From: Mycolicibacterium mengxianglii | Lineage (GTDB): Bacteria > Actinomycetota > Actinomycetes > Mycobacteriales > Mycobacteriaceae | Length of the DNA: 64,000 nucleotides | Direction of reading: 5' to 3' | NCBI RefSeq assembly: GCF_015710575.1 | Contig: NZ_CP065373.1 | Coordinates: forward strand, 992,001-1,056,000 | Shown: in pieces, positions 1-64,000 of the stretch | Position numbering within the stretch: position 1 is the first letter of the stretch | How the letters are laid out: every line of letters starts with the position of its first letter | Position numbers and translations under genes: made by a program | Notes under the pieces: model-generated | What the model saw: only the letters and a program-made list of their open reading frames with translations | Told to the model about the DNA's origin: nothing | The model's database searches: none

Positions 1-582
1 GTGATCGGGGCGATGGCCGCCTACGCGGTGGCCCGACTGACGTTTCCGGGCAAGAAGCTGCTGGTGGGCGCTGCCCTGCTGATCGCGATGTTCCCCCAGA
101 TCTCTTTGGTGACACCGTTGTTCAACATCGAGCGTCGGCTGGGGCTGTTCGACACCTGGCCTGGTCTGATCATCCCGTACATCACCTTCGCGTTGCCGTT
201 GGCCATCTACACGCTCTCGGCGTTCTTCCGTGAGATTCCCTGGGATCTGGAGAAAGCCGCGAAGATGGACGGTGCGACGCCGGGTCAGGCGTTCCGTAAG
301 GTGATCGCGCCACTGGCCGCACCCGGTATTGTCACCGCGGCGATCCTGGTGTTCATCTTCGCCTGGAACGACCTCCTGCTGGCGCTGTCGCTGACGGCGA
401 CGAAGGCCGCGATCACCGCCCCGGTGGCGATCGCAAACTTCACCGGCAGTTCACAATTCGAGGAGCCCACCGGTTCCATCGCAGCGGGTGCGATCGTCAT
501 CACCATCCCGATCATCATCTTTGTTCTGATTTTCCAGCGGCGGATCGTCGCTGGGTTGACCTCCGGCGCGGTGAAGGGTTAG
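1..582 (+). CDS. sugB: Trehalose-type ABC importer permease SugB, 5' truncated by the window edge
   Basis: This is the C-terminal part (193 codons visible, family length about 275) of a MalG-type inner-membrane permease. By homology and gene order it is SugB of the LpqY-SugABC importer, which recycles trehalose in mycobacteria. The EAA loop that contacts the ATPase is visible at about residues 84-109 ([15 protein letters not shown]). Several hydrophobic segments are present, and the C-terminus ends in GLTSGAVKG. Position 1 reads GTG, but homologues extend about 80 residues further upstream, so it is not the real start. sugC begins 4 bp after the stop, indicating one operon. LpqY and SugA should lie just outside the window. 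Confidence 0.93.
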
Positions 583-586
583 CGCG

Positions 587-1774
587 ATGGCAGAAATCGT
601 GTTGCAGAACGTCAGTAAGAGTTACTCCGACGGCAATGCCGAGCGGCAGGCGGTCAAGGACCTCTCGATCACCATCGCCGACGGGGAATTCATCATCCTG
701 GTAGGTCCGTCGGGTTGCGGGAAGTCGACGACACTCAACATGATCGCCGGTCTCGAGGACATCACCTCGGGCGACCTGCTCATCGACGGCACCCGGGTCA
801 ACGACAAGGCCCCCAAGGACCGCGATATCGCGATGGTGTTCCAGTCCTACGCCCTCTACCCGCACATGACGGTGCGGGAGAACATCGCGTTCCCGCTGAC
901 CCTGGCGAAGATGTCGAAGGCCGAGATCGCCAAGAAGGTCGAGGACGCCGCCAAAATCCTTGACCTGAGCGAATTCCTGGACCGCAAGCCGGGCCAACTC
1001 TCGGGTGGCCAACGGCAGCGGGTTGCCATGGGGCGGGCCATTGTCCGTAACCCGAAGGCCTTCCTGATGGACGAGCCGCTGTCGAATCTCGACGCCAAGC
1101 TGCGCGTCCAGATGCGCGGGGAGATCGCCCGGCTGCAGCAGCAGCTCGGTACCACGACGATTTACGTCACCCACGATCAGACCGAGGCGATGACCCTGGG
1201 GGACCGGGTGGTGGTGATGCGCGGCGGTGTCGCTCAGCAGATCGGTACCCCCCAGGAGCTCTACGAACGGCCGGCCAACCTGTTCGTCGCCGGATTCATC
1301 GGTTCCCCGGCGATGAACTTCTTCCCCGCGTCGCTGACCGATGTCGGGGTGAAGCTGCCGTTCGGCGAGGTGACCCTCACCCAGGACGCCCACGATGTGC
1401 TGAACCAGCATCCGACGGCGAAGAACCTGATCGCCGGCATCCGCCCGGAGCACATCGAGGACGCCGCTGTGCTTGACGGCTACGCCCGGATCCGGGCCCT
1501 GACGTTCACGGCGCAGGTAGACCTGGTGGAGTCGTTGGGTCCGGACAAGTACCTGTACTTCACCACGGCGGGCGCGGGCGCCCGCGCCGAGCAGCTCGCC
1601 GAGCTCGCCGCCGAATCCGGCTCGGTGGACAACGAATTCGTCGCGCGAGTCTCCGTCGAGTCCAAGGCGGGCAAGGGTCAAGAGGTCGAGCTGGCCTTCG
1701 ACACCTCGAAAATGGTTCTGTTCGACGCAGATTCAGGCATCAACCTCAGCGTGCCACCCTCCGGAGTCCAGTGA
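587..1774 (+). CDS. sugC: Trehalose-type ABC importer ATPase SugC
   Basis: A 395-residue cytoplasmic ATPase of the MalK/UgpC type that energises sugar import with SugA/SugB. Walker A is GPSGCGKST at residues 40-48, the Q loop follows at about 86 (VFQSY), the ABC signature is LSGGQ at 138-142 and Walker B is AFLMDEP at 158-164. The C-terminal ~150 residues form the regulatory TOBE-type region (GIRPEH motif). The ATG lies 4 bp after the sugB stop. The stop overlaps the next start as GTGA, so the downstream Sufu-domain gene is probably translationally coupled. Nothing is degenerate, so an active importer is expected. Confidence 0.95.
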   Translation: MAEIVLQNVSKSYSDGNAERQAVKDLSITIADGEFIILVGPSGCGKSTTLNMIAGLEDITSGDLLIDGTRVNDKAPKDRDIAMVFQSYALYPHMTVRENIAFPLTLAKMSKAEIAKKVEDAAKILDLSEFLDRKPGQLSGGQRQRVAMGRAIVRNPKAFLMDEPLSNLDAKLRVQMRGEIARLQQQLGTTTIYVTHDQTEAMTLGDRVVVMRGGVAQQIGTPQELYERPANLFVAGFIGSPAMNFFPASLTDVGVKLPFGEVTLTQDAHDVLNQHPTAKNLIAGIRPEHIEDAAVLDGYARIRALTFTAQVDLVESLGPDKYLYFTTAGAGARAEQLAELAAESGSVDNEFVARVSVESKAGKGQEVELAFDTSKMVLFDADSGINLSVPPSGVQ

Positions 1775-2352
1775 CGCAGATTCTCACCGAGGTTCGCGCG
1801 CACTTGCGCGGCCACTTCGCCGCAGCCGGTATCACCGCAGAACCGGACTCGGCCAGCGTGACGTTCCTCGGGGTGGAACGGATCGAGGTCCTGCGCTTCG
1901 GTCCCGATCCCGATGGCGTGATCCATTACGTATCGCTGGGATGTTCGCGACACCCGATGGGTGATCCCAGCGAACTGGCCGCAGACCCGTTGCACGGGCC
2001 CCGCGCGGAAGTGGTTGTCAGCCTTCGCGCCTCCGCGCCCACGCCGGGATTGGGGCGGGCCGTCGCAGTGCTGGCTGCCACGCCGGCCGTCGACGGGGTG
2101 GTGTTGCAACCGGATGCGTTGATCGACCTGGGTGCGAAACTCTGGGACGGCGCCAAGGTCAGCGCCGTCGTGCTCGGGGTCAGTGACATCCCCGACCTGA
2201 TATTGGAACCCCCGCGCGATCCGGTGAAATTCCTTTCCGCGACCCCGATCTCGGCCAACGAAGCGGCCTGGGTGCGGCTCAAAGGTGTCGAGGAGTTGCG
2301 CAACACCTGGGCGCAGGACGGTGTGGACGTCCGCGATCCGGCCCGCCTCTGA
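1771..2352 (+). CDS. Suppressor-of-fused (Sufu) domain protein
   Basis: A 193-residue cytoplasmic protein resembling bacterial Sufu-domain proteins. These are small soluble proteins, often of toxin-immunity or unknown role. The typical Sufu pattern is visible: an N-terminal alpha/beta half, a central PRAEVVVSLRA strand, and a C-terminal segment about meals of predicted beta strands ending in VDVRDPARL. There is no signal peptide or membrane segment. The GTG start overlaps the sugC stop by 4 bp, so it belongs to the trehalose-importer operon, although no link to sugar transport is known. It ends 2 bp before the convergent corA stop. The family assignment rests on pattern recognition only. Confidence 0.7.
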   Translation: MTQILTEVRAHLRGHFAAAGITAEPDSASVTFLGVERIEVLRFGPDPDGVIHYVSLGCSRHPMGDPSELAADPLHGPRAEVVVSLRASAPTPGLGRAVAVLAATPAVDGVVLQPDALIDLGAKLWDGAKVSAVVLGVSDIPDLILEPPRDPVKFLSATPISANEAAWVRLKGVEELRNTWAQDGVDVRDPARL

Positions 2353-2353
2353 C

Positions 2354-3457
2354 CTACAGCCAGTGGTTGTGGCGAAAGGTCCGGTAGAGGGAGAAGCACA
2401 CCGAGAACATCAGGATCAGCACCGCCGGGTAGCCCCACGTCCACTCGAGTTCCGGCATGTGTTCGAAATTCATCCCGTAGATGCCGGCGATCGCTGTCGG
2501 GACCGCCGCGATCGCCACCCAGGCAGAGATCTTGCGCATATCGGTGTTCTGCTGCATGCCCACCTTGGCGAGGGCGGCCTGTACCAGTGAACTGAGCATC
2601 TCGTCATAACTGGTGATCAGGTCGGCTGCCTGGTTCTGGTGGTCCATCACGTCGCGCATGTAGCGCAGGATCTCCTTGGAGACGAGGTCCTTGTGTTCGG
2701 TGAAGATTGCTTCCAGCGCGACCGACAGCGGGCTCACTGCCCGACGGAGTTCGACGACTTCGCGCTTGAGCATATAGATCTGGGAGATGTCGGTTCTCTT
2801 GCCGGCCGAGAACGTCTCTTCTTCCATGCTGTCGATATCGGCTTCCATCCGGCGGCTGACATCACGGTAGTTGTCGACCACGTGGTCGGCGATCGCGTGC
2901 ATCACACCGTAGGGACCGAGCGCCAGGTGGGTGCCTTCCTCTTCCATCTGTCTGCGGACCCCGGCGAGTCCGCTGTGGTCGCCGTGCCGGACGGTGACGA
3001 CGAAGTCCTCGCCGACGAAGATCATGATCTCGCCGGTCTCGACGATCTCGGCCGCCGCTGCCACGGATTCGTGCGGGATGTAGAGCACGGTCTTGAGAAC
3101 CAGGAACAGGGTGTTGTCGTAGCGCTCCAGCTTCGGACGTTGATGCGCGTGCACCGCGTCTTCCACCGCGAGTGGATGTAAACCGTAATCTGCTGCGACG
3201 GAGTGCATTTGGCGTTCGTCGGGTTCGTGCAAGCCGATCCAGCTGAACGCGTTGCCGCCGGCCTGCTGCACTTCGCGGACCTTCGCCAGGGCTTCGGCGT
3301 GGGAGAACTTGCCGGGCAGACGTCTGCCGTCGACGTAAACGCCGCAATCGACCGTCGCACGTGCCACCGGTACATGGATCCGCGCGGGGTCCAGATCTGC
3401 GGACTTCGGGTGATGGGTGCCGTGCCGGGACGGTGGAAGCGCGCCGAATGTGGGCAT
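2354..3457 (-). CDS. corA: Magnesium/cobalt transporter CorA
   Basis: An inner-membrane Mg2+/Co2+ channel of the CorA family (Rv1239c orthologue by gene order), about 367 residues. A long soluble N-terminal domain contains the conserved AVEDAVHAHQRPKLERYD block. Two C-terminal membrane segments follow, the first ending in the family hallmark YGMNF, and the protein ends with the basic tail RTFRHNHWL. The ATG at 3457 (MPTFGALPP) is preferred because AGGAAGG sits 7 nt upstream. An in-frame start 11 codons earlier lacks such a site. It is convergent with the Sufu-domain gene, with a 1-bp gap. Confidence 0.93.
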   Translation of the reverse strand: MPTFGALPPSRHGTHHPKSADLDPARIHVPVARATVDCGVYVDGRRLPGKFSHAEALAKVREVQQAGGNAFSWIGLHEPDERQMHSVAADYGLHPLAVEDAVHAHQRPKLERYDNTLFLVLKTVLYIPHESVAAAAEIVETGEIMIFVGEDFVVTVRHGDHSGLAGVRRQMEEEGTHLALGPYGVMHAIADHVVDNYRDVSRRMEADIDSMEEETFSAGKRTDISQIYMLKREVVELRRAVSPLSVALEAIFTEHKDLVSKEILRYMRDVMDHQNQAADLITSYDEMLSSLVQAALAKVGMQQNTDMRKISAWVAIAAVPTAIAGIYGMNFEHMPELEWTWGYPAVLILMFSVCFSLYRTFRHNHWL

Positions 3458-3567
3458 CGAGCCGCCTTCCTGGTCCGTGGTAACAGGCAAATGCTACGCC
3501 CGGTCCCCGGCCCGGCCCGTCCTCGCGGCCGGGCATCCGGCCCGGCGAGGTCGTGCGGTGAAGTAAC

Positions 3568-3684
3568 GTGACCGCCGTGGCCGAAACAGGGAACATCCAG
3601 CGCGTCCTCCCGATCGCCTACCGGCCGGGTCAGGCCAGCCCGGCGGCCGCCCTCGCTTTGGCAGTCGATGAGGCACACGACTAG
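3568..3684 (+). CDS. Possible 38-residue ORF upstream of and overlapping lpqZ
   Basis: A GTG-initiated frame encodes a small polypeptide (VTAVAETGNIQRVLPIAYRP and onward) and stops inside the first codons of lpqZ. The 17-bp overlap could couple it to lpqZ translation. There is no recognisable domain and no strong ribosome site. GC-rich DNA gives many chance frames, so this is only a candidate leader peptide. Confidence 0.18.
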   Translation: MTAVAETGNIQRVLPIAYRPGQASPAAALALAVDEAHD

Positions 3685-4522
3685 CCTGCGCCGACTCGCG
3701 CTCGTCGCCCTGGTGGCGGCCCTGAGCGCGTGTGGCGCACAGCATTCGTCCACGGCGTCGATGGCCGTGGGAGCCGGGCCCAGCCCGGAGTCGCAACTGC
3801 TGGCCAACCTGTATGCGGCGGCGCTGCGTTCGTATGGCACCCCGACCCACGTGGAGGTGACGCCGGATCCGATGGCCGGACTCGACTCCGGTTCGATCAC
3901 CGTGGTTCCCGGGTTGACCGGCACGCTGCTCGACAGGTTCGCCCCGGGCTCGCAGGCACGTTCAGACGAGTTGGTGTACCGCGCCATGGTCGGGACGTTG
4001 CCCGAGGGTCTGGCAGCGGGGGATTACGCCACTGCGGCCGAGGACAAGCCGGCGGCAGCGGTGACCGAACGGACCGTCACTGCCTGGGGTGACAGCGACC
4101 TGCCGGCGCTGGTGGCCCATTGCAATCAGGTGGTCGCCGGAGCCGCCCGCGGCCGTGCCACCCCCAGCCGCGTCGGGGCCTGCAAATTACCGAAGCCACG
4201 CGAATTTCCCACTGACGCAGCTCTTTTTGAGGCGCTGCAAGCCGGGCAGGTCAACGTCGCGTGGACCACCACCGCGGATCCGGATGTCCCGCCGGCAGTG
4301 GTGGTGCTCGCGGACCGCAAGCCGATGTTGATCCAGGCGGAGAACGTGGTGCCGCTGTACCGTCGCAACGAACTGACCGCGCGTCAGGTGCTGGCGATCA
4401 ACGAGGTGGCCGGTGTGCTCGACACTGCGGCGCTCAAGGCCATGCGTACCCAGATCGCCGACGGCGCAGACCCTCAGCAGGTCGCCGAAGCGTGGCTGGC
4501 GGACAACCCGCTGGGTCGCTAG
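3668..4522 (+). CDS. lpqZ: Lipoprotein LpqZ, OpuAC-like solute-binding protein
   Basis: A 284-residue exported lipoprotein. The signal peptide MRHTTSLRRLALVALVAALSAC ends in lipobox LSAC, with the lipidated Cys at about residue 22. The mature part resembles glycine-betaine/choline-type (OpuAC) solute-binding proteins and matches Rv1244 LpqZ in size and position. No permease or ATPase gene is adjacent, so it is an orphan binding protein and its ligand cannot be read from the sequence. The ATG has a weak ribosome site. It is convergent with the downstream SDR gene, with a gap of about 15 bp. Confidence 0.85.
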   Translation: MRHTTSLRRLALVALVAALSACGAQHSSTASMAVGAGPSPESQLLANLYAAALRSYGTPTHVEVTPDPMAGLDSGSITVVPGLTGTLLDRFAPGSQARSDELVYRAMVGTLPEGLAAGDYATAAEDKPAAAVTERTVTAWGDSDLPALVAHCNQVVAGAARGRATPSRVGACKLPKPREFPTDAALFEALQAGQVNVAWTTTADPDVPPAVVVLADRKPMLIQAENVVPLYRRNELTARQVLAINEVAGVLDTAALKAMRTQIADGADPQQVAEAWLADNPLGR

Positions 4523-4537
4523 GCGAGCTGTCCGGGC

Positions 4538-5368
4538 TCAGTGCGCGTTGGGAAGGGCCTTGGCCATCGCCGAGGAGAACAGCCTCTGGTATCCGGAACC
4601 GGTCACGCGGACGATGACGTCGAGCACCTTGGCATCCGGACCCACCAGGACGCGCGCCTTCTTCTTACGCACCGCTTCGAGGATGATCTTCGCCGCCCGC
4701 TCCGGGGTGGTGTTGGCCAGCTTCTTGTCGAACATCTGCGCAATCTCACCTGCGTCGAGACCTTCGGCCGCCGTCATGTTGCGGGCGATCGCGGTCTTGA
4801 TGCCGCCGGGGTGCACCGCGGTCACCGCTACGGGTCGCTTTTTGGCGATCATCTCCTGGCGCAGCGACTCGGTGAAGCCGCGGACCGCGAATTTCGCTGC
4901 GTTGTAAGCAGATTGGCCGGGGACCGCGAAGATGCCGAACAGGCTGGAGACGTTGATGATGTGGCCGTCGCCGGATTCGATGAGGTGCGGCAGGAAGGCC
5001 TTGGTGCCGTTGACCACGCCCCAGAAGTCGACGTCCATCACCCGTTCGATGTCCTTGAACTGGGTGACCTCGACGTCGCCGGTGAAGGCGATGCCGGCAT
5101 TGTTGTAGATCTGGTTGACCTTGCCGAAGTGGGCTTTGACCTCGTCGGCGTAGAGCAGGAATGCTTCGCGTTCGGTGACGTTGAGTCGATCGGTTTTGAC
5201 CGGAGCCCCGATGGCTTTGAGCTTCGCCTCGGTGACTGCCAGGCCCTCGGTGTCGACGTCGCTGATGGCCAGCTTGGCGCCGCGGCGTCCCAGTTCGACG
5301 GCCAGTGCCTGCCCGATGCCTGATCCTGCGCCTGTGACGACGGCGACTTTTCCGGCGAAGCCCTGCAT
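4538..5368 (-). CDS. Short-chain dehydrogenase/reductase (Rv1245c-like)
   Basis: A 276-residue classical SDR. The cofactor-binding TGAGSGIG motif is near the N-terminus, NNAG follows at about residue 90, and the catalytic triad elements are a Ser (NVSSLFG) and YNAAK. The C-terminal extension of about 40 residues (ARVLVGPDAKVLDVIVRVTG) is typical of the mycobacterial Rv1245c group. Substrate unknown. The ATG at 5368 is chosen because GGGAG lies 7 nt upstream; the in-frame GTG at 5374 is too close to that site. It is divergent from the DUF732 gene across about 110 bp. Confidence 0.88.
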   Translation of the reverse strand: MQGFAGKVAVVTGAGSGIGQALAVELGRRGAKLAISDVDTEGLAVTEAKLKAIGAPVKTDRLNVTEREAFLLYADEVKAHFGKVNQIYNNAGIAFTGDVEVTQFKDIERVMDVDFWGVVNGTKAFLPHLIESGDGHIINVSSLFGIFAVPGQSAYNAAKFAVRGFTESLRQEMIAKKRPVAVTAVHPGGIKTAIARNMTAAEGLDAGEIAQMFDKKLANTTPERAAKIILEAVRKKKARVLVGPDAKVLDVIVRVTGSGYQRLFSSAMAKALPNAH

Positions 5369-5479
5369 GCCCACACTCCCTTGTGTCGTGACGCACTTTG
5401 ACTTGTGGTGAGTTTAGTCGGTACCGCCGGTATCGCGCTGTGTGGGTAACGGACGGTTGCACAGCTTCGATGGTCAAGT

Positions 5480-5848
5480 ATGAAGCTCGCGCGTATCGCC
5501 GCCGTCGCCGTGTCCGTCGGCCTGATGGGCGGGGCCGCCATCGTCGCCGCACCCGCACAGGCAGACCCCGCCCCAGACGCGTTCCTCAACGCGTTGTCCA
5601 CTGCCGGCGTCACCGGGCTCGACCCGGCCACCGCCGTCTCCGTCGGCCAGTCCGTGTGCCCGATGCTGTCCGAGCCCGGACAGCAGATGGCCGACGTCGC
5701 GGCAAACGTGTCCGACGCGATCGGCCGTCCACTGGGGCCGGCGACGATGTTCACCGGTGTGGCGATCTCGCTGTTCTGCCCGGGAGCCGTCGCGGCGGTG
5801 GGGGACAGGATCGCCCACCCGGTGATCCTGCCGATGCTGGGATTCTGA
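5480..5848 (+). CDS. Secreted DUF732-family protein
   Basis: A 122-residue exported protein. A Sec signal peptide (MKLARIAAVAVSVGLMGGAA, then a cut expected after AQA) is followed by a small helical domain. That domain has the DUF732 layout: FLNALSTAGV, VSVGQSVCPML and a second Cys in SLFCPGA. The two cysteines can form a disulphide. DUF732 proteins are common in mycobacteria and have no known function. In M. tuberculosis a RelBE-type pair occupies this place, so this gene is a lineage difference. A strong hairpin follows the stop. Confidence 0.82.
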   Translation: MKLARIAAVAVSVGLMGGAAIVAAPAQADPAPDAFLNALSTAGVTGLDPATAVSVGQSVCPMLSEPGQQMADVAANVSDAIGRPLGPATMFTGVAISLFCPGAVAAVGDRIAHPVILPMLGF

Positions 5849-5873
5849 CCTCACGAACGTGCGCCATCCCGTG

Positions 5874-5915
5874 GCGCCGAGCGGCGTGTCCCTCGGGGAC
5901 ACGCACGCTCGGCGC
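5874..5915. terminator. Bidirectional hairpin between DUF732 gene and kgd
   Basis: The arms GCGCCGAGCG+GCGTGTCCC (5874-5892) and their complement (5896-5915) pair over 19 bp with one bulged A at 5905 and a 3-nt loop. There is no long T tract, as is usual in mycobacteria. It lies between two convergent stop codons (5848 and 5926), the expected place for a shared terminator. Confidence 0.65.
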
Positions 5916-5925
5916 TAAAGGGCCC

Positions 5926-8900
5926 TCAGCCGAACGCCTCGTCGAGGATCTCCTGCTGCTCGACCGCGTGCACCTTCGACGAACCTGACGACGGTGCCGA
6001 CATCGCGCGCCGCGAGACGCGCTTGATCCCGGCCAGCTTCTCCGGCAACAACTCCGGCAGGGCCAGACCGAACGTCGGCCACGGACCCTGGTTGGCCGGC
6101 TCCTCCTGCACCCAGTAGAACTGCTCGGCATTGGGATAGCTGTCCAGCGTCCGAGCCAGGCGACGCGGCGGCAACGGGTAGAGCTGCTCGATCCGCACGA
6201 TCGCGATGTCCTCGCGCTTCTCCTTGTTCTTGCGCGCCACCAGGTCGTAGTAGACCTTGCCGCTGCAGAGAAGGATTCGTTTCACCTTGGACCGCTCGCC
6301 GTCGCCCTCGGTGTAGAGGGGCTCCTCCATCACCGACTGGAACTTGGCTTCGGTGAACTCCCTGATGTCGCTCACGGCGGCTTTGTTGCGCAGCATCGAC
6401 TTCGGTGTGAAGACGATCAGCGGGCGGTGGATGCCGTCGAGCGAATGCCGTCGCAGCAGGTGGAAGTAGTTGGCCGGTGTCGACGGCTGTGCCACCGTCA
6501 TCGACCCCTCCGCACACAGCTGCAGGAACCGCTCGATGCGGCCCGACGTGTGGTCCGGACCCTGACCCTCGTGGCCGTGCGGCAGCAGCAGCACCACATC
6601 GGAGAGCTGGCCCCACTTGGCCTCACCGGAGCTGATGAACTCGTCGATGATCGACTGGGCGCCGTTGACGAAATCGCCGAACTGCGCCTCCCACAGCACC
6701 AGCGCTTCGGGGTTGCCCACCGAGTAGCCGTACTCGAAGCCCACGGCGGCGAACTCCGACAACGCGGAGTCGTACACCAGGAACTTGCCCCCGGTGGGGG
6801 TGCCGTCGTCGTTGAGAGCCAGCAGCTGCAGCGGCGTGAACTCTTCGCCGGTCTTGCGATCGATGATCACCGAGTGCCGCTGGGTGAAGGTGCCGCGGCG
6901 GGTGTCCTGACCGGACAGCCGAATGAGCTTGCCCTCGCTGACCAGCGAGCCCAACGCCAGCAGCTCGCCGAACGCCCAGTCGACCTTGCCCTCGTAGGCC
7001 ATGTCGCGGCGCTTCTCCAGCACCGGCTTGACCCGGGGATGCACCGAGAACCCGTCGGGGACCGCCAGATGCGCGTCGCCGATCTTGGCTAGCAGCGATT
7101 TGTCCACGGCGGTGGTGAGCCCCTTGGACGGAAGCTGCTCGGATTCCACCGACTCGCTGGGCTCGACGTCGTGCTTCTCGAGCTCACGCACCTCGTTGAA
7201 AACCCGCTCGAGCTGGCCCTGGTAATCGCGCAGGGCGTCCTCGGCCTCTTTCATCGAGATGTCGCCGCGGCCGATCAAGGCTTCGGTGTAGGTCTTGCGA
7301 ACACCGCGCTTGTGATCGATCACGTCATACATCGCCGGCTGGGTCATCGACGGGTCGTCACCCTCGTTGTGCCCGCGGCGGCGGTAGCACAGCATGTCGA
7401 TGACGACGTCCTTCTTGAACTTCTGCCGGAAGTCCACCGCGAGCTTGGCCACCCAGACACACGCCTCGGGGTCGTCGCCGTTGACGTGGAAGATCGGCGC
7501 GCCGATCATCTTGGCCACGTCGGTGCAGTACTCGCTGGAACGCGAGTTCTCCGGGGAGGTGGTGAAGCCGACCTGGTTGTTGACGATCATGTGGATGGTG
7601 CCGCCGGTGCGGTACCCGCGCAGCAGCGCCAGGTTCAGCGTCTCGGCAACCACACCCTGACCGGCGAATGCGGCGTCGCCGTGCAGCATCAGCGGAACAA
7701 CGCTGAAACCGCCCGAGCTCTCGGTGTCGCCGTTCCCCTCGCTCAACAGGTCCTGCTTGGCCCGGACCAGGCCTTCGAGCACCGGGTCGACGGCTTCGAG
7801 GTGGCTCGGGTTGGCCGTCAGCGACACCTCGATGTCGTTGTCGCCGAACATCTGGATATAGGTGCCGGTGGCGCCCAGGTGGTACTTCACGTCACCGGAA
7901 CCGTGAGCTTGGCTCGGGTTGAGGTTGCCCTCGAACTCGCTGAAGATCTGCGCGTAGGGCTTGCCGACGATATTGGCCAGCACGTTGAGCCTGCCGCGGT
8001 GCGGCATGCCGATGACGACCTCGTCGAGGCCGTGTTCGGCGCACTGGTCGATCGCCGCGTCCATCATCGGGATGATGGTCTCCGCGCCTTCGAGCGAGAA
8101 GCGCTTCTGCCCAACGTATTTGGTCTGCAGGAAGGTTTCGAATGCCTCGGCGGCGTTGAGCCGGCTCAGGATGTACTTCTGCTCGGCCACCGTGGGCTTC
8201 GCGTGCTTGACCTCGATCCGCTCCTGCAGCCACTGCTGCTGCTCGGGTTCGAGGATGTGGGTGTACTCCACGCCGACGTGGCGGCAGTACGCGTCACGCA
8301 GCACCGAGAGCACGTCGCGCAGTTTCTTGTGCTCCGCGCCGGCGAAGCCGTCGACCTTGAACACCCGGTCGAGATCCCACAGCGTGAGGCCGTGGGTCAG
8401 CACGTCGAGATCGGGGTGGCTGCGCCACTTGTCGGTCTCGAGGCGCAGCGGGTCGATATCGGCCATCAAGTGCCCGCGGTTGCGGTAGGCCGCGATCAGC
8501 TCCATGACGCGGGCGTTCTTGTCCGCGATGGAGTCGGGGTTGTCGGTGCGCCACCGGATGGGCTCGTAGGGGATGCCGAGTTCGAAGAAAATCTCGTCGT
8601 AGAACTCGTCGGCCAGCAGCAGCTGGTGCACGGTACGCAGGAAGTCGCCGGACTCCGCACCCTGGATGATGCGGTGGTCGTAGGTCGACGTCAGCGTGAT
8701 CAGCTTGCCCATACCGAGGTCGGCGATGCGCTCCTCGCTGGCACCCTGGAACTCCGCCGGGTACTCCATGGCGCCGACGCCGACGATGGCGCCCTGGCCG
8801 GCCATCAGCCGCGGCACCGAATGCACGGTGCCCAGCGTGCCGGGGTTGGTCAGCGAGATCGTCACGCCGCTGAAATCCTCGGCGGTCAACTTGCCGTCGC

Positions 8901-9675
8901 GGGCGCGCCGCACGATGTCCTCGTAGGCGGCGATGAACTGGCCGAACCTCATCGACTCGCAGTTCTTGATGGCCGCGACCACCAGTTGCCGCTTACCGTC
9001 CTTGCCCTGCAGATCGATCGCCAGGCCGAGATTGGTGTGCGCTGGTGTGACCGAATGCGGCTTCCCGTCGATCTCGGCGAAATGCCGGTTCATGTTCGGG
9101 AACTTCTTGACGCCCTGCACGATCGCGAACCCCAGCAGGTGGGTGAAGCTGATCTTGCCGCCGCGGGTGCGCTTGAGGTGGTTGTTGATGACGATCCGGT
9201 TGTCGATCATCAGCTTCGCCGGGATGGCCCGCACGCTGGTGGCGGTCGGCACCTCCAGGGACGCGTTCATGTTCTTCACGACGGCCGCGGCGGCACCACG
9301 CAACACCTGCGACTCTTCGCCGGACGGCGCCGCAGTGTCTTTGGCTGCGGGCTTGGCGGCGGGCTTGGCGGCGGGCTTGGCCGCGGGTCGCGCTGCGGGG
9401 GCCGCGGCGCCGTTGCTCGTAGGCGGCGTCTTTGCCGGCGGGGCCTGCTTGGTAGGCGGCGGGGCTGGTTTGGGTTCCGGCGGAGCCACGGGTGCGGACT
9501 TCGACTGCCCATTTACCGGTGCCGCGCTTTGCGCTCCACTCACCGGATCGGGGTTGTAGTCGACCAAGAATTCGTGCCAACTCGGGTCGACCGAGGAGGG
9601 GTCGTCGCGGAACTTCTGGTACATCTCCTCGACCAACCATTCGTTCTGCCCGAATGGGGAACTTGTACTGCTCAC
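5926..9675 (-). CDS. kgd: Multifunctional 2-oxoglutarate metabolism enzyme Kgd (SucA-type)
   Basis: A 1249-residue cytoplasmic thiamine-diphosphate enzyme linking the TCA cycle and glutamate metabolism. In mycobacteria it acts as the E1/E2 of 2-oxoglutarate dehydrogenase and as a 2-oxoglutarate decarboxylase, and is inhibited by GarA. The order is: a helical N-terminus ([15 protein letters not shown]); an Ala/Pro/Lys linker; an E2-like acyltransferase domain with DHRIIQG (His about 334) but no lipoyl domain; then the E1 domain with GDAAFAGQG (Asp about 667) and NNQVGFTT. The GTG at 9675 gives the N-terminus shared by homologues. The frame stays open upstream to 9822, but that sequence looks non-coding. 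Downstream genes are convergent. Confidence 0.95.
9340..9399 (-). repeat. 12-bp tandem repeat in the kgd linker
   Basis: Five imperfect copies of a 12-bp unit (two exact CTTGGCGGCGGG copies at 9352-9375) encode PAAK/AAKP repeats in the flexible linker between the N-terminal segment and the acyltransferase domain. The unit is a multiple of 3, so copy-number change would keep the frame. Confidence 0.8.
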
Positions 9676-9907
9676 AGCAGCTGCTCGCCTCGATTCATTC
9701 TTCTTTGTGTTCTGTTGCTCCTGGCAAGCGGTCTGCGGTGGCTGCTTGCCACAATGTCGTTTCGTGCTCACGTGGCCCGTTCGCGCTGGGCCCCCGAGGG
9801 CGTTCGGCGTGTTCTGCCGCACTCCAGGCTATCGCGTGTGTCTGTCGTCAGACCATGGGAGCTGCCGACGCGTTATCCCCAATTGCAGTACCCGTGATCG
9901 TGGGGGC

Positions 9908-10675
9908 TTATCCGCTCGGCGACGTGGGAGGAAGTACCCGCAGCGCGGCCGGCCAGCGAACCGGTGCCGGACCGAACGCCCTACGGGCATTGCCGACGAT
10001 CTTCTTGCCCATCAGCCGGTTGCCGCCACCGCCGACGACAGCGCCCAGACCCACGGGCAGCATCTTTCCGAACGCCAAGGCGCCCCGTTTGAGCGCATAG
10101 CGTTTGACGAAGTACTTCAGCAGCCGGTTGTTCAGCTGCGCCACCGCGGGCAGGGGCAGCGCCGCGGCGCTTTCGGACAGCCAGGCGCCTTTGGTGCGGC
10201 CAGGGCCGAGCAGGTCAGCAATCGCTCCCTTGCTCTCCTCGCCGACCAGGACCGCCAGCACCAGGGCTCGGCGCCGTTCCCGGTGCTCGACCGGGATGCC
10301 GTGGACCTCGGCAACGGCCAGCGCGAACAGGGCTGTCGCCTCCAGGAACACCGCCGTCTCACCCGCCACCGCCGACATGGCCACCAGGGTGCCGACCCCG
10401 GGGAAGGCTGCCGCGGAGCCGACGGCCGCGCCACTGGCCATCACTGCGGCCAGATAGTGCTTTTCGAGTTTGGTGACGATCTCGGCCGGTGCCGCGCCCG
10501 GATGGGCATCTCGCACTCGGGTCACGTAGGCGCGCACGGCGGGCCCCTGCACCCGTGAACCCGACTCGATCAGATGGGACAGCACCTTGGCGGCGGTGCC
10601 CGGGTCCTCATCGACCGCGGCAGGCAGATTGTCGGAGGTCGTGCCCACACGGGCCTTGGATCGTCCGAAGTTCAT
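9908..10675 (-). CDS. Rv1249c-like protein with hydrophobic central segments
   Basis: A 255-residue protein conserved next to kgd in mycobacteria; function unknown. The N-terminal ~90 residues are soluble. Hydrophobic stretches follow (MASGAAVGSAAAFPGVGTLV; AVFLEATALFALAVAEVHGI), then a basic C-terminal half with a glycine-rich AVVGGGGNRLMGKK segment, suggesting membrane association. A strong ribosome site (GGGGAGG, 4 nt spacing) supports the ATG at 10675. It is divergent from the MFS gene across a 129-bp gap rich in palindromes, so a shared regulator is possible. Confidence 0.72.
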   Translation of the reverse strand: MNFGRSKARVGTTSDNLPAAVDEDPGTAAKVLSHLIESGSRVQGPAVRAYVTRVRDAHPGAAPAEIVTKLEKHYLAAVMASGAAVGSAAAFPGVGTLVAMSAVAGETAVFLEATALFALAVAEVHGIPVEHRERRRALVLAVLVGEESKGAIADLLGPGRTKGAWLSESAAALPLPAVAQLNNRLLKYFVKRYALKRGALAFGKMLPVGLGAVVGGGGNRLMGKKIVGNARRAFGPAPVRWPAALRVLPPTSPSG

Positions 10676-10748
10676 CGAGCCTCCCCTGGAAGTCCTTGCT
10701 CAAGGCTAGCGAACGTTCAACGAACAGCACTGCAACCGCGTGCCCGGC

Positions 10749-10795
10749 AGTGACTCCTGTCACTGTTTGCCGGATCGGGAAGAATTTATTCCCGA
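10749..10795. promoter_or_regulatory. Two palindromes in the Rv1249c/MFS divergent promoter region
   Basis: AGTGAC-TCCT-GTCACT (10749-10764) and TCGGGAA-N7-TTCCCGA (10775-10795) are both perfect inverted repeats. They lie between the divergent starts at 10675 and about 10805. The second ends about 10 bp before the MFS start, where a repressor would block transcription. No regulator gene is adjacent. Confidence 0.45.
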
Positions 10796-10804
10796 ACAAC
10801 GCTG

Positions 10805-12070
10805 TTGCAACCCGTGGTCTCAATCGAACGGGCGGCACCGAACCGCATACGGATGATCCTGGTCCTCGGCGCCCTGGTGGCGCTCGGACCGCTGACCATC
10901 GACATGTACTTACCGGCGTTACCTGATATCGCCGAGGACCTTTCTGTCACCTCGTCGTTGGTGCAACTGACGCTCACCGGCACCCTGGCCGGACTGGCAT
11001 TGGGACAGCTGATCATCGGTCCGTTGTCAGACTCCCTGGGACGTCGTCGGCCGCTGATCGCCGGCATCGCACTGCACATGGTGGCGTCGCTGGTGTGCCT
11101 GGTCGCGCCCAATATCGCGGTGCTCGGGGTGGCCCGCACGCTGCAGGGCATGGGTGCCGCGGCGGGAATGGTGGTAGCGCTGGCCGTGGTGGGCGACCTC
11201 TATGCCGAATCCGCGGCCGCAACCATGATGTCCCGGCTGATGCTCGTGCTCGGTGTCGCGCCGGTGCTGGCGCCGTCGCTGGGGGCGGCTGTGCTGATGC
11301 ACGGGTCCTGGCACTGGGTCTTCGCCGTGCTGGTGGTGCTGGCCGGTGGTCTGATGCTGGTCGCCATCTTCGCGCTGCCCGAGACGCTGCCGCCCGACCA
11401 CCGCAGCGCGCTGCGGGTGCGTGGCATCGTGTCCACCTACGGCCGGCTGCTGCGCGACCTCCGATTCGTGGTCCTGGTGTGCGTCGGTGCGCTCGGAATG
11501 GCGGGGTTGTTCGCCTACATCGCCGGGGCGTCGTTCGTGCTCCAGGGCCGCTACGACATGAACCAGCAGACCTTTGCGCTGGTGTTCGGCGCCGGGGCGA
11601 TCGCCCTGATCGCCACCACCCAGGCCAATGTGGTGCTGCTGAGATGGTTCACCCCCCAGCGGATCGTGGTGTGGGCACTGGCGGCCGCGGCGGTGACGGC
11701 CGCAGTGTTCCTCGGCCTCGCGATGACCCACACCGGCGGAGTCCTCGGATTCCTGATCCCGGTCTGGACCGTGCTGGCCGCGATGGGGCTCGTCATCCCG
11801 AACGCGCCCGCGTTGGCGTTGTCCCGGCATTCCGAGGCGGCGGGTACAGCAGCGGCGCTGATGGGCGCGGCGCAGTTCGGTTTGGGGGCGGCCGTGGCGC
11901 CGCTGGTCGGGGCGCTCGGTAACGACGAGATCGCTCTGGCACTGGTGATGGCGGTCAGCGTCGCGATCGCTCTGGTCGCGCTGTTGGCGGTGCGGCCCAC
12001 CGCCGAGGATGTCGAGGATGACCTCGACGCCGACGCCGACGTTCAGGCACCCGTCGCCGAACCAGCGTGA
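10805..12070 (+). CDS. MFS multidrug efflux transporter, Bcr/CflA (DHA1) type
   Basis: A 421-residue inner-membrane drug:proton antiporter. The first segment has the DHA1 motif GPLTIDMYLPALPDI, then the MFS motif A GPLSDSLGRRRP in the first cytoplasmic loop and motif-C-like VLAPSLGAAV in segment 5. The C-terminal tail is acidic (EDVEDDLDADAD). The exact start is unclear: TTG at 10805, GTG at 10814 and ATG at 10853 are in frame and none has a strong ribosome site. It is not part of the M. tuberculosis order here, so it is an insertion. Substrates unknown. Confidence 0.85.
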   Translation: MQPVVSIERAAPNRIRMILVLGALVALGPLTIDMYLPALPDIAEDLSVTSSLVQLTLTGTLAGLALGQLIIGPLSDSLGRRRPLIAGIALHMVASLVCLVAPNIAVLGVARTLQGMGAAAGMVVALAVVGDLYAESAAATMMSRLMLVLGVAPVLAPSLGAAVLMHGSWHWVFAVLVVLAGGLMLVAIFALPETLPPDHRSALRVRGIVSTYGRLLRDLRFVVLVCVGALGMAGLFAYIAGASFVLQGRYDMNQQTFALVFGAGAIALIATTQANVVLLRWFTPQRIVVWALAAAAVTAAVFLGLAMTHTGGVLGFLIPVWTVLAAMGLVIPNAPALALSRHSEAAGTAAALMGAAQFGLGAAVAPLVGALGNDEIALALVMAVSVAIALVALLAVRPTAEDVEDDLDADADVQAPVAEPA

Positions 12071-12282
12071 CCACCAAACAGTTTGTCACCTAGCAGCATC
12101 AGTACGTAGGGTCTGCCCGATCGCTCGCGCGGTGCGTTCGAGGTGGCGCTATGCCCCACGAACCGACATGCCCCACCGGCCGCCGAAGTCGGGCCTGACA
12201 TCGGGCCAGGCCGCCACCTGAGATGGTGGCAGAAAGCCCGCATCCCGACGACGTTCGGGTCGATCCGGAGTGAGGTGGCCGA
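12071..12282. other. 212-bp intergenic region between the two MFS genes
   Basis: No gene or clear promoter is visible. A 9-bp direct repeat ATGCCCCAC occurs at 12151 and 12168. The region may hold a separate promoter for the DHA2 gene, but no confident -10/-35 pair or known riboswitch was recognised. Confidence 0.3.
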
Positions 12283-14340
12283 ATGACGGAGCTCGGCGGG
12301 CGACAGGCGCTGGGGACCGAACCGCAGGCAAACCCGTGGAACGCGCTGTGGGCGATGCTCGTCGGTTTCTTCATGATCCTGGTCGACTCGACGATCGTCG
12401 CGGTCGCCAATCCCCACATCATGGAGAGCCTGGGGGCTGACTACGACGCGGTCATCTGGGTCACCAGCGCCTACCTGCTCGCCTACGCCGTCCCGCTGTT
12501 GATCGCCGGACGCCTCGGTGACCGGTTCGGGCCCAAGAACCTCTACCTGGCCGGTTTGGCGGTGTTCACCGTCGCGTCGCTGTGGTGCGGGCTGTCCGGC
12601 TCCATCAGCATGCTGATCGCGGCCCGGGTGCTCCAAGGCGTCGGCGCCGCGCTGCTCACCCCCCAGACCCTGTCGACCATCACCCGGATCTTCCCGCCGA
12701 ACCGCCGCGGGGTCGCGATGAGCGTGTGGGGTGCCACCGCCGGGGTCGCCACCCTGGTCGGCCCGCTGGCCGGTGGAGTTCTCGTCGACACCCTCGGCTG
12801 GCAGTGGATCTTCATCGTCAACGTGCCGATCGGCGTCATCGGCCTGGCGCTGGCCGTGTGGTTGATCCCCGTCCTTCCCACCGAGAACCACCGCTTCGAC
12901 ATCCTCGGCGTCGTGCTGTCCGGACTGGGCATGTTCCTCATCGTCTTCGGCCTGCAAGAGGGCCAGTCCCATGACTGGGCGTTGTGGATCTGGGCGGCGA
13001 TCATCGGCGGTATCGCCTCGATAGCCGGCTTCGTCTACTGGCAGGCGGTCAACGAGAACGAGCCGCTGATTCCGTTGCGCATCTTCCGGGACCGCAACTT
13101 CAGCCTGGCCAACGTCGGTGGCGCGGTCATCGGTTTCGTCATCACGGCGTTCATCGTGCCGGTGATGTTCTATGCGCAGGCGGTCTCGGGCCTGACGCCA
13201 ACTCGGTCGGCATTGCTGACGGCGCCGATGGCGGTCACCACCGGCCTGCTCGCGCCCGTTGTCGGCCGGATCGTCGACCGGGCCCACCCGCGGCCCATCG
13301 TCGGGTTCGGCTTTTCGATGTTGGCCATCTCGTTGACATGGCTGTCGATGGAGATGACACCAACGACACCCATCTGGCGCCTGGTGCTGCCGCTGATGGT
13401 GCTGGGCGTGGCCACCGCGTTCATTTTCTCGCCGCTGGCGGCGACGGCCACCCGGAATCTGCCGCCGGATGTCGCGGGGGCGGCCTCGGGTGTCTACAAC
13501 GCGACGCGGCAGGTCGGCTCGGTGATCGGCAGCGCCGCCATCGCCGCGTTCATGACCTCACGCATCAGTGCCGAGATGCCCGGCGGTCAGCAGGCCGCGT
13601 CCGGGGATCAGGCGGTGACCGCGCTGCCCGGGTTCCTGCATGCGCCGTTCGCCGCCGCGTTGTCGCAGTCGCTGTTGTTGCCGGCGTTTGTCGCGTTGTT
13701 CGGCGTGATCGCGGCGCTGTTCCTGCTCGACTTCGCTTCCAGTGCCAGATCCGCCATGACGCGTGCGGCTGTCGCACGCGGTGACGCCAGGACCGAGGTC
13801 ATCCCGGTCGTTCGTGACACCGACGCCGACGACACCGACAACGACGATCACGACGACACCTACGCGACCGCCTACGACGACGATTACGACCACACCTACG
13901 ACGACGATTTCGCTGACGACGAGTACGTCCCCGTCGAGTTCAACCGCGGGCCCGGGCCCGACCCGTACGAGCCGATCACCGATCGGTTGCCCGTCGCCGC
14001 CGTCCACCGGCAACCGACTCCCGTGGACGAGCCGAACGGATTCGCGCACAACGGTTTCCATGTGCACCAGGACGATGCGCAACACCAGGAAGATCTGTTG
14101 GCCGGGCCGGTCGCGGCGCCGCAGGAAGCGCCCACCGGCTCTGATGTCGATTCCCTGTCCGCCCGGTTCGCCGAACTGTGGCAGCACGGTGTGTCCGGGG
14201 ACGATCGGCCGGAGCAGGATCCGGTACCGCTGCACCCGGAGGAATTTCAGGAGCTGCCCGGGAGTCGGCCGGGTCGCCACTACCGGGAGGACTCCGATGA
14301 CGCGCCCGCCTACGGCAGGCACTCGCACCGCGAGAACTAG
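12283..14340 (+). CDS. MFS multidrug efflux transporter, EmrB/QacA (DHA2) type, with Asp-rich tail
   Basis: A 685-residue protein matching Rv1250 in position. The first ~490 residues look like a 14-segment DHA2 exporter: [12 protein letters not shown] in segment 1, [11 protein letters not shown] motif A, and [18 protein letters not shown] motif C. The C-terminal ~175 residues are soluble and disordered-looking, opening with an extremely Asp-rich stretch (about residues 512-548) followed by Pro/His/Glu-rich sequence. GAGGTGG lies 5 nt upstream of the ATG at 12283. The stop overlaps the convergent oxidase stop by 4 bp. Confidence 0.88.
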
Positions 14341-15695
14341 CTGAACAGAACGCCCGCGTTGAGGTAGCCGGTCGGGTCGAAGGCCGCTTTGACCGCCCGC
14401 ATCGCCGCGATGTCGGCGCTGTCGCGCGACATCGACACGTAGTCGCGCTTCCTGCTGCCGACACCGTGTTCAGAGCTGACGTTTCCGCCGTGGGACGCGA
14501 TCAGATCCATCATCGTCGAGTACAGCGCCCGTTCGGCGTCCCCGGCCAGCGCGCAGCGCAACACGTTGAGGTGCAGGTTGCCCTCACCGATGTGGCCGAA
14601 CAACACCGGGATCGCTTCCGGGGCGTGTTCGGCGATCACCGTGCCTGCCGCCGCGGCAAACGGCTCGACAGCCGAAAGTGGCAGTGACACATCGAATTTC
14701 AGCGGTGGGCCGTAGGTCCCCAGGATCTCGTTCACCGACTCCCGGACCCGCCACAACCGTTGTTGGGCCGCGGTATCGACCCCGACGGCAGGCTCGCCGC
14801 TGAGTTGTAGCCCGTCGAGGGCCTCGGCGAGCCGGTCGGTCTGATCGGTGCTGCCGGCCAATTCGATCAACAGCATCCACGGCGCGTCCACCGGCGTCGC
14901 GACGCCCAGACGCTCGGTGGCCACCCGAATCCCACGGGCGTCGATGAGTTCCAGCGCGGCGATCCCGTCGGTGTCCCGCAGCAGCCGCCCACCGGCGACG
15001 ACGGCGGTCAGGCTGTCGAACCCGGCGATCGCGGTCACCCGGTATCGGGGTGCTGGATGCAGTCGCACGTCGACGGCGGTGAGTACCCCCAGGGTGCCTT
15101 CGGCACCGACGAACAACGCGGCCAGGTCGTAGCCGGTGTTGTCGCGGCGGACCTGGCTGTGCCGGTGCACCAGGGACCCGTCGGGCAGGGCGACGTCGAG
15201 ACCCAGCACCTGCTCGCCCATGTTGCCGTAGCGCACTGTGCGCAGGCCGCCGGCGTTCGTCGAGGCCATCCCGCCCACGGTGGCGGTGTCCCGGGAGGCC
15301 AGGTCGACACCGAAGACCAGACCAGCTGCCGCCGCGGCGTGTTGCAGTGCCGCGGCGGTGACGCCGGCCCCGACCCGCACCCGACGCTCGGCGGTGTCGA
15401 TCTCGCCGAGTTCCGTGAGCCGTTCGGTGGACAACAGCACATCGTCGTGTTCGGGGACGGTGCCGGCCACCAGCGAGGTGCGCCCACCCTGCACCGTCAC
15501 GTGGGCGCCGGCGTCGCGGCAGGTCTGCAGGACGGAGCCGACCTCGGCGCCGGTGCCGGGCCGTACCAGCGCAGCCGCCCGGCCCGAGTAACGGCCGGTG
15601 TGGTCGATGCTGCGCCCGGCCAGGACGTCGGCGTCCGTGCTGACATGCGCTCGCCCCACGATCTGAGCCAAGGTGGAAGCCAGCGATTCGGTCAT
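14337..15695 (-). CDS. FAD-linked oxidase, GlcD/D-lactate dehydrogenase type
   Basis: A 452-residue flavoprotein of the PCMH-type FAD-binding family that oxidises 2-hydroxy acids such as D-lactate or glycolate. An N-terminal FAD domain carries [10 protein letters not shown] and [10 protein letters not shown]. The C-terminal oxidase cap domain has the metal-site-like [10 protein letters not shown] and ends in HGVGSRKR and [13 protein letters not shown]. The ATG overlaps the stop of the upstream nuclease-helicase gene as ATGA, so the two are translationally coupled. A paralogue lies at 25904. The actual substrate cannot be told from sequence. Confidence 0.85.
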
Positions 15696-18600
15696 GGCGT
15701 GGGTGTATCACACCGGGTCAGCGACAAGAACGCCCCCAGGTCGATCAGTCCGCTCGGGGTGCCCGGCAGATACTCGGTGAGCAGCGCCGAGCGCACGATC
15801 ACCGCCGCGTACTTGGCCCTGCTGACCGCCACATTGAGGCGGTTCCGGTTGAGCAGGAACGAGATTCCGCGCGGTACGTCGTCGATCGAGGACGCCGTCA
15901 TCGACACGAACACCACCGGCGCCTGCTGCCCCTGGAACTTGTCAACGGTGCCTGCGCGCACGTCGGCGAGCCCGGCGGCGTCGAGGTGGTGACGCAGCAT
16001 CACCACCTGCGCGTTGTAGGGCGTCACCACCAGGACATCAGCGGCGCGTAACGGGCGGGTGCGGTCCTGGTCGGTCCAGTCCCGCCCGACCAGGGCGCTG
16101 ATCTCGGCGACGATGGCTTCAGCTTCCTCGCGGCTCTCGGTGGAGTTGCCGTCGTGGTCGATCGTGCGCACCTGCACGCCGGGTTCGATGCCGTCCAGGC
16201 ACCGCCGCGCGGTCACCTCCTCGACCGAGGTCAGTCGACCGTCGTAGGACAGTCGCGACACCGCGGCACACACCAACGGATGCATCCGCCACGAGCGGTC
16301 CAGGAAATAGCCGCGTTCATCGGAGAGTGTGTGCTGACCGTCGACCAGCCAGCCCAGGGCCGAGGCGTCCACCGGTTCGGGGTGGGTGCCCTGGCTGACC
16401 TGCGGGAGTTGCTGCGGGTCGCCGAGTAGCAGCAGGTTGCGGGACGCCGGGGCCACCGCGATGGTGTTGGCGAGGCTGAACTGGCCGGCCTCCTCGATCA
16501 CCAGCAGGTCCAGACAACCCGGCGGCACTCGGGCAGCGTTGGCGAAATCCCAACTGGTGCCGCCGATCACGCAGCCGTGATGCTCCTCGATGAAGTCCGG
16601 GTAGTCCTTGGCGTCGATGTCCTGCCACTGCGCATCCTCGGAGCGGGTGCCGCGCTTGGCGACCATGGACGCGTCGACTCCGGCGTCGAGCACGCCGCGG
16701 AACAGGTTCTCCACCACGGCATGTGATTGCGCCACCACACCCACCCGCCAGTGCGACTGGGTGACCAGGCCGGCGATGATCGCCGCTGCGGTGTGCGTTT
16801 TACCGGTGCCGGGTGGGCCGTGCACCGCCACATACGACGAGTCGAGGTCGCGCAGCGCGGAGGTGATGTCGTCGATCGGGGCGCCGCCGTGTGGCAGCCC
16901 GTGTCCGGACATCGTGCGTGGCGCGCGGCGCAACAGCACGTCGACGACGGCAGTGGCGGGCAGGCGGGGCAGCCCGGCCGCGATCTGCGTCGCGGTGGTG
17001 TCGATGGACTCCCGCAGCGCTTTGGTAGCGATCGGCGCTCCGGGCGTCAGCGCGAACGGAAGTTGGTCAAAGGTGCCGCCGCCCTTGGGTTCTCGTTCAA
17101 CGACCACCACTGTCGACGGTGCCGCCGGATCGTCGCATTCCACTACCCGGACCGGGCCGCACGCCCGGCGCTCGGTGTCGTCGGTGAGTCCGGCCGGCGA
17201 CGGTGGGGCGTAGAGGGCGTACATCTCGGTGCCGAGCTCACCGGCGGCGACTGCACCGGTGAGCTGCACCCACCGCTGCGGCTTGCGGGCCCGCGGCGGG
17301 GTGTGCCAGTCCTGGACGACGGTGGCGTGCTCGGCCAGGAAGACACCCGTCTCGTCACCCCATTCGTCCACGGGATTGTTCAGCCGGTCGAAGTGGGCCC
17401 ACCAGAACGGTTTGTCCTCGCGGCGGTGATATCCGCGGGCGGCGGCGATCAGTGCGACGGCGGACTGCTCGGGGCTGCGTGCGGCCGGGTCGTCGCCCAC
17501 GAATCTGGCCAGCCGGCGAGCCAGCTGATCGTCGTCCTGGGCTGGCGCCGCCTCGGCGACCGGCAGCGTGCCCAGCGGTGGAACACCGGATTCGATTGCG
17601 CGACTGATCAACCAGTCGCGCAGCTTGCGGGTGGACCGGCAGTCGTAACGGTTGTACTCGGCGATCTCGGCCAGCAGTGCTGCTGCCTCGTCATCGCAGC
17701 CGTCCTCGAGCAGTTCGCAGTATCGGGCGTACTCGGTGATGGACGCGGTGGCGTTGGTGACCTCACCGGTGCGTAGTTCGGTGCCCATGTAGAGCGGTTC
17801 CAGTGACTTGATGCTGTAGTTCTCGGTGCCGACCCGGATGCTCTTTCGCACCAACGGGAAAAGGTCGACGAGAACGCTGTTCCGCAACAGGTCGTCCACC
17901 TCGTCCTCGCCGACTCCGTGGCGGCCGGCCAGCCGCAGCAGGGCGGTCTTCTCGTAGGCTGCGTAATGGTAGACGTGCATGTTCGGGTAGCGCTTCCGGC
18001 GCTTGGCCACGAGTTTGAGGAAGTCCTGCAAGGCTTTTCGCTCCGCACCGCGGTCGTGGGCCCACAATGGCTGGAAGTTGTCGGCGCAGTCCAGGACTCC
18101 GAACAGATATTCCAGGCCCCAGTCGACCCCGTCGGCCGTCCACAGCGGGTCGCCTTCGAAATCGAAGAACAGATCACCCTTGTCCGGGTTGGGTAGCACC
18201 ATCAGCGGCTGGGGGTCAGCGACTTCATAGGGCGGTTTCCCGTCGACGCGCGGTGCCAGTTGCAGCCGCGCCTGTGCGGCCAACGCGGTCACGGTGCGCT
18301 GCGGCAGTTCCGGCACCGTGGCGGTGTGGGCGGCCAGTTCGGTGACGGTGGTGATGCCCGCGTCGATCAGCCGGGCGCGCTGGCTGACCCGCATCCCGGC
18401 GACCAGCAGCAGGTCATCGTGTTCGCGGACCTTCGTCGTGCATTCGGGGCAGCGGAAGCAGGCACGCACCTTCTCGTCTTCCCAGCGCACGGGCGAATCC
18501 GAGGCGAAGTGGGTGTCCAGCAGCCGCTGCAGCTCTGTCCGGCGCGGCTGATACACCGGGATGATCTCGTCGAGCCGGTACCGCACCGGCGTGCCGTTGC

Positions 18601-19114
18601 CCAGGATCAGCTCGGCGTCGTCGTGCACCGGCACACCGGCGCCGGCCAACGTGTCGGCGTAGGCCGCCAGCTGCAGCAAGGCCTCCACCTTGGCCGACAA
18701 CGCCAGCTTGGTGTCGGCGACGCGGTAGCGGCCGTCCTCGAGGATCAGAAAGTCGGCGAAACCGAGGAAGCGGCCGTCGAACATCGCGGCCTGGTAGACC
18801 ACCGGCGCCCGGTCGCTGATCGCCTGGAGGGTCTGTTGCGCGGCCGCGGTCAACCCGCGATCGGTATAGGCGGGCCGGCCGATGACAGTGATCTCGTCAC
18901 CGAACTTGTCGCGCAGGTCCTCGAGTCGACGGTGTTCGTGTTCGTCGCCGAGCGTGGCCGTGCGCGCCAACAACTGGTCCTCGGTGGCGACCCGGGGGCC
19001 TCGGCCCAACTTGGCGTCGAATGCCCGCAGCAGGGCGTATTCGCAGCGCGCGGCGGCGGCCAGATCCGAGGCGCTGTAGAGCACGCGGTTACCGTCGACG
19101 AACACGCCAGCCAC
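15692..19114 (-). CDS. TM0106-family RecB-like nuclease fused to an Upf1-like helicase (Rv1251c-like)
   Basis: A 1140-residue multidomain protein, probably in DNA or RNA processing. The N-terminus is RecB-like (LGFADFLILEDGRYRVADTK, a PD-(D/E)xK-type core), followed by a Cys cluster (CFRCPEC). Next is an RNase-H-like segment (DLFFDFEGDP) of DnaQ/DEDD type. The C-terminal superfamily-1 helicase has Walker A HGPPGTGKT at about residue 770, the DEAA-like IEEAGQ, GDPQQLPQ, TVDKFQGQQ and NVAVSRAK. All helicase motifs look intact. It starts with GTG about 30 bp after lprE and overlaps the downstream oxidase start by 4 bp. No phage-defence partner is present. Confidence 0.88.
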   Translation of the reverse strand: MAGVFVDGNRVLYSASDLAAAARCEYALLRAFDAKLGRGPRVATEDQLLARTATLGDEHEHRRLEDLRDKFGDEITVIGRPAYTDRGLTAAAQQTLQAISDRAPVVYQAAMFDGRFLGFADFLILEDGRYRVADTKLALSAKVEALLQLAAYADTLAGAGVPVHDDAELILGNGTPVRYRLDEIIPVYQPRRTELQRLLDTHFASDSPVRWEDEKVRACFRCPECTTKVREHDDLLLVAGMRVSQRARLIDAGITTVTELAAHTATVPELPQRTVTALAAQARLQLAPRVDGKPPYEVADPQPLMVLPNPDKGDLFFDFEGDPLWTADGVDWGLEYLFGVLDCADNFQPLWAHDRGAERKALQDFLKLVAKRRKRYPNMHVYHYAAYEKTALLRLAGRHGVGEDEVDDLLRNSVLVDLFPLVRKSIRVGTENYSIKSLEPLYMGTELRTGEVTNATASITEYARYCELLEDGCDDEAAALLAEIAEYNRYDCRSTRKLRDWLISRAIESGVPPLGTLPVAEAAPAQDDDQLARRLARFVGDDPAARSPEQSAVALIAAARGYHRREDKPFWWAHFDRLNNPVDEWGDETGVFLAEHATVVQDWHTPPRARKPQRWVQLTGAVAAGELGTEMYALYAPPSPAGLTDDTERRACGPVRVVECDDPAAPSTVVVVEREPKGGGTFDQLPFALTPGAPIATKALRESIDTTATQIAAGLPRLPATAVVDVLLRRAPRTMSGHGLPHGGAPIDDITSALRDLDSSYVAVHGPPGTGKTHTAAAIIAGLVTQSHWRVGVVAQSHAVVENLFRGVLDAGVDASMVAKRGTRSEDAQWQDIDAKDYPDFIEEHHGCVIGGTSWDFANAARVPPGCLDLLVIEEAGQFSLANTIAVAPASRNLLLLGDPQQLPQVSQGTHPEPVDASALGWLVDGQHTLSDERGYFLDRSWRMHPLVCAAVSRLSYDGRLTSVEEVTARRCLDGIEPGVQVRTIDHDGNSTESREEAEAIVAEISALVGRDWTDQDRTRPLRAADVLVVTPYNAQVVMLRHHLDAAGLADVRAGTVDKFQGQQAPVVFVSMTASSIDDVPRGISFLLNRNRLNVAVSRAKYAAVIVRSALLTEYLPGTPSGLIDLGAFLSLTRCDTPTP

Positions 19115-19145
19115 TGTAAGTCGACGGGCCGACAGTCACGCGTGT

Positions 19146-19730
19146 CTAGCCGGTGTTGCCGATGAGCTCTACCCCGATGCCGTTCCAGCGGAACTTCACC
19201 ACGCTGTCGAGGCCGGTGATACCGCTGGCGTACTTCAGGGCGACGGTGTCGCCGGTGCTCTGGGCGGAGTCGACGCCGTTGAATCCGAAGGTGTCCGGAA
19301 CGCCGGTGGGAATGAACTTGCCGAGGTGGAACAGCACCGCCCTGGTGTTCGGGTTGTCGGCGTTGGTGTTGGCTTTGATGATCACCGCGGACAGTTGGGC
19401 GCACTCGTTGTAATTGCCCGCGATGGGCTCAGGGTTCCAGCCCTGCTGGCTGCGGGGGTCCTTCGGCAGCTCCGAGACGGTCTGGGCGATCGCCGGCGCG
19501 GCCAGGTTGACCGCGCACGGGTCGGCGGGCTCGCTGGTGGTCGGCGGCACCGAAACCGGTGGCGGGGGCGCCGGTGAAGGGCTCGGGGCGGGGCTGGACG
19601 CGGTGGCTTCCGGGGTCTTGGCCACCGTCGAGTCTCCCGACCCGCAGGCGGTCAACACGCCTATTGCCGCCGCTGCGGCGACCATCCCGAGCTGTCGGGC
19701 AAGCCTTCCTGACACCTTGTTCGCCACCAC
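19146..19730 (-). CDS. lprE: Lipoprotein LprE
   Basis: About 194 residues, matching mycobacterial LprE (Rv1252c) in position and sequence. A basic n-region (NKVSGRLARQLG) and hydrophobic core end in lipobox LTAC. A Pro/Ser/Thr-rich linker follows, then a domain with two conserved Cys (DPCAVNL and NECAQLSAV) of the LppP/LprE type. In M. tuberculosis LprE is linked to macrophage immune modulation; its biochemical role is unknown. The start is placed at GTG 19730 (GTG 19727 is equally possible) because it gives a complete signal peptide; no good ribosome site is seen. It is first in a leftward unit with the nuclease-helicase gene. Confidence 0.85.
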   Translation of the reverse strand: MVANKVSGRLARQLGMVAAAAAIGVLTACGSGDSTVAKTPEATASSPAPSPSPAPPPPVSVPPTTSEPADPCAVNLAAPAIAQTVSELPKDPRSQQGWNPEPIAGNYNECAQLSAVIIKANTNADNPNTRAVLFHLGKFIPTGVPDTFGFNGVDSAQSTGDTVALKYASGITGLDSVVKFRWNGIGVELIGNTG

Positions 19731-19801
19731 ACCGCGCAGGCTACCGGCTCCCGGGAACAAGCAGGTGGGCCTACGTGGCAGGCACGGCTCCCCAGGAGCA
19801 C

Positions 19802-19817
19802 TAGAATGTTTACCCGA
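19802..19817 (+). promoter_or_regulatory. Probable leaderless promoter of deaD
   Basis: A TAGAAT -10 hexamer at 19802-19807 places the transcript start at about 19814-19817, on or just before the deaD ATG. No Shine-Dalgarno sequence precedes the ATG. This is the pattern of leaderless mycobacterial mRNAs. No good -35 is present. Confidence 0.55.
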
Positions 19818-21568
19818 TGAGCAACCCCGAAGAGGATCAGCTTCCGACGTCGCAGGCACAGCCGGTGACGTTCGCCGATCTGCACATACATCCCGCAGTC
19901 CTGCAGGCGGTGTCCGACGTCGGCTACGAGTCGCCGTCGGCAATCCAGGCCGAGACCATTCCCGCACTGCTGGCCGGCTCCGACGTGGTCGGGCTCGCCC
20001 AGACCGGCACCGGCAAGACGGCGGCCTTCGCGATCCCGATCCTGTCGAAGATCGACACCAGTAACCGCCACACCCAGGCCCTGGTGCTGGCCCCCACCCG
20101 CGAGCTGGCACTGCAGGTCGCCGAGGCGTTCGGCCGCTACGGCGCCAAGCTGTCGAATCTGAACGTGCTGCCGATCTACGGCGGTTCGTCGTATGCGGTG
20201 CAGCTCTCCGGACTGCGCCGGGGCGCCCACATCGTGGTCGGAACGCCTGGCCGGGTGATCGACCACCTGGAACGCGGCACCCTGGATCTGTCCCACCTGG
20301 ACTACCTGGTGCTCGACGAGGCCGACGAGATGCTGCAGATGGGCTTCGCCGAGGATGTCGAGCGGATCCTGTCCGATACCCCGGAGTACAAGCAGGTCGC
20401 CCTGTTCTCGGCCACCATGCCGCCGGGGATCCGCAAGATCACCAGCAAGTACCTCCATGACGCCGTCGAAGTGTCGGTCAAGACCAAGACCGCGACGGCC
20501 GAGAACATCACGCAGCGCTACATCCTGGTCGACGGCCGCCGCAAGATGGACGCGCTGACCCGTGTCCTCGAGGTCGAGCAGTTCGCGGCGATGATCATCT
20601 TCGTCCGCACCAAACAGGCCACCGAGGAAGTCGCCGAGAAGCTGCGAGCGCGTGGTTTCGCCGCTGCCGCGATCAACGGTGACATCGCGCAGGCCCAGCG
20701 TGAGCGCACCATCGCCGGACTCAAAGACGGCAGCATCGACATTCTGGTGGCCACCGATGTGGCGGCCCGTGGTCTCGATGTCGACCGGATCTCCCACGTC
20801 GTCAACTACGACATTCCGCATGATCCCGAGTCCTACGTGCACCGCATAGGCCGCACGGGCCGGGCGGGTCGCTCGGGAACGGCGCTGCTGTTCGTCTCGC
20901 CACGGGAGCGTCATCTGCTCAAGTCCATCGAGCGGGTCACCCGGCAGAAGGTGATCGAAGCCGAGCTTCCCACCGTCGAGGACGTCAACGCCCAGCGGGT
21001 GGAGAAGTTCCGGGACTCCATCACCGCGGCGCTCAGCGACCCCGGACTCGACCTGTTCCGCCGGCTGGTCACCGACTACGAACGTGACAACGACGTGCCG
21101 ATGGCCGATATCGCGGCCGCGTTGGCACTGCAGTCGCGTGACGGCGGAGCCTTCCTGATGGCGCCGGAACCGCCGCAGGAGAAGCGCACCTTCGACGACA
21201 GGGGAGACCGCGGTGACCGCCCGGGCCGTGGGGACAGGCGGCGCGACGGCGGGTTCGCCACCTACCGCATCGACGTCGGTAAGCGGCACAAGGTGATGCC
21301 GGGTGCGATCGTCGGCGCCATCGCCAACGAAGGTGGGCTGAACCGCAGCGACTTCGGTCACATCACCATCAAGCCGGATTACTCGCTGGTCGAGTTGCCG
21401 CCGAACCTGCCCGCGGACACGCTCAAGAAACTGGAGCGGACCCGGATCCAGGGCGTGCTGATCAACCTGCACCCCGACGACGGCCCGGCCCGGTCGTACG
21501 CCCGCCACGACAAAGCAGGCGGCAAGCCCCCGACCTCCAAGCCGAAGAAGTACCGCAAGACGCAATGA
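19817..21568 (+). CDS. deaD: ATP-dependent RNA helicase DeaD/CsdA
   Basis: A 583-residue cytoplasmic DEAD-box helicase for ribosome assembly and RNA turnover, often cold-induced. The Q motif (FADLHIHPAVLQAV) comes first, Walker A is AQTGTGKT at 61-68, then PTRELA, TPGR, DEAD at 167-170 and SAT at 198-200. In the second domain are ATDVAARGLD and HRIGRTGR. An Arg/Asp/Gly-rich linker leads to a DbpA-type RNA-binding domain (GAIVGAIANEGGL) and a basic tail. The downstream acyltransferase start overlaps the stop (ATGA). Confidence 0.95.
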   Translation: MSNPEEDQLPTSQAQPVTFADLHIHPAVLQAVSDVGYESPSAIQAETIPALLAGSDVVGLAQTGTGKTAAFAIPILSKIDTSNRHTQALVLAPTRELALQVAEAFGRYGAKLSNLNVLPIYGGSSYAVQLSGLRRGAHIVVGTPGRVIDHLERGTLDLSHLDYLVLDEADEMLQMGFAEDVERILSDTPEYKQVALFSATMPPGIRKITSKYLHDAVEVSVKTKTATAENITQRYILVDGRRKMDALTRVLEVEQFAAMIIFVRTKQATEEVAEKLRARGFAAAAINGDIAQAQRERTIAGLKDGSIDILVATDVAARGLDVDRISHVVNYDIPHDPESYVHRIGRTGRAGRSGTALLFVSPRERHLLKSIERVTRQKVIEAELPTVEDVNAQRVEKFRDSITAALSDPGLDLFRRLVTDYERDNDVPMADIAAALALQSRDGGAFLMAPEPPQEKRTFDDRGDRGDRPGRGDRRRDGGFATYRIDVGKRHKVMPGAIVGAIANEGGLNRSDFGHITIKPDYSLVELPPNLPADTLKKLERTRIQGVLINLHPDDGPARSYARHDKAGGKPPTSKPKKYRKTQ

Positions 21569-22710
21569 CGACGTCCGATCGACTGGACGCCGTAGGCGGA
21601 CTGGAGCAGGTGTCGACGGCTGACCGTGTCGCGTCGCTGACGGGTATCCGTGCGGTCGCCGCGATCCTGGTGGTGGCCACCCACGCCGCCTACACCACGG
21701 GCCGTTACCCGCAGGGGTACCTCGGGCTGGTGTACTCGCGGATGGAGATCGGGGTGCCGATCTTCTTCGCGTTGTCGGGGTTCCTGCTGTTCCGGCCGTG
21801 GGTGCAGGCCGCTGCTGACGGCCGACCCGCTCCGTCGGTGAAACGCTATGCCTGGCATCGGGTCCGGCGCATCATGCCCGCGTACGTGGTGACGGTGCTG
21901 CTGGCTTATCTGCTCTACCACTTCCGCACCGCAGGGCCGAATCCCGGACATACCTGGATGGGGCTGTTCCGCAACCTCACATTGACCCAGATCTACACCG
22001 ACGGTTACCTGTTTTCCTATCTGCACCAAGGACTTACGCAGATGTGGAGCCTGGCGGTGGAGGCCGCGTTCTACGTGGCGCTGCCCGCGCTGGCGTATCT
22101 GCTGCTGGTGGTGGTGGTCCGCCGGGCTTGGCGACCGGGCCTGCTGCTGGCCGGGCTGGCCGGGCTGGCGGTGATCTCCCCGGCGTGGCTGCTGCTGGTG
22201 CATCACACCGACTTTCTGCCCGATGGGGCGCCGTTATGGCTGCCCACGTATCTGGTGTGGTTTCTGGGCGGCATGCTGCTGACGGTGCTGCAGGCGATGC
22301 GGGTGACCTGTTATGCGTTCCTGGTCTTGCCGATGGCGCTGATCTGTTTCTTCATCGTGTCGACGCCGATCGGCGGAGAGCCGACGACGTCGCCTGCCCA
22401 GCTGTATGAGGCGCTGTTCAAAACCGGCTTCTACGCGGTGATCGCCACGCTGTTGATCGCGCCGCTGGCGTTGGGTGACCGCGGCTGGTATTCGGGGTTC
22501 CTGGCCAGCAGGCCGATGGTGTGGCTGGGGGAGATCTCCTACGAGATCTTCCTGGTCCACCTGGTGCTGATGGAGCTGGTCATGGTGGAGGTGTTGCGAC
22601 AACCCGTGTACACCGGCTCGATGTGGCAGTTGTTCGCCGTGACCATGCTGGTATCGGTACCGGTCGCCTGGCTGCTCCACCGGCTCACCCGCGTCCGCAG
22701 CTCCCCCTGA
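21565..22710 (+). CDS. Membrane acyltransferase, acyltransferase-3/OafA family (Rv1254-like)
   Basis: A 381-residue polytopic membrane protein that probably O-acylates a cell-envelope sugar or lipid. The N-terminal SLTGIRAVAAILVVATHAAY contains the conserved His, and FFALSGFLLFRPW and YAWHRVRRIMPAY are family blocks. About ten hydrophobic segments follow. The ATG overlaps the deaD stop by 4 bp; this deaD-acyltransferase coupling is also present in M. tuberculosis. The acceptor is unknown. Confidence 0.86.
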   Translation: MTTSDRLDAVGGLEQVSTADRVASLTGIRAVAAILVVATHAAYTTGRYPQGYLGLVYSRMEIGVPIFFALSGFLLFRPWVQAAADGRPAPSVKRYAWHRVRRIMPAYVVTVLLAYLLYHFRTAGPNPGHTWMGLFRNLTLTQIYTDGYLFSYLHQGLTQMWSLAVEAAFYVALPALAYLLLVVVVRRAWRPGLLLAGLAGLAVISPAWLLLVHHTDFLPDGAPLWLPTYLVWFLGGMLLTVLQAMRVTCYAFLVLPMALICFFIVSTPIGGEPTTSPAQLYEALFKTGFYAVIATLLIAPLALGDRGWYSGFLASRPMVWLGEISYEIFLVHLVLMELVMVEVLRQPVYTGSMWQLFAVTMLVSVPVAWLLHRLTRVRSSP

Positions 22711-22837
22711 CGCCGACACTCACGAACCGGCGGATAAGTGCGAGTAATCCGCGCCATTACGTCGATCTCGACGCACGGAGGCCCGACCAGGAGCCGTAGT
22801 TAGGATACCCTTCGTCCTTGAATGGAAGGCAGGGCAG
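22711..22837. other. Intergenic region with small hairpin upstream of the SIP gene
   Basis: GCGGAT (22730-22735) and ATCCGC (22747-22752) can pair around an 11-nt loop, a weak terminator candidate for the deaD unit. A TAGGAT -10-like hexamer at 22801-22806 could start transcription of the next gene. No convincing iron box is present. Confidence 0.35.
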
Positions 22838-23554
22838 ATGTCCGAACAGAAACCGTCACGTGGGCTGACCGGCGCACTGGTCAAGCTGTGGCGCGGCGGT
22901 GACTATGAACTGACCGTCACGGGCCGCACCCAGATCACAGCGCATTACCTCCGGTTGCATTTCACCTCCGGCGACCTGCTCAAAGAGCGCTCGGTCCATC
23001 CGACGATGTGGGTTCGCGGCTGGTTTCCCGACGGCGACAAGTCTCACCAGCGGGGGTACACGCTGGTCAATCCGGACCCGGTGGCAGGCACCGTCGATAT
23101 CGACTTCGCGATGCACGAAGGGTTGGCGACGCGCTGGGCGCAGCAGGCGCGCCCTGGCGACGTGCTGGAAGTGACCGTGCTCGGCAGCAGCTTCGAATTG
23201 CCCACACCCGCCCCGGCCGGGTACGTGATCGTCGGCGATACCGCGTCGTTGCCGGCGATCAACTCGCTGCTGGAGGCCATCGGGGACACGCCGGCCAAAG
23301 TGTTCCTCGAGGCCGGCCACGATGATGACCGCGAGTTGCCCGTATACGGCGACGTGCCCGTCACCTGGGTTGACCGTAAGAACGCCGGTGAGGCGCTGGT
23401 CGAGGCCGTCCGTTCGTCGGCGTTCGACGCCGCCGACCATTTCGGCTGGGTCGCCTGCGACAACCGCACCACCCGCAATGTCACCAAGGTGCTCCGCGAG
23501 CAGTTCTCCATCCCGAAGAAGTCACTCAAGGCCCTGGCGTACTGGCAGGTCTGA
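22838..23554 (+). CDS. Siderophore-interacting-protein-type FAD-dependent reductase
   Basis: A 238-residue cytoplasmic flavoprotein of the SIP/ViuB family, whose members reduce ferric-siderophore complexes with NAD(P)H or related donors. The FAD-binding motif RGYTLVNPDP is visible at about residue 70, followed by the DFAMHEGLATRWA block typical of SIPs and the C-terminal NAD-binding half (IVGDTASLPAI). The C-terminal LREQFSIPKKSLKALAYW is also family-typical. It stands alone between deaD-acyltransferase and the CYP130 cluster. Iron regulation would be expected but no clear iron box was found. Confidence 0.85.
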   Translation: MSEQKPSRGLTGALVKLWRGGDYELTVTGRTQITAHYLRLHFTSGDLLKERSVHPTMWVRGWFPDGDKSHQRGYTLVNPDPVAGTVDIDFAMHEGLATRWAQQARPGDVLEVTVLGSSFELPTPAPAGYVIVGDTASLPAINSLLEAIGDTPAKVFLEAGHDDDRELPVYGDVPVTWVDRKNAGEALVEAVRSSAFDAADHFGWVACDNRTTRNVTKVLREQFSIPKKSLKALAYWQV

Positions 23555-23596
23555 CGCGTCGCTAACGCCGCCGTCGTGCTCTTCGATAACCGGGGT

Positions 23597-24028
23597 ATGA
23601 CGTCAGTGTCGGGTCGCCGGGTCTGGCTGGGCGCGTTCGCCATCGCCGCGCCAGTGCTGACGGCGCCGCCGGCCGAGGCCTTCGCCCAGCTCGGTGCCGT
23701 TCCGGTGGTCGCGTCCCGGACCTGCGCCGGCAGCGCGGAGGCCCGGGGGACGCCGGTGCAAGTCGGCGACCGGGTGGAGGGCGTGGTCCGCGTGGCGATT
23801 CATTACGACGCCGGCGTCTACGACGGCTCCTGCGCGCTCACCGTGACGGCGGCGTGGACCAATCTCGACACCGGAGCGTCCGGTGGCGGCGACATCACCG
23901 CAGTCTCGACCATCGACGGGCATTACGGATTCATCGGCTACGCCAACGCGGTGTTCGAATCCGGACCTGGGGAAGTGGTCGTCACGCTCAGCTCGCACCC
24001 GGGGGGCGAGCTCCACGTCAGTGTTTAG
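23597..24028 (+). CDS. Small secreted protein of unknown function
   Basis: 143 residues. A signal peptide (RRVWLGAFAIAAPVLTAPP, cut expected after AEA) is followed by a beta-rich mature domain with two Cys (SRTCAGS and GSCALTV) that could form a disulphide. No family was recognised. The ATG at 23597 is preferred over an in-frame GTG 21 bp earlier because a GATAAC -10-like element sits about 10 bp upstream, suggesting a leaderless transcript. Its last 11 bp overlap the convergent TetR gene. Confidence 0.6.
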   Translation: MTSVSGRRVWLGAFAIAAPVLTAPPAEAFAQLGAVPVVASRTCAGSAEARGTPVQVGDRVEGVVRVAIHYDAGVYDGSCALTVTAAWTNLDTGASGGGDITAVSTIDGHYGFIGYANAVFESGPGEVVVTLSSHPGGELHVSV

Positions 24029-24605
24029 GGGCGGTGTGCGCCGGGGTGACGGTGGGCATCAGGAACTCTTCGACCATGGCCCGTTCATCGTCGGCGTCAC
24101 GGCCCGGCAGCAGCAACAGTGAGGTCAGCACCCGCACCAGCCAGCGCGCCTTGCGTTCGACGGCGTCGGGGTCGTCTGCGCCCAGGCTGACGATGAACGC
24201 CGACACCATGGCCTTGATGACATCGGATTGTTCGGCGATTTCCACTCCGATGGGGGTGCCGCTGGTAGCGAACCATGAACTCAGCGCGGGGCTTTGGCGG
24301 ACCAGCTGCAAAGAGGTCAGGAAGCCGGCGACCAGACGTTCGCGCGGGTCGGCGATAGCGGCGATGTGCTCGATCATCTGTGAGTGCAGGGCATAGGCTT
24401 CGCGATGCACGTATGCGGTGTGCAGGGCTTCGCGATTCTCGAAATAGCGGTACAGTGTTGCCCGGGAACATCCTGCAGCGGAAGCGATTTCGTGCATGCC
24501 CACCGAGCCCGGGTTGCGCTGGGCGAACAGCTCGCCCGCGGCGTCGAGGATCCGGTCGGCGGCGACCTCGCCGCGCCGCGAACCCAGCCAGTCGTTGCCG
24601 GCCAT
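24018..24605 (-). CDS. TetR-family regulator (Rv1255c-like)
   Basis: A 195-residue repressor. The N-terminal helix-turn-helix reads RILDAAGELFAQRNP, then MHEIASAAGCSRATLYRYF, the standard TetR recognition helix. The C-terminal ligand domain is Ala/Leu-rich. The ATG overlaps the CYP130 stop by one base (TGATG), so it is co-translated with the P450, and it probably represses that operon. An operator candidate lies at the P450 start. M. tuberculosis has the same pair. Confidence 0.88.
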   Translation of the reverse strand: MAGNDWLGSRRGEVAADRILDAAGELFAQRNPGSVGMHEIASAAGCSRATLYRYFENREALHTAYVHREAYALHSQMIEHIAAIADPRERLVAGFLTSLQLVRQSPALSSWFATSGTPIGVEIAEQSDVIKAMVSAFIVSLGADDPDAVERKARWLVRVLTSLLLLPGRDADDERAMVEEFLMPTVTPAHTAPKH

Positions 24606-25825
24606 CAGGACTTCACCACGAACGGAACCGACAACGGACGTCGCACATAGCTGCCACCGGCCCACACGATCTCCGCCTCGTCCACCTCGAAATTCGGGCA
24701 GCGAGTGAGCAATTCGGCGAGTGCCACCCGGGACTGCATGCGTGCGGCCGCTGCGCCCAGGCAGTGGTGGGCCCCGTGACTGAAGGTCAGGATGTTGCGC
24801 GGCCTGCGGGTGACGTCGAGTTCGCCGGCGTCGGGACCGTATTGGCGCTCATCTCGATTTCCGGAACCGTACAGGAGCAGCACTCGTCGGCCCTGTGGGA
24901 TGGTGGTGTCGCCGATGGTCACGTCCCGAGTGACGGTGCGGCCCAGTCCTTGCACCGGTGAGGTGAGCCGCAGGAATTCGTCAACGGCCTCGGGTATCAG
25001 GCTGGGGTTGCCGGAAAGCAATTCGCGTTGGTCGGGTCGTTGGTGGAGCAGTTGTACTGTGCCGCCGAGCATTCCGGTGGTGGTGTCATTGCCGCCGGTG
25101 ACCATGGTGAAGGTGAATGCCAATACCGCGAACGCGTCGACATCTGCGGTGACGAGGTGTGACACCGTGTCGTCCGCCGGTTGGGTGCGTCGGCGTTCGA
25201 TCAGTGCGGTGAAGTACGCCATCATCTCGCCGAGGGCGTCGCCCAGTGTTGCGAGCGCGCCACCGATTCCGCCCTCGGTGGTGTTGGCGGCGACGATTGC
25301 CTGGGTCCAGGCGTCGAATTGGGTGCGGTCGGCCTCGGGTACGCCCAGATAATGCGCCACCACCAGTGAAGGCAGGGGCTTGAACAGTTCGGCGACGATG
25401 TCGCCTCCGCCATTGGCGACCAACTGCTCAAGCCGTTCGACGACGAATTCCCGCACCTTGGGTTCCACGGATTCGACCTGGCGTGGTGTGAAGCCGCGGG
25501 AGACCAGCTTCCGAAACGCGGTGTGTATCGGTGGATCCTGCATCACCATCGGCGGATTGTCTTGCATGCCAATCAGTTCCAGCTCGCCGTAGTTGACGGT
25601 CAGGCCCTGCGCTGACGAGAAGGTCACATGGTCGCGGGCCGCAGCCATGATGTCGGCGTGGCGGGACAGCACGTAGTAGTCATGGTCGGGTTTGCCGGCC
25701 GGCACCACGTGGTGCACTGGATCGGTGTCGCGTAGCGCCCGGTACATCGGCCAGGGATCGGCCCAGGTGCCGGCGGAAGCCAGCGCGAAGTGCGCCGGCT
25801 GAGGATGAGACAGTGTGACTGTCAT
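24605..25825 (-). CDS. cyp130: Cytochrome P450 CYP130
   Basis: A 406-residue soluble haem monooxygenase. The haem loop FSHGAHHCLG gives the axial Cys at about 355. The I-helix reads TGGNDTTTG, with Gly in place of the usual Ala, a feature reported for M. tuberculosis CYP130. The ExxR region lies in DEFLRL and upstream helix K. No ferredoxin gene is adjacent, so electrons come from partners elsewhere. The native substrate is unknown. The ATG at 25825 lies within overlapping palindromes. Confidence 0.9.
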   Translation of the reverse strand: MTVTLSHPQPAHFALASAGTWADPWPMYRALRDTDPVHHVVPAGKPDHDYYVLSRHADIMAAARDHVTFSSAQGLTVNYGELELIGMQDNPPMVMQDPPIHTAFRKLVSRGFTPRQVESVEPKVREFVVERLEQLVANGGGDIVAELFKPLPSLVVAHYLGVPEADRTQFDAWTQAIVAANTTEGGIGGALATLGDALGEMMAYFTALIERRRTQPADDTVSHLVTADVDAFAVLAFTFTMVTGGNDTTTGMLGGTVQLLHQRPDQRELLSGNPSLIPEAVDEFLRLTSPVQGLGRTVTRDVTIGDTTIPQGRRVLLLYGSGNRDERQYGPDAGELDVTRRPRNILTFSHGAHHCLGAAAARMQSRVALAELLTRCPNFEVDEAEIVWAGGSYVRRPLSVPFVVKS

Positions 25826-25844
25826 GTCTTATGGATACGACAGT
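25809..25844. promoter_or_regulatory. Operator candidate at the cyp130 start
   Basis: Overlapping dyads surround the start codon. GACAGT-GTG-ACTGTC (25809-25823) lies inside the first codons. TGTCTTAT-GG-ATACGACA (25825-25842) is an 18-bp near-palindrome with one mismatch. ACTGTC (25818-25823) and GACAGT (25839-25844) form a third pair. The location and size suit TetR binding and autoregulation. Confidence 0.5.
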
Positions 25845-25903
25845 GCGTCCACCGTGTCAATCATCGGCGTTGCGCCCAACCGTTCGTTTCGGCGCGCCGG
25901 GGA

Positions 25904-27271
25904 TCAGACGACGGCGCCCGGGTTGAGAATGCCGTCGGGATCGAGTGCGGTCTTGATCCGGCGGTTGAGCTCCATCGCCTCGGGTCCCAGGTAGCCGGCC
26001 AGCCATGGCTTCTTCAACCGGCCGACGCCGTGCTCGCCGGTGATGGTCCCGCCGAGCTCGACGGCCAGATCCATGATGTCGCCGAACGCCTTGTTGGCCC
26101 GCTCGGTCTCGGCGGCGTCGGCGGGGTTGTAGACGATCAGGGGATGGGTGTTGCCGTCGCCGGCGTGGGCGATCACCGAGATCATCAGCCCGGTGTCGGC
26201 GGCCATCTTCTCGATCGCGGCCACCAGGTCGGCCAACGCCGACAGTGGAACCCCGACATCCTCGAGTAGCAGCGAGCCCTTGGCCTCGACCGCCGGGATG
26301 GCGAACCGCCGCGCTGCGACAAATGCCTCGCCCTCTTCGGGATCGGACGTCGAATACACCTCGGCCGCACCGTGTTCGGTGAAGACCGCGGCCATGAACT
26401 CGGCATCCTCGGCGCCGGTGGGGCCGCGTTCGTCGGAGGTGGCTACCAGGATGGCCGCGGCGGTGCGGTCCAGCCCCATCTTCAGCTTGTCCTCGACGGC
26501 ATTGATCGCCACGGCGTCCATGAATTCCAGCATCGCCGGCCGGATCTTGGTGGTGACAACACCCACGGAATCGCAGGCGGCTCGCACCGAGGAGAACGTC
26601 GCGACCACGGTGCAGGCGGCGGGCTGCGGCGGCAGCAGTCGCAGTGTCACCTCGGTGATGACACCGAGGGTTCCTTCGCTGCCGACGAACAGTTTGGTCA
26701 GGCTCAGTCCCGCAACGTCTTTCAGCCGCGGACCGCCGAGGCGCACTGCGGTGCCGTCGGCGAGTACGACCTGCAGGCCCAGTACGTAATCGGTGGTGAC
26801 GCCGTACTTCACGCAGCACAGGCCGCCGGCATTGGTGGCGATGTTGCCCCCGATGCTGCAGATCTCGAACGACGACGGGTCCGGCGGGTACCACAGGCCG
26901 TACTCGGCGACGGCCTTTTTCACCTCGGAGTTCAGCAGCCCCGGCTGTACGACGGCGGTGCGGGTCACCGGGTCGACGTTGATATCGCGCATCTTCTCGG
27001 TGGAGAGCACGATGCCGCCGTTGACCGCCGTCGAGCCGCCGGACAGGCCGGTGCCCGCTCCGCGCGGCACGACCGCGACACCGTGGCTGGTCGCCCAGCG
27101 CAGAACGGTCTGCACCTCTTCGGTGCGCCGGGGCCGGACCACAGCCATCGGGGTGCCGGCGTCGGGGTCGAAGGCGCGGTCCTGTCGGTAGGACGCCACG
27201 ATGTCGGGATCGGTGACGACGGTGCCCTCGGGGAGTTGGCCCATCAGTTCCGCGATTGTGCTCCTGCTCAC
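25904..27271 (-). CDS. FAD-linked oxidase, GlcD type (Rv1257c-like)
   Basis: A 455-residue flavoprotein for 2-hydroxy-acid oxidation. The FAD domain shows PRGAGTGLSGG and GGNIATNAGGLCCVKYG; the latter is the conserved pyrophosphate/ribityl-binding block. The C-terminal domain has VIAHAGDGNTHPLI and ends in GEHGVGRLKK and DPDGILNPG. The GTG at 27271 is supported by AGGA about 7 nt upstream. It follows tap by 9 bp on the same strand, so tap and this oxidase are probably co-transcribed. The substrate is unproven; glycolate or D-lactate are the usual ones. Confidence 0.88.
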   Translation of the reverse strand: MSRSTIAELMGQLPEGTVVTDPDIVASYRQDRAFDPDAGTPMAVVRPRRTEEVQTVLRWATSHGVAVVPRGAGTGLSGGSTAVNGGIVLSTEKMRDINVDPVTRTAVVQPGLLNSEVKKAVAEYGLWYPPDPSSFEICSIGGNIATNAGGLCCVKYGVTTDYVLGLQVVLADGTAVRLGGPRLKDVAGLSLTKLFVGSEGTLGVITEVTLRLLPPQPAACTVVATFSSVRAACDSVGVVTTKIRPAMLEFMDAVAINAVEDKLKMGLDRTAAAILVATSDERGPTGAEDAEFMAAVFTEHGAAEVYSTSDPEEGEAFVAARRFAIPAVEAKGSLLLEDVGVPLSALADLVAAIEKMAADTGLMISVIAHAGDGNTHPLIVYNPADAAETERANKAFGDIMDLAVELGGTITGEHGVGRLKKPWLAGYLGPEAMELNRRIKTALDPDGILNPGAVV

Positions 27272-27280
27272 ACTCTGATC

Positions 27281-28510
27281 CTAGGCCTCCGGAGCGCGGT
27301 CCAATTCGCGCAGTGACGGCATCACCACGGCGACCCCGGCGACCAGCAGCATCGGCAGCGACAGCGCCAGGAAAGTCGCCTGCAGCCCGGCGGCATCGGC
27401 AAGCGGCCCGGCGACGATCAGCCCCAGCGGACCCGCCGCATAGGCCAGCGACCCCATCACGCCGACCACCCGGCCCCGCAGATGCTGCGGCGCACGCGTC
27501 TGCATGACGTAGTTGTAGATCGGTGCGATCGGTCCGTACACCAGCCCCACGACCGCACACAGGACCAGGATCAGCGGCAACGGCGGCAGGAATGCGATGA
27601 CGGTCATCGCCACGCCGAGGGTCAGCAGGGCGGTCACCATGATGGCGCGCTTGCTCGAGTATTTCGACAGCACGGCGTAGCCCAGCGCGCCGACCAACCC
27701 GCCCACCGACAGCGCCATCAGCACCCAGCCGAGGTGGGCCGGCTCGTTGCGGTCGGTGAAGTACTTCGGGAACAGCACGCTTTCCATCGGTATGTACAGC
27801 CCGGTCACGGTGAGGTCGATGAACGCCAGGCCGCGCAGCACCTTGTTGTGCCAGACGAACTTGAGCCCTTCGGCGATACCCGCCCAGACCTGCGCGGGGA
27901 GCTGGTCGCGCTCAGGTGTGCCGGTTCCTTCCAGGCGCAGCACCGAGATCGCGGCGATGGACAAGGCGAACGCCCCGGCCGTCACCCACATGGTGTTGAT
28001 CCCGCCGATGGCGGCGATCAGCAGGCCACCGATCCCGGGGCCGACGATGTAGGCCAGGTTGAAAACGGCTTCGTAGACGCTGTTGGCGTGATCCAGTGTC
28101 CAGCCCGCGCGGGTGGCGGCCTCCGGGAGCATCGTTTCGCGTGCGGTCATGCCGGCCGGGTCGAAAAACGCACCGAGGGCGGCGAGCACCGCCAGCACCG
28201 CGACGTTGACGGCCTCGACGCCGAGGGTCAGGGCCAGCACCGGCACGGCGAGGACGGACAGTGCGGACAACGCGTCGGAGATCATCGACACCCGGCGTCG
28301 GCCCAGGTAGTCGACCGCGGCACCGGCGATCAGCGTGGCGATCAGCAGCGGCAGCGTGCCTGCCATGGCCACGATCGAGGCGTCCACAGCCGACCCGGTG
28401 CGCTGCAGCACCAGCCAGGGAAAGGCCACCATCGAAATGCCGTTGCCGGCGCCCGCCATCAACGCAGCGAACAGGATGGTGAACACCGGTCCGCGCTCGT
28501 TGATGGCCAT
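27281..28510 (-). CDS. tap: MFS efflux pump Tap (Rv1258c-like)
   Basis: A 409-residue inner-membrane exporter of the MFS DHA3-like group. Orthologues give low-level tetracycline and aminoglycoside resistance and belong to the WhiB7 regulon. Segment 1 opens with VFTILFAALMAGAGNGISMV; the first cytoplasmic loop has DYLGRRRVSMISD; and FFDPAGMTARETMLPE is characteristic of this MFS_3 group. The ATG at 28510 lies close to a WhiB7-type promoter. It sits divergent from udgB. Confidence 0.9.
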   Translation of the reverse strand: MAINERGPVFTILFAALMAGAGNGISMVAFPWLVLQRTGSAVDASIVAMAGTLPLLIATLIAGAAVDYLGRRRVSMISDALSALSVLAVPVLALTLGVEAVNVAVLAVLAALGAFFDPAGMTARETMLPEAATRAGWTLDHANSVYEAVFNLAYIVGPGIGGLLIAAIGGINTMWVTAGAFALSIAAISVLRLEGTGTPERDQLPAQVWAGIAEGLKFVWHNKVLRGLAFIDLTVTGLYIPMESVLFPKYFTDRNEPAHLGWVLMALSVGGLVGALGYAVLSKYSSKRAIMVTALLTLGVAMTVIAFLPPLPLILVLCAVVGLVYGPIAPIYNYVMQTRAPQHLRGRVVGVMGSLAYAAGPLGLIVAGPLADAAGLQATFLALSLPMLLVAGVAVVMPSLRELDRAPEA

Positions 28511-28520
28511 GGCGGGCTGA

Positions 28521-28558
28521 ATCTAACAGCGCAGCCGAGGCCGCGGTAACGACTTTTT
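28521..28558 (-). promoter_or_regulatory. WhiB7-type promoter candidate for tap
   Basis: On the minus strand an AAAAA tract (28554-28558) precedes, by 4 nt, a -35-like TTACCG (28544-28549). This is followed after 17 nt by a TTAGAT -10 (28521-28526). An AT-rich block just upstream of -35 is the known WhiB7 promoter signature. The transcript would begin a few nt before the ATG. Confidence 0.45.
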
Positions 28559-28580
28559 CCGGCACAGGCACCATGGATGG

Positions 28581-29384
28581 GTGCTCACTCATCCGCGGAT
28601 CGGTAAGGCCTTCCCGTCGCCGGTCCCGCCGGGCAGCGGGTGGCCCGGGGACCCGGCCCGTCGCGACACCGTGGTGGCCGCTGATGCCGAGGCCGTCGCC
28701 GAGTTGGCCGCGGCCGCGCGGACGATCCGTGAGCTCGACGCGCAGATCAGCGTGTGCCGGGCCTGTCCGCGGTTGGTGGACTGGCGCGAGGAGGTGGCGG
28801 TCGTCAAGCGCCGCGCATTCTCCGACCAGCCGTACTGGGGCAGGCCGGTGCCCGGGTGGGGTGCGGCCAGGCCGGGGATCTTTGTCGTCGGTCTGGCGCC
28901 CGCCGCGCACGGCGCCAACCGGACCGGCCGGATCTTCACCGGTGACCGGTCGGGGGATCAGTTGTTCGCAGCGCTGTATCGCGCCGGTCTGGTCAACCAG
29001 CCGACGAGCGTGGATGCTGCGGATGGACTGCAGGCCAACGGTGTTCGGATCAGCTCGCCGGTACGGTGCGCGCCCCCGGCGAATGCGCCGACGCCGGCAG
29101 AGCGGACGACGTGCGCGCCCTGGCTGGCGGCGGAATGGGCGATGGTTTCGCCGCATGTGCGGGTGGTCGTCGCACTCGGCGGCTTCGCCTGGCAGGTGGC
29201 GCTGTCGATGCTGGGCGAGCGCGGCAGGCCGAAGTTCGGCCACGGTGCACTGGCTCAGATCGCCCCCGGCCTGCAGCTGCTGGGCTGCTATCACCCCAGT
29301 CAGCAGAACATGTTCACCGGCCGGTTGACGCCCGCGATGCTCGACGACATCTTCACTGATGCCCGCCGGCTTGCGGGGATCTGA
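28581..29384 (+). CDS. udgB: Family 5 uracil-DNA glycosylase UdgB
   Basis: A 267-residue iron-sulphur DNA-repair enzyme that removes uracil and other deaminated bases, including hypoxanthine. Catalytic motif [15 protein letters not shown] lacks the polar Asp/Asn of other families, as expected for family 5. Motif B is CYHPSQQN. The four cluster Cys come from CRACP, CAPP and CAPW. A GTG start at 28581 is used; there is no clear ribosome site. It matches Rv1259 in position, next to tap. Confidence 0.93.
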
Positions 29385-29548
29385 GGGACGGGCTGTGCTC
29401 TCCGGTGTTGAATGAAAGCTGTTGTTTCACAATGTGATCCGATGATCTGGGCCTCGGCGTGAGCCGGCGGGCTGGCATTTTGAATACAGGTGCTCTATGG
29501 TCGACTGACCCCAAGTTAGGTTAGGCGATCCTTATCCACCTTGAGAAA
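29385..29548. other. 164-bp intergenic region before the iron-regulated importer
   Basis: The only recognisable element is the iron box at 29516-29534. The DNA here is visibly more AT-rich than the flanking genes, consistent with a regulated promoter. No good -10 was assigned; the TAGGTT within the box could serve. Confidence 0.4.
29516..29534. promoter_or_regulatory. IdeR/DtxR iron-box candidate upstream of the importer operon
   Basis: TTAGGTTAGGCGATCCTTA matches the mycobacterial IdeR consensus TWAGGTWAGSCTWACCTWA at 17 of 19 positions. It ends 14 bp before the ATG of the binding-protein gene, a position where a bound repressor would block transcription. Confidence 0.75.
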
Positions 29549-31198
29549 ATGAGATCTCGATTGACGGGTAGTTCCCGGCGTTCCCGTGTCGCGCCCCTGG
29601 TTGTTGCCACGGCACTGCTGGCGGCCGCGTGTGGTTCCACCGACTCCACCGCATCCGGTCCGGCCACCGCCGACACGCTCACCATCGCGGTGTCCAAAGA
29701 CAGCGGCCCCCTCAATATCTTTGCCGGGCAGACGGATCAGATGACCGAGCTGATCTACGACAAGCTCCTCGCGCCGTCGCCGTATGTGGCCGAACCGCAG
29801 CCGTGGCTGGCCACCGACGTCCGTCAGGTCGACGCGACCACCTGGGACGTCGACCTGCGTGATGACGTGACCTGGCACGACGGTGAAGCCTTCACCGCGG
29901 ACGACGTGGTGTTCAGCTTCCACTTCATGCACGCCGCACCCACCGGCCGCTTCACCCACCACGTCAACGACACCCCGTCCATCTCGACGATCGAGGCCAC
30001 CAGCGAAACGTCGGTGCGCTTCGTCTGCGACTACGCCTGTCCCGAACTGGGCACCGTCACCCTCGCCGACCTGCCGGTCCTGCCCGAACACGTGTGGTCG
30101 AAGGTCGATCCTGCCGACGCCAGGGAATGGACGGAACTCCCCGTCGGCACCGGGCCGTTCAAGCTCGTCGACTACAGCCCCACCAGTGGATACCGCTTCG
30201 AGGCCAACACCGACTACTTCGCAGGCGCCCCGACCGTCGGGGAACTGGTGATGCCGGTGATCCCCGACTCGTCGGCCGCTTTCACTGCGCTGCGTTCCGG
30301 TCAGATCGACGCCGCCGACCGTGCGCTCACCCCCGAGCTCGTCGACCAGTTCACCGCGTCGAAGGACATCGGCGTCATCACCGTCTCGCCGCTGTCGTAT
30401 CCGGAGGTCAAACTCAACTACACCCGAGAACCGTTCGCTCAGCACGACTTCCGGGCCGCGCTGAACTTGGCGGTCGACCGCGACCAGATGCTCGACGTCG
30501 TGGCACTCGGCCAGGGCAGGGCCGCCACGCAGGGCTATACCCACCCGGACGCACCGTTCGCCGCCCCGGACGCCGCAACGCCCTACGATCCGCAGCGGGC
30601 CGAGGCATTGCTCGATCAGCTCGGCTGGATCGACGCAGATGGCGACGGCACGCGGGAGAACCCGAGAGGTGCGAGCGCACCGTTCACCCTGGTTGTCGAC
30701 GGTGGTAACGCCCCCCACGTGCGTGCCGCCGAGCTATTGGTCGAGGACTTTGCCGAAGTGGGTATCGCGGTCGAGATCAAAACGCTGGACGCCGGCTCGC
30801 TGACCGACGCCTCGGCGAACATGGACTACGACCTGTACATCACAACGAATTCGCCGCACGCGGTGGCTGATTCGACGCAGTTCATCATGTCGCACCGGTC
30901 CGGCAATCTGTGGCGGCACCCCGAGATCGCCTACCCGGAGTTCGACGCCCTCTACGACAAGTGGAAGGCAACCGAGACCACCGATTCGCGCATCGCGGCC
31001 ATGCAGGAGATGCAGGGACTGTTCAACCGGCAGCCGACTGCCATCGCGTTGTACTACCCCGATGAGCACTGGGGCTACCGCGCCGACACGTTCGCCGGCT
31101 GGATCGAAACCCCCGGCTACGGCATCGTGCACAAGTGGTCGTTCCTGCCCGCGGAGGTGGTCGACGAGGCCAACGCGGAAGCGCCGCAGGACGAATGA
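29549..31198 (+). CDS. Peptide/metal-type ABC transporter solute-binding lipoprotein (SBP family 5)
   Basis: A 549-residue exported lipoprotein with an n-region RLTGSSRRSR and lipobox LAAC. It is a DppA/OppA/NikA-type binding protein: the LTIAVSKDSGPLN first strand, MTELIYDKLL, and the VTWHDGEAFTADDVVFSF signature are clear. Family members bind peptides, nickel, haem or metallophores, and sequence alone does not tell which. An iron box 14 bp upstream argues for an iron-related ligand (inference). The ribosome site is weak. The stop overlaps the next start as ATGA. It leads a five-gene operon. Confidence 0.88.
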   Translation: MRSRLTGSSRRSRVAPLVVATALLAAACGSTDSTASGPATADTLTIAVSKDSGPLNIFAGQTDQMTELIYDKLLAPSPYVAEPQPWLATDVRQVDATTWDVDLRDDVTWHDGEAFTADDVVFSFHFMHAAPTGRFTHHVNDTPSISTIEATSETSVRFVCDYACPELGTVTLADLPVLPEHVWSKVDPADAREWTELPVGTGPFKLVDYSPTSGYRFEANTDYFAGAPTVGELVMPVIPDSSAAFTALRSGQIDAADRALTPELVDQFTASKDIGVITVSPLSYPEVKLNYTREPFAQHDFRAALNLAVDRDQMLDVVALGQGRAATQGYTHPDAPFAAPDAATPYDPQRAEALLDQLGWIDADGDGTRENPRGASAPFTLVVDGGNAPHVRAAELLVEDFAEVGIAVEIKTLDAGSLTDASANMDYDLYITTNSPHAVADSTQFIMSHRSGNLWRHPEIAYPEFDALYDKWKATETTDSRIAAMQEMQGLFNRQPTAIALYYPDEHWGYRADTFAGWIETPGYGIVHKWSFLPAEVVDEANAEAPQDE

Positions 31199-32175
31199 CA
31201 CACGTGCGTCGGGCCGGACAGTACGCGCTGGTGTTGTGGGCGGCGGTGACGCTGAACTTCGCGCTGCCGCACCTGGCACCCGGCGATCCGGTGGTCTACC
31301 TGTACGGGGGCGCCGACCAGTCGCTGGACCCGGTGTCGTTGGCCCAGATCCGGGCCGGTTATGGATTGGACCGGCCCATCCTGGAGCAGTACGCCTCGTT
31401 CTGGTCGGGTCTGGCCCGCGGCGACCTCGGAATGTCCGTGCAGTACAACCGACCCGTCGCCGAGGTGCTGTGGGACAAGCTGCCCTGGACCCTCGCATTG
31501 GTCGGTATCGCCACGCTGCTGGCGTTCGTCATCGGAACACTGATCGGCGCATGGGCGGCGTGGCGGCGCGGCACCGCCAAGGAAACCGGCTCCGTGGTGG
31601 CCGTTCTGACATTGGATTCCATGCCGGGCTTCTGGATCGGCATGATCCTCATCGCGATCTTCTCGGTGGGCCTGGGCTGGTTCCCGTCGTATGGCGCGGC
31701 GAGCATCACCGCCGCCGGGGGTGACTGGCTCGTCGAAGTCGCCTCCCGCATGGTCCTTCCCGTAGCGACGTTGACCATCGCCGGCGTCGGGGCGTTCTTC
31801 TTGATGACCCGCGCCTCGATGATCGGGGTGCTCGACGAGCCGTACGTCCGACTGGCCCGCGCGAAGGGACTCGGCGAGTTCCGGGTCGCGCTTTTCCATG
31901 CCCTGCGCAACGCGATGCTGCCGGTTTACACCACCCTGAGCCTCACCGTCGGTGCCCTGCTGTCCGGTGCCGTCGTCGTCGAATCGGTCTTCGCTTACCC
32001 CGGTCTGGGAAAGCTCATCTACGACGCGGTCACCGCGCGCGACTATCCGTTGCTCCAAGGGGCATTCCTGCTGGCGACGCTCGGCATCGTCGCGGCGAAC
32101 CTGCTGGCCGACCTGACCTATCCGCTGCTCGATCCGCGGGTTCGACGGGAGAAAACACCGCGGGTGTCGACGTGA
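31195..32175 (+). CDS. ABC transporter permease, DppB/OppB type
   Basis: A 326-residue inner-membrane permease. An N-terminal segment (YALVLWAAVTLNFALPHLAP) is followed by the DppB-family GDPVVYLYGG loop. The EAA loop appears as RLARAKGLGEFRVALFHALRN and the C-terminus has VVVESVFAYPGLGKLIYDA. The ATG at 31195 overlaps the binding-protein stop (ATGA) and the stop overlaps the next start (GTGA), showing tight coupling. Confidence 0.9.
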   Translation: MTHVRRAGQYALVLWAAVTLNFALPHLAPGDPVVYLYGGADQSLDPVSLAQIRAGYGLDRPILEQYASFWSGLARGDLGMSVQYNRPVAEVLWDKLPWTLALVGIATLLAFVIGTLIGAWAAWRRGTAKETGSVVAVLTLDSMPGFWIGMILIAIFSVGLGWFPSYGAASITAAGGDWLVEVASRMVLPVATLTIAGVGAFFLMTRASMIGVLDEPYVRLARAKGLGEFRVALFHALRNAMLPVYTTLSLTVGALLSGAVVVESVFAYPGLGKLIYDAVTARDYPLLQGAFLLATLGIVAANLLADLTYPLLDPRVRREKTPRVST

Positions 32176-33851
32176 CACACCTGCGCGGCAACACCCGCTC
32201 CCGACGTATGGCGGCCGTCGGCGCAGCGACGCTGGGCGTGCTGCTGATCGCGGCGGTGGCCGCGCCATGGCTGGCGCCCTACGACCCCACCGAACGTGTC
32301 ACCAGACCTTTCGCTGCCCCGTCGGCGGCGCACTGGCTCGGCGCCGACGACGTGGGCCACGACCTGCTGTCGATGCTCATCCACGGGGTTCGCATCTCGC
32401 TGATGATCGGCGTCGTCGCCGCCGTTGCCGCCACCACGATCGGCACTCTGGTCGGTGTTGTTGCCGGGTACGCGCGCGGTGCGATCGACACGGTGTTGAT
32501 GCGCATTGTCGATGTGGTGCTGGCACTTCCGGTGTTGCCGCTGACCATCGTGATCGGCGTCTTCGCCGGTCCCGGCCTGCGCACCCAGGTGATGGTCATC
32601 GCGGCTGTGCTGTGGGCGGGGATGGCGCGCGAGTTGCGCGCCCAGGTGCTCAGCCTGCGGGAACGCGATTACATCCAGGCCGAGCGGGCAATGGGCGCCG
32701 GATCGCTCTATGTACTGCGCCGACACATCGTGCCGGCGGTGGTTCCGTTGGTGATCCCGCAGTTCGTGCTCACCATCAAGACGGCGATCCTGCTCGAGGC
32801 GTCCCTGGCGTTCCTGGGCCTCGGCGACATCTCCGCCGCCAGTTGGGGGTCCATGCTGTCAATGGCGCACGCGCGCAACGCTTTCCTCACTGATGCGTGG
32901 TTGTGGTGGGTGTTGCCGCCCGGCCTCGCCATCGCCGTCACAGTGCTGGCGTTCGCCCTGCTGGGCAATGCGATCGAAGACCGGTCCCGCCCCATTCTGC
33001 GCACGCCCCGCCGTGGCGGCATCCGCGTCGCCAACCAACCGGACGCGCCGGTGGCCGCAGATCCGCTGGTTGTCGACGGACTCACGGTGGTGTACGGCGA
33101 GGACGGTCGCGGTGTCAACGAGGTCGGCTTCAGCGTCGCCGCCGGGGAACTCGTCGGGCTGGTCGGAGAATCGGGCAGCGGTAAGTCCACCGTCGCCGGC
33201 GCGGCGATGGGGCTGCTCCCGGCCGCGGCGCGGGTGACCGCCGGTCGTGTCCTGGTCTCCGGGCGTGACGTGGCGACAATGTCGGCAAGGGAATTGCGGG
33301 CGTTGCGAGGTAACCGGATCTCGCTGATTCCCCAGGAGGCGCTCAGCGCGCTCAATCCCGTCCGCACCATCGGATCTCAGCTCGAGGAAGCGATCCGGGC
33401 GCACCAATCGCGGAGCCGTGAGGCCACCCGGTCCCGCACCGTCGAGTTGTTGGGGCAGGTGGACCTGGCACCTGAGGTGGCGGACGCGTACCCGCACCAA
33501 CTTTCCGGTGGGATGCGCCAGCGGGTGGTCATCGCGATGGCCCTGGCCAACGAACCGGACGTGCTGATCGCCGACGAACCCACCAGCGGGCTCGACGTAC
33601 TCCGGGAAGCCGAAGTGCTGGCACTGCTTCACGAGTTGCGCACCCGGCACTGCCTGGCGCTGCTGATCGTGACCCACAACCTGCCGGTCATCGAACGGAT
33701 CGCCGACCGCATCGCGGTCATGAAAGACGGGGCGCTGGTGGAGATCGGCCCCGCCGCACAGATCATCGGCGCGCCGCAGCATCCCTATACCCGTCGACTC
33801 GTGGAGTCGGCTCCCCGCCTCGCGCCCGCGCTGCTGGATGCCCGAGGGTGA
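32172..33851 (+). CDS. ABC transporter permease-ATPase fusion (DppC-DppD type)
   Basis: A 559-residue protein joining two subunits. Residues 1 to about 280 are a DppC-type permease: DVGHDLLSMLIHGVRISL early on and EAA loop AERAMGAGSLYVLRRHIVP. After a short linker, residues from about 298 form an oligopeptide-type ATPase with Walker A GESGSGKST (about 331), signature LSGGMRQRV and Walker B VLIADEP. Such fusions occur in actinobacterial Dpp-like systems but are not the usual arrangement. Start and stop each overlap neighbours by 4 bp (GTGA). Confidence 0.9.
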   Translation: MTHLRGNTRSRRMAAVGAATLGVLLIAAVAAPWLAPYDPTERVTRPFAAPSAAHWLGADDVGHDLLSMLIHGVRISLMIGVVAAVAATTIGTLVGVVAGYARGAIDTVLMRIVDVVLALPVLPLTIVIGVFAGPGLRTQVMVIAAVLWAGMARELRAQVLSLRERDYIQAERAMGAGSLYVLRRHIVPAVVPLVIPQFVLTIKTAILLEASLAFLGLGDISAASWGSMLSMAHARNAFLTDAWLWWVLPPGLAIAVTVLAFALLGNAIEDRSRPILRTPRRGGIRVANQPDAPVAADPLVVDGLTVVYGEDGRGVNEVGFSVAAGELVGLVGESGSGKSTVAGAAMGLLPAAARVTAGRVLVSGRDVATMSARELRALRGNRISLIPQEALSALNPVRTIGSQLEEAIRAHQSRSREATRSRTVELLGQVDLAPEVADAYPHQLSGGMRQRVVIAMALANEPDVLIADEPTSGLDVLREAEVLALLHELRTRHCLALLIVTHNLPVIERIADRIAVMKDGALVEIGPAAQIIGAPQHPYTRRLVESAPRLAPALLDARG

Positions 33852-34615
33852 GCGTGCTACTGGAAATCGACTCGCTCACTGTCGAATTCAACGGGGTTCC
33901 GGCTGTTACCGACGTGTCGCTGCAGGTGTCCGCCGGAGACACCGTGGCACTGGTGGGCGGGTCAGGCGCCGGGAAGTCCACCGTCGCACGGGCGGTTGCC
34001 GGCCTGGTCACCCCGGTCTCGGGCGCCATTCGATTCGGTGGAGTGGACCTGGTCGCGGCGGACCGGCGACGGAGGCGGGAGGCGCGCCGCGGAATGCATC
34101 TGGTGTTCCAGGATCCCTACGCCTCGCTGCCACCGCACCTGCCGGTCAGCGATATCGTGGCCGAGCCGATGGTCATCCACCGCCTCGGTGACACCTCGAG
34201 TCGCCGTGCCGCTGCGGTCGCAGCGTTGACCAGCGTGCACCTGACACCCACTGCTGACTATCTGGACCGGTTCGCCCACGAACTGTCCGGTGGCCAGCGT
34301 CAACGGGTCGCGTTCGCGCGGGCCCTGGTCACCCGGCCGCGGTTGCTGCTGGCCGACGAACCGGCAAGCGGGCTCGACGCCACGTTGCGCATGGAGATCG
34401 TCGACCTGATGACAGAGCTGGCGTCCACCCAGCATCTCGCGGTGGTGCACATCACCCACGACCTCGCGCTCGCCGCGCGCAGCTGCGCGACCATGGTCGT
34501 CATGCAGGACGGTTCGGTGGTCGAAAGTGGGTCTACCGCAGAAATTCTCAGCAACCCCGCGCACCGCTACACCGCCGCGCTGGTAGCGGCCGCATCCGGC
34601 GTCAGCGCACCGTAA
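33848..34615 (+). CDS. ABC transporter ATPase, DppF/OppF type
   Basis: A 255-residue second ATPase of the importer. Walker A is GGSGAGKST at about residues 37-45, the Q loop is LVFQDPYASL, the signature is LSGGQRQRV, Walker B is LLLADEP and the H loop is VVHITHDL. The GTG overlaps the fusion gene stop (GTGA). With the fused ATPase it would form the heterodimeric motor typical of Dpp/Opp importers. Confidence 0.92.
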   Translation: MSVLLEIDSLTVEFNGVPAVTDVSLQVSAGDTVALVGGSGAGKSTVARAVAGLVTPVSGAIRFGGVDLVAADRRRRREARRGMHLVFQDPYASLPPHLPVSDIVAEPMVIHRLGDTSSRRAAAVAALTSVHLTPTADYLDRFAHELSGGQRQRVAFARALVTRPRLLLADEPASGLDATLRMEIVDLMTELASTQHLAVVHITHDLALAARSCATMVVMQDGSVVESGSTAEILSNPAHRYTAALVAAASGVSAP

Positions 34616-34640
34616 ACACATCCAACCCAGGAGAACTGAC

Positions 34641-35150
34641 ATGTCCACAGTGCTCGAGATCACCGACAACGGAACGCTCATCGACTTCACCGTCGAGGAC
34701 GTCATGAAATACCACGGCCCGGGCTTTCCCGGTGGCGTGGCCCACGCCGTGAAGGTGCTCGAACGCGCGCTGCCGGCGCTGAGCCCCGACGCACCGGCCG
34801 AGCGCCGCGAGATCTCCGTGGCCACCGCACATCGGGGACCCGGCGTGCGCGACACGTTCGAGGCCGTCACCCGCGCCGTCACCGACGGCCGTTTCACTGT
34901 GGATTCAGCGCTCGAACGCCCCGACCGCGGTGCGACGCTGGAGCGCTACGTGTTCGAGTTGACCTACCGCGGCACGACGGTGCGCCTGGAGATCCGAGAC
35001 GGCTTCGTCGCCGACGAATTCATCACCCTGGCACGTAAATCGGAGCGCAGCAACGCCGAGGAGGCCCGCCTCACCGACCTCAAACAGGAGATGGCCGACC
35101 GTCTGCTCGCTGCGCCCGCCGACGAGGTGTACGACATCGTCACCCGATGA
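34641..35150 (+). CDS. FmdE-like protein lacking the metal-binding Cys
   Basis: A 169-residue soluble protein with no named family that I can prove. A segment at about residues 23-45 (MKYHGPGFPGGVAHAVKVLE) resembles the FmdE-domain motif HGHxCPGxxxG, but the second His and the Cys are replaced by Pro and Phe. A second block (RDTFEAVTRAVTDG) resembles the FmdE VDAIQVLTGCT region, again without Cys. AGGAGA precedes the ATG at good spacing. It closes the importer operon, so an accessory role in handling the imported ligand is likely (inference). Confidence 0.6.
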   Translation: MSTVLEITDNGTLIDFTVEDVMKYHGPGFPGGVAHAVKVLERALPALSPDAPAERREISVATAHRGPGVRDTFEAVTRAVTDGRFTVDSALERPDRGATLERYVFELTYRGTTVRLEIRDGFVADEFITLARKSERSNAEEARLTDLKQEMADRLLAAPADEVYDIVTR

Positions 35151-35152
35151 CA

Positions 35153-35165
35153 GGGGCAGCGCCCC
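35153..35165. terminator. Small hairpin between convergent operons
   Basis: GGGGC-AGC-GCCCC lies between the stop of the FmdE-like gene (35150) and the stop of the convergent gene (35172). The stem is short (5 bp) and has no T tract, so it is only a weak terminator candidate. Confidence 0.3.
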
Positions 35166-35171
35166 CGCCGG

Positions 35172-35846
35172 TCAGGTCTGGTCGATCCAACGCAGCAGCG
35201 CGTACAGGAACCGGGTGGCTCCGGTCATGAAGTTGCTGCCATGGTGATACATGGGATCCAACGTCGTCACGATGATCCGACCGGGTGTGGTCACGGTGTC
35301 CTCGTACAGCATCATTCCGGCGTCGTGCGGCCTGCCGTCGGCGTCGGGTTCTTCGGAAACCAGCAGCGGCACAACGTCGGCCGCGGTGCGTAACAATCCG
35401 TGGTGGTGCCAGATCACCGACTTGCTGGTCAGGTACTGCCAGGATTCATGCTCGTGGCTGCGGGTGCGGATCATCGGGTCTTCGCCGGTGACCCACCACC
35501 AGAAGTTCGTCGGCCGGCCCTCCCATTCGATGCCCGGCAGCCAGGTGTGCACCGCGTTCTCGCCCAGCACCACCAAGGTGTTGCCACGTTCGGCCACTGC
35601 CCGGAACTGCGCCGCGTGCCGGGCGACGAGTTCGGGGTGGAGTCGGTCGCCGACGATCACCGTGTCGTAGCCGTCGAGTCCGCCGTCGTCGAGGTCGACC
35701 AGATAGACGAAGTCTGGCTGATACGCAAGCACCGCAGGGTCTTTCATGGCGTACAGGTGGGCGTACGAACCACTGTGCACGATGGCGAGCCGACGCCCGC
35801 GCTGGGGCGCGTTGTCGGTGCGGACGAAGGGTTCTACGGCAGTCAT
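35172..35846 (-). CDS. Glutamine-amidotransferase-like protein of unknown function (second of pair)
   Basis: A 224-residue protein with a class I glutamine-amidotransferase-like (flavodoxin-like) pattern: RRLAIVHSG first strand, DGYDTVIVGDRL, and NTLVVLGENA where a nucleophile elbow would sit. No catalytic Cys is present there. Trp/His-rich sequence follows (NFWWWVTGEDP; VIWHHHGLL), and the C-terminal MYHHGSNFMTGATRFLYAL is similar to ThuA-like proteins. The ATG overlaps the upstream gene stop (ATGA). Convergent with the importer operon. The role is unknown; the shared iron box suggests co-function with the importer. Confidence 0.65.
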   Translation of the reverse strand: MTAVEPFVRTDNAPQRGRRLAIVHSGSYAHLYAMKDPAVLAYQPDFVYLVDLDDGGLDGYDTVIVGDRLHPELVARHAAQFRAVAERGNTLVVLGENAVHTWLPGIEWEGRPTNFWWWVTGEDPMIRTRSHEHESWQYLTSKSVIWHHHGLLRTAADVVPLLVSEEPDADGRPHDAGMMLYEDTVTTPGRIIVTTLDPMYHHGSNFMTGATRFLYALLRWIDQT

Positions 35847-36460
35847 CGCTGTACCAGCCAATCGATCAGTTGTGGGGTCATCCGGGCCGCGGTGTTCGGG
35901 GCGTTCTCCCATCCGGTGAGGTCGTTGCCGCCGTGCACCAGCACTTGGCCCGCGCCGAGTGGGTAGATGTAATCCAGTGGCAGTGCGTGCCGGCCGATGC
36001 GCGTGGTGATGATCGCGTCGGCAGGGATCTTGTCGGCGTAGCCGCGTGCGTAGAAACCGGTGACGCCTTTGCGGACGCTGAGATCGACGGGGTCCACGCC
36101 CTCCCAGATCGGGTGGGGTTCGCCGAGGCTGATCGCCAGGTCCTTCGGCCCGGTGTACGCGAGCTTGCGCCACACCCCGAGGCCGGGCAGGAAATCGGTG
36201 ACGGCGTGCCCCATCACCGCGATGTGTCCACCAGCGCGGACGAATTCGGTGAGTAGCTCCCGGTTGCGTTCTAGGAAGATCTGGTCGGCGCCGGCGGCGA
36301 TGATCAGCCCGCGCACACCGGTCAGGTCAGTAGCGGGAAGACGGTAGATGTCGACCTCGCCGAGCCGCGGATCGGACTCGGGCGTCCCGGCCGGGTTGTG
36401 AGAGCCCATCGTGACGTGCAGGGCGGCGGCGATCGTGCCGGGTGTATTCGTTGTCGACAC
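35843..36460 (-). CDS. Glutamine-amidotransferase-like protein of unknown function (first of pair)
   Basis: A 205-residue soluble protein with the same class I amidotransferase-like fold pattern as its downstream partner: LTGVRGLIIAAGADQIFLE, RELLTEFVRAGGHIAVMGHA, and a C-terminal GAGQVLVHGGNDLTGW. The elbow position lacks Cys, so amidotransferase chemistry is unlikely. The GTG at 36460 has AGGAAG about 6 nt upstream. It is preceded by an iron box. Both proteins look non-exported. Function cannot be assigned. Confidence 0.65.
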   Translation of the reverse strand: MSTTNTPGTIAAALHVTMGSHNPAGTPESDPRLGEVDIYRLPATDLTGVRGLIIAAGADQIFLERNRELLTEFVRAGGHIAVMGHAVTDFLPGLGVWRKLAYTGPKDLAISLGEPHPIWEGVDPVDLSVRKGVTGFYARGYADKIPADAIITTRIGRHALPLDYIYPLGAGQVLVHGGNDLTGWENAPNTAARMTPQLIDWLVQR

Positions 36461-36639
36461 GGCTTCTTCCTGGTCCAGGGGCGAAATTGGGGAATGGCCG
36501 CCAGTGGCGGTCCCGCGGGAGGGGCCCTTGTGCTTAGGTGAGCCTAACGTAACCGCTGTGGCGGCGAGCAGGCGCTTCCCGAGCGGCCGAATCGCGCAGA
36601 TCGGGAAGGATGCGGTGGGTTCTGCTGTTGAAGGAAGTT
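36461..36639. other. 179-bp divergent intergenic region with iron box
   Basis: It lies between the amidotransferase-like gene (leftward) and the LLM oxidoreductase gene (rightward). The iron box at 36534-36552 is the only clear element; it is about 75 bp from one start and 88 bp from the other, so either or both could be controlled. Confidence 0.4.
36534..36552. promoter_or_regulatory. IdeR/DtxR iron-box candidate upstream of the amidotransferase-like pair
   Basis: TTAGGTGAGCCTAACGTAA matches the IdeR consensus TWAGGTWAGSCTWACCTWA at 17 of 19 positions. On the minus strand it overlaps a possible -10 (TACGTT). Together with the box at 29516 it brackets the convergent cassette. Confidence 0.75.
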
Positions 36640-37689
36640 ATGCGGCTATCTGTGCTCGATCTCGTCCCTGTCCGCGCCGACCAGACCACCGCCAATGCCC
36701 TGGCCGCCACGGTCCGGCTGGCGCAGACCGCTGACCGGCTGGGTTACACCCGCTACTGGGTGGCGGAGCACCACAACATGCCGGCCGTCGCGGCAACCAG
36801 TCCGCCCGTGGTCCTCGCCTACCTGGCGGGCCAGACGGCCCAGATACGGCTGGGTTCCGGCGGTGTGATGTTGCCCAACCATGCCCCGCTGGCGGTGGCC
36901 GAGCAGTTCGCCCTGCTCGAGGCGGCCGCGCCCGGGCGTATCGATCTCGGCCTCGGCCGGGCTCCTGGCTCAGACCCGGTGACCAGCGTGGCACTGCGAG
37001 GTGCCGCCGGCCGTGACGACTCCGACATCCAGAACTTTCCGCGCTACCTCGACGAGGTGGCGGCCATGATGAGCACCGACGGCGTCCGCGTCGAGTTGCC
37101 CCGGCAGTTGATGCGGCCCGAGTACATCCTCAAGGCCACCCCGGCGGCGGCCAGTGAACCGCGGCTGTGGCTGCTGGGCTCGTCGCTGTACTCAGCGCAT
37201 CTGGCGGCGGCCAAGGGGCTGCCGTATGTGTTCGCCCATCACTTCGCCGATCAGGGTACCGAGGAAGCGCTGGCGGTGTACCGCGAGGAGTTCCAGCCGA
37301 GTGACCTTGCGGCCGAACCGATCACGTTCATGACGGTCAATGCTTCCGTCGCACCCACCCGTGAAGAAGCCGAAGCCCTGCTGTTGCCCCAGCTGGTGAT
37401 GATGGCGACGTTGCGCACCGGGAAGCCCTTGCGGGCACTCGATCTCGTCGAGGACGCGCGGGCGCTGCAGTTCACCGCCCAGGAGAACGCCATCATCGCC
37501 GACGGTCGCGCCCGCGCAGTGGTGGGCGCGCCGGCCGAAGCCGCCGATCAGGTGCGCGAAGTGGCGGAGCACTTCGGCGTCGACGAGGTGATGATCAACC
37601 CCGTGGGGTCGGCGTTCCGCGGTACCGACGCCGCCACCGCGCCGGCCCGGGATACGACCCTGGAACTGCTTGCCAAGGAACTCTTCTAG
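36640..37689 (+). CDS. LLM-class flavin-dependent oxidoreductase
   Basis: A 349-residue luciferase-like monooxygenase of the MsnO8-like group, using FMN or F420. The conserved N-terminus LSVLDLVPVR, YWVAEHHNMP, LGSGGVMLPNHAPLAVAEQF and GRIDLGLGRAPG are all visible. The ATG at 36640 is chosen because it gives the family N-terminus and follows AAGGA; an in-frame ATG 10 codons earlier is less likely. Its stop overlaps the convergent nitroreductase stop by 4 bp. Substrate unknown. Confidence 0.9.
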   Translation: MRLSVLDLVPVRADQTTANALAATVRLAQTADRLGYTRYWVAEHHNMPAVAATSPPVVLAYLAGQTAQIRLGSGGVMLPNHAPLAVAEQFALLEAAAPGRIDLGLGRAPGSDPVTSVALRGAAGRDDSDIQNFPRYLDEVAAMMSTDGVRVELPRQLMRPEYILKATPAAASEPRLWLLGSSLYSAHLAAAKGLPYVFAHHFADQGTEEALAVYREEFQPSDLAAEPITFMTVNASVAPTREEAEALLLPQLVMMATLRTGKPLRALDLVEDARALQFTAQENAIIADGRARAVVGAPAEAADQVREVAEHFGVDEVMINPVGSAFRGTDAATAPARDTTLELLAKELF

Positions 37690-38132
37690 CGCGGTGTCAA
37701 AGCGATGATCGCGATCGGCCGGTCAGTGCGCTGCTGATAGTCGGTGTAGCGGTCGGAGTTGTTCTTGTTCACGACCTGCCACAGCCGCGCGTAGTCCGGT
37801 GAATCCGGCAGGAGGATCTCCGCCCGCACGGCGAGTCGCTCTGGGCCCACGTTGATTTCGACATCGGGGTGGGCCTTGAGATTGTGGTACCAGGCGGGGT
37901 AGCGGTTGGCGCCGCCATTGGAGGCGACGATCAGGTAGCGCTCGCCGTCGCGGGCGTAGGTCAGCGTGTTGATCCGCGGTCGGCCGGTCTTGGCGCCGAC
38001 GGAATGCAACAGCAGGCTGGGTGGCATGCCGGGAAGGACGTGCCCGATCCGGCCGCCGGACTTTTGGTAGATGAAGTCGTGCAGCCGCAGTAGCCGCAGG
38101 CCCAGCTTCGCCAGAGGCGATGGTTCGCTCAT
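37686..38132 (-). CDS. Deazaflavin (F420)-dependent nitroreductase-family protein (Rv1261c-like)
   Basis: A 148-residue split-barrel protein of the Ddn family that uses reduced F420 to reduce quinones or nitro compounds. Typical blocks are visible: LLLHSVGAKTGRPRINTLTY, YLIVASNGGANRYPAWYHNL, ADPDVEINVG-like HPDVEINVG, and the C-terminal QQRTDRPIAIIAL. The tail differs from Ddn itself, so it is probably not an activator paralogue of that enzyme. It matches Rv1261c in regional order and lies just downstream of the large regulator gene. Confidence 0.88.
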   Translation of the reverse strand: MSEPSPLAKLGLRLLRLHDFIYQKSGGRIGHVLPGMPPSLLLHSVGAKTGRPRINTLTYARDGERYLIVASNGGANRYPAWYHNLKAHPDVEINVGPERLAVRAEILLPDSPDYARLWQVVNKNNSDRYTDYQQRTDRPIAIIALTPR

Positions 38133-38145
38133 AGCACCCAGTGTG

Positions 38146-39894
38146 TCAGCCGAGGCCGCCGATCCGCGCCACAGTCAACGCCGAGGTCAGTCGGAGCAGG
38201 TCGCGGGGCCGGGCCAGTCGTAGGTCGGTCAACCCTTCGAGTCGGCGGATCCGCTGCGCCACGGTATTGGGGTGCAGATGCAGCGCGTGGGCGGCAGCCT
38301 GCCGGTCCAGGTCGTGGTCGAGCAGCACCCGCACGGTGCGCAGCAGCGCGGTGTCGTGCCGGCGGTCGTAGTCCAGGGCGGCGCCCAGGGTCGCGCGGGC
38401 GAACTCGCGCAGCGTGGCGGGGTCGTCGAGTTGCAACAGCAGATGATCGATCGCCACCTCGCGCAGGTCTATCACGCCCCGGGCGGAACCGGCACCGAGG
38501 TCGAGGGCGCCCCGGAGGGTGCGGTAGAGCGATGCCAATCGCGGCGGTGCTTCGGCTGCCGTCACGACGGCGAATGCGTGTGACACCGCACCGCTGGCCA
38601 CGAGTGCGCCGTTGAGTTGCGCCGCGAAGACGGCGACATCGCCGGCGACCTTGGGCCACACCAGGACCAGGTCTCCGCGATAGCTGGCGGCCAACGGACG
38701 GGGTGAGACGCGAGCCACCAGGCGGTCGGTGGCGGCCAGTAACCGGTCCGAGCGGCCGGTGGGGAAATCCTTGTCGCTGAGCTCATCACAGCGCACGGCG
38801 ACCAGGTGCTGGTCGCCGGAAAGATCCCAACCCAGGCGCCGCGCCCGGTCCAGGAGTGCCTCGATGTCGGCGTCGTCGGTGCTCAGCAGATCCGCGACCA
38901 GTGAACCCCGCAGCCGCTGTTCGACTTCGGCGGCGGTGCGTGCGCGCAGCAGCTCGAGAGCCGTCACCACCGCCGCATGCTCGGTGGCACGCACATCGAG
39001 TCGCGACAGCTGTCCGTATGGAGCGTCGATGCATATGCGCGCCACCACTTTTCCGTCGAGCAGCACACCCGCGACGGTGGTGCCGTCCGGGTCGGCGATG
39101 ACGCTGCCAGTGCTCAGATCAGCGTCGGAGACCGCACTGGTCGGGACGTTCCCGGTGCCGGCCAGCAGCTCTCCGTAGGCGTCTTCGATGCGGACCTGCC
39201 GGCCGAGCAGTTCGGCCAACGCCGCAGCGACGCCGGCGACGCCTTCCCCGCGCAGCGCCGTTGCGGTCAGCAGCGCGTGCACTTCTTCGGCGCGGCGCAA
39301 CTCACGGATCGTGTCCTGCTCACTGGCCCGCAGCTGCGCCGTTCTGAGGGCGATGGCCACCTGGGTGGCCATCGCATTCACCAGACTGATCTCGGCGTGG
39401 TCGAAGCGGTGCGCAGTGGCGTGATATCCGTTGAGTGCCCCGACGATTCGGCCGTTGCGGCGCAACGGCACTGATATCAGGGCCCGGTAGCCCTGTTCGT
39501 GGGCGACGCCGCCCCAGGGTCCGATGCCGGGGGAACGTTCGATGTCTTCCAGTGCGACGACTTCACCGGTCCGATACGCGACGCTGGTGGGTGCCTCTTC
39601 GGCGCCGTGGACATCGAGCAGGATGGGCCGGTCGGCGTTGACCTGGGCGACGTAGTCCGCGGACAGCCCATGTGAACCGACGATGGTCAGCGCGTGCCCA
39701 CTCTGGTCCGGGAGGAAGACCGCGCAGAAGTCGTAGCCGAGCAGGGTGCAGGCGGTGCGGGCCACCCGGTTCAGCAGGTCGGTGACGGGCTCGTCCCCGC
39801 CGACGGCCTCGCCGATGCCGGCCAGCGCGTCGAGCCAGCTTTCCAGCAGCGCGTCCGGCCGGCGATGTGTCTCTGGTGACATAGGAATCAGCAT
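38146..39894 (-). CDS. GAF-domain / PucR-type transcriptional regulator
   Basis: About 582 residues. The N-terminal ~190 residues are a GAF sensor (VARTACTLLGYDFCAVFLPD; ALISVPLRRNGRIVGALNGY). A central CdaR/GGDEF-like region follows. The C-terminal PucR helix-turn-helix contains VRVLLDHDLDRQAAAHALHL and HPNTVAQRIRRLE. Such regulators usually activate adjacent catabolic operons on binding an effector. It is divergent from the NitT/TauT-type importer operon, which it probably controls. The start is uncertain: ATG 39894 or ATG 39882, neither with a ribosome site. A palindrome lies 3 bp upstream. Confidence 0.85.
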   Translation of the reverse strand: MLIPMSPETHRRPDALLESWLDALAGIGEAVGGDEPVTDLLNRVARTACTLLGYDFCAVFLPDQSGHALTIVGSHGLSADYVAQVNADRPILLDVHGAEEAPTSVAYRTGEVVALEDIERSPGIGPWGGVAHEQGYRALISVPLRRNGRIVGALNGYHATAHRFDHAEISLVNAMATQVAIALRTAQLRASEQDTIRELRRAEEVHALLTATALRGEGVAGVAAALAELLGRQVRIEDAYGELLAGTGNVPTSAVSDADLSTGSVIADPDGTTVAGVLLDGKVVARICIDAPYGQLSRLDVRATEHAAVVTALELLRARTAAEVEQRLRGSLVADLLSTDDADIEALLDRARRLGWDLSGDQHLVAVRCDELSDKDFPTGRSDRLLAATDRLVARVSPRPLAASYRGDLVLVWPKVAGDVAVFAAQLNGALVASGAVSHAFAVVTAAEAPPRLASLYRTLRGALDLGAGSARGVIDLREVAIDHLLLQLDDPATLREFARATLGAALDYDRRHDTALLRTVRVLLDHDLDRQAAAHALHLHPNTVAQRIRRLEGLTDLRLARPRDLLRLTSALTVARIGGLG

Positions 39895-39897
39895 AAG

Positions 39898-39968
39898 TGT
39901 GTTCTCACAAACATTGTCTAAGGTGTTCCGGATCACGCATCGTGGTCCGAGGCGGTGACAGCCGTCAC
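39898..39968. promoter_or_regulatory. Three dyads in the regulator/importer divergent promoter
   Basis: TGTG-TTCT-CACA (39898-39909), CGGATCACG-CAT-CGTGGTCCG (39929-39949, one mismatch) and GTGAC-AGCC-GTCAC (39955-39968) lie in about 70 bp between the two divergent starts (39894 and 40004). They are candidate binding sites for the adjacent PucR-type regulator or a global regulator. Confidence 0.5.
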
Positions 39969-40003
39969 ATGGCAGGCATTCAGCCTCAACAAAAGGAGTG
40001 CCC

Positions 40004-41080
40004 GTGCGCAGGCACACACCGACCGGCATACGCCGCGCAGTCACCACGGCGGTGGCGCTGACCGCAACCGCGGTGACGGTCTTCACGTCCGGTTGCGCGG
40101 CGGGTCTCGGCGGACCGCCATCTTCGCGGGAAGCCCGCGAGGGAGAAATCCGCTTCACCTTCGCTCCGGACCCGATCTGGGATCACATGCACGACACCGG
40201 CCTGGTCGAGGAGTGGGAGGACCAGACCGGCTACCGCATCGAGACCAGCGCCACCTGGGATGAGTTCGGTCTCTTCGCCGGGGGACACGCCGACATCATC
40301 TCCACCGCCTCCTTCGAAGTTCCGTATCTCGAAGAGCAGACCCAACGCGAAACCGTGATCATCGGCCGCTACAACGCCGAACGAAGCCGCATCATGGTCC
40401 GCGCCGATGATCCCGCCCAGTCCCTCGAGGACCTGCGAGGCAAAAGAATGGGCGTCTTCACCACGGTGTCCGGCACGCTCGTCTGGAGCGCCCTGGTCAA
40501 ACAGATGCACGATATGAACCTCGTCGATTCCGACGGTACCGACGGCGACTTCCAAGTGGTCGTCGCCGACATCCAGAATCTGTCGAACCTGTTGGCGCGC
40601 GGCGAAATCGACGCCTGCATCTGTTACCCCGACTTGTCCGCCCGCGAACTACGCGACGGCTCGGTGCGCGCCTTGTACGACGGCAAATCCTCGGCGGATC
40701 TGTTCGCCGAACTCAACGCCCCCGGCCACGACGGCCCGATGGGCAACGTCTTCGTGGCGCGCAAGGACTGGGTGGAGGAGCATCCCGACGAAGTGTCGGC
40801 CTTCCTGGACCTGTGGGACCGCGGTCTCGCAGAGTGGCAGGAGCACCGCGACGAGATGATCGAACTCTATCCGCAGCACTTCGCAGTCTCGACGCCCGAA
40901 GACATCGAGTTCATGAAACAGTATGTGGCCGAGCACGACTGGGTTGTCGACGAAGTTCGTTTCGATCAGCAGTGGGCCGACGACGAAAGCTCGATCTTCG
41001 ATCTGATGCGCAGCACCGGGATCATCGGCGACGACATCCCGGATCCGCAGTTCCTGCCGACCGAAGGAGTCCACCAGTGA
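40004..41080 (+). CDS. NitT/TauT-type ABC transporter solute-binding lipoprotein
   Basis: A 358-residue exported lipoprotein with a Tat/Sec-like basic n-region RRHTPTGIRR and lipobox TSGC. The mature part is an NMT1/TauA-type binding protein (GRYNAERSRIMVRADDPAQS; LRGKRMGVF; VFVARKDWVEEHPDEV). Relatives bind small organic acids, sulfonates, nitrate or pyrimidine precursors. The GTG at 40004 is chosen because AAAAGGAG (39991-39998) sits 5 nt upstream; the GTG at 39998 overlaps that site. It leads an operon of tightly spaced genes. Confidence 0.85.
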   Translation: MRRHTPTGIRRAVTTAVALTATAVTVFTSGCAAGLGGPPSSREAREGEIRFTFAPDPIWDHMHDTGLVEEWEDQTGYRIETSATWDEFGLFAGGHADIISTASFEVPYLEEQTQRETVIIGRYNAERSRIMVRADDPAQSLEDLRGKRMGVFTTVSGTLVWSALVKQMHDMNLVDSDGTDGDFQVVVADIQNLSNLLARGEIDACICYPDLSARELRDGSVRALYDGKSSADLFAELNAPGHDGPMGNVFVARKDWVEEHPDEVSAFLDLWDRGLAEWQEHRDEMIELYPQHFAVSTPEDIEFMKQYVAEHDWVVDEVRFDQQWADDESSIFDLMRSTGIIGDDIPDPQFLPTEGVHQ

Positions 41081-41913
41081 CCCAGACGATCGCTCCACCC
41101 AAAGGGGAATCGGAGCAGGGCGATTCGACCTCCCGTCGCGGGCGGTCAGCAGGCCAACCGCGTGGGCCGCGGCGGTGGTTGGTCTCCGGCATCGCGTTGA
41201 TCCTGGCGGTCGCTGCCTGGGCAGCCGCCGCAGCCTGGGTCGACGACCCGATCGTGCCCAAGCCCTACGACGTCTTCGAGCGGGTCATCGCCATCACCGT
41301 CTCCGGTGAGGCGTTCACCAACTTCGCGTCGAGCATCACCAAGATCGTCACCGGGTTCCTGATCGCCATGGTCGGCGGCCTGCTCATCGGATTCGTCATG
41401 GGCCGAAGCAAATTCATGACGTCGTACTTCTCACTACCGCTGTTCGTGCTGGGCAACATGCCGGGTCTGACCTACGCGGTGTTCGGCTTGTTGATCTTCG
41501 GCGTCGGGGCCGGTGGCCCGGTCGTCGTCTCCGCGCTGGTGGCTCTACCGTTCATCGCCATGAACGTCGCCGAGGGCGTGCGTTCGGTCGACGGGAACCT
41601 GCTGGCGATGTGTCACGCGTTCGGGCGCAACCGCCGTGACGTCCTGCGCCACCTGTACCTGCCGGCGTTGGCCACCTTTGTCTTCGCCGGGGTGCGTTAC
41701 GGCTTCGCGATGGCGTGGAAGGTCGAGGCGCTGACCGAGGTATTCGGCGCCAGCGATGGCGTCGGCTTCATGATCCGGAAGTCCTACCAGGAGTTCCAGG
41801 TCGCGGACATGCTCGCGTGGACAACACTTTTCATCATCGCCATGATCCTCATCGAGCGTGGCCTCGCCTACACCGAAACGCGCTTCTTCGCATGGCGGAA
41901 GGATCTCGCATGA
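41077..41913 (+). CDS. NitT/TauT-type ABC transporter permease (first)
   Basis: A 278-residue SsuC/TauC-type permease. A ~40-residue polar N-terminus precedes the first segment (WLVSGIALILAVAAWAAAAA). Family blocks include FASSITKIVTGFLIAMVGG, GNMPGLTYAVFGLLIFG and the EAA-like SVDGNLLAMCHAFGRNRRDV. The GTG overlaps the binding-protein stop (GTGA) and GAAGGAG lies 7 nt upstream. The stop overlaps the next start. Confidence 0.88.
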   Translation: MTQTIAPPKGESEQGDSTSRRGRSAGQPRGPRRWLVSGIALILAVAAWAAAAAWVDDPIVPKPYDVFERVIAITVSGEAFTNFASSITKIVTGFLIAMVGGLLIGFVMGRSKFMTSYFSLPLFVLGNMPGLTYAVFGLLIFGVGAGGPVVVSALVALPFIAMNVAEGVRSVDGNLLAMCHAFGRNRRDVLRHLYLPALATFVFAGVRYGFAMAWKVEALTEVFGASDGVGFMIRKSYQEFQVADMLAWTTLFIIAMILIERGLAYTETRFFAWRKDLA

Positions 41914-42704
41914 CCTCCACGATCATCCCCAAGGTGCCGTCCTGGCAACGCCACCTGAAAACCCAAGGGTCCTCGGCCATCGCCGTCATCGCAGCGCTGC
42001 TGAGCATCCTGGCGGTGTGGCAGATCGCCGTCGTCCTGGGCAACCGGGTGCCTTCACCGGCCCAGACGGTCGATCGCCTGATCTCCGAGGCGGCGATCGG
42101 TGAACTGTGGCACAACTTGGCAATCAGCATGAACCGCTTCGCTCTCGGGCTGGTGTTGGCGCTGGTGGTGGGCGCGGTGATCGGCGTGCTGATGGGCATG
42201 TCGAAGCTGGCTGATCTGGCGTTCTCGGATCTCAACGCCGCGGCACTGGCGATTCCCGCGGTGATCTGGGCGCTGCTGACAACCATGTGGTTCGGCTTCG
42301 GCTGGCTCACCCCGGTGGTGACGGTGTTCCTGTCCGGACTCCCGTTTGTCATCGTCAACATCGCCAAGGCCACCCGTGCGGTACCCGCGGATCTGGTGCT
42401 GATGGCACGGTCCTTCGGGGTGCCGCGAGCGAAGATCCTGCGGCACATCGTGGCGCCCGCCGTCGCCGGTTCCACGGTCGCGGCCGTCCGGTTCGCGATC
42501 ATGAGCGCCTGGAACGGACTGCTGCTGGCGGAGTGGTTCGGTTCCACTTCGGGCGTCGGTTGGCGGTCCCGCTACTGGTATGACGCCAACCAACTCGATG
42601 GCTTCTTCGCCTGGGTGCTGGTCTTCATCCTGCTTCTCGTCGTCGCCGACCTCCTGATCCTCGGCCCGATCGAGCGTTATACGACCCGCTGGCGCTCGGC
42701 CTGA
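41910..42704 (+). CDS. NitT/TauT-type ABC transporter permease (second)
   Basis: A 264-residue permease homologous to its upstream neighbour, so the importer uses a heterodimeric channel. Visible blocks are AIAVIAALLSILAVWQIAVV, WHNLAISMNRFALGLVLALV and VPADLVLMARSFGVPRAKIL (EAA-like), and AVRFAIMSAWNGLLLAEWFG. The ATG overlaps the preceding stop (ATGA), with GGAAGGA upstream. Two non-identical permeases are less usual for TauC-type systems, which are often homodimers. Confidence 0.88.
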   Translation: MTSTIIPKVPSWQRHLKTQGSSAIAVIAALLSILAVWQIAVVLGNRVPSPAQTVDRLISEAAIGELWHNLAISMNRFALGLVLALVVGAVIGVLMGMSKLADLAFSDLNAAALAIPAVIWALLTTMWFGFGWLTPVVTVFLSGLPFVIVNIAKATRAVPADLVLMARSFGVPRAKILRHIVAPAVAGSTVAAVRFAIMSAWNGLLLAEWFGSTSGVGWRSRYWYDANQLDGFFAWVLVFILLLVVADLLILGPIERYTTRWRSA

Positions 42705-42734
42705 CCCCCTTAGCAACGAGAGTGAGATAAACCC

Positions 42735-43484
42735 ATGGGCTCCATTGAAATTCGCGAACTGGTCAAGGACTTCCACGACCGCCGCGGCAACCCCACCCGG
42801 ATCATCGACGGGATCGACCTGACGATCTCGGGCGAGACCTTCGTCTCCGTGGTCGGCCCGTCGGGCAGCGGCAAGACGACGCTGCTCAACATCGTTTCCG
42901 GCATCGAACCCCACACCTCGGGCACGGTGAATCTGCGTTCTGAGGGGCAGGATGCCCGCGTCGGGTATGTGTTCCAGGACGCTCGCCTGCTGCCGTGGCG
43001 CACCGTGATCGACAACCTCGGCTTCGTGCAACACGAGCGGGCCGGCTGGGAGGAGCGCGCGCGGCACTACCTCGATCTGGTGGGCCTGAGCCACTGCGCC
43101 GACCGTTATCCGGCCCAGCTCTCCGGTGGGCAGCAACAGCGCATCGGCATCGCACGGGCGTTTGCCGTCGAACCCGATGTGCTGCTGATGGACGAGCCCT
43201 TCTCGCACCTCGACGCCATGACCTCGCGGACCTTGCGGGAACACCTGGAACGGCTGTGGCTCGAGTCGCGCCGCACCGTCATGTTCGTCACCCATGACGT
43301 CATCGAGGCCGTCCAACTCTCCGACCGCATCGTGGTCCTCGAACCAGGCGGCCGGATCCACGAGATCATCGACGTCGACCTGCCACGCCCCCGCAAGGCC
43401 TCCGATCCGGCAGTCGCGTTGCTGCAGGCGCAAGTGCTGGCCCGGTTCGAAGCGCTCGAAGCACGGCAGGGGGCGGCCGTATGA
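42735..43484 (+). CDS. NitT/TauT-type ABC transporter ATPase
   Basis: A 249-residue SsuB/TauB-type ATPase. Walker A is GPSGSGKTT at about residues 40-48, the Q loop is YVFQDARLLPWRTV (family-typical), the signature is LSGGQQQRI, Walker B is VLLMDEP and the switch is MFVTHDVIEA. It starts 30 bp after the permease and overlaps the amidohydrolase start by 4 bp, placing import and catabolism in one transcript. Confidence 0.93.
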   Translation: MGSIEIRELVKDFHDRRGNPTRIIDGIDLTISGETFVSVVGPSGSGKTTLLNIVSGIEPHTSGTVNLRSEGQDARVGYVFQDARLLPWRTVIDNLGFVQHERAGWEERARHYLDLVGLSHCADRYPAQLSGGQQQRIGIARAFAVEPDVLLMDEPFSHLDAMTSRTLREHLERLWLESRRTVMFVTHDVIEAVQLSDRIVVLEPGGRIHEIIDVDLPRPRKASDPAVALLQAQVLARFEALEARQGAAV

Positions 43485-44473
43485 CCACCAGGCTGCGCCC
43501 CGGCCCGATCGACGTCCACGCGCACTGGCTGCCCGAAGAACTCTTCGGGTTGCCACCGGGATCGCCGTTGCCGCCGCTGCACGGTCGTGACGGCCAGCTG
43601 CATCTCGGTGAGCTGCCGCTGTCCATCGAGACCGACGCCATGACCGACTCCGAGCGGGTGCTCGCCGACACCGATGCCGCCGGGCTCGGCTCGCGGGTGA
43701 TCTCGGCCCCACCCTTTGCCTTTCCCGTGGTGAACGACCCCGGCGTCGACGGATACGTCAGCGAGTTCAACGAAGCGCTGACCAAGGTGTGCCAGGACAG
43801 TGACGGCCGGTTGTTGGGGCTGGGCCTGGTGTCGTTGCACGACGCGGATGTCGCGCGGAAACAGATGGACGCGCTGAGCTCGACCGAGGTGGTGCGTGGT
43901 ATCGCGGTACCGCCGCTACTGGGATCGGGGTCATTCGACATCGAGCCGATGCGCGACATCCTTCGGGTGGCCGTCGAGTGCGACATGGCTGTCCTGGTGC
44001 ATCCGATGCAGCTACCGCGACCGGAGTGGTCGTCCTACTACCTGGCCAACCTGGTCGGAAATCCGGTCGAAACCGCCACCGCGGCAGCCTCATTGGTTCT
44101 AGGAGGGGTGCTTGAAGAACTGCCCGGCCTGCGGATCGTGCTACTGCACGGAGGCGGTTGCGCCCCGGCGCTGGTCGGCCGCTGGCAACACGGGTGGGAA
44201 CAACGCGCCGACGTGCGCAGCGCGGGGACACGTTCACCGCGGGAGGGTTTCGCCGACCTCTGGTTTGACACGTTGACCCATGACGGACCTGCGCTGGAAT
44301 TGCTGCAGGCACACGCCGGCCCCGGTCGCCTCATGTGCGGCAGCGACTACCCATTCGACATGGGAGTGGCTCTGCCACTGGATCTTCCCCGCAGCGTTGG
44401 TATCGACATCGATGTCCTGGAAGCCAACGCGCGACGATTCCTTGATCTCGGAGAAAGAGATACTGATGTCTGA
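43481..44473 (+). CDS. Metal-dependent amidohydrolase/decarboxylase, ACMSD-like (amidohydrolase-2)
   Basis: A 330-residue TIM-barrel enzyme. The metal-binding HxH is in IDVHAHWLP (His about 13 and 15), a third His is in AVLVHPMQLP, the next in VLLHGGGCAP, and the catalytic Asp is in CGSDYPFDMG. This matches the ACMSD / gamma-resorcylate decarboxylase group, which removes CO2 from aromatic or related acids; some relatives are hydrolases. The ATG overlaps the ATPase stop, and its end overlaps the monooxygenase start by 8 bp. The substrate is probably what the importer brings in (inference). Confidence 0.87.
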   Translation: MTTRLRPGPIDVHAHWLPEELFGLPPGSPLPPLHGRDGQLHLGELPLSIETDAMTDSERVLADTDAAGLGSRVISAPPFAFPVVNDPGVDGYVSEFNEALTKVCQDSDGRLLGLGLVSLHDADVARKQMDALSSTEVVRGIAVPPLLGSGSFDIEPMRDILRVAVECDMAVLVHPMQLPRPEWSSYYLANLVGNPVETATAAASLVLGGVLEELPGLRIVLLHGGGCAPALVGRWQHGWEQRADVRSAGTRSPREGFADLWFDTLTHDGPALELLQAHAGPGRLMCGSDYPFDMGVALPLDLPRSVGIDIDVLEANARRFLDLGERDTDV

Positions 44474-45704
44474 GAGCACTGCGGTAATCAACGCCCGCCA
44501 CGACTGGTCAGGGCAGCGGGCCATCATCATCGGCGGCTCGATCGGAGGATTGACGGCGGCGCTGCTGTTACGCCGGTTGGGTTTCGACGTGGACGTCTAC
44601 GAGCGCACCCCCACGAGCCTCGACGGCCGCGGCGGCGGGATCGTGCTGCAACCGGACAGCCTCCGCTGGTTCCGCGAATGCAGTACCCAGCATCCCGAAC
44701 AGGTCAGCACCTCAACGGATTACGTCCAGTACATCGGTTCCGACAATGAAGTCCTGCACCGCGACCACCTGCCGTACCGGTACACCTCGTGGGGCACTTT
44801 CTACCGTGCGCTGTTGGCGGATTTCGGTAGCGAGCACTATCACCTCGGTGAGTACGCGGCCGGCTTCGACGAGTTCTCCTCCGGAACCGAGGAGAGCGCG
44901 GGCGTGGAGGTGCGCTTCGCCTCGGGGCTGCGGGAACGTGCGGAGTTGGTGGTGTTCGCCGACGGCATCACCTCGCCGAGCCGGCGCAGAATCTCACCGG
45001 AGTCCGAACTCCAGTACTCCGGGTACGTGGGCTGGCGCGGCACGGTGCCCGAACGTGATGTCTCCCCGCAGACTTTCGAGTTGCTGCACGACGCCATCAC
45101 CTTCAGCGTCGGCCCGCACACTCACATCAACGTCTACCCCATCCCGTCCACGGACGGCGGGCTGGCGGTGGGGGAGCGGCTGCTGAACTACGTCTGGTAC
45201 CGCAACGTGGCCGAGGGACATGAGCTCGACGAGCTGATGACCGACAAGCGCGGCTTCGCTGCCAAGGTGTCGCTGCATCCCGGGGCGGTGCAGGACAGGT
45301 TCATCGACAAGATGCGCACCGCGGCAATCGAACTGCTTGCCCCTGCGGCAGCCGAGGTGGTTGTACGCACCGAAGAGCCCTATCTGCAGGCGGTTTACGA
45401 CGCCGGCACCAGCCGGATGGCCCTGGGCCGGGTGGCGCTCATCGGTGACGGCGCCAGCGCGGCCCGCCCGCACGCTGCCGCGGGTACCGCCAAGGCTGCG
45501 GCCAATGCGTGGGCACTGTTCGACGCGTTGGCCGAATCCACCGACATCTCCGACGCGCTTGCCAAGTGGGAGCCCGGGCAGCTGGAGCTGGGGCAGCGGT
45601 TGCTGCACCGGGTCAAGGCGATGGGAACGCGTTCACAGTTCGATTGCACCTGGACCCCGGGTGATCCCGACCTACGCTTCGGCCTCTACGCGCCGGGCCG
45701 CTGA
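44466..45704 (+). CDS. FAD-dependent aromatic hydroxylase (dihydroxypyridine-hydroxylase-like)
   Basis: A 412-residue group A flavoprotein monooxygenase. The dinucleotide-binding IIGGSIGGLTAALLLRRLG at about residues 20-38 is followed by the YERTPTSLDGRGGGI stretch, seen in 2,6-dihydroxypyridine hydroxylase-type enzymes. The second FAD motif is LIGDGASAARPHAAAGTAKA (usually GD...P). Such enzymes insert one oxygen into an activated, often hydroxylated ring. The ATG at 44466 overlaps the amidohydrolase end and follows GGAGAAAGAG. Decarboxylation then hydroxylation of one ring is a natural order (inference). Confidence 0.87.
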   Translation: MSESTAVINARHDWSGQRAIIIGGSIGGLTAALLLRRLGFDVDVYERTPTSLDGRGGGIVLQPDSLRWFRECSTQHPEQVSTSTDYVQYIGSDNEVLHRDHLPYRYTSWGTFYRALLADFGSEHYHLGEYAAGFDEFSSGTEESAGVEVRFASGLRERAELVVFADGITSPSRRRISPESELQYSGYVGWRGTVPERDVSPQTFELLHDAITFSVGPHTHINVYPIPSTDGGLAVGERLLNYVWYRNVAEGHELDELMTDKRGFAAKVSLHPGAVQDRFIDKMRTAAIELLAPAAAEVVVRTEEPYLQAVYDAGTSRMALGRVALIGDGASAARPHAAAGTAKAAANAWALFDALAESTDISDALAKWEPGQLELGQRLLHRVKAMGTRSQFDCTWTPGDPDLRFGLYAPGR

Positions 45705-45723
45705 CCGGTCGACCCCCCCACGG

Positions 45724-45772
45724 GATTTCGGCGCGATTTCGACCGCTCAGCGGTCGAAATCGCGCCGAAATC
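45724..45772. repeat. Perfect 49-nt palindrome between hydroxylase and cupin genes
   Basis: The 24-nt arms at 45724-45747 and 45749-45772 are exact reverse complements around one central base (C45748). The arm begins GATTTCGGCGCGATTTCGAC and itself contains GATTTCG twice. It starts 19 bp after the hydroxylase stop and ends 21 bp before the cupin ATG. It can form a very stable hairpin and may act as a terminator, attenuator or RNA-processing signal. Confidence 0.9.
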
Positions 45773-45793
45773 ACCACAAAAAGGAGAGAGACG

Positions 45794-46231
45794 ATGACGA
45801 GCACACACGAATTCCTCACCGACGCACCACTGGCGGGCAATCTGGTGGCCACCAACTTCGAAGGCTGGAGTGACGAGCTCAAAGCCGAGTTCGAGTCCTA
45901 CGCCTACGACGGGCATGTCGGTTCGCGACTGCTGTCGGAGAACGAGCGCGTGCGGGTGTGGGAGATCCGGCTCGAGCCAGGACAGCGCTTTCATGTCCAC
46001 CGGCACGTGCTGGACTACTTCTGGACCGCGGTGAACGCCGGGCGCAGCCGGCAGCACACCTCCGACGGCACCACCCGCGAGGTGGCCTATGACGCCGGCG
46101 AGACGCGGCACTTCACCTTCGCCAACGGTGAGTTCCTGCTGCACGACATCGAGAACGTCGGCACCGGTGACCTGGTGTTCACCACCGTCGAGCACCTGGA
46201 CTCGGCCAACGCACCGCTGTCGTTGGGCTAA
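45794..46231 (+). CDS. Cupin-domain protein
   Basis: A 145-residue single-domain cupin. The first cupin motif is visible as LEPGQRFHVHRHVLDYFWTA (His-x-His-x3) and the second as EFLLHDIENVGTGDLVF. An intact set of metal-binding His is plausible but one of the usual second-motif His is in HDIEN. Some cupins are ring-cleaving dioxygenases or isomerases, others bind ligands. GGAGAG precedes the ATG. It is the last gene of the catabolic operon, separated by the palindrome, and overlaps the convergent HIT gene by 4 bp. Confidence 0.78.
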   Translation: MTSTHEFLTDAPLAGNLVATNFEGWSDELKAEFESYAYDGHVGSRLLSENERVRVWEIRLEPGQRFHVHRHVLDYFWTAVNAGRSRQHTSDGTTREVAYDAGETRHFTFANGEFLLHDIENVGTGDLVFTTVEHLDSANAPLSLG

Positions 46232-46647
46232 AGCCGGGCCAGCGCGTCGCGCAGGATCCGGGCCGTACCTTCGCGGTCCGGATCGCGGCGCACCACCAGG
46301 CCCTTGGCGAAGGACAGCTTGTCGCCGTCCTGGCGCGGGGCGACGTGCAGGTGCAGGTGGAAGACGCTCTGGAACGCGGCCTTGCCGTCATTGATGACGA
46401 TGTTGTTGCCGTCGGCGGCGAGCTCAGAGGCCCGCGCGGCCCGCGCGATGCGCTGACCGAGGGTCACCAGGCCGGCAACGGTTTCGGCGGGGGTGTCGGT
46501 GAGGTCGACGGTGTGGGTCTTCGGAACCACCAGGGTGTGGCCGCGCACGATCGGGCGGATATCCAGGAACGCCAGGTAGTCGTCGTCCTCGTAGACCCGG
46601 ACGGCGTCGGCCTGGCCGGAGACGATGGCACAGAACACACAAGACAT
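46228..46647 (-). CDS. HIT-family protein (Rv1262c-like)
   Basis: A 139-residue histidine-triad nucleotide hydrolase/transferase. The N-terminal CVFCAIV zinc-type CxxC, DIRPIVRGHTLVVPK, and the catalytic triad HLHLHVAP near the C-terminus are all present. Acts on nucleoside phosphoramidates or similar small substrates; the physiological one is unknown. Convergent with the cupin gene (4-bp overlap), divergent from the DUF2293 gene. Matches Rv1262c by order. Confidence 0.92.
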   Translation of the reverse strand: MSCVFCAIVSGQADAVRVYEDDDYLAFLDIRPIVRGHTLVVPKTHTVDLTDTPAETVAGLVTLGQRIARAARASELAADGNNIVINDGKAAFQSVFHLHLHVAPRQDGDKLSFAKGLVVRRDPDREGTARILRDALARL

Positions 46648-46703
46648 CCCGCCACCGTAGCCAACCGGATGTGTCGTACTGCCGCGCTACCGTCGTGGAC
46701 ACC

Positions 46704-47693
46704 ATGACAACCGTCGAAAGCCGTGTCGCGCACATCGCCGAAGCCGTTTTGGCCGAGCGGCAGTTCGTCACGCCGATCGACGTCCTGGTCGGTCTCGGCT
46801 GGCTGAAACCGCAGGGTGTCGACTACTGGCTACGCGGGACGACTCCGTTCCTGGGCCGGTTGATCCACAAGAGCCCGGATCAGATCACCGGTGTGCTCGA
46901 CGAGCTGTCGGTCTGGGCTCACGAGTGCGACCTCCGATCGTGGGAAACCGACTACGGCGATCGCACCTTCACCGAAGACGCCGACCCGGCGACCGAACGC
47001 GCCTTCCGCACGCGGTGGGCCGCAGCCGAGCAGCCCGCGCCCAGGATCCCACGGGTGCGGCCGCGCGAACGCAAGGTCATGGCCGCGGAAAGTTCCTGGG
47101 AGTGTGTCGAATGCGGTGTGAGCGAGGACCTGCTTCTGAAAGCCAAGTCCGGCGGGATCTGCCTGGACTGTGCCGGCCTCGGCCATCTGGTCTTCCTGCC
47201 CGCCGGCGACGCCGCGCTGACCCGCCGCACCAAGAAGGCCAGCCGCAACTCTGCGGTCGTCGTCCGCTTCAACAGGACGCGCTATCGCACTGAGCGCCAA
47301 GGCATTCTGGCCGAGAACCAGGCCATCGAACTTGCCGCTCAGCAGTGCCTGGAGGACGCCGACGGCCCGACTGAGTCCGTTCGCGAAGACTTCGCCACCG
47401 CCATCCGCAAGCAATTCCCCGGCTGCCCACCCGGGCGCGTCGACGCGATCGCCTATCACGGCGTCCTGGGCGTCCTGGGCGTCAAGGGCCGCAACGGCCG
47501 CCGTGCCGCCGACCGGGAGATCGGCCCGGAGGCGGTACGGCTGGCCGTCACGTCCTCGGTCCGCCACGTCGACACCGAGTACGACAATCTGTTGATTTCC
47601 GGTGTCAAACCCGGCGATGCCCGCGATCAGGTGGCTGTCCGCGTGCAGGCCATCCTGGCGCAGTGGCATGCCGGTGTGGTCGTCCTCGACTAA
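46704..47693 (+). CDS. DUF2293-domain protein with CxxC pairs
   Basis: A 329-residue protein of unknown function. The N-terminal half has a winged-helix-like TPIDVLVGLGWLKPQGVDYW. Two CxxC pairs (WECVECG and ICLDCAG) about 20 residues apart resemble a zinc ribbon. The C-terminal DUF2293 region contains FATAIRKQFPGCPPGR and HVDTEYDNLL. The ATG at 46704 is preferred over a GTG at 46671 because TACCGT lies about 12 bp upstream, suggesting a leaderless transcript. The stop overlaps the convergent VOC gene. Confidence 0.75.
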   Translation: MTTVESRVAHIAEAVLAERQFVTPIDVLVGLGWLKPQGVDYWLRGTTPFLGRLIHKSPDQITGVLDELSVWAHECDLRSWETDYGDRTFTEDADPATERAFRTRWAAAEQPAPRIPRVRPRERKVMAAESSWECVECGVSEDLLLKAKSGGICLDCAGLGHLVFLPAGDAALTRRTKKASRNSAVVVRFNRTRYRTERQGILAENQAIELAAQQCLEDADGPTESVREDFATAIRKQFPGCPPGRVDAIAYHGVLGVLGVKGRNGRRAADREIGPEAVRLAVTSSVRHVDTEYDNLLISGVKPGDARDQVAVRVQAILAQWHAGVVVLD

Positions 47694-48157
47694 TGGTTCT
47701 CGGCAGACCACTGGGTGAGGCGGCGTTGGCGCTCTTCGGGGCTGACGTCCTCCACCCGCGTCATCACCGCCCAGCGTTGGCCGAACGGGTCGACCAGAGA
47801 TGCATAACGGTCACCGGTGGCGAATGTCGACAGCGGCTCGCGGATCGTGGCGCCGTCCGCCTCTGCGCGCGTCACCACGTCCTCGACGTCGTCGCAGTAC
47901 AGCACCATCGAGTGGGTGACGGTCTCGGCGACCTCGGGTGCTGCCAGGCCGAACTGCGGATTGGGGTCGGAGAGCTGCAGCCGGCCGTGCCCGAAGTCGA
48001 GTTCGGCGTGGGCGATCAAGTCGCCGTGCAGGTCCATCTTCTCGATCAGCGTGGCACCGAACACCGAGCTGTAGAAGTCGATCGCCGCCGCCGCACCGTC
48101 GACGACCAGGAACGGGGTCAGACTGGTGTAGCCCTGGGGAATTGGTTGCACGCTCAT
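47690..48157 (-). CDS. VOC-superfamily (PhnB/glyoxalase-like) protein
   Basis: A 155-residue protein of the PhnB-like VOC group. TSLTPFLVVDGAAAAIDFYS opens the first beta-alpha-beta module, LIAHAELDFGHGRLQLSD carries a metal-ligand-like His/Glu pair, and FATGDRYASLVDPFGQRWAV closes the fold. The reaction is unknown; relatives include glyoxalases and resistance proteins. The ATG at 48157 gives the family N-terminus. It is divergent from the AraC-type gene across only 26 bp, so the two may be co-regulated. Confidence 0.85.
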   Translation of the reverse strand: MSVQPIPQGYTSLTPFLVVDGAAAAIDFYSSVFGATLIEKMDLHGDLIAHAELDFGHGRLQLSDPNPQFGLAAPEVAETVTHSMVLYCDDVEDVVTRAEADGATIREPLSTFATGDRYASLVDPFGQRWAVMTRVEDVSPEERQRRLTQWSAENH

Positions 48158-48183
48158 GCCGGCCAGTTTCGTAGGGTGGCCGG

Positions 48184-49017
48184 GTGGAAGCTTGTAAAAA
48201 CGCGCCACAGCCGGCGCCCCAACTGGGGGTGGTGGGCCGTGCGGGCTCCACGGAGTCCTTTCAACTGAGTCGATGGGCGCCGTCGGCGAAGGCGGGGGAG
48301 TTCGTCGAGCACTTCTGGTCGGTGCACTGGGACCTGGCCGACGGTGACACCCATGACAGCACTGTCATCACATTTCCGGTTGTGCATCTGACCCACGAAT
48401 GGGGCACCGATGGGTCACGGCACGGTTACCCGATGCCCGCAACCCTGGTGCACGGCGTCGTCGACACCGTCTTTCGCACCACCCTGCAACGCTCGGGGAG
48501 CGTCGTGGGTGCGCGATTCCATCCGGGCGGCTTCGCTGCCCGTTTCGGACGTGACGTGTCGGCCTACACCGGCCGGGTCGTACCGGTCGACGACGAGCTG
48601 TTCGGACCCGCGTTCACTGTCGACGCTGAGCGCGAGCGGGCGGGCCGGTGCCTGGACGACGCGATCGCCGATCATCACCGCGAGCCTGACGCCACCTATC
48701 GGTCGCTGCGGAGGCTGTTGGACGGCATCCGCGACGACCACGCCGTCCGCCGCGTCGAGCAGTTGATGGAGCGGTCGCCGTGGAGCACCCGCACCACGCA
48801 ACGGGTGTTCCAGCGTTATGTCGGCGTGACACCGAAATGGGTGCTGTGCCGGTACCGGCTGCAGCGGGCCGCACTGGACATCGAAACGCGGTCGGCCATC
48901 GATCTCGCCGACCTCGCGGTGCGCCACGGTTGGTATGACCAAGCCCATTTCAGCCACGACTTCCGGACCATGTTGGGCTGTGCCCCAGGCGAATACGCGA
49001 ACACCTACCGAGCGTGA
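48184..49017 (+). CDS. AraC-family transcriptional regulator
   Basis: A 277-residue regulator. The N-terminal sensor (VEHFWSVHWDLADGDTHDST; ARFHPGGFAARFG) is of the DUF6597 type. The C-terminal double helix-turn-helix has MERSPWSTRTTQRVFQRYVG and LADLAVRHGWYDQAHFSHDF, the AraC signature, ending in GCAPGEYANTY. A GTG start is used. It faces away from the VOC gene across 26 bp and may control it; the ligand is unknown. Confidence 0.9.
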   Translation: MEACKNAPQPAPQLGVVGRAGSTESFQLSRWAPSAKAGEFVEHFWSVHWDLADGDTHDSTVITFPVVHLTHEWGTDGSRHGYPMPATLVHGVVDTVFRTTLQRSGSVVGARFHPGGFAARFGRDVSAYTGRVVPVDDELFGPAFTVDAERERAGRCLDDAIADHHREPDATYRSLRRLLDGIRDDHAVRRVEQLMERSPWSTRTTQRVFQRYVGVTPKWVLCRYRLQRAALDIETRSAIDLADLAVRHGWYDQAHFSHDFRTMLGCAPGEYANTYRA

Positions 49018-49039
49018 CGGCGCGGCCGCCCGGGGGTTC

Positions 49040-49915
49040 CTACATCGTGGCGGCAAGCTCCCGGTGCCCGGCGTAATCGAGTTCGGTGGCCCGGACGCGA
49101 TACCGGCTGACCAGAGCCGTGTAGTCGGTGTCGTCACCGCGCGCACGAGCCAGCAGCGCCCGGCACCGCAGCAGTGGAATCTCGTGCAGCGCGTACCCGG
49201 GCTCAGTAGGTAGCGTCGCCAGATGTTCGGTCGCCGCGGCGGCCGCGTCGATGTCGCCCGCCCCGCCGCGGGCCAGCAGTGCGCCCACCAGCGTGCACGT
49301 CGCCGCTCCCGGCCACAGTTTGTCACCCGCAGCATCCAACCGGTCGATAGTGTTGGTACACAACGTAATGGCCGACCCGTGATCGTCGGCCTCGGCTCGG
49401 AATTTCGCCAGGGCGATGTCGACGATATCGACCGCGCTCTGGCTGAACAGTTTCGCCAACGCGACTTCGCGCACCTGAGTCAGTAGATCCGCACCGCGAT
49501 CGCGCTCGGAGCCCTCGCGATGGACCAGCACCACGCCATGCGCCAAACGCGCCTGGGTGGCGGCGAACCGGTCGCCTGAGCGTTGCGCAGCGGCCAACGC
49601 CTCTGCCGTGTCGTGTGCCGCCGTGTCATCGGCGAGGAACACTCCCGAGACGATCGCCGAGTATTTGTACAGCACCGTAGTAGCCCAACTCGTCACGTCG
49701 ACGGCACGCGCGGTGACAATGGCCAGGTCATAGTCTTGGGCAAAACCCGGGGCCAGGGTCATGGATCGTACGACGTCGGCGAACAGTACCGTCACCTGTT
49801 TGTACTCGGCGGGCACGGCCGCGGCGGTGATCGGCGAACCACAGGAGTCGCAGAACCGGGCGCCCTCACGGGGCTGGGCCCCGCAGGTCACGCACTTGTT
49901 CTGGGTCGTACCCAT
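49040..49915 (-). pseudogene. Remnant of a class III cyclase / ATPase / TPR protein with a large internal deletion
   Basis: A 291-residue open frame with three parts. First is a zinc ribbon (CVTCGAQPREGARFCDSCGS). Next are the first residues of a cyclase domain (KQVTVLFADVVRSMTLA), holding only the first metal-binding Asp. The frame then jumps to sequence like the C-terminal TPR/helical region of large cyclase-ATPase proteins (TAAHDTAEALAAAQRSGDRF; DHGSAITLCTNTIDRL). The catalytic core and the NTPase domain are missing, but the frame is intact. Start ATG 49915 has CGGAG 6 nt upstream; GTG 49951 is also possible. It may be expressed but cannot make cAMP. Confidence 0.65.
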
Positions 49916-50035
49916 CTGCGGCTCCGAACTGACGGGGTTGCCCTCGGTCACGAGGATAGGCGCAGTTCATCGAGGTCGGAACTCATTTACCGGAGTGGCC
50001 GGGCGGCGCCACGGCATACTCGCTACGCTGCGCCG

Positions 50036-51433
50036 ATGGACAACATCGAGTTGGCCTTCGCCGGCGCCGCCGAGCAGGCGCGGATGCTGGCGGCCGGTGA
50101 GATCACCGCACCGGCCCTGACCGAGCTGTATCTGGACCGCATCGACCGGCTGGACCCCGAACTACGTGCCTACCGGGTGGTGTTCGCCGACTCCGCCCGA
50201 ATGGAAGCCGAGGTCGCGCAGCATCGGCTGGACGCCGGTGAGCGGTTGCCGCTGCTCGGTGTGCCGATCGCCATCAAGGACGATGTCGACGTGGCCGGTG
50301 CGACCACCACCTACGGCAGCAATGCGCACGGTCCGGCACCCACCAAGGACTCCGAAGTGGTGCGACTGCTGCGCGAGGCGGGCGCCGTGATCCTCGGCAA
50401 GACCGCGGTCCCGGAGATGATGATCTGGCCGTTCACCGAGACCGTCGCCTTCGGGGCGACCCACAATCCGTGGGACTTGGCACGCACCCCGGGCGGTAGC
50501 AGCGGCGGCAGCGCGGCCGCGGTCGCCGCGGGCCTGGCGCCGATGGCGCTCGGGTCCGACGGGGCGGGGTCCATCCGGATCCCGTCGACCTGGTGCGGCC
50601 TCTATGGCATCAAACCGCAACGCGACCGGGTGCCCCTGGCTCCGCACGACGACGCGTGGTGCGGGCTGTCGGTGTATGGCCCGCTGGCGCACACCGTCGA
50701 GGACGCCGCGCTGTTCCTCGACGTCACGTGTGACAAGGCGATGCCCGGCCCGCAGGGCGGGTTCGTACGCGCCGCATCGCGCCCACCCAATCGGCTGCGA
50801 ATTGCGTTGAGCACCAAGGTCCCTCCGATGCTGACCGCCTACCGGGACGCCGAACAGCGGGCCGCGGTACATCAGGCCGGGGCGGTGCTGCGGGAGCTGG
50901 GACACGACGTGGTGGTGCGCGACATCGACTATCCGCAGACCGCTGTGTACGGCCACGTCCTGCCCCGCTATTTTCGCGGCATCTACGACGATGTGCGCAT
51001 GCTGCCGCACCCGGAGCGACTCGATTCGCGCACCCGGGGGATGGCGGCGATCGGCCGACTGTTCTCCGACACCCGGATCGCGAAGATCCGGGCCGCGGAA
51101 GCCGAGGTGGCCGCCCACATGCTGACGATCTTCGACGACTTCGATGTCGTGATCACGCCCGGGGCCGCCACGGGCCCGTCGCGGGTCGGGGCGTACCGCA
51201 AGCGTGGCGCGGTGTCGACGCTCGCGCTGGTTGCCGCCCGGACGCCGTATCAGGCGGCGTTCAATGCGACCGGGCAGCCGGCGGCGGTGGTGCCCTGGGG
51301 GTTGGACCGCCATGGGCTGCCGTTGTCGATCCAGTTGGTGGGCCGCCCCTACGACGAGGCGACGCTGTTGTCGTTGAGCGCCGAGATCGAGGCGGATCAC
51401 CCCTGGGCCGACCGCCGACCTCCGGTCAGCTGA
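50036..51433 (+). CDS. amiB2: Amidase AmiB2
   Basis: A 465-residue amidase-signature enzyme that hydrolyses amides to acids (Rv1263 orthologue by order and sequence). The catalytic Lys is in PIAIKDDVDVAG, the cis-Ser in PGGSSGGSAAAV (about residues 152-163), and the nucleophile Ser in GSDGAGSIRIPS. All three are present. The native substrate is unknown. A TACGCT hexamer about 10 bp upstream of the ATG suggests a leaderless message. The last codons lie in a 17-bp-period tandem repeat. Confidence 0.93.
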   Translation: MDNIELAFAGAAEQARMLAAGEITAPALTELYLDRIDRLDPELRAYRVVFADSARMEAEVAQHRLDAGERLPLLGVPIAIKDDVDVAGATTTYGSNAHGPAPTKDSEVVRLLREAGAVILGKTAVPEMMIWPFTETVAFGATHNPWDLARTPGGSSGGSAAAVAAGLAPMALGSDGAGSIRIPSTWCGLYGIKPQRDRVPLAPHDDAWCGLSVYGPLAHTVEDAALFLDVTCDKAMPGPQGGFVRAASRPPNRLRIALSTKVPPMLTAYRDAEQRAAVHQAGAVLRELGHDVVVRDIDYPQTAVYGHVLPRYFRGIYDDVRMLPHPERLDSRTRGMAAIGRLFSDTRIAKIRAAEAEVAAHMLTIFDDFDVVITPGAATGPSRVGAYRKRGAVSTLALVAARTPYQAAFNATGQPAAVVPWGLDRHGLPLSIQLVGRPYDEATLLSLSAEIEADHPWADRRPPVS

Positions 51434-51451
51434 TCCCCCCGGTCAGCTGAT
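51422..51451. repeat. Tandem repeat across the amiB2 stop
   Basis: CCGGTCAGCTGAT occurs at 51422-51434 and again at 51439-51451 (period 17). The first copy contains the stop codon; the second lies just downstream. It looks like a local duplication. Confidence 0.7.
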
Positions 51452-51480
51452 TCCCGCGAGCGTGCGGGTCCCCGGCTGAC
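51442..51480. terminator. Hairpin between convergent amiB2 and glycosylase genes
   Basis: Outer arms GTCAGC (51442-51447) and GCTGAC (51475-51480) enclose an inner stem CCCGC (51453-51457) / GCGGG (51464-51468). It sits between two convergent stops (51433 and 51534), as expected of a shared terminator. Confidence 0.45.
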
Positions 51481-51533
51481 ACGCCGCGCCCATTTCGTGG
51501 TCTGCGCACGTTCGCCCCGCCCGGATCAGCCGT

Positions 51534-52025
51534 TCAGCCGAGCGCGGCTCGCCAGGCCGCCAACTTCACCGGCACCGGCATGGTGTGCGCGGGGCTGGTC
51601 GAGGGCAGCCGGGTGTAGGCCACGTCAACGTCCACCCGAACCAGCCGCCGGTAATTGGCCTCCGCGGCCCCGCCGGCGAAGAACACCCGGGTGATGCTCG
51701 GATGCTCTCGGAAGAACTCGTCAAAGTCGTTGGCGACCATACTGTCTCGCTCGACTGCGGAGTCCAGACTCCCGGCCCGGCGGCAGAACCGCAGCACGTC
51801 CCACACCGCGACACCCTGGCGGATCAAGGCCGTCGTCCGCTCGGCGTACGGGGCGGTCGGCGAGAACCCGTACAACTCACCGGCGATTCGCCAGAACGCA
51901 TTGCGCGGATTGGCGTAGTACTGCTGGGCGGCCAGCGCCAGCACGCTGGGCGCATTACCGAGGATCAGCACCGAAGGCTGTCCGCCGACAATCGGCGGCA
52001 GACCCACAACCTCCGGTGCGCTCAT
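51534..52025 (-). CDS. Hypoxanthine/uracil-DNA glycosylase, family 6 (HDG-like)
   Basis: A 163-residue member of the uracil-glycosylase superfamily, of the DNA-deoxyinosine glycosylase type. Motif 1 is LILGNAPSV; YYANPRNAFWRIAGELYG is the conserved block; AVWDVLRFCRR follows; and the second catalytic region is RLPSTSPAH. The length fits the family. It would excise deaminated purines, complementing UdgB in this window. The ATG is the only sensible start. It is followed after about 30 bp on the same strand side by the FMO gene in the other position order. Confidence 0.82.
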   Translation of the reverse strand: MSAPEVVGLPPIVGGQPSVLILGNAPSVLALAAQQYYANPRNAFWRIAGELYGFSPTAPYAERTTALIRQGVAVWDVLRFCRRAGSLDSAVERDSMVANDFDEFFREHPSITRVFFAGGAAEANYRRLVRVDVDVAYTRLPSTSPAHTMPVPVKLAAWRAALG

Positions 52026-52057
52026 GACCCCTGTCTACCAAACAGCGACTCCACACC

Positions 52058-53893
52058 TCACGAAAGGTGGTGGACTTCCTGCAGGCCGTAGACCGGGGTG
52101 GGGATCCCTTCGTAGCGAGCCTTCAACTGCAGGGCCAGGTACAGCGAATAGTGGCGCGACTGGTGCAGATTGCCGCCGTGGAACCACAGGTTCTCCTGCT
52201 GGGTGGGCTTCCACATGTTGCGCTGCTCGCCCTCCCAGGGCCCGGGGTCCTTGGCGGTGTCGCTGCCGAGCCCCCACACCTTGCCCACCTTATCGGCGAC
52301 GTCCTGGCCCATCAGGTCGGCGGCCCACCCGTTCATCGAGCCGTAGCCCGTCGCATACACCACCACATCGGCCGGCAGTGCGGTCCCGTCGGCCAGCACC
52401 ACCGAATCCTCGGTCAGATGCGAGGCCTGACCGTGCGCCAGCTTGATCGACCCGTCGGCCACCAGATCGCACGCGCCGACGTCGATGTAGTAGCCGGACC
52501 CGCGCCGCAGATACTTCATGAACAACCCGGATCCGTCGTCGCCCCAATCCAATTCGAAACCGGCAGCCGTTAGGCGCTCGTAGAAGTCCTTGTCACGTTC
52601 GCGGATCGCGTCGTAGATCGGGGTCTGGAACTCGTGCATGATCCGGTACGGCAACGATGCGAACGTCAGGTCGGCCTTTTCGGTGGTCATGCCCGCCGCC
52701 AGCGCCCGCTCGGAGTACAGGTCACCAAGGCCGAGTTCCATCAGCGAATCTGATTTCACGATGTGCGTCGACGAGCGCTGCACCATCGTCACGTCGATAC
52801 CGTTTTCACACAAGGCTTTACAGATGTCGTGTGCGGAGTTGTTCGAACCGATCACCACCGCCCGCTTGCCGATATAGGGGTCAGGTCCGGGGTGCGCCGA
52901 CGAATGGTGCTGGTCGCCGGCGAAGACCTCCTGCCCGGGTAACGTCGGCACACTGGGCTTACCCGACATGCCGGTGGCGAGCACCAGATGAGTGGGGTGC
53001 ACCGTCAATCGTTCACCGTCGCGATCGATTTCGACGGTCCACCGCTCACCGTCAAAGGAAGCCGACAGGCACGTGGTCTTCGACCAGTACGGCACTTCCA
53101 TCACCCGGGTGTAGAACTCCAGCCAGTCGCCGATCTTGTCCTTCGGCGCGAACACCGGCCAGTTCGGCGGGAACGGCAGATACGGCAGATGGTCATACCA
53201 AACGGGGTCGTGCAGGCACAGCGACTTGTAGCGTTTGCGCCACTGATCGCCGGGCCGTTCGTGGCGGTCGACGACAACGGACGGCACCCCGAGTTGGCGC
53301 AGCCGCGCACCCAGCGCGATGCCGCCCTGGCCGCCCCCGACCACCAGGATGTAGGGCTGCTCGGTACGCCCCAATGCCTCTTCCTCGGCGGCGCGCTTCT
53401 CCGCCCAGGACCGCGGGTCCGGGTCGCTGCCGTGGACGGCGCCCAGCACTCGCGACGGGCCTTTGCGTTCCTCGTGACCACGCAGCTCCTGCAGTGCGGT
53501 CAAGAACGTCCACGCGGCGTCGGTTCCGGCGTCGCTCTTGAGCCGCAAATGTCCGATCCCGCGGCCGACACTGGTGTCGAACTCGATGAACGCCGACGTC
53601 ACCATGTCGTCTCCGGACCCGTCCTGCGTCGGGGTTTCCCGGGTCCGGAATCCCGATGGGTTGGTGCCGGCCAATTGGGCCTCGAGCAGGTCGGCGACAC
53701 CGTCGCGCCCCTCGACGGTCTTGAGGTTCCAGGTGAACGCCACGAGGTCACGCCAATAGCTGTCGGTGGCGAATTTGCCCGCGGCCCGTTGCACGTCACG
53801 AACGGCCAGTGCGTTCTCGAAGTCCGCCAGCCAGGCGTCGACCCGCTGTTGCGGGCTCAGAGTGTCGACAGAAGAGTCCAGAGTGGAAGTCAT
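52058..53893 (-). CDS. NTF2-like / flavin-containing monooxygenase fusion
   Basis: A 611-residue protein. Residues ~15-135 are SnoaL/NTF2-like (RVDAWLADFENALAVRDV; YWRDLVAFTWN). From ~180 comes an FMO/BVMO-type flavoprotein: FAD motif VVGGGQGGIALG, YDHLPYLPFPPNWPVFAPKD, an NADP motif VVIGSNNSAHDICKALCENG, and the ATG-type VVVYATGYGSMNG. It probably oxygenates a small organic substrate. It is divergent from an acetoin-reductase-like SDR across a palindromic region and near a GAF regulator, suggesting a common inducer. Confidence 0.87.
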   Translation of the reverse strand: MTSTLDSSVDTLSPQQRVDAWLADFENALAVRDVQRAAGKFATDSYWRDLVAFTWNLKTVEGRDGVADLLEAQLAGTNPSGFRTRETPTQDGSGDDMVTSAFIEFDTSVGRGIGHLRLKSDAGTDAAWTFLTALQELRGHEERKGPSRVLGAVHGSDPDPRSWAEKRAAEEEALGRTEQPYILVVGGGQGGIALGARLRQLGVPSVVVDRHERPGDQWRKRYKSLCLHDPVWYDHLPYLPFPPNWPVFAPKDKIGDWLEFYTRVMEVPYWSKTTCLSASFDGERWTVEIDRDGERLTVHPTHLVLATGMSGKPSVPTLPGQEVFAGDQHHSSAHPGPDPYIGKRAVVIGSNNSAHDICKALCENGIDVTMVQRSSTHIVKSDSLMELGLGDLYSERALAAGMTTEKADLTFASLPYRIMHEFQTPIYDAIRERDKDFYERLTAAGFELDWGDDGSGLFMKYLRRGSGYYIDVGACDLVADGSIKLAHGQASHLTEDSVVLADGTALPADVVVYATGYGSMNGWAADLMGQDVADKVGKVWGLGSDTAKDPGPWEGEQRNMWKPTQQENLWFHGGNLHQSRHYSLYLALQLKARYEGIPTPVYGLQEVHHLS

Positions 53894-53928
53894 GTGACAC
53901 AGGGCACACCACGGGGTAGCTACTCACA

Positions 53929-53981
53929 AGAGTTGCGCGACGTTGCAACCCGGCCGGCTCCGCGCAACGTCATGCAACTCT
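53929..53981. promoter_or_regulatory. Long inverted repeat between the FMO and SDR genes
   Basis: AGAGTTGCGCGACGTTGC (53929-53946) and GCAACGTCATGCAACTCT (53964-53981) are reverse complements at 16 of 18 positions, with a 17-bp spacer. Each arm contains two GTTGC-type half sites. It lies between divergent starts at 53893 and 54017, a probable operator for the GAF regulator encoded at 54868. Confidence 0.6.
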
Positions 53982-54016
53982 TTCGGCGTGTGGTCGCGGT
54001 CACATAGGACTGGGTC

Positions 54017-54811
54017 ATGGCATCTCTGACAGGAAAAGTCGCGCTCGTGACCGGTGCTGGGCGGGGTATCGGGCGGGGTATCGCCCTGCGGCTGGCGCGC
54101 GACGGCGCCGATGTCGCCCTGGTCGACGTCCGGCCCGACGGTATCGACGCCGTGGCCGCCGAGATCGACGAAATCGGGCGGCGAACAACCACATTCGTTG
54201 CTGACGTCGGAGAACGCAGTGAAGTCTTCGCCGCCGTCGGCCACGCCGCGGAGGCACTCGGCGGGTTCGACATCATGGTCAACAACGCCGGGATCGCCCT
54301 CGTCGGCCCGATCGCCGACGCGACGCCGGAAGACGTCGCCAAAATCTGGTCGATCAACGTCAACGGCGTGTTGTGGGGCATCCAGGCCGCGGTCGCACAG
54401 TTCAAGAAGCAGGACAACCCCGCAGAGATCCGAGGCAAGATCATCAATGCCTCCTCGATCGCCGGACATGACGGCTTTGCGATGCTCGGGGTGTACAGCG
54501 CCACCAAGTTCGCCGTCCGGGCCCTCACTCAGGCGGCGGCCAAGGAACATGCCGCCGACGGCATCACGGTCAACGCCTACTGCCCCGGGGTTGTCGGCAC
54601 CGACATGTGGGTGGAGATCGACAAACGGTTCGCCGCACTCACCGGTGCCGCCGAAGGCGAGACGTACAACAAGTTCGTCGGCGGTATCGCCCTGGGCCGG
54701 GCGGAGACCCCCGATGATGTCGCCGGCTTCGTGTCGTACCTGGCGGGTCCGGACGCCGACTACATGACGGGCCAGGCCGGGCTGATCGACGGAGGGCTGG
54801 TGTTCCGGTGA
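54017..54811 (+). CDS. Acetoin/diacetyl reductase-like short-chain dehydrogenase
   Basis: A 264-residue SDR. Cofactor motif TGAGRGIG at about residues 12-19, NNAG at ~93, catalytic Ser in NASSIAGHDG and YSATK. The block HAADGITVNAYCPGVVGTDM with a following MW is typical of BudC-type acetoin reductases (meso-butanediol dehydrogenase). Relatives act on other alpha-hydroxyketones. Probably works with the divergent monooxygenase on the same ketone-containing compound (inference). A local 12-bp tandem (GCGGGGTATCGG) encodes the GRGIGRGI stretch. Confidence 0.86.
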   Translation: MASLTGKVALVTGAGRGIGRGIALRLARDGADVALVDVRPDGIDAVAAEIDEIGRRTTTFVADVGERSEVFAAVGHAAEALGGFDIMVNNAGIALVGPIADATPEDVAKIWSINVNGVLWGIQAAVAQFKKQDNPAEIRGKIINASSIAGHDGFAMLGVYSATKFAVRALTQAAAKEHAADGITVNAYCPGVVGTDMWVEIDKRFAALTGAAEGETYNKFVGGIALGRAETPDDVAGFVSYLAGPDADYMTGQAGLIDGGLVFR

Positions 54812-54867
54812 GTGGGTTGACCTGCGATGTTGGCGCGTAGCTGTGACGGAGAGCACAATCAGCGCTG

Positions 54868-56148
54868 ATGCTGGGTTCTGCCGTGCCTGAACCGGCCGTC
54901 GCCGTCGGTGAAGATCCGCGAAGCTATGCGCGGCTGATGTCGGCGGTCTATGACGCGACGATGGCGGGCGACCGCGCGCCGGCGCGGCCCCGTCCGGTCA
55001 TCGGGGACTCGTGGCAGCGGATGATGGCCAAGGGCATCAATCCCGAGCAGCACACCCCGCCGGTGGTCGAGGCCGGTGCCGTTGATGCACTGCGGCGTTC
55101 GTCCGGGCTGATGGCGGTACTCGACGAGGTGTCCCGCGGGCTGGAACCCCTTGTCGCCGAAGGACATAACATTCTGGTTGTCGCGGACGCCCAGGGTCGG
55201 GTGCTGTGGCGCTCTGGCTCCCCGTCAGTGCTGGCCAGCGCCGACAAGCTCGGGTTCATCGAGGGCGCCCACTGGGGTGAGGACGCGGTCGGTACCAACG
55301 CCATCGGCACCGCGCTGGCCTCACACCGTGCCGTGCAGGTGTTCTGCGCTGAGCACTATCTGCGCAGCCACCACCCGTGGACCTGCGCCGGTGCGCCGAT
55401 CCGGGATCCTCGTACCGGCCAGGTACTCGGCGTCGTCGACGTGTCCGGTCCGGCGGCCACCGTGCATCCGACCACGGTGGCACTCGTCGACGTGGTGGCC
55501 CGGTTGGCCGAGTCGCACCTGCGTGAGCTGCATGACCGCACGCTGAACCGGCTCCGCACCGTGGCCGCACCCATCCTGGCGCGCATCGGTGCGCCGGCGC
55601 TGGCAGTCGATGCCGACGGGTGGGTGGCTGCGGTGGACTCGCTGCCCTTGCACAACCGCATCCTGTTGCCGGAGAAAGTCAGCCCCGGACGGGCCTGGGT
55701 TCCGCCGCTGGGCATGTGCGATATCGAGGTGCTGCCCGGTGGCTGGCTGGTGCGAGTGGCCGATGACGACGCGGTACCCGCCGTGGCCACGGTGACCCTG
55801 GACTTTCGATCGGGGTCAGCGCCGGTGCTCGACATGGCGGGGCAGTTCGGCAGCTGGCGCCACGATATCTCGCTGCGGCACGCGGAGATCCTGCTGATGC
55901 TGGCCCGGCATCCCGACGGCCGGACGGCACCGGAACTCGCGGCCGATTTGTATGGCGACGCGTCGCGGGTCGTCACGGTCCGGGCCGAGATGTCGCGGAT
56001 GCGAAAGCAATTCGCCGGTATCGTGGTGGGCCGGCCTTATCGGTTCGTCGACTCGGCGGCTGTCGAGGTGCGCTACCCCGACGATATGACGGAGTTGCTG
56101 GCGTCGTCGACGGCTCCGGCGGTTCGCCGTGCCCGCGTTGTGCCTTGA
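54868..56148 (+). CDS. GAF-domain regulator, AcoR-like sensor without an AAA+ domain
   Basis: A 426-residue protein. The N-terminal ~270 residues match the sensor part of acetoin-type regulators: VIGDSWQRMMAKGINPEQH, then GAF (VVADAQGRVLWRSGS; GTNAIGTALASHRAVQVF; WTCAGAPIRDPRTGQVLGVV). No AAA+ (sigma-54) module follows. Instead the C-terminus has an OmpR-like winged-helix pattern (SLRHAEILLMLARHPDGRTA; VRAEMSRMRKQF). It probably senses a ketone-like ligand and acts at the upstream inverted repeat. It begins 56 bp after the SDR stop. Confidence 0.8.
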   Translation: MLGSAVPEPAVAVGEDPRSYARLMSAVYDATMAGDRAPARPRPVIGDSWQRMMAKGINPEQHTPPVVEAGAVDALRRSSGLMAVLDEVSRGLEPLVAEGHNILVVADAQGRVLWRSGSPSVLASADKLGFIEGAHWGEDAVGTNAIGTALASHRAVQVFCAEHYLRSHHPWTCAGAPIRDPRTGQVLGVVDVSGPAATVHPTTVALVDVVARLAESHLRELHDRTLNRLRTVAAPILARIGAPALAVDADGWVAAVDSLPLHNRILLPEKVSPGRAWVPPLGMCDIEVLPGGWLVRVADDDAVPAVATVTLDFRSGSAPVLDMAGQFGSWRHDISLRHAEILLMLARHPDGRTAPELAADLYGDASRVVTVRAEMSRMRKQFAGIVVGRPYRFVDSAAVEVRYPDDMTELLASSTAPAVRRARVVP

Positions 56149-56245
56149 GGCGTGTCGACGATCACCAGCGCCGGGGCGGAGAACCGCCACCGGGGAGCAT
56201 GCTGCGTTCGCTGGCGGTGAACGCCGGCCCACAGCGATGTAACGG

Positions 56246-56261
56246 TGTAATCATGTAATCA
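56246..56261. promoter_or_regulatory. Tandem TGTAATCA repeat at the start of the 56261 gene
   Basis: Two exact copies of TGTAATCA (56246-56253 and 56254-56261) abut; the last base is the A of the ATG. TGTAAT can serve as a -10 hexamer, which would make the transcript leaderless. The direct repeat could also be a protein-binding site covering the start. Confidence 0.5.
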
Positions 56262-56800
56262 TGAGACACCATCCACGACATGGCCGCCGCGAACAGGCCG
56301 ACCCCTCCGACGTGGGGGACTGGTTCGCCGGCCGCCTGCCCACCGACTGGTTCGACGGCGACCCGAGCGTCATCGTCGACCGCGAAGAGATCACCGTCAT
56401 CGGCCGCCTGCCCGACCCGGAGGAGTCCGAGAGCAACGCCAGGGCCTCAGGTCGCGTCGCCCGGTTCCGTGAGGACACGCGTGCGGAGCGGATGCGCATT
56501 GCCGATGAGGCGCAGGACCGCTACGGGCGCAAGGTTTCCTGGGGCCTGGAGGTCGCCACGTCAGAGGGCGTCGAGCGAATCCTGTTCACCCACATCGCCG
56601 TACCGGTGATGACCCGGCTCAAGCAGCCGGAACGCCAAGTGCTCGACACCCTGGTCGACGCCGGGGTGGCCCGCTCGCGCTCCGACGCCCTGGCGTGGTC
56701 GGTGAAACTCGTCGGTGAGCACGCCGAGGAGTGGTTGGACAAGTTGCGCAATGCGATGACAGAAGTCGACGAACTGCGCGCCCAGGGCCCCGACCTCTGA
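56261..56800 (+). CDS. Conserved mycobacterial-type hypothetical protein
   Basis: A 179-residue soluble, charged protein with no recognised family. It has a basic N-terminus (RHHPRHGRREQ), an acidic middle (RLPDPEESESNARASGR) and a helical C-terminus (VLDTLVDAGVARSRSDALAW) that resembles the helix layout of ribbon-helix-helix or dimerisation segments, ending in an amphipathic Glu/Leu-rich helix. There is no membrane segment. A tandem repeat covers its start. Convergent with the ABC gene. Real on length and codon bias. Confidence 0.65.
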   Translation: MRHHPRHGRREQADPSDVGDWFAGRLPTDWFDGDPSVIVDREEITVIGRLPDPEESESNARASGRVARFREDTRAERMRIADEAQDRYGRKVSWGLEVATSEGVERILFTHIAVPVMTRLKQPERQVLDTLVDAGVARSRSDALAWSVKLVGEHAEEWLDKLRNAMTEVDELRAQGPDL

Positions 56801-56826
56801 CACTCGCGCCTGCGCCCGCTTCGTCG

Positions 56827-58728
56827 TCAGGCCTGGGTCATCGCGTAGTAAGCACCGCGGCGCGCCACCAGTTCGGCGTGACTGCCCTGCTCGACGATCG
56901 CACCGCCGTCCATCACCACGATGAGGTCCGCGTCGCGGATCGTGGACAGCCGGTGCGCGATGATGAAACTCGTTCGGTCACGGCGTAATTCACCCATCGC
57001 CTGCTGCACCAACAGCTCTGTCCTGGTGTCCACCGAGCTGGTGGCCTCGTCGAGCACCAGGATCTGTGGCTGCGCCAGGAACGCCCGGGCGATGGTGATG
57101 AGCTGCTTCTCCCCGGCGCTGATCTTGCCGCCGTCGTCGTCGACCCTGGTGTCGTAGCCGTCGGGCAGCATGTGGACGAACCGGTCTACGTAGGCCGCCG
57201 TGGCTGCGGCCATGATCTCGTCCTCGCTCGCGTCGGGACGGCCGTAGGCGATGTTCTCGGCGATGGTCCCGCCGAACAGCCAGGTGTCCTGCAGCACCAT
57301 GCCGATTCGGGAGCGCAGCGACTGCCGGCTCACCGTCGCGGTGTCGATGCCGTCGAACAGGATCCGCCCGGAATCCACCTCGTAGAACCGCATCAACAGG
57401 TTCACCAGTGTGGTCTTGCCCGCCCCCGTGGGCCCGACGATCGCCACGGTATGACCGGGTTCGGCGGTCAGCGAGAGGTTCTCGATGACGGGGGTGTCGT
57501 CGCGATAGCTGAACGACACGTGGTCGAACTGCACGCGGGGCGGCATGCCGGAGGCGGGGGGCAGGCCAGCGATGGCGTCGGTGGCCTCCTCGGGTTCGTC
57601 GAGGAAGTCGAAGACCCGCTCCGCGCTGGCGATTCCGGACTGCAGGGTGTTGAACATCGACGCCAGTTGGCCCAGCGGCTGATTGAATTGCCGCACGTAC
57701 TGGATGAAGGCCTGCATGCTGCCCAGGGTGATCTGGCCGGTGGCCACCTGCAGACCGCCGATGACGGCGACGGCGACGTAGCTCAGATTGCCGATGAACG
57801 ACGTCGCCGGGCCCACCAGACCGGAGAAGAACTGGGCCCCGAAGCTGGCGTGAAATACCTCGTCGTTGTATTCGCGGAACTTCGCCTGGGCGCTGGCCCG
57901 GTGCCCGTAGGTCTTGACGACGGTGAATCCGCTGTAGGTCTCTTCGATATGGGCATTGAGCCGGCCGGTGTTGCGCCATTGGGCGACAAACAATTTCTGG
58001 GAGCGCCGGGTGATCGAGCGGATCGCCCACAACGACAGCGGCACGGTCAGCACGGTCAGCAGGGCCAGCAGCGGTGAGATGGTCAACATCATCACCAGCA
58101 CCGCGACGATCGTCAGCGCCGACGAGAGCAGTTGGTTGATCGTCATCGACACCGAGGTCTGAATGTTGTCGACGTCGTTGGTGACGCGGCTGAGCAACTC
58201 GCCGCGTTGGCGGGAGTCGAAATGCGACAACGGCAGCCGGTGCACCTTGTCCTCCACATCGGAGCGCAGCGCCACCATCGTCCGTTGCACAGCCACGTTG
58301 AGCAGCCGTGCCTGGATCCAGATCAGCAGCGCGGCAACCAGGTACAGCCCCAGAGCCAGCATCAGGGTGCGTCCCACAGCGGCGAAGTCGACACCGTGGC
58401 CCGGCACCACATTCATGCCCGAGAGCAGATCGGCGAACGCGGTGTCACCACGATTGCGTGCGGCCTCGATGGCCTGCTCTTTGGTGATGCCTGCAGGCAG
58501 CTGGTGGCCGATCACACCGTTGAACAGCAAATCGGTGGCATGGCCCAGGATTCGCGGCCCGATGACACCGATCCCGATCCCGGCGATCGACAGCAGGATC
58601 ACCGTGACGGTCAGCCATCGTTGCGGGGTCAGCCGTTTCACCAGCCGCAGCGCTGAGCCTCGAAAGTCGCGTGAGCGCGCTGCCGGTTCCTGTTGCATGC
58701 GCATGGCGCCACGCATGGGCCCGCTCAT
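56827..58728 (-). CDS. ABC transporter, fused membrane and ATPase domains (Rv1272c-like)
   Basis: A 633-residue half-transporter of the exporter-type fold. The N-terminal six-segment domain is followed by an ATPase: Walker [10 protein letters not shown], signature ISAGEKQ (noncanonical, replacing LSGGQ), Walker [15 protein letters not shown] and H loop IAHRLST. The partner is encoded directly upstream with a 4-bp overlap, so a heterodimer is expected. The M. tuberculosis orthologue has been linked to long-chain fatty-acid import. The ATG at 58728 is chosen for the ATGA overlap and GGAGA 8 nt upstream. Confidence 0.9.
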
Positions 58729-60473
58729 GTGTGGTCTCCCACGCCCACGCCCAGAGCCTGCGATTCGGCGAACTCCTGGTAGGTGCGGCATCCGGCGATC
58801 AGGTCGTCGTGGGTTCCCATCCCGACCACGTGGCCGTCATCGAGGACGATGATCTGGTCGGCGCCGACGATCGTGGAGATGCGTTGCGCCACAATGACCA
58901 CCGTGGCATCTGCGGCGACGTCGCGCAGCCGCGCGCGGACCGTCGCGTCGGTGGTGACGTCCAGCGCCGAAAGCGCGTCGTCGAAGAGGTACAACGCAGG
59001 CCTGCGGATCACCGCACGGGCAATCGCCAGTCGCTGGCGCTGCCCTCCGGAGAAGTTGATCCCACCCTGGGCCACCCGCATGTCGAGCCCGTCCGGGTGC
59101 TTGGCGACGAACTGATCGGCACACGCCACCCGAAGCGCCTCCCACATCTGCTCTTCGGTAGCCACCTGTCCTGGGGCTGCGCCCAGCTGCAGGTTGTCGG
59201 CAACGGTGCCGGAGAACAGGTATCCCCGCTGGGGCACCAATCCGAAGTGGGACCACAGGGTTTCGATGTCGTAGTCGCGTACATCGGTACCGTCGACGAG
59301 AACCGCCCCGCCGGTGACGTCGTACATCCGGCAGACCAGGGAAAGCAGGGTCGATTTGCCGCTGCCGGTACCACCGACGACGGCGGTTGTGGTGCCGGGT
59401 GACGCCGTGAACGAAACGTCCTGCAGTACCGCGCGGTCGGCGCCGGGGTACCGGAAGCTGACGTCGGCGAGCTGCAGTACGCCCGTGGTCTGCACCTGGC
59501 GGGGGTGTTCGGGGCTGACGACCGCCGGCCGTGTCGAGAGCACTTCGGTGATGCGCTCGGCGCACGCCGAGGCCCGGGGCAGAATCGCCAGGAAGATGGT
59601 GGCCATCATCACGGCCATCAGGATCTGCATGAAGTACGACAGGAAGGCGATCAAGGACCCCACCTGCATCTGCCCGGCATCGATGCGCATGCCGCCGAAC
59701 CAGATGAGGGCGACGCTGGACAGGTTGATGGTCAGCGTGGTCACCGGCAGCATCAGCGCCTGCCAGCGTCCGGCATCCAGCGCGGTTTCCGAGAGCGCGG
59801 TGTTCGCGGCGGCGAAACGCTCCCGCTCGAACGGCTCCCGGGCGAAGGCCCGGATGACCCGGATGCCGGCCAACTGGTCGCGCATCACCCGGTTGATGCC
59901 GTCGATCAGCTGTTGCATCCTGCGGAAGATCGGCAGCAGGTGCGTCACGATCCAGTAGTTCGCCGCCCCCAGCACCGGCACGCTGATCAACAGCAGCCAG
60001 GACAGGCCCGCGTCCTGATGCACTGCCATCGCGATGCCGCCGACGCACATGATCGGCGCGGTCACCAGCACGGTGAACGTCATCTGGACGAGCACCTGGA
60101 TCTGCTGCACATCGTTGGTGGTGCGGGTGAGCAGCGACGGGGCCCCGAACCGTGCGGTCTCGTGCTCGGAGAACGTCGTGACGTGATGGAACATCGCCGA
60201 CCGCAGGTCGCGGCCGAATCCCATGCCGGCCCGCGAACCGAAATACACCGCACCGACGGCGCAAACCACCTGTAAAGCGGTGACGGCCAGCATCACCCCG
60301 CCGAGCCGGATGATCGTGGCTGCGTCGCCGTTGGCGATCCCGTCGTCGATGATCGCGGCGTTGACGGTCGGCAGGTACAGGGAGGCCAGAGTGCTGATGA
60401 CCTGTAGTGCCATTACCGCACCCACCAGCCGGCGGTACGGCGCCACATACCGCCGCAACAGCGCCTGAAGCAT
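58725..60473 (-). CDS. ABC transporter, fused membrane and ATPase domains (Rv1273c-like)
   Basis: A 582-residue half-transporter and partner of the preceding gene. The membrane domain has [20 protein letters not shown] and [20 protein letters not shown]. The ATPase has Walker [11 protein letters not shown] loop [12 protein letters not shown], signature FSGGQRQRL and Walker [13 protein letters not shown], where Asp replaces the usual catalytic Glu. With the neighbour's altered signature, this points to a heterodimer with one degenerate nucleotide site. The ATG at 60473 gives the homologous N-terminus MLQALLRRY. Confidence 0.9.
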
Positions 60474-60556
60474 CTCGTAACTGTTGCACTGCCTAACGGT
60501 CGCGGCAAAGCAGCAGGTCAACTGGCGTGTCGGTGGTTCCGCCCAGATGTGGCCGC

Positions 60557-60589
60557 TACAGTGCATGCTGACGGGGTGGCGACACCCCG
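60557..60589 (+). promoter_or_regulatory. lprB promoter with 5' GCGA-tetraloop hairpin
   Basis: A TACAGT -10 (60557-60562) predicts a transcript start at about 60569. CGGGGTG-GCGA-CACCCCG (60572-60589) then forms a 7-bp stem with a GNRA-type loop at the very 5' end of the lprB leader. Such a structure may protect the RNA end. Confidence 0.45.
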
Positions 60590-60635
60590 GCCATCAGTAC
60601 GAGGAAGCTAGTCAGAGAGTTGAGGTGCGCACACC

Positions 60636-61199
60636 GTGAAGCGCAACGTGAAGCTGGCTTTCACCACCGGGCTGGCAGCCGCTGCTGTGCTTCCGTTACT
60701 GGCGGGCTGCTCGGAGGACAGCGCCCCCAGTGATCCTCAGCAATCCGCATCGTCGGCGCCCGAGCCCGGTAACGCCTCACACGGGCCGATCTTTCCGCAG
60801 TGCGGCGGAATCAGCGATCAGACGGTGGAGCAGCTGACCAAGGTCAGCGGGCTGGTCAGCACCGCCGCCAACGCGGTGGGTTGTCAGTGGCTGCAGAACG
60901 GCGGCATCGTCGGTCCGCACTTCTCCTTCACTTGGTTCCGAGGCAGCCCGATCGGCCGCGAACGCAAGACCGAGGAGTTGTCGCGCACCAGCGTCGAAGA
61001 CATCTCGGTTGAGGGCTACGACGGTTTCATCGCCACCGGTACCGACCCGATCCTCGGTGACAACCTCTGCGAGATCGGCATCCAGTTCGACGACGACTTC
61101 ATCGAATGGTCGGTCAGCTTCGCGGCGGAGAACTACCCGCCACCGTGCGACGTGGCCACCGAACTGACCCGGCAATCGATCGTGAATGCGAAAAAATGA
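60636..61199 (+). CDS. lprB: Lipoprotein LprB
   Basis: A 187-residue exported lipoprotein of the DUF3558 type. Signal peptide with n-region KRNVK and lipobox LAGC, then a Pro/Ser-rich linker and a domain with conserved Cys (FPQCGGIS; VGCQWL; NLCEIGI; PPPCDVA). It matches Rv1274 in position. Function unknown. GTG start. The stop overlaps the lprC start (ATGA), so the two are co-translated. It is divergent from the ABC pair. Confidence 0.9.
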   Translation: MKRNVKLAFTTGLAAAAVLPLLAGCSEDSAPSDPQQSASSAPEPGNASHGPIFPQCGGISDQTVEQLTKVSGLVSTAANAVGCQWLQNGGIVGPHFSFTWFRGSPIGRERKTEELSRTSVEDISVEGYDGFIATGTDPILGDNLCEIGIQFDDDFIEWSVSFAAENYPPPCDVATELTRQSIVNAKK

Positions 61200-61753
61200 G
61201 TGCCTCGATGCGTAAGCAATTGGCCGTCGCCGCTGCCGTGGTGGCCGCCGTCGCGAGCCTGATCACCGGCTGTTCCCGTTCGGTGGACGGCACCGCGATG
61301 CGCGCGGGCGCCGGTAGCTCCCCGCGCAACAACGAGTCGCAGGAGAAATATCCCAACCTGCTCAAGGAATGCGACGTCCTGACCGCCGATCTTCTCGCCG
61401 AGACGGTGGGTGCCGACCCGCGCGACATCCAGAGCACCTTTGTCGGCGCGGTGTGCCGCTGGCAGGCGGCCAATCCGGCGGGCCTGGTCGACATCACCCG
61501 GTTCTGGTACGAGCAGGGCAGTCTCGACAACGAACGCCAGGTCGCGCAAGCGCTGAACTATCAGATCGAGGATCGCAGGATCGCCGGTATCCAGTCCATC
61601 GTGATGCGTACCGGCGACGCCAACGGCTCGTGTGGGGTGGCCAGTGACGCCGCCGGTGTGGTGGGTTGGTGGATCAACCCGCAGGCTCCCGGCATCGATG
61701 CCTGCGCGCAGGCCATCAAGCTCGCCGAACTCACACTGGCGACGAACTCCTGA
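61196..61753 (+). CDS. lprC: Lipoprotein LprC
   Basis: A 185-residue paralogue-like partner of LprB, also DUF3558 type. The signal peptide (MRKQLAVAAAVVAAVASLIT) ends in lipobox ITGC. Mature-part Cys lie in KECDVLTAD, AVCRWQAA, GSCGVASD and DACAQAI. The ATG at 61196 overlaps the lprB stop; an in-frame ATG at 61208 would also keep the signal peptide. It matches Rv1275. Function unknown, probably envelope-associated. Confidence 0.9.
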   Translation: MSASMRKQLAVAAAVVAAVASLITGCSRSVDGTAMRAGAGSSPRNNESQEKYPNLLKECDVLTADLLAETVGADPRDIQSTFVGAVCRWQAANPAGLVDITRFWYEQGSLDNERQVAQALNYQIEDRRIAGIQSIVMRTGDANGSCGVASDAAGVVGWWINPQAPGIDACAQAIKLAELTLATNS

Positions 61754-61760
61754 GCTCAGT

Positions 61761-61779
61761 TCCGCTGAGCGTCAGCGGA
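61761..61779. terminator. Hairpin terminator between lprC and the convergent SDR
   Basis: TCCGCTGA (61761-61768) and TCAGCGGA (61772-61779) pair perfectly over 8 bp around a 3-nt loop and are followed by TTTC. It lies 7 bp after the lprC stop and just before the convergent SDR stop at 61792. Confidence 0.6.
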
Positions 61780-61791
61780 TTTCGATCGGAT

Positions 61792-62490
61792 TCACCACGG
61801 CACCACTTCGTCCTGGAAGTCGAGGAACTGTAGACCCGGTTCGCCGGCATGGCGTTGCAGCGTGTCGACGACACCGGGAATGCTCTGGTCGATGCTCAGC
61901 AGCGCATCCGGGCCACCGAGCTCGGTACGCACCCAGCCGGGGTTGATGAGCAACAGCGTCCGGGTGTCGTCGGCGTTACGCGCGGCATACGAGCGCATCA
62001 GTTGATTGAGCGCCGACTTGCTGGCGCGGTAGAGGTCCTGGCCGCCATTGGTGTTCAGCGACACGCTGCCCTGGCTGGAGGACATGATCGCCAATGTCCC
62101 GGTGGGGGGCACCAGTTCTTTCAGTGCCTCGAGCACCCGCATCGGGCTCAGTGCGTTGGTCACCATCACGTCGACGAAGTCCTCCGTCGAGACCTCGCCG
62201 ATGGGAACGTCGCCCCGGGTGATCGCGGCGTTGATGAACAGCAGATCGAATGCCTCGCCGGCAAGCCGGGTGCGCAGCGCCTCGACCTGGTCTTGGGCGG
62301 TGGTGTCCACTGATTCGACGCGCAGGCGTCCTTCCGAGGAGTCCGCGAGGTCGTGAAGCCCGGTGCGTCCGCTGCCGCGCACCGTAGCGGTGACCGCCCG
62401 GCCCCGCTTGACGAGCTCACCGGCCAGCGCGAGCCCCAGGCCCTTGGACGCGCCGATGACGAGTGCCGATTGTGTTGCCGTCTGAGTCAT
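61792..62490 (-). CDS. Short-chain dehydrogenase/reductase
   Basis: A 232-residue SDR of the small CsgA-like type. Cofactor motif GASKGLGLALAGEL, INAAITRG at the NNAG position, catalytic Ser in MSSSQGSV and YRASKSALNQLMRSY. Substrate unknown. The ATG at 62490 follows AGGAG by 4-5 nt and overlaps the upstream NmrA-like gene's stop (ATGA), so the two are one operon. The LysR gene at 63467 is divergent from that operon. Confidence 0.88.
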   Translation of the reverse strand: MTQTATQSALVIGASKGLGLALAGELVKRGRAVTATVRGSGRTGLHDLADSSEGRLRVESVDTTAQDQVEALRTRLAGEAFDLLFINAAITRGDVPIGEVSTEDFVDVMVTNALSPMRVLEALKELVPPTGTLAIMSSSQGSVSLNTNGGQDLYRASKSALNQLMRSYAARNADDTRTLLLINPGWVRTELGGPDALLSIDQSIPGVVDTLQRHAGEPGLQFLDFQDEVVPW

Positions 62491-63398
62491 TTCACTCCTG
62501 TTGTGGTTGATGCGTGTACCGCGGGCAGAAGCACTTCCTGGCACCACTGCCGGAATGTCGTAGGGCTCGCAGTTTCCGGCGTTCGAGGCACGCCGTCGTC
62601 CAGACCCTGGTCTTTGGCGCGCATCATGTCGACCATTCCCGTGACGAACGCTTCGCCGAGGCCGAAACCCGTCAGTCTGGCCGCGAGCGCCTCGTAGGAT
62701 TCGCGCTCGTAGCGCACCGGGCGACCCAGCACCTCAGACATGACCGCTGCCATGTCCTCGGCCGAGACGTCGTGGGGGCCCAGTACCGCAACACTGCCTG
62801 TTCCGCTCCAGGACCGGTCCGTCAGCAGCCTGACGGCGGCGGCGGCGATATCGCCGGTGGCGGCCGACGGCGCCATCCGGTCGGGGGTCACGGTATCGGT
62901 GTAGATGCCGTCGTCTCGGATCGAATCTAGTTGGCGCAGAATGTTTTCCATGAATGACGGGTTGGCCAGGGCCCGATAGGCCACGCCGCTGGCGGAGAGC
63001 AGGTCGTCCATGGCCAGTGAGGCGGTGACCAGACCGGCGCGGTCGGCGACCGCGGTGCCGCGACCCAGCGCCGAGACCCCGACGACATTCCCCACGCCGC
63101 TGGTGGCGAACCGTTGCGCGGCGGCTGCGGTGAACCCGGAGAAGGCGGCGTCGAGACTCGGTGCGTGCGGGTCGGGCGGGACCAGCCAGAACACGGCGTC
63201 CGCGCCCTGGAACGCCCGGTCGATCACGTCAGGATCGGCGTGGCTGCCGACGATGACGTCGACGCGGTCCGTGACCGACTGGGGGAGTTTGGCGGGGTCG
63301 CGCACGATGACGCGCAGAGCCTCTTCGGGGTGGTGGTCGAGCAGGGTGCGCAGCACCTTCCCGCCGATGTCGCCGGTAGGCGCCGTGATCACGATCAT
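62487..63398 (-). CDS. NmrA-like NAD(P)-binding protein (quinone/azoreductase-like)
   Basis: A 303-residue atypical extended SDR. The N-terminal binding motif is ITAPTGDIGGKVL, then RVIVRDPAKL, the ALVGSHADPDVIDRAF-like block, and VVGVSALGRG. C-terminal features (YERESYEALAARL; TGMVDMMRAKDQG) match NmrA/azoreductase-like proteins in actinobacteria. It may sense or reduce with NADPH. The ATG at 63398 has GGTGGA upstream. It overlaps the downstream SDR start and is likely controlled by the divergent LysR. Confidence 0.88.
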   Translation of the reverse strand: MIVITAPTGDIGGKVLRTLLDHHPEEALRVIVRDPAKLPQSVTDRVDVIVGSHADPDVIDRAFQGADAVFWLVPPDPHAPSLDAAFSGFTAAAAQRFATSGVGNVVGVSALGRGTAVADRAGLVTASLAMDDLLSASGVAYRALANPSFMENILRQLDSIRDDGIYTDTVTPDRMAPSAATGDIAAAAVRLLTDRSWSGTGSVAVLGPHDVSAEDMAAVMSEVLGRPVRYERESYEALAARLTGFGLGEAFVTGMVDMMRAKDQGLDDGVPRTPETASPTTFRQWCQEVLLPAVHASTTTGVK

Positions 63399-63466
63399 GG
63401 TTCCACCCTGCGCTGTGCCGCGTCGGGCGTCCAATACCTTTGCGTGACCATTGATACTCTCGGGGT

Positions 63467-64000
63467 ATGGATCTGGACCTGCGTAAGCTGCGGTACTTCG
63501 TGGCCGTCGCCGAGCATCAGCACTTCGGCCGGGCCGCCCAACAGCTCTACATCGCCCAGCCCGTGCTCAGTCGCCAAATCCGTTCACTGGAAAGCGAACT
63601 CGGTTGCGCACTCTTCGTGCGAACCACCCGCAACGTCCAGCTGACCCCGGCGGGGCAGGTGCTGCTCGACGAGGCCTACGGCTTGCTCACCAGCGTTGAC
63701 TCGTCGATTCGCCGGGTGCACGAGGTCGACCGCGGTGTGCAACGCCTGGTGGTCGGGTTCATGCCCGGGTTGCACGTCTCCGCTGCACTCCGCGAGTTCT
63801 CCGTGCTCCACCCCGATGTGGAGCTCCAGTTGCTGCCGTTGAAGTGGTGGGAGCAGGATGCCCCGCTGCGTGACGGTCGCGCGGATGTCGGGTACCTGCG
63901 CCGACCCTTCGATGACGCCGGTCTGCGTGTCGTTGCCGTGGGCATGGAATCGAAGGTCGCCTGCCTGCCGGTCACCCATGTGCTGGCCGGCCGCCGCCGG
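63467..64000 (+). CDS. LysR-family regulator, 3' end outside the window
   Basis: 178 codons are visible of an expected ~300. The N-terminal helix-turn-helix (LRYFVAVAEHQHFGRAAQQL; QPVLSRQIRSLE) is canonical and is followed by the start of the ligand-binding domain (QRLVVGFMPGLHVSAALREF). It is divergent from the NmrA-SDR operon across 68 bp, the standard layout for a LysR regulator and its target. No frameshift is seen in the visible part. Confidence 0.92.
   Translation, partial: MDLDLRKLRYFVAVAEHQHFGRAAQQLYIAQPVLSRQIRSLESELGCALFVRTTRNVQLTPAGQVLLDEAYGLLTSVDSSIRRVHEVDRGVQRLVVGFMPGLHVSAALREFSVLHPDVELQLLPLKWWEQDAPLRDGRADVGYLRRPFDDAGLRVVAVGMESKVACLPVTHVLAGRRR

Follow-up and report, generated by a model that had tools for sequence, protein, structure and literature searches.

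A convergent gene cassette bracketed by IdeR/DtxR-like boxes in Mycolicibacterium mengxianglii encodes a candidate ferric-chelate importer with paired amidotransferase-fold proteins

Gene content of the locus

The window analysed here is a 64,000-nucleotide stretch of the Mycolicibacterium mengxianglii genome. It holds a seven-gene cassette whose two arms converge, a candidate iron box at either outer promoter and one divergent neighbour gene:

29516..29534: candidate IdeR/DtxR-like box 1, TTAGGTTAGGCGATCCTTA, ending 14 nt before the start codon of the solute-binding protein (SBP)
29549..31198, + strand: SBP, family-5 solute-binding lipoprotein, 549 aa (PF00496, 2.2e-75; lipobox seen by eye)
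31195..32175, + strand: permease 1, DppB/NikB type, BPD_transp_1 (PF00528, 4.7e-36, scored on a longer frame from 31135)
32172..33851, + strand: fusion of permease 2 and ATPase 1, OppC/DppC plus DppD type, 559 aa (PF00528, PF00005, PF12911, PF08352)
33848..34615, + strand: ATPase 2, DppF/NikE type, 255 aa (PF00005, 1.5e-30)
34641..35150, + strand: FmdE-fold protein, 169 aa (fold matches 2glz and 2gvi)
35172..35846, - strand: GAT1, class-I-glutamine-amidotransferase/ThuA-like fold without a conserved Cys, 224 aa
35843..36460, - strand: GAT2, paralogue of GAT1, 205 aa (by hhalign to GAT1)
36534..36552, - strand: candidate IdeR/DtxR-like box 2, TTACGTTAGGCTCACCTAA, 73 nt before GAT2
36640..37689 (start about 36640), + strand: MsnO8-type luciferase-like monooxygenase (TIGR03558, 375.9 bits)

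This is the gene set described in an earlier note on this DNA, with a rightward four-gene Nik/Dpp-type importer and FmdE-like gene meeting two leftward genes of GATase fold. With its PF00496 SBP, PF00528 permeases and PF00005 ATPases, the importer belongs to the peptide/nickel (SBP family 5) ABC superfamily, and these genes support the note's reading of the locus as an uptake system. The fusion protein combines OppC_N, BPD_transp_1, ABC_tran and oligo_HPY domains. Four junctions have overlapping reading frames (ATGA or GTGA), three inside the importer (the start ATG of permease 1 overlaps the SBP stop) and one between GAT2 and GAT1, where the GAT1 start ATG overlaps the GAT2 stop. A sigma-70 promoter scan returned no site, and terminator-like sites showed no excess over shuffles. 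The MsnO8-type gene is divergent from GAT2 and shares with it the intergenic region that contains box 2. It was rejected as a cassette member, having no match beside the relatives (L006-L024, L082-L085).

IdeR/DtxR-like boxes at the outer promoters

Both boxes were scored against a strict IdeR consensus (TTAGGTTAGGCTAACCTAA) and a degenerate one (TWAGGTWAGSCTWACCTWA). Box 2 has two mismatches on the - strand to either consensus (17/19). Box 1 has two mismatches to the degenerate consensus (17/19) and three to the strict one (16/19). The earlier statement that each outer promoter carries a 17/19 match therefore stands for box 2, and for box 1 with the degenerate consensus only; with that score corrected, the picture of a convergent cassette bracketed by iron boxes is borne out by genes and boxes alike. 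For comparison, an excerpt of PMC6701010 gives the DtxR consensus as TTAGGTTAGGCTAACCTAN and takes a site sharing 14 residues with a known one to be regulatory.

No third site with three or fewer strict mismatches occurs in the 64-kb window or in 100 dinucleotide shuffles, and the window has none even at five or fewer. Across the 5.96-Mb genome, the degenerate consensus finds only four sites with at most two mismatches, two of them being boxes 1 and 2, and seven with at most three; the consensus read backwards gives one site at the latter threshold. Neither box score was reached in 1000 shuffles of the 200 bp upstream of the SBP gene or of GAT2, so that both promoters carry a 19-bp palindromic box beyond chance expectation. 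The genome also encodes two proteins that score above cut-off for PF02742, the iron-dependent-repressor domain, and thus contains an IdeR-type repressor; either of the two could be IdeR. As a positive control, the same scan recovered a box next to a gene for a DUF2470 protein, with a ferritin gene nearby. The M. tuberculosis genes rv3839-rv3840, which encode a DUF2470 protein and adjoin bfrB, are described in the available part of PMC13258150 as induced in low iron, IdeR-dependent and preceded by a putative IdeR site.

Box 2 lies between GAT2 and the MsnO8-type gene, and its position alone fits control of either. Because the relatives have no MsnO8 gene beside the cassette, we favour GAT2 as the gene that box 2 would control.

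Conservation of cassette and boxes in relatives

The same seven genes were found in eight Rhodococcus genomes, in a Tomitella and in another genome from the genus of the window (L006-L014, L082), and these relatives carry IdeR/DtxR-like boxes, which are weak in three Rhodococcus. Three more genomes of the genus (L083-L085) have a rearranged cassette and keep the box. The comparative search proposed in the earlier note thus recovers the seven-gene set together with boxes in Rhodococcus, Tomitella and the window's genus. L127-L132 were taken as identical to L006-L008, L010, L011 and L014 and left out.

The comparison covered 14 cassettes, 11 in the gene order of the window and three rearranged, which gave 25 upstream regions. 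The best site has at most three mismatches in 16 regions and four or five in the other nine, and for every region at most 15 of 1000 shuffles scored as well. The weakest boxes are those of L007, L008 and L009, with four to five mismatches at both promoters. We also looked at twenty further operons of related genera: in 19 the best site within 300 bp has five or fewer mismatches (three or fewer in 11 of these), and the twentieth (L136) has a one-mismatch box about 298 nt upstream. The background in random windows, true sites included, was 101 of 5000 at five or fewer mismatches and 49 of 5000 at three or fewer.

The boxes are therefore conserved with the genes. Homologous cassettes without boxes, which had been named as evidence that would speak against the iron-responsive reading, were mostly not seen, since all 25 regions have a site with at most five mismatches. 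The exception is L158, from another family, where an importer and GAT pair have no box at four or fewer mismatches in 17.5 kb. The comparison is mostly consistent with the iron-responsive interpretation and supports it. That the boxes are chance matches beside an ordinary peptide importer appears very improbable: they are imperfect, with two mismatches each to the degenerate consensus, and L158 has none, but half of the four such sites in the genome bracket the cassette, no shuffle matched either score, and the boxes persist where relatives have the genes in another arrangement.

The GAT2-GAT1 pair and the FmdE-like protein

GAT2 and GAT1 are paralogues (hhalign probability 93.6, E 2e-7), and both have the GATase fold. 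Cysteine occupies any one alignment column in at most 8 of 99 sequences for GAT1 and 13 of 45 for GAT2, so no catalytic cysteine is conserved. The presumed elbow reads G-E-N / G-H, and an invariant Trp/His/Asp set stands in place of a conserved Cys, which sets the pair apart from class-I GATase-like and ThuA-like proteins (3rht, 2gk3, 3soz, 1t0b). Without a conserved Cys, amidotransferase activity is not expected, and a functional amidotransferase was rejected as a candidate role; the previous label "amidotransferase-like" holds for the fold and fails for the activity.

The cassette FmdE-like protein has the same fold as the formylmethanofuran dehydrogenase subunit E-like proteins 2glz and 2gvi, but shares only 11-15% identity with them and scores 14.5 bits against PF02663, below the gathering cut-off of 22.9, so that it does not qualify for the family by score. 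A PDB sequence search gave no credible match for GAT1, GAT2 or the FmdE-like protein. TAL-effector PDB matches to the latter were read as repeat artefacts. FmdE relatives in 20 other genomes of the genus are located elsewhere, and in 10 of 16 stretches examined a molybdopterin-oxidoreductase-like gene lies nearby, one of these being confirmed by Pfam.

Distribution of the module across prokaryotes

In each of the 52 loci examined, GAT2-GAT1 adjoins genes for an ABC importer, often together with FmdE, for which 13 loci have no match. These loci span Actinomycetota, Pseudomonadota, Bacillota and a haloarchaeon, and their importers fall into Nik/Dpp, FecCD, Fbp-like and SsuABC-like types; outside the cassette, GAT2 and GAT1 also occur fused. 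Going beyond the earlier note, the accessory proteins are thus a module that travels with several kinds of importer. In the annotated plasmid records examined, the GAT and FmdE genes are labelled "hypothetical protein", and we found no description of the module in the open-licence literature searched, which agrees, for open-licence papers, with the earlier description of the system as uncharacterised.

Many of these importers are of iron type, and some of the loci lie among TonB siderophore receptors. The Methylosinus module (L151) has three TonB receptors, FecR and PepSY proteins nearby, and the Methylocystis one (L047) has TonB receptors and an IucA/IucC-family protein. In Paenibacillus (L121), FmdE-GAT2-GAT1 accompanies a Nik-type importer, and GATATTGATAATCATTATC matches the Fur box at 18/19 (0 of 500 shuffles). 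This was the one clear case among 13 Fur-box tests outside Actinomycetota; in 12 regions from Proteobacteria, scanned for Fur sites only, no Fur box was clear.

C-P lyase genes accompany FecBCD-FmdE loci on several plasmids (one stretch holds the importer ATPase only), and a HupE/UreJ protein is encoded in a Paracoccaceae operon (L051); these may indicate a different metal or ligand. An importer feeding on a carbon, sulphur or phosphorus compound, with GAT and FmdE as catabolic enzymes and the boxes as secondary iron control, would fit the C-P lyase genes, the SsuABC-type importer that accompanies the GAT pair in Chelatococcus (L119) and the molybdopterin-oxidoreductase-like genes near other FmdE relatives. 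We regard it as improbable in view of iron boxes at both promoters across genera and the Fur box in another phylum.

Comparison with known transport systems

The E. coli-type NikABCDE system, among the best curated relatives, likewise has a family-5 SBP, two permease domains and two ATPases, whereas the cassette adds a permease-ATPase fusion, iron boxes, GAT2-GAT1 and FmdE. The staphylopine importer CntABCDF is another Nik/Opp-type importer, for a metal chelate. The best equivalogs of the SBP are NikA/Opp, all far under cut-off; Nik subunit scores shown are all under cut-off (e.g. 143.5 of 393 bits for the SBP against TIGR02294), and the SBP reaches 102.7 of 800 bits against the CntA model NF047575. 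Membership among nickel or opine-metallophore importers by family score was rejected on these grounds. A nickel, cobalt or zinc metallophore importer that simply happens to be under iron control, as for opine metallophores, is suggested by the Nik and Cnt kinship and by the L051 HupE/UreJ gene; the wide margin by which both cut-offs are missed, and the finding of DtxR-type boxes and one Fur-type box in scans for these two kinds of site, make it improbable.

The haem-linked Dpp/Opp transporters described in M. tuberculosis and in M. smegmatis (PMC10553834) are comparable by description: they are mycobacterial, of the same superfamily and tied to iron nutrition, but the available part of that source mentions no paired GAT or FmdE. 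If the cassette took up haem, as proposed for these transporters, GAT2-GAT1 and FmdE could bind or dismantle it. Besides the shared superfamily and the link of DppABC and Opp with haem in that excerpt, this fits the family-5 haem-binding proteins among the PDB matches (3m8u, 3tpa), which suggest modest SBP kinship, HemP beside the Methylocystis modules, a TonB receptor of haemoglobin type some 5 kb away from the GAT pair of Chelatococcus (L119) and the Trp/His-rich invariant residues of GAT1. Nevertheless, haem seems unlikely: the SBP scores higher with NikA/AppA than with HbpA, the listed annotated neighbours include none named as a haem oxygenase, and most relatives examined outside the cassette have importers of FecCD type, which in three cases (two Methylocystis, one Methylosinus) adjoin siderophore receptors.

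FecBCD-type siderophore importers have the same GAT2-GAT1(-FmdE) proteins in the operon in relatives, although their SBP and permease families (PF01497, PF01032) are unrelated to those of the cassette. The putative ferric iron ABC transporter MSMEG_3633-3636, which contributes siderophore-independent low-iron fitness in M. smegmatis, differs in being a three-gene system, for which the excerpt of PMC6684656 names neither GAT nor FmdE accessory proteins. MSMEG_1084-1088 was rejected as the M. smegmatis counterpart, being in the accessible text of PMC4222082 a nitrogen-starvation transporter with an amidase-type gene. The portions available of a zinc study (PMC7174638) and of PMC12003420 draw no link to GAT genes.

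Proposed function

We consider it fairly probable that the cassette is an IdeR-repressed ferric-chelate importer whose GAT2-GAT1 and FmdE proteins process the chelate or release iron in the cell. The box comparisons give good support to iron control; the substrate and the cytosolic processing step are what we infer. When iron is plentiful, Fe-IdeR would occupy both boxes and repress both convergent transcripts, as expected from established IdeR biology at such boxes; when iron is scarce, both would be made. The SBP lipoprotein would then capture an iron chelate, most likely another microbe's siderophore or other ferric chelate, which the pair of permease domains and the two ATPases would carry into the cytosol. 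Once it is inside, the GAT2-GAT1 pair and the FmdE-like protein may act on the chelate by binding or degrading its ligand or by freeing the iron.

Running against an iron reading are the absence of a box in L158 at four or fewer mismatches, the weak boxes of L007-L009 and the single clear result in 13 Fur tests, to which the C-P lyase and HupE/UreJ neighbours and the FmdE relatives located elsewhere in 20 other genomes of the genus can be added. Given the diversity of importers, SsuABC-like L119 included, and the 13 loci without an FmdE match, a single shared substrate is not proven.

A few reductases and hydrolases are known to free iron from chelates after import. Helper proteins beside different importers, many of iron type, hint at an undescribed shared step in the handling of imported iron. 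More tentatively, GAT2-GAT1, with FmdE as optional third member, could be an undescribed cytosolic unit for processing iron chelates: a Cys-less, probably metal-binding pair of amidotransferase fold, recruited separately by importer families that are not related to one another (Nik/Dpp, FecCD, Fbp-like), both in bacteria and in haloarchaea. Its regulator would be IdeR/DtxR in mycobacteria, rhodococci and related taxa, and Fur in at least one of the Bacillota. If so, a pair kept with unrelated importer families and two kinds of iron regulator would represent a common, unannotated cytosolic step. The cassette itself is a candidate iron-uptake route that mycobacteria and rhodococci would have in addition to mycobactin, exochelin and haem, with defined genes and boxes that are now open to direct testing.

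Gene content and predicted IdeR boxes of the cassette

The window occupies 992001-1056000 of a single-contig genome (5.96 Mb), which we take to be mycobacterial because of how its closely related proteins are named. Gene calls and coordinates bore out the layout described in the earlier note, in which a rightward run of importer genes and an FmdE-like gene meets two leftward amidotransferase-like genes. The latter, GAT1 and GAT2, are paralogous proteins of the class-I glutamine amidotransferase/ThuA-like fold without a conserved Cys.

Genes and IdeR/DtxR-like 19-bp boxes of the cassette (window coordinates)
29516-29534, box 1, before SBP; 3 mismatches to strict TTAGGTTAGGCTAACCTAA, 2 to degenerate TWAGGTWAGSCTWACCTWA
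29549-31198, rightward, binding protein (SBP)
31195-32175, rightward, permease
32172-33851, rightward, permease-ATPase fusion
33848-34615, rightward, ATPase
34641-35150, rightward, FmdE-like protein
35846-35172, leftward, GAT1, after GAT2
36460-35843, leftward, GAT2, first of the pair
36534-36552, box 2, before GAT2; 2 mismatches to strict TTAGGTTAGGCTAACCTAA, 2 to degenerate TWAGGTWAGSCTWACCTWA

ATGA/GTGA overlaps join the four importer genes, and GAT2 and GAT1 likewise overlap; therefore, each run is very probably a single transcript. Judged by eye, the SBP start carries an apparent lipoprotein signal, and no export signal was seen on GAT2, GAT1 or FmdE. The 17/19 match previously claimed for both boxes stands for box 2, but box 1 reaches it only with the degenerate form. 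Neither the window nor its 100 shuffles contained a further site with at most three strict mismatches. Genome-wide, four sites have at most two mismatches to the degenerate form (box 1, box 2, 2511554 and 5440226), in a scan of low sensitivity that iron-gene boxes with more mismatches would escape. The consensus used here is the same as that of corynebacterial DtxR in PMC6701010, where a site sharing 14 residues with a known one was taken as regulatory. A peptide ABC transporter is named once in that paper.

The 5440226 site adjoins a DUF2470 gene, and ferritin is encoded close by. According to PMC13258150, M. tuberculosis rv3839-rv3840 (DUF2470 in rv3839; beside bfrB) has a putative IdeR site upstream and IdeR-dependent low-iron induction; thus, the scan recovered an apparent known target. 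The 2511554 site adjoins an orphan 262-aa gene. This region (locus L086, 7555-8394) holds the genome's best IdeR-like box, with one mismatch, ahead of that gene, and a 3-mismatch box overlaps the gene's end. The gene has no Pfam match and is followed by a thioesterase gene and, by eye, urease-like genes.

Elsewhere in the window, a siderophore-interacting protein (PF04954/PF08021) is encoded at 22838-23554 (+), with no box at five or fewer strict mismatches nearby. An MFS transporter upstream of the cassette (27281-28510, -) scored as multidrug efflux protein Tap (751.9 bits; NCBIfam cut-off 625), and a second, unrelated importer cluster at 39998-43484 (+) encodes an NMT1/SsuA-like binding protein and an ABC ATPase, after which comes an amidohydrolase gene.

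Conservation of the cassette and its boxes

The FmdE-like protein, used as query against a single genome of each species, gave 19 loci, nine of which (L006-L014; eight Rhodococcus and Tomitella biformata) keep all seven genes in order and orientation, at 69-85% identity per gene. Three genes of L012 match in two pieces each and may be broken or misassembled. The tenth seven-gene locus, L082 (genome G206, of the window's genus), is 81-88% identical. The comparison across species proposed in the earlier note recovered the same set in ten loci, alongside boxes that are weak in three Rhodococcus. In L083-L085 (G277, G220 and G261; G224 was left out of this set) the cassette is rearranged on one strand as GAT2-GAT1-SBP-permease-fusion-ATPase, and FmdE lies immediately upstream on the same strand, separated from GAT2 by a box of 2-3 mismatches. 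The cassette is rare within the window's genus, where GAT1 occurs in 7 of 396 genomes, including a short weak match in G065. M. smegmatis has close relatives of both proteins, sharing 86% identity with GAT1 and 83% with GAT2.

In 14 cassettes (window, L006-L014, L082 and L083-L085), we scored the 200-bp stretches preceding SBP and GAT2, giving 25 regions, as SBP is internal in L083-L085. The best site had at most three mismatches in 16 regions and 4-5 in the other nine, against a mean best of 7.6-8.3 in shuffles. The score was met by 0 of 1000 shuffles in 15 regions and never by more than 15; the weakest boxes were in L007, L008 and L009. We also scored 20 further operons with FecCD or Nik-type importers from Gordonia, Prescottella, Rhodococcus and further members of the window's GTDB family; operon starts are approximate (guessed in L146, where an SBP match is absent), and just 45 bp could be scored in L019. 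A site with at most five mismatches lay within 300 bp in 19 operons (at most three in 11). Random 300-bp stretches, from which true sites were not removed, reached these limits in 101 and 49 of 5000 cases, respectively. In the remaining operon, L136, a one-mismatch site (TAAGGCAAGCCTTACCTAA) lies ~298 nt upstream of the approximate start. Homologous cassettes lacking boxes had been named as evidence against iron control: all 25 regions have a site at five or fewer mismatches, whereas L158 (G607, another family; SBP-GAT2-GAT1-permease-fusion-ATPase) has none at four or fewer in 17.5 kb.

Distribution of GAT2-GAT1 and associated importers

Within the family, 33 of 201 genomes (11 of 31 genera) carry GAT1. 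It also occurs in 3 of 396 genomes sampled across the phylum and in 30 of 72,556 plasmid records, 15 of which were examined in context. ABC importer genes adjoin GAT2-GAT1 in all 52 loci examined (window, L006-L015, L017-L020, L022-L024, L047, L048, L050, L051, L082-L085, L119-L126, L133-L146, L151-L153 and L158; L016, whose contig is as long as that of L135, is not counted), a set that covers about two thirds of family GAT1 matches and half of those on plasmids. Importer types are listed below.

Importer types adjoining GAT2-GAT1
Nik/Dpp-type: the cassettes, L023, L051, L121, L141-L145, L158
FecCD-type, e.g.: L015, L017-L020, L022-L024, L047, L048, L050, L120, L122, L123, L125, L126, L133-L140, L146, L151-L153
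Fbp-like: L124 (haloarchaeon Natribaculum), 605-aa 'iron ABC transporter permease' with two PF00528 stretches, SBP_bac_8/6 binding protein
SsuABC-like: L119 (Chelatococcus), NMT1 binding protein; GAT2 apparently shortened

Since the pair accompanies unrelated importer families, its partner is argued to be the cargo or iron, not one transporter protein. Fusions of GAT2 and GAT1 in either order (L023, L048, L050, L122, L123, L125, L126, L152) suggest that the two are in physical contact. Two modules, one Nik-type and one FecCD-type, are adjacent in L023 (Rhodococcus ARC_M6), and in L126 (R. etli) a fused GAT pair neighbours one that is unfused; such side-by-side copies suggest separate cargoes.

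FmdE is a frequent, not constant, companion: a match is absent in 13 of the 52 loci (L119, L120, L123-L126, L136, L141-L143, L146, L152, L158), and FmdE lies several kilobases off in some, e.g. L015, L019, L024 and L135. FmdE relatives without the GAT pair (47-57% identity) occur in 20 of 198 genus genomes, with a molybdopterin-oxidoreductase-like gene in 10 of 16 fetched stretches (one Pfam-confirmed), in a neighbourhood that we take by eye to be lexA/dapF/miaA (L052 9429-11717, L054-L066). FmdE without the pair is also found in FecBCD-FmdE-phn clusters, e.g. L046; L049 shows the importer's ATPase only.

On plasmids of Rhizobium, Agrobacterium vitis, Proteus and Martelella (L046, L048, L049, L122), an ABC importer and FmdE-like gene are immediately followed by phnGHIJ (C-P lyase) and then ATPase genes. 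The importer is FecCD-type wherever a permease is visible, and L048 and L122 also carry a GAT fusion. The joining of C-P lyase to an iron-type importer was unexpected; the non-subscription literature searched contained nothing on C-P lyase with FecCD, TonB or amidotransferase.

Iron context and proposed function

Outside Actinomycetota, FecBCD-GAT2-GAT1-FmdE of Methylosinus L151 lies amid genes for PepSY proteins, a FecR protein and three TonB-dependent receptors, and the neighbours in Methylocystis L047 include HemP, TonB receptors and a member of the IucA/IucC family. In Paenibacillus L121, FmdE-GAT2-GAT1 and a Nik-type importer lie downstream of an 18/19 Fur box (0 of 500 shuffles). Among 12 other regions scored for Fur boxes, three were suggestive (score met by 3, 6 and 8 of 500 shuffles) and nine unsupported (27 to 498 of 500). 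RirA and Irr often replace Fur in Alphaproteobacteria.

Following IdeR biology, Fe-loaded IdeR would repress both transcripts at the predicted boxes, and iron control of the cassette is very likely. Under iron starvation, the lipoprotein would catch a ferric chelate for the importer to carry in, a cargo that we consider probable. The cargo could instead be haem, to which mycobacterial Dpp/Opp importers have been linked (PMC10553834, the accessible part of which leaves GAT and FmdE proteins unmentioned); however, a siderophore-type cargo is favoured because of the FecCD, TonB and IucA/IucC neighbours. Once the chelate is in the cytosol, GAT2-GAT1 and FmdE may act upon it, as their constant company with importers hints, although the odds of such processing are roughly even.

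Published iron systems of M. smegmatis include a three-gene ferric transporter supporting low-iron growth (PMC6684656) and siderophore and iron ABC genes upregulated in biofilms (PMC2170428); the available portions of both papers do not mention GAT or FmdE proteins. The non-subscription literature was searched for FmdE or ThuA-like proteins in connection with siderophores or iron, for nickel-type transporters under iron limitation and for peptide transporters in M. smegmatis low-iron RNA-seq. Among the papers listed, none described a GAT2-GAT1/FmdE module, and those listed for the first topic contained neither FmdE nor ThuA-like as a term. The importer itself is of a known kind; its novelty lies in the predicted iron control and, still more, in the GAT2-GAT1(-FmdE) module that recurs with it.
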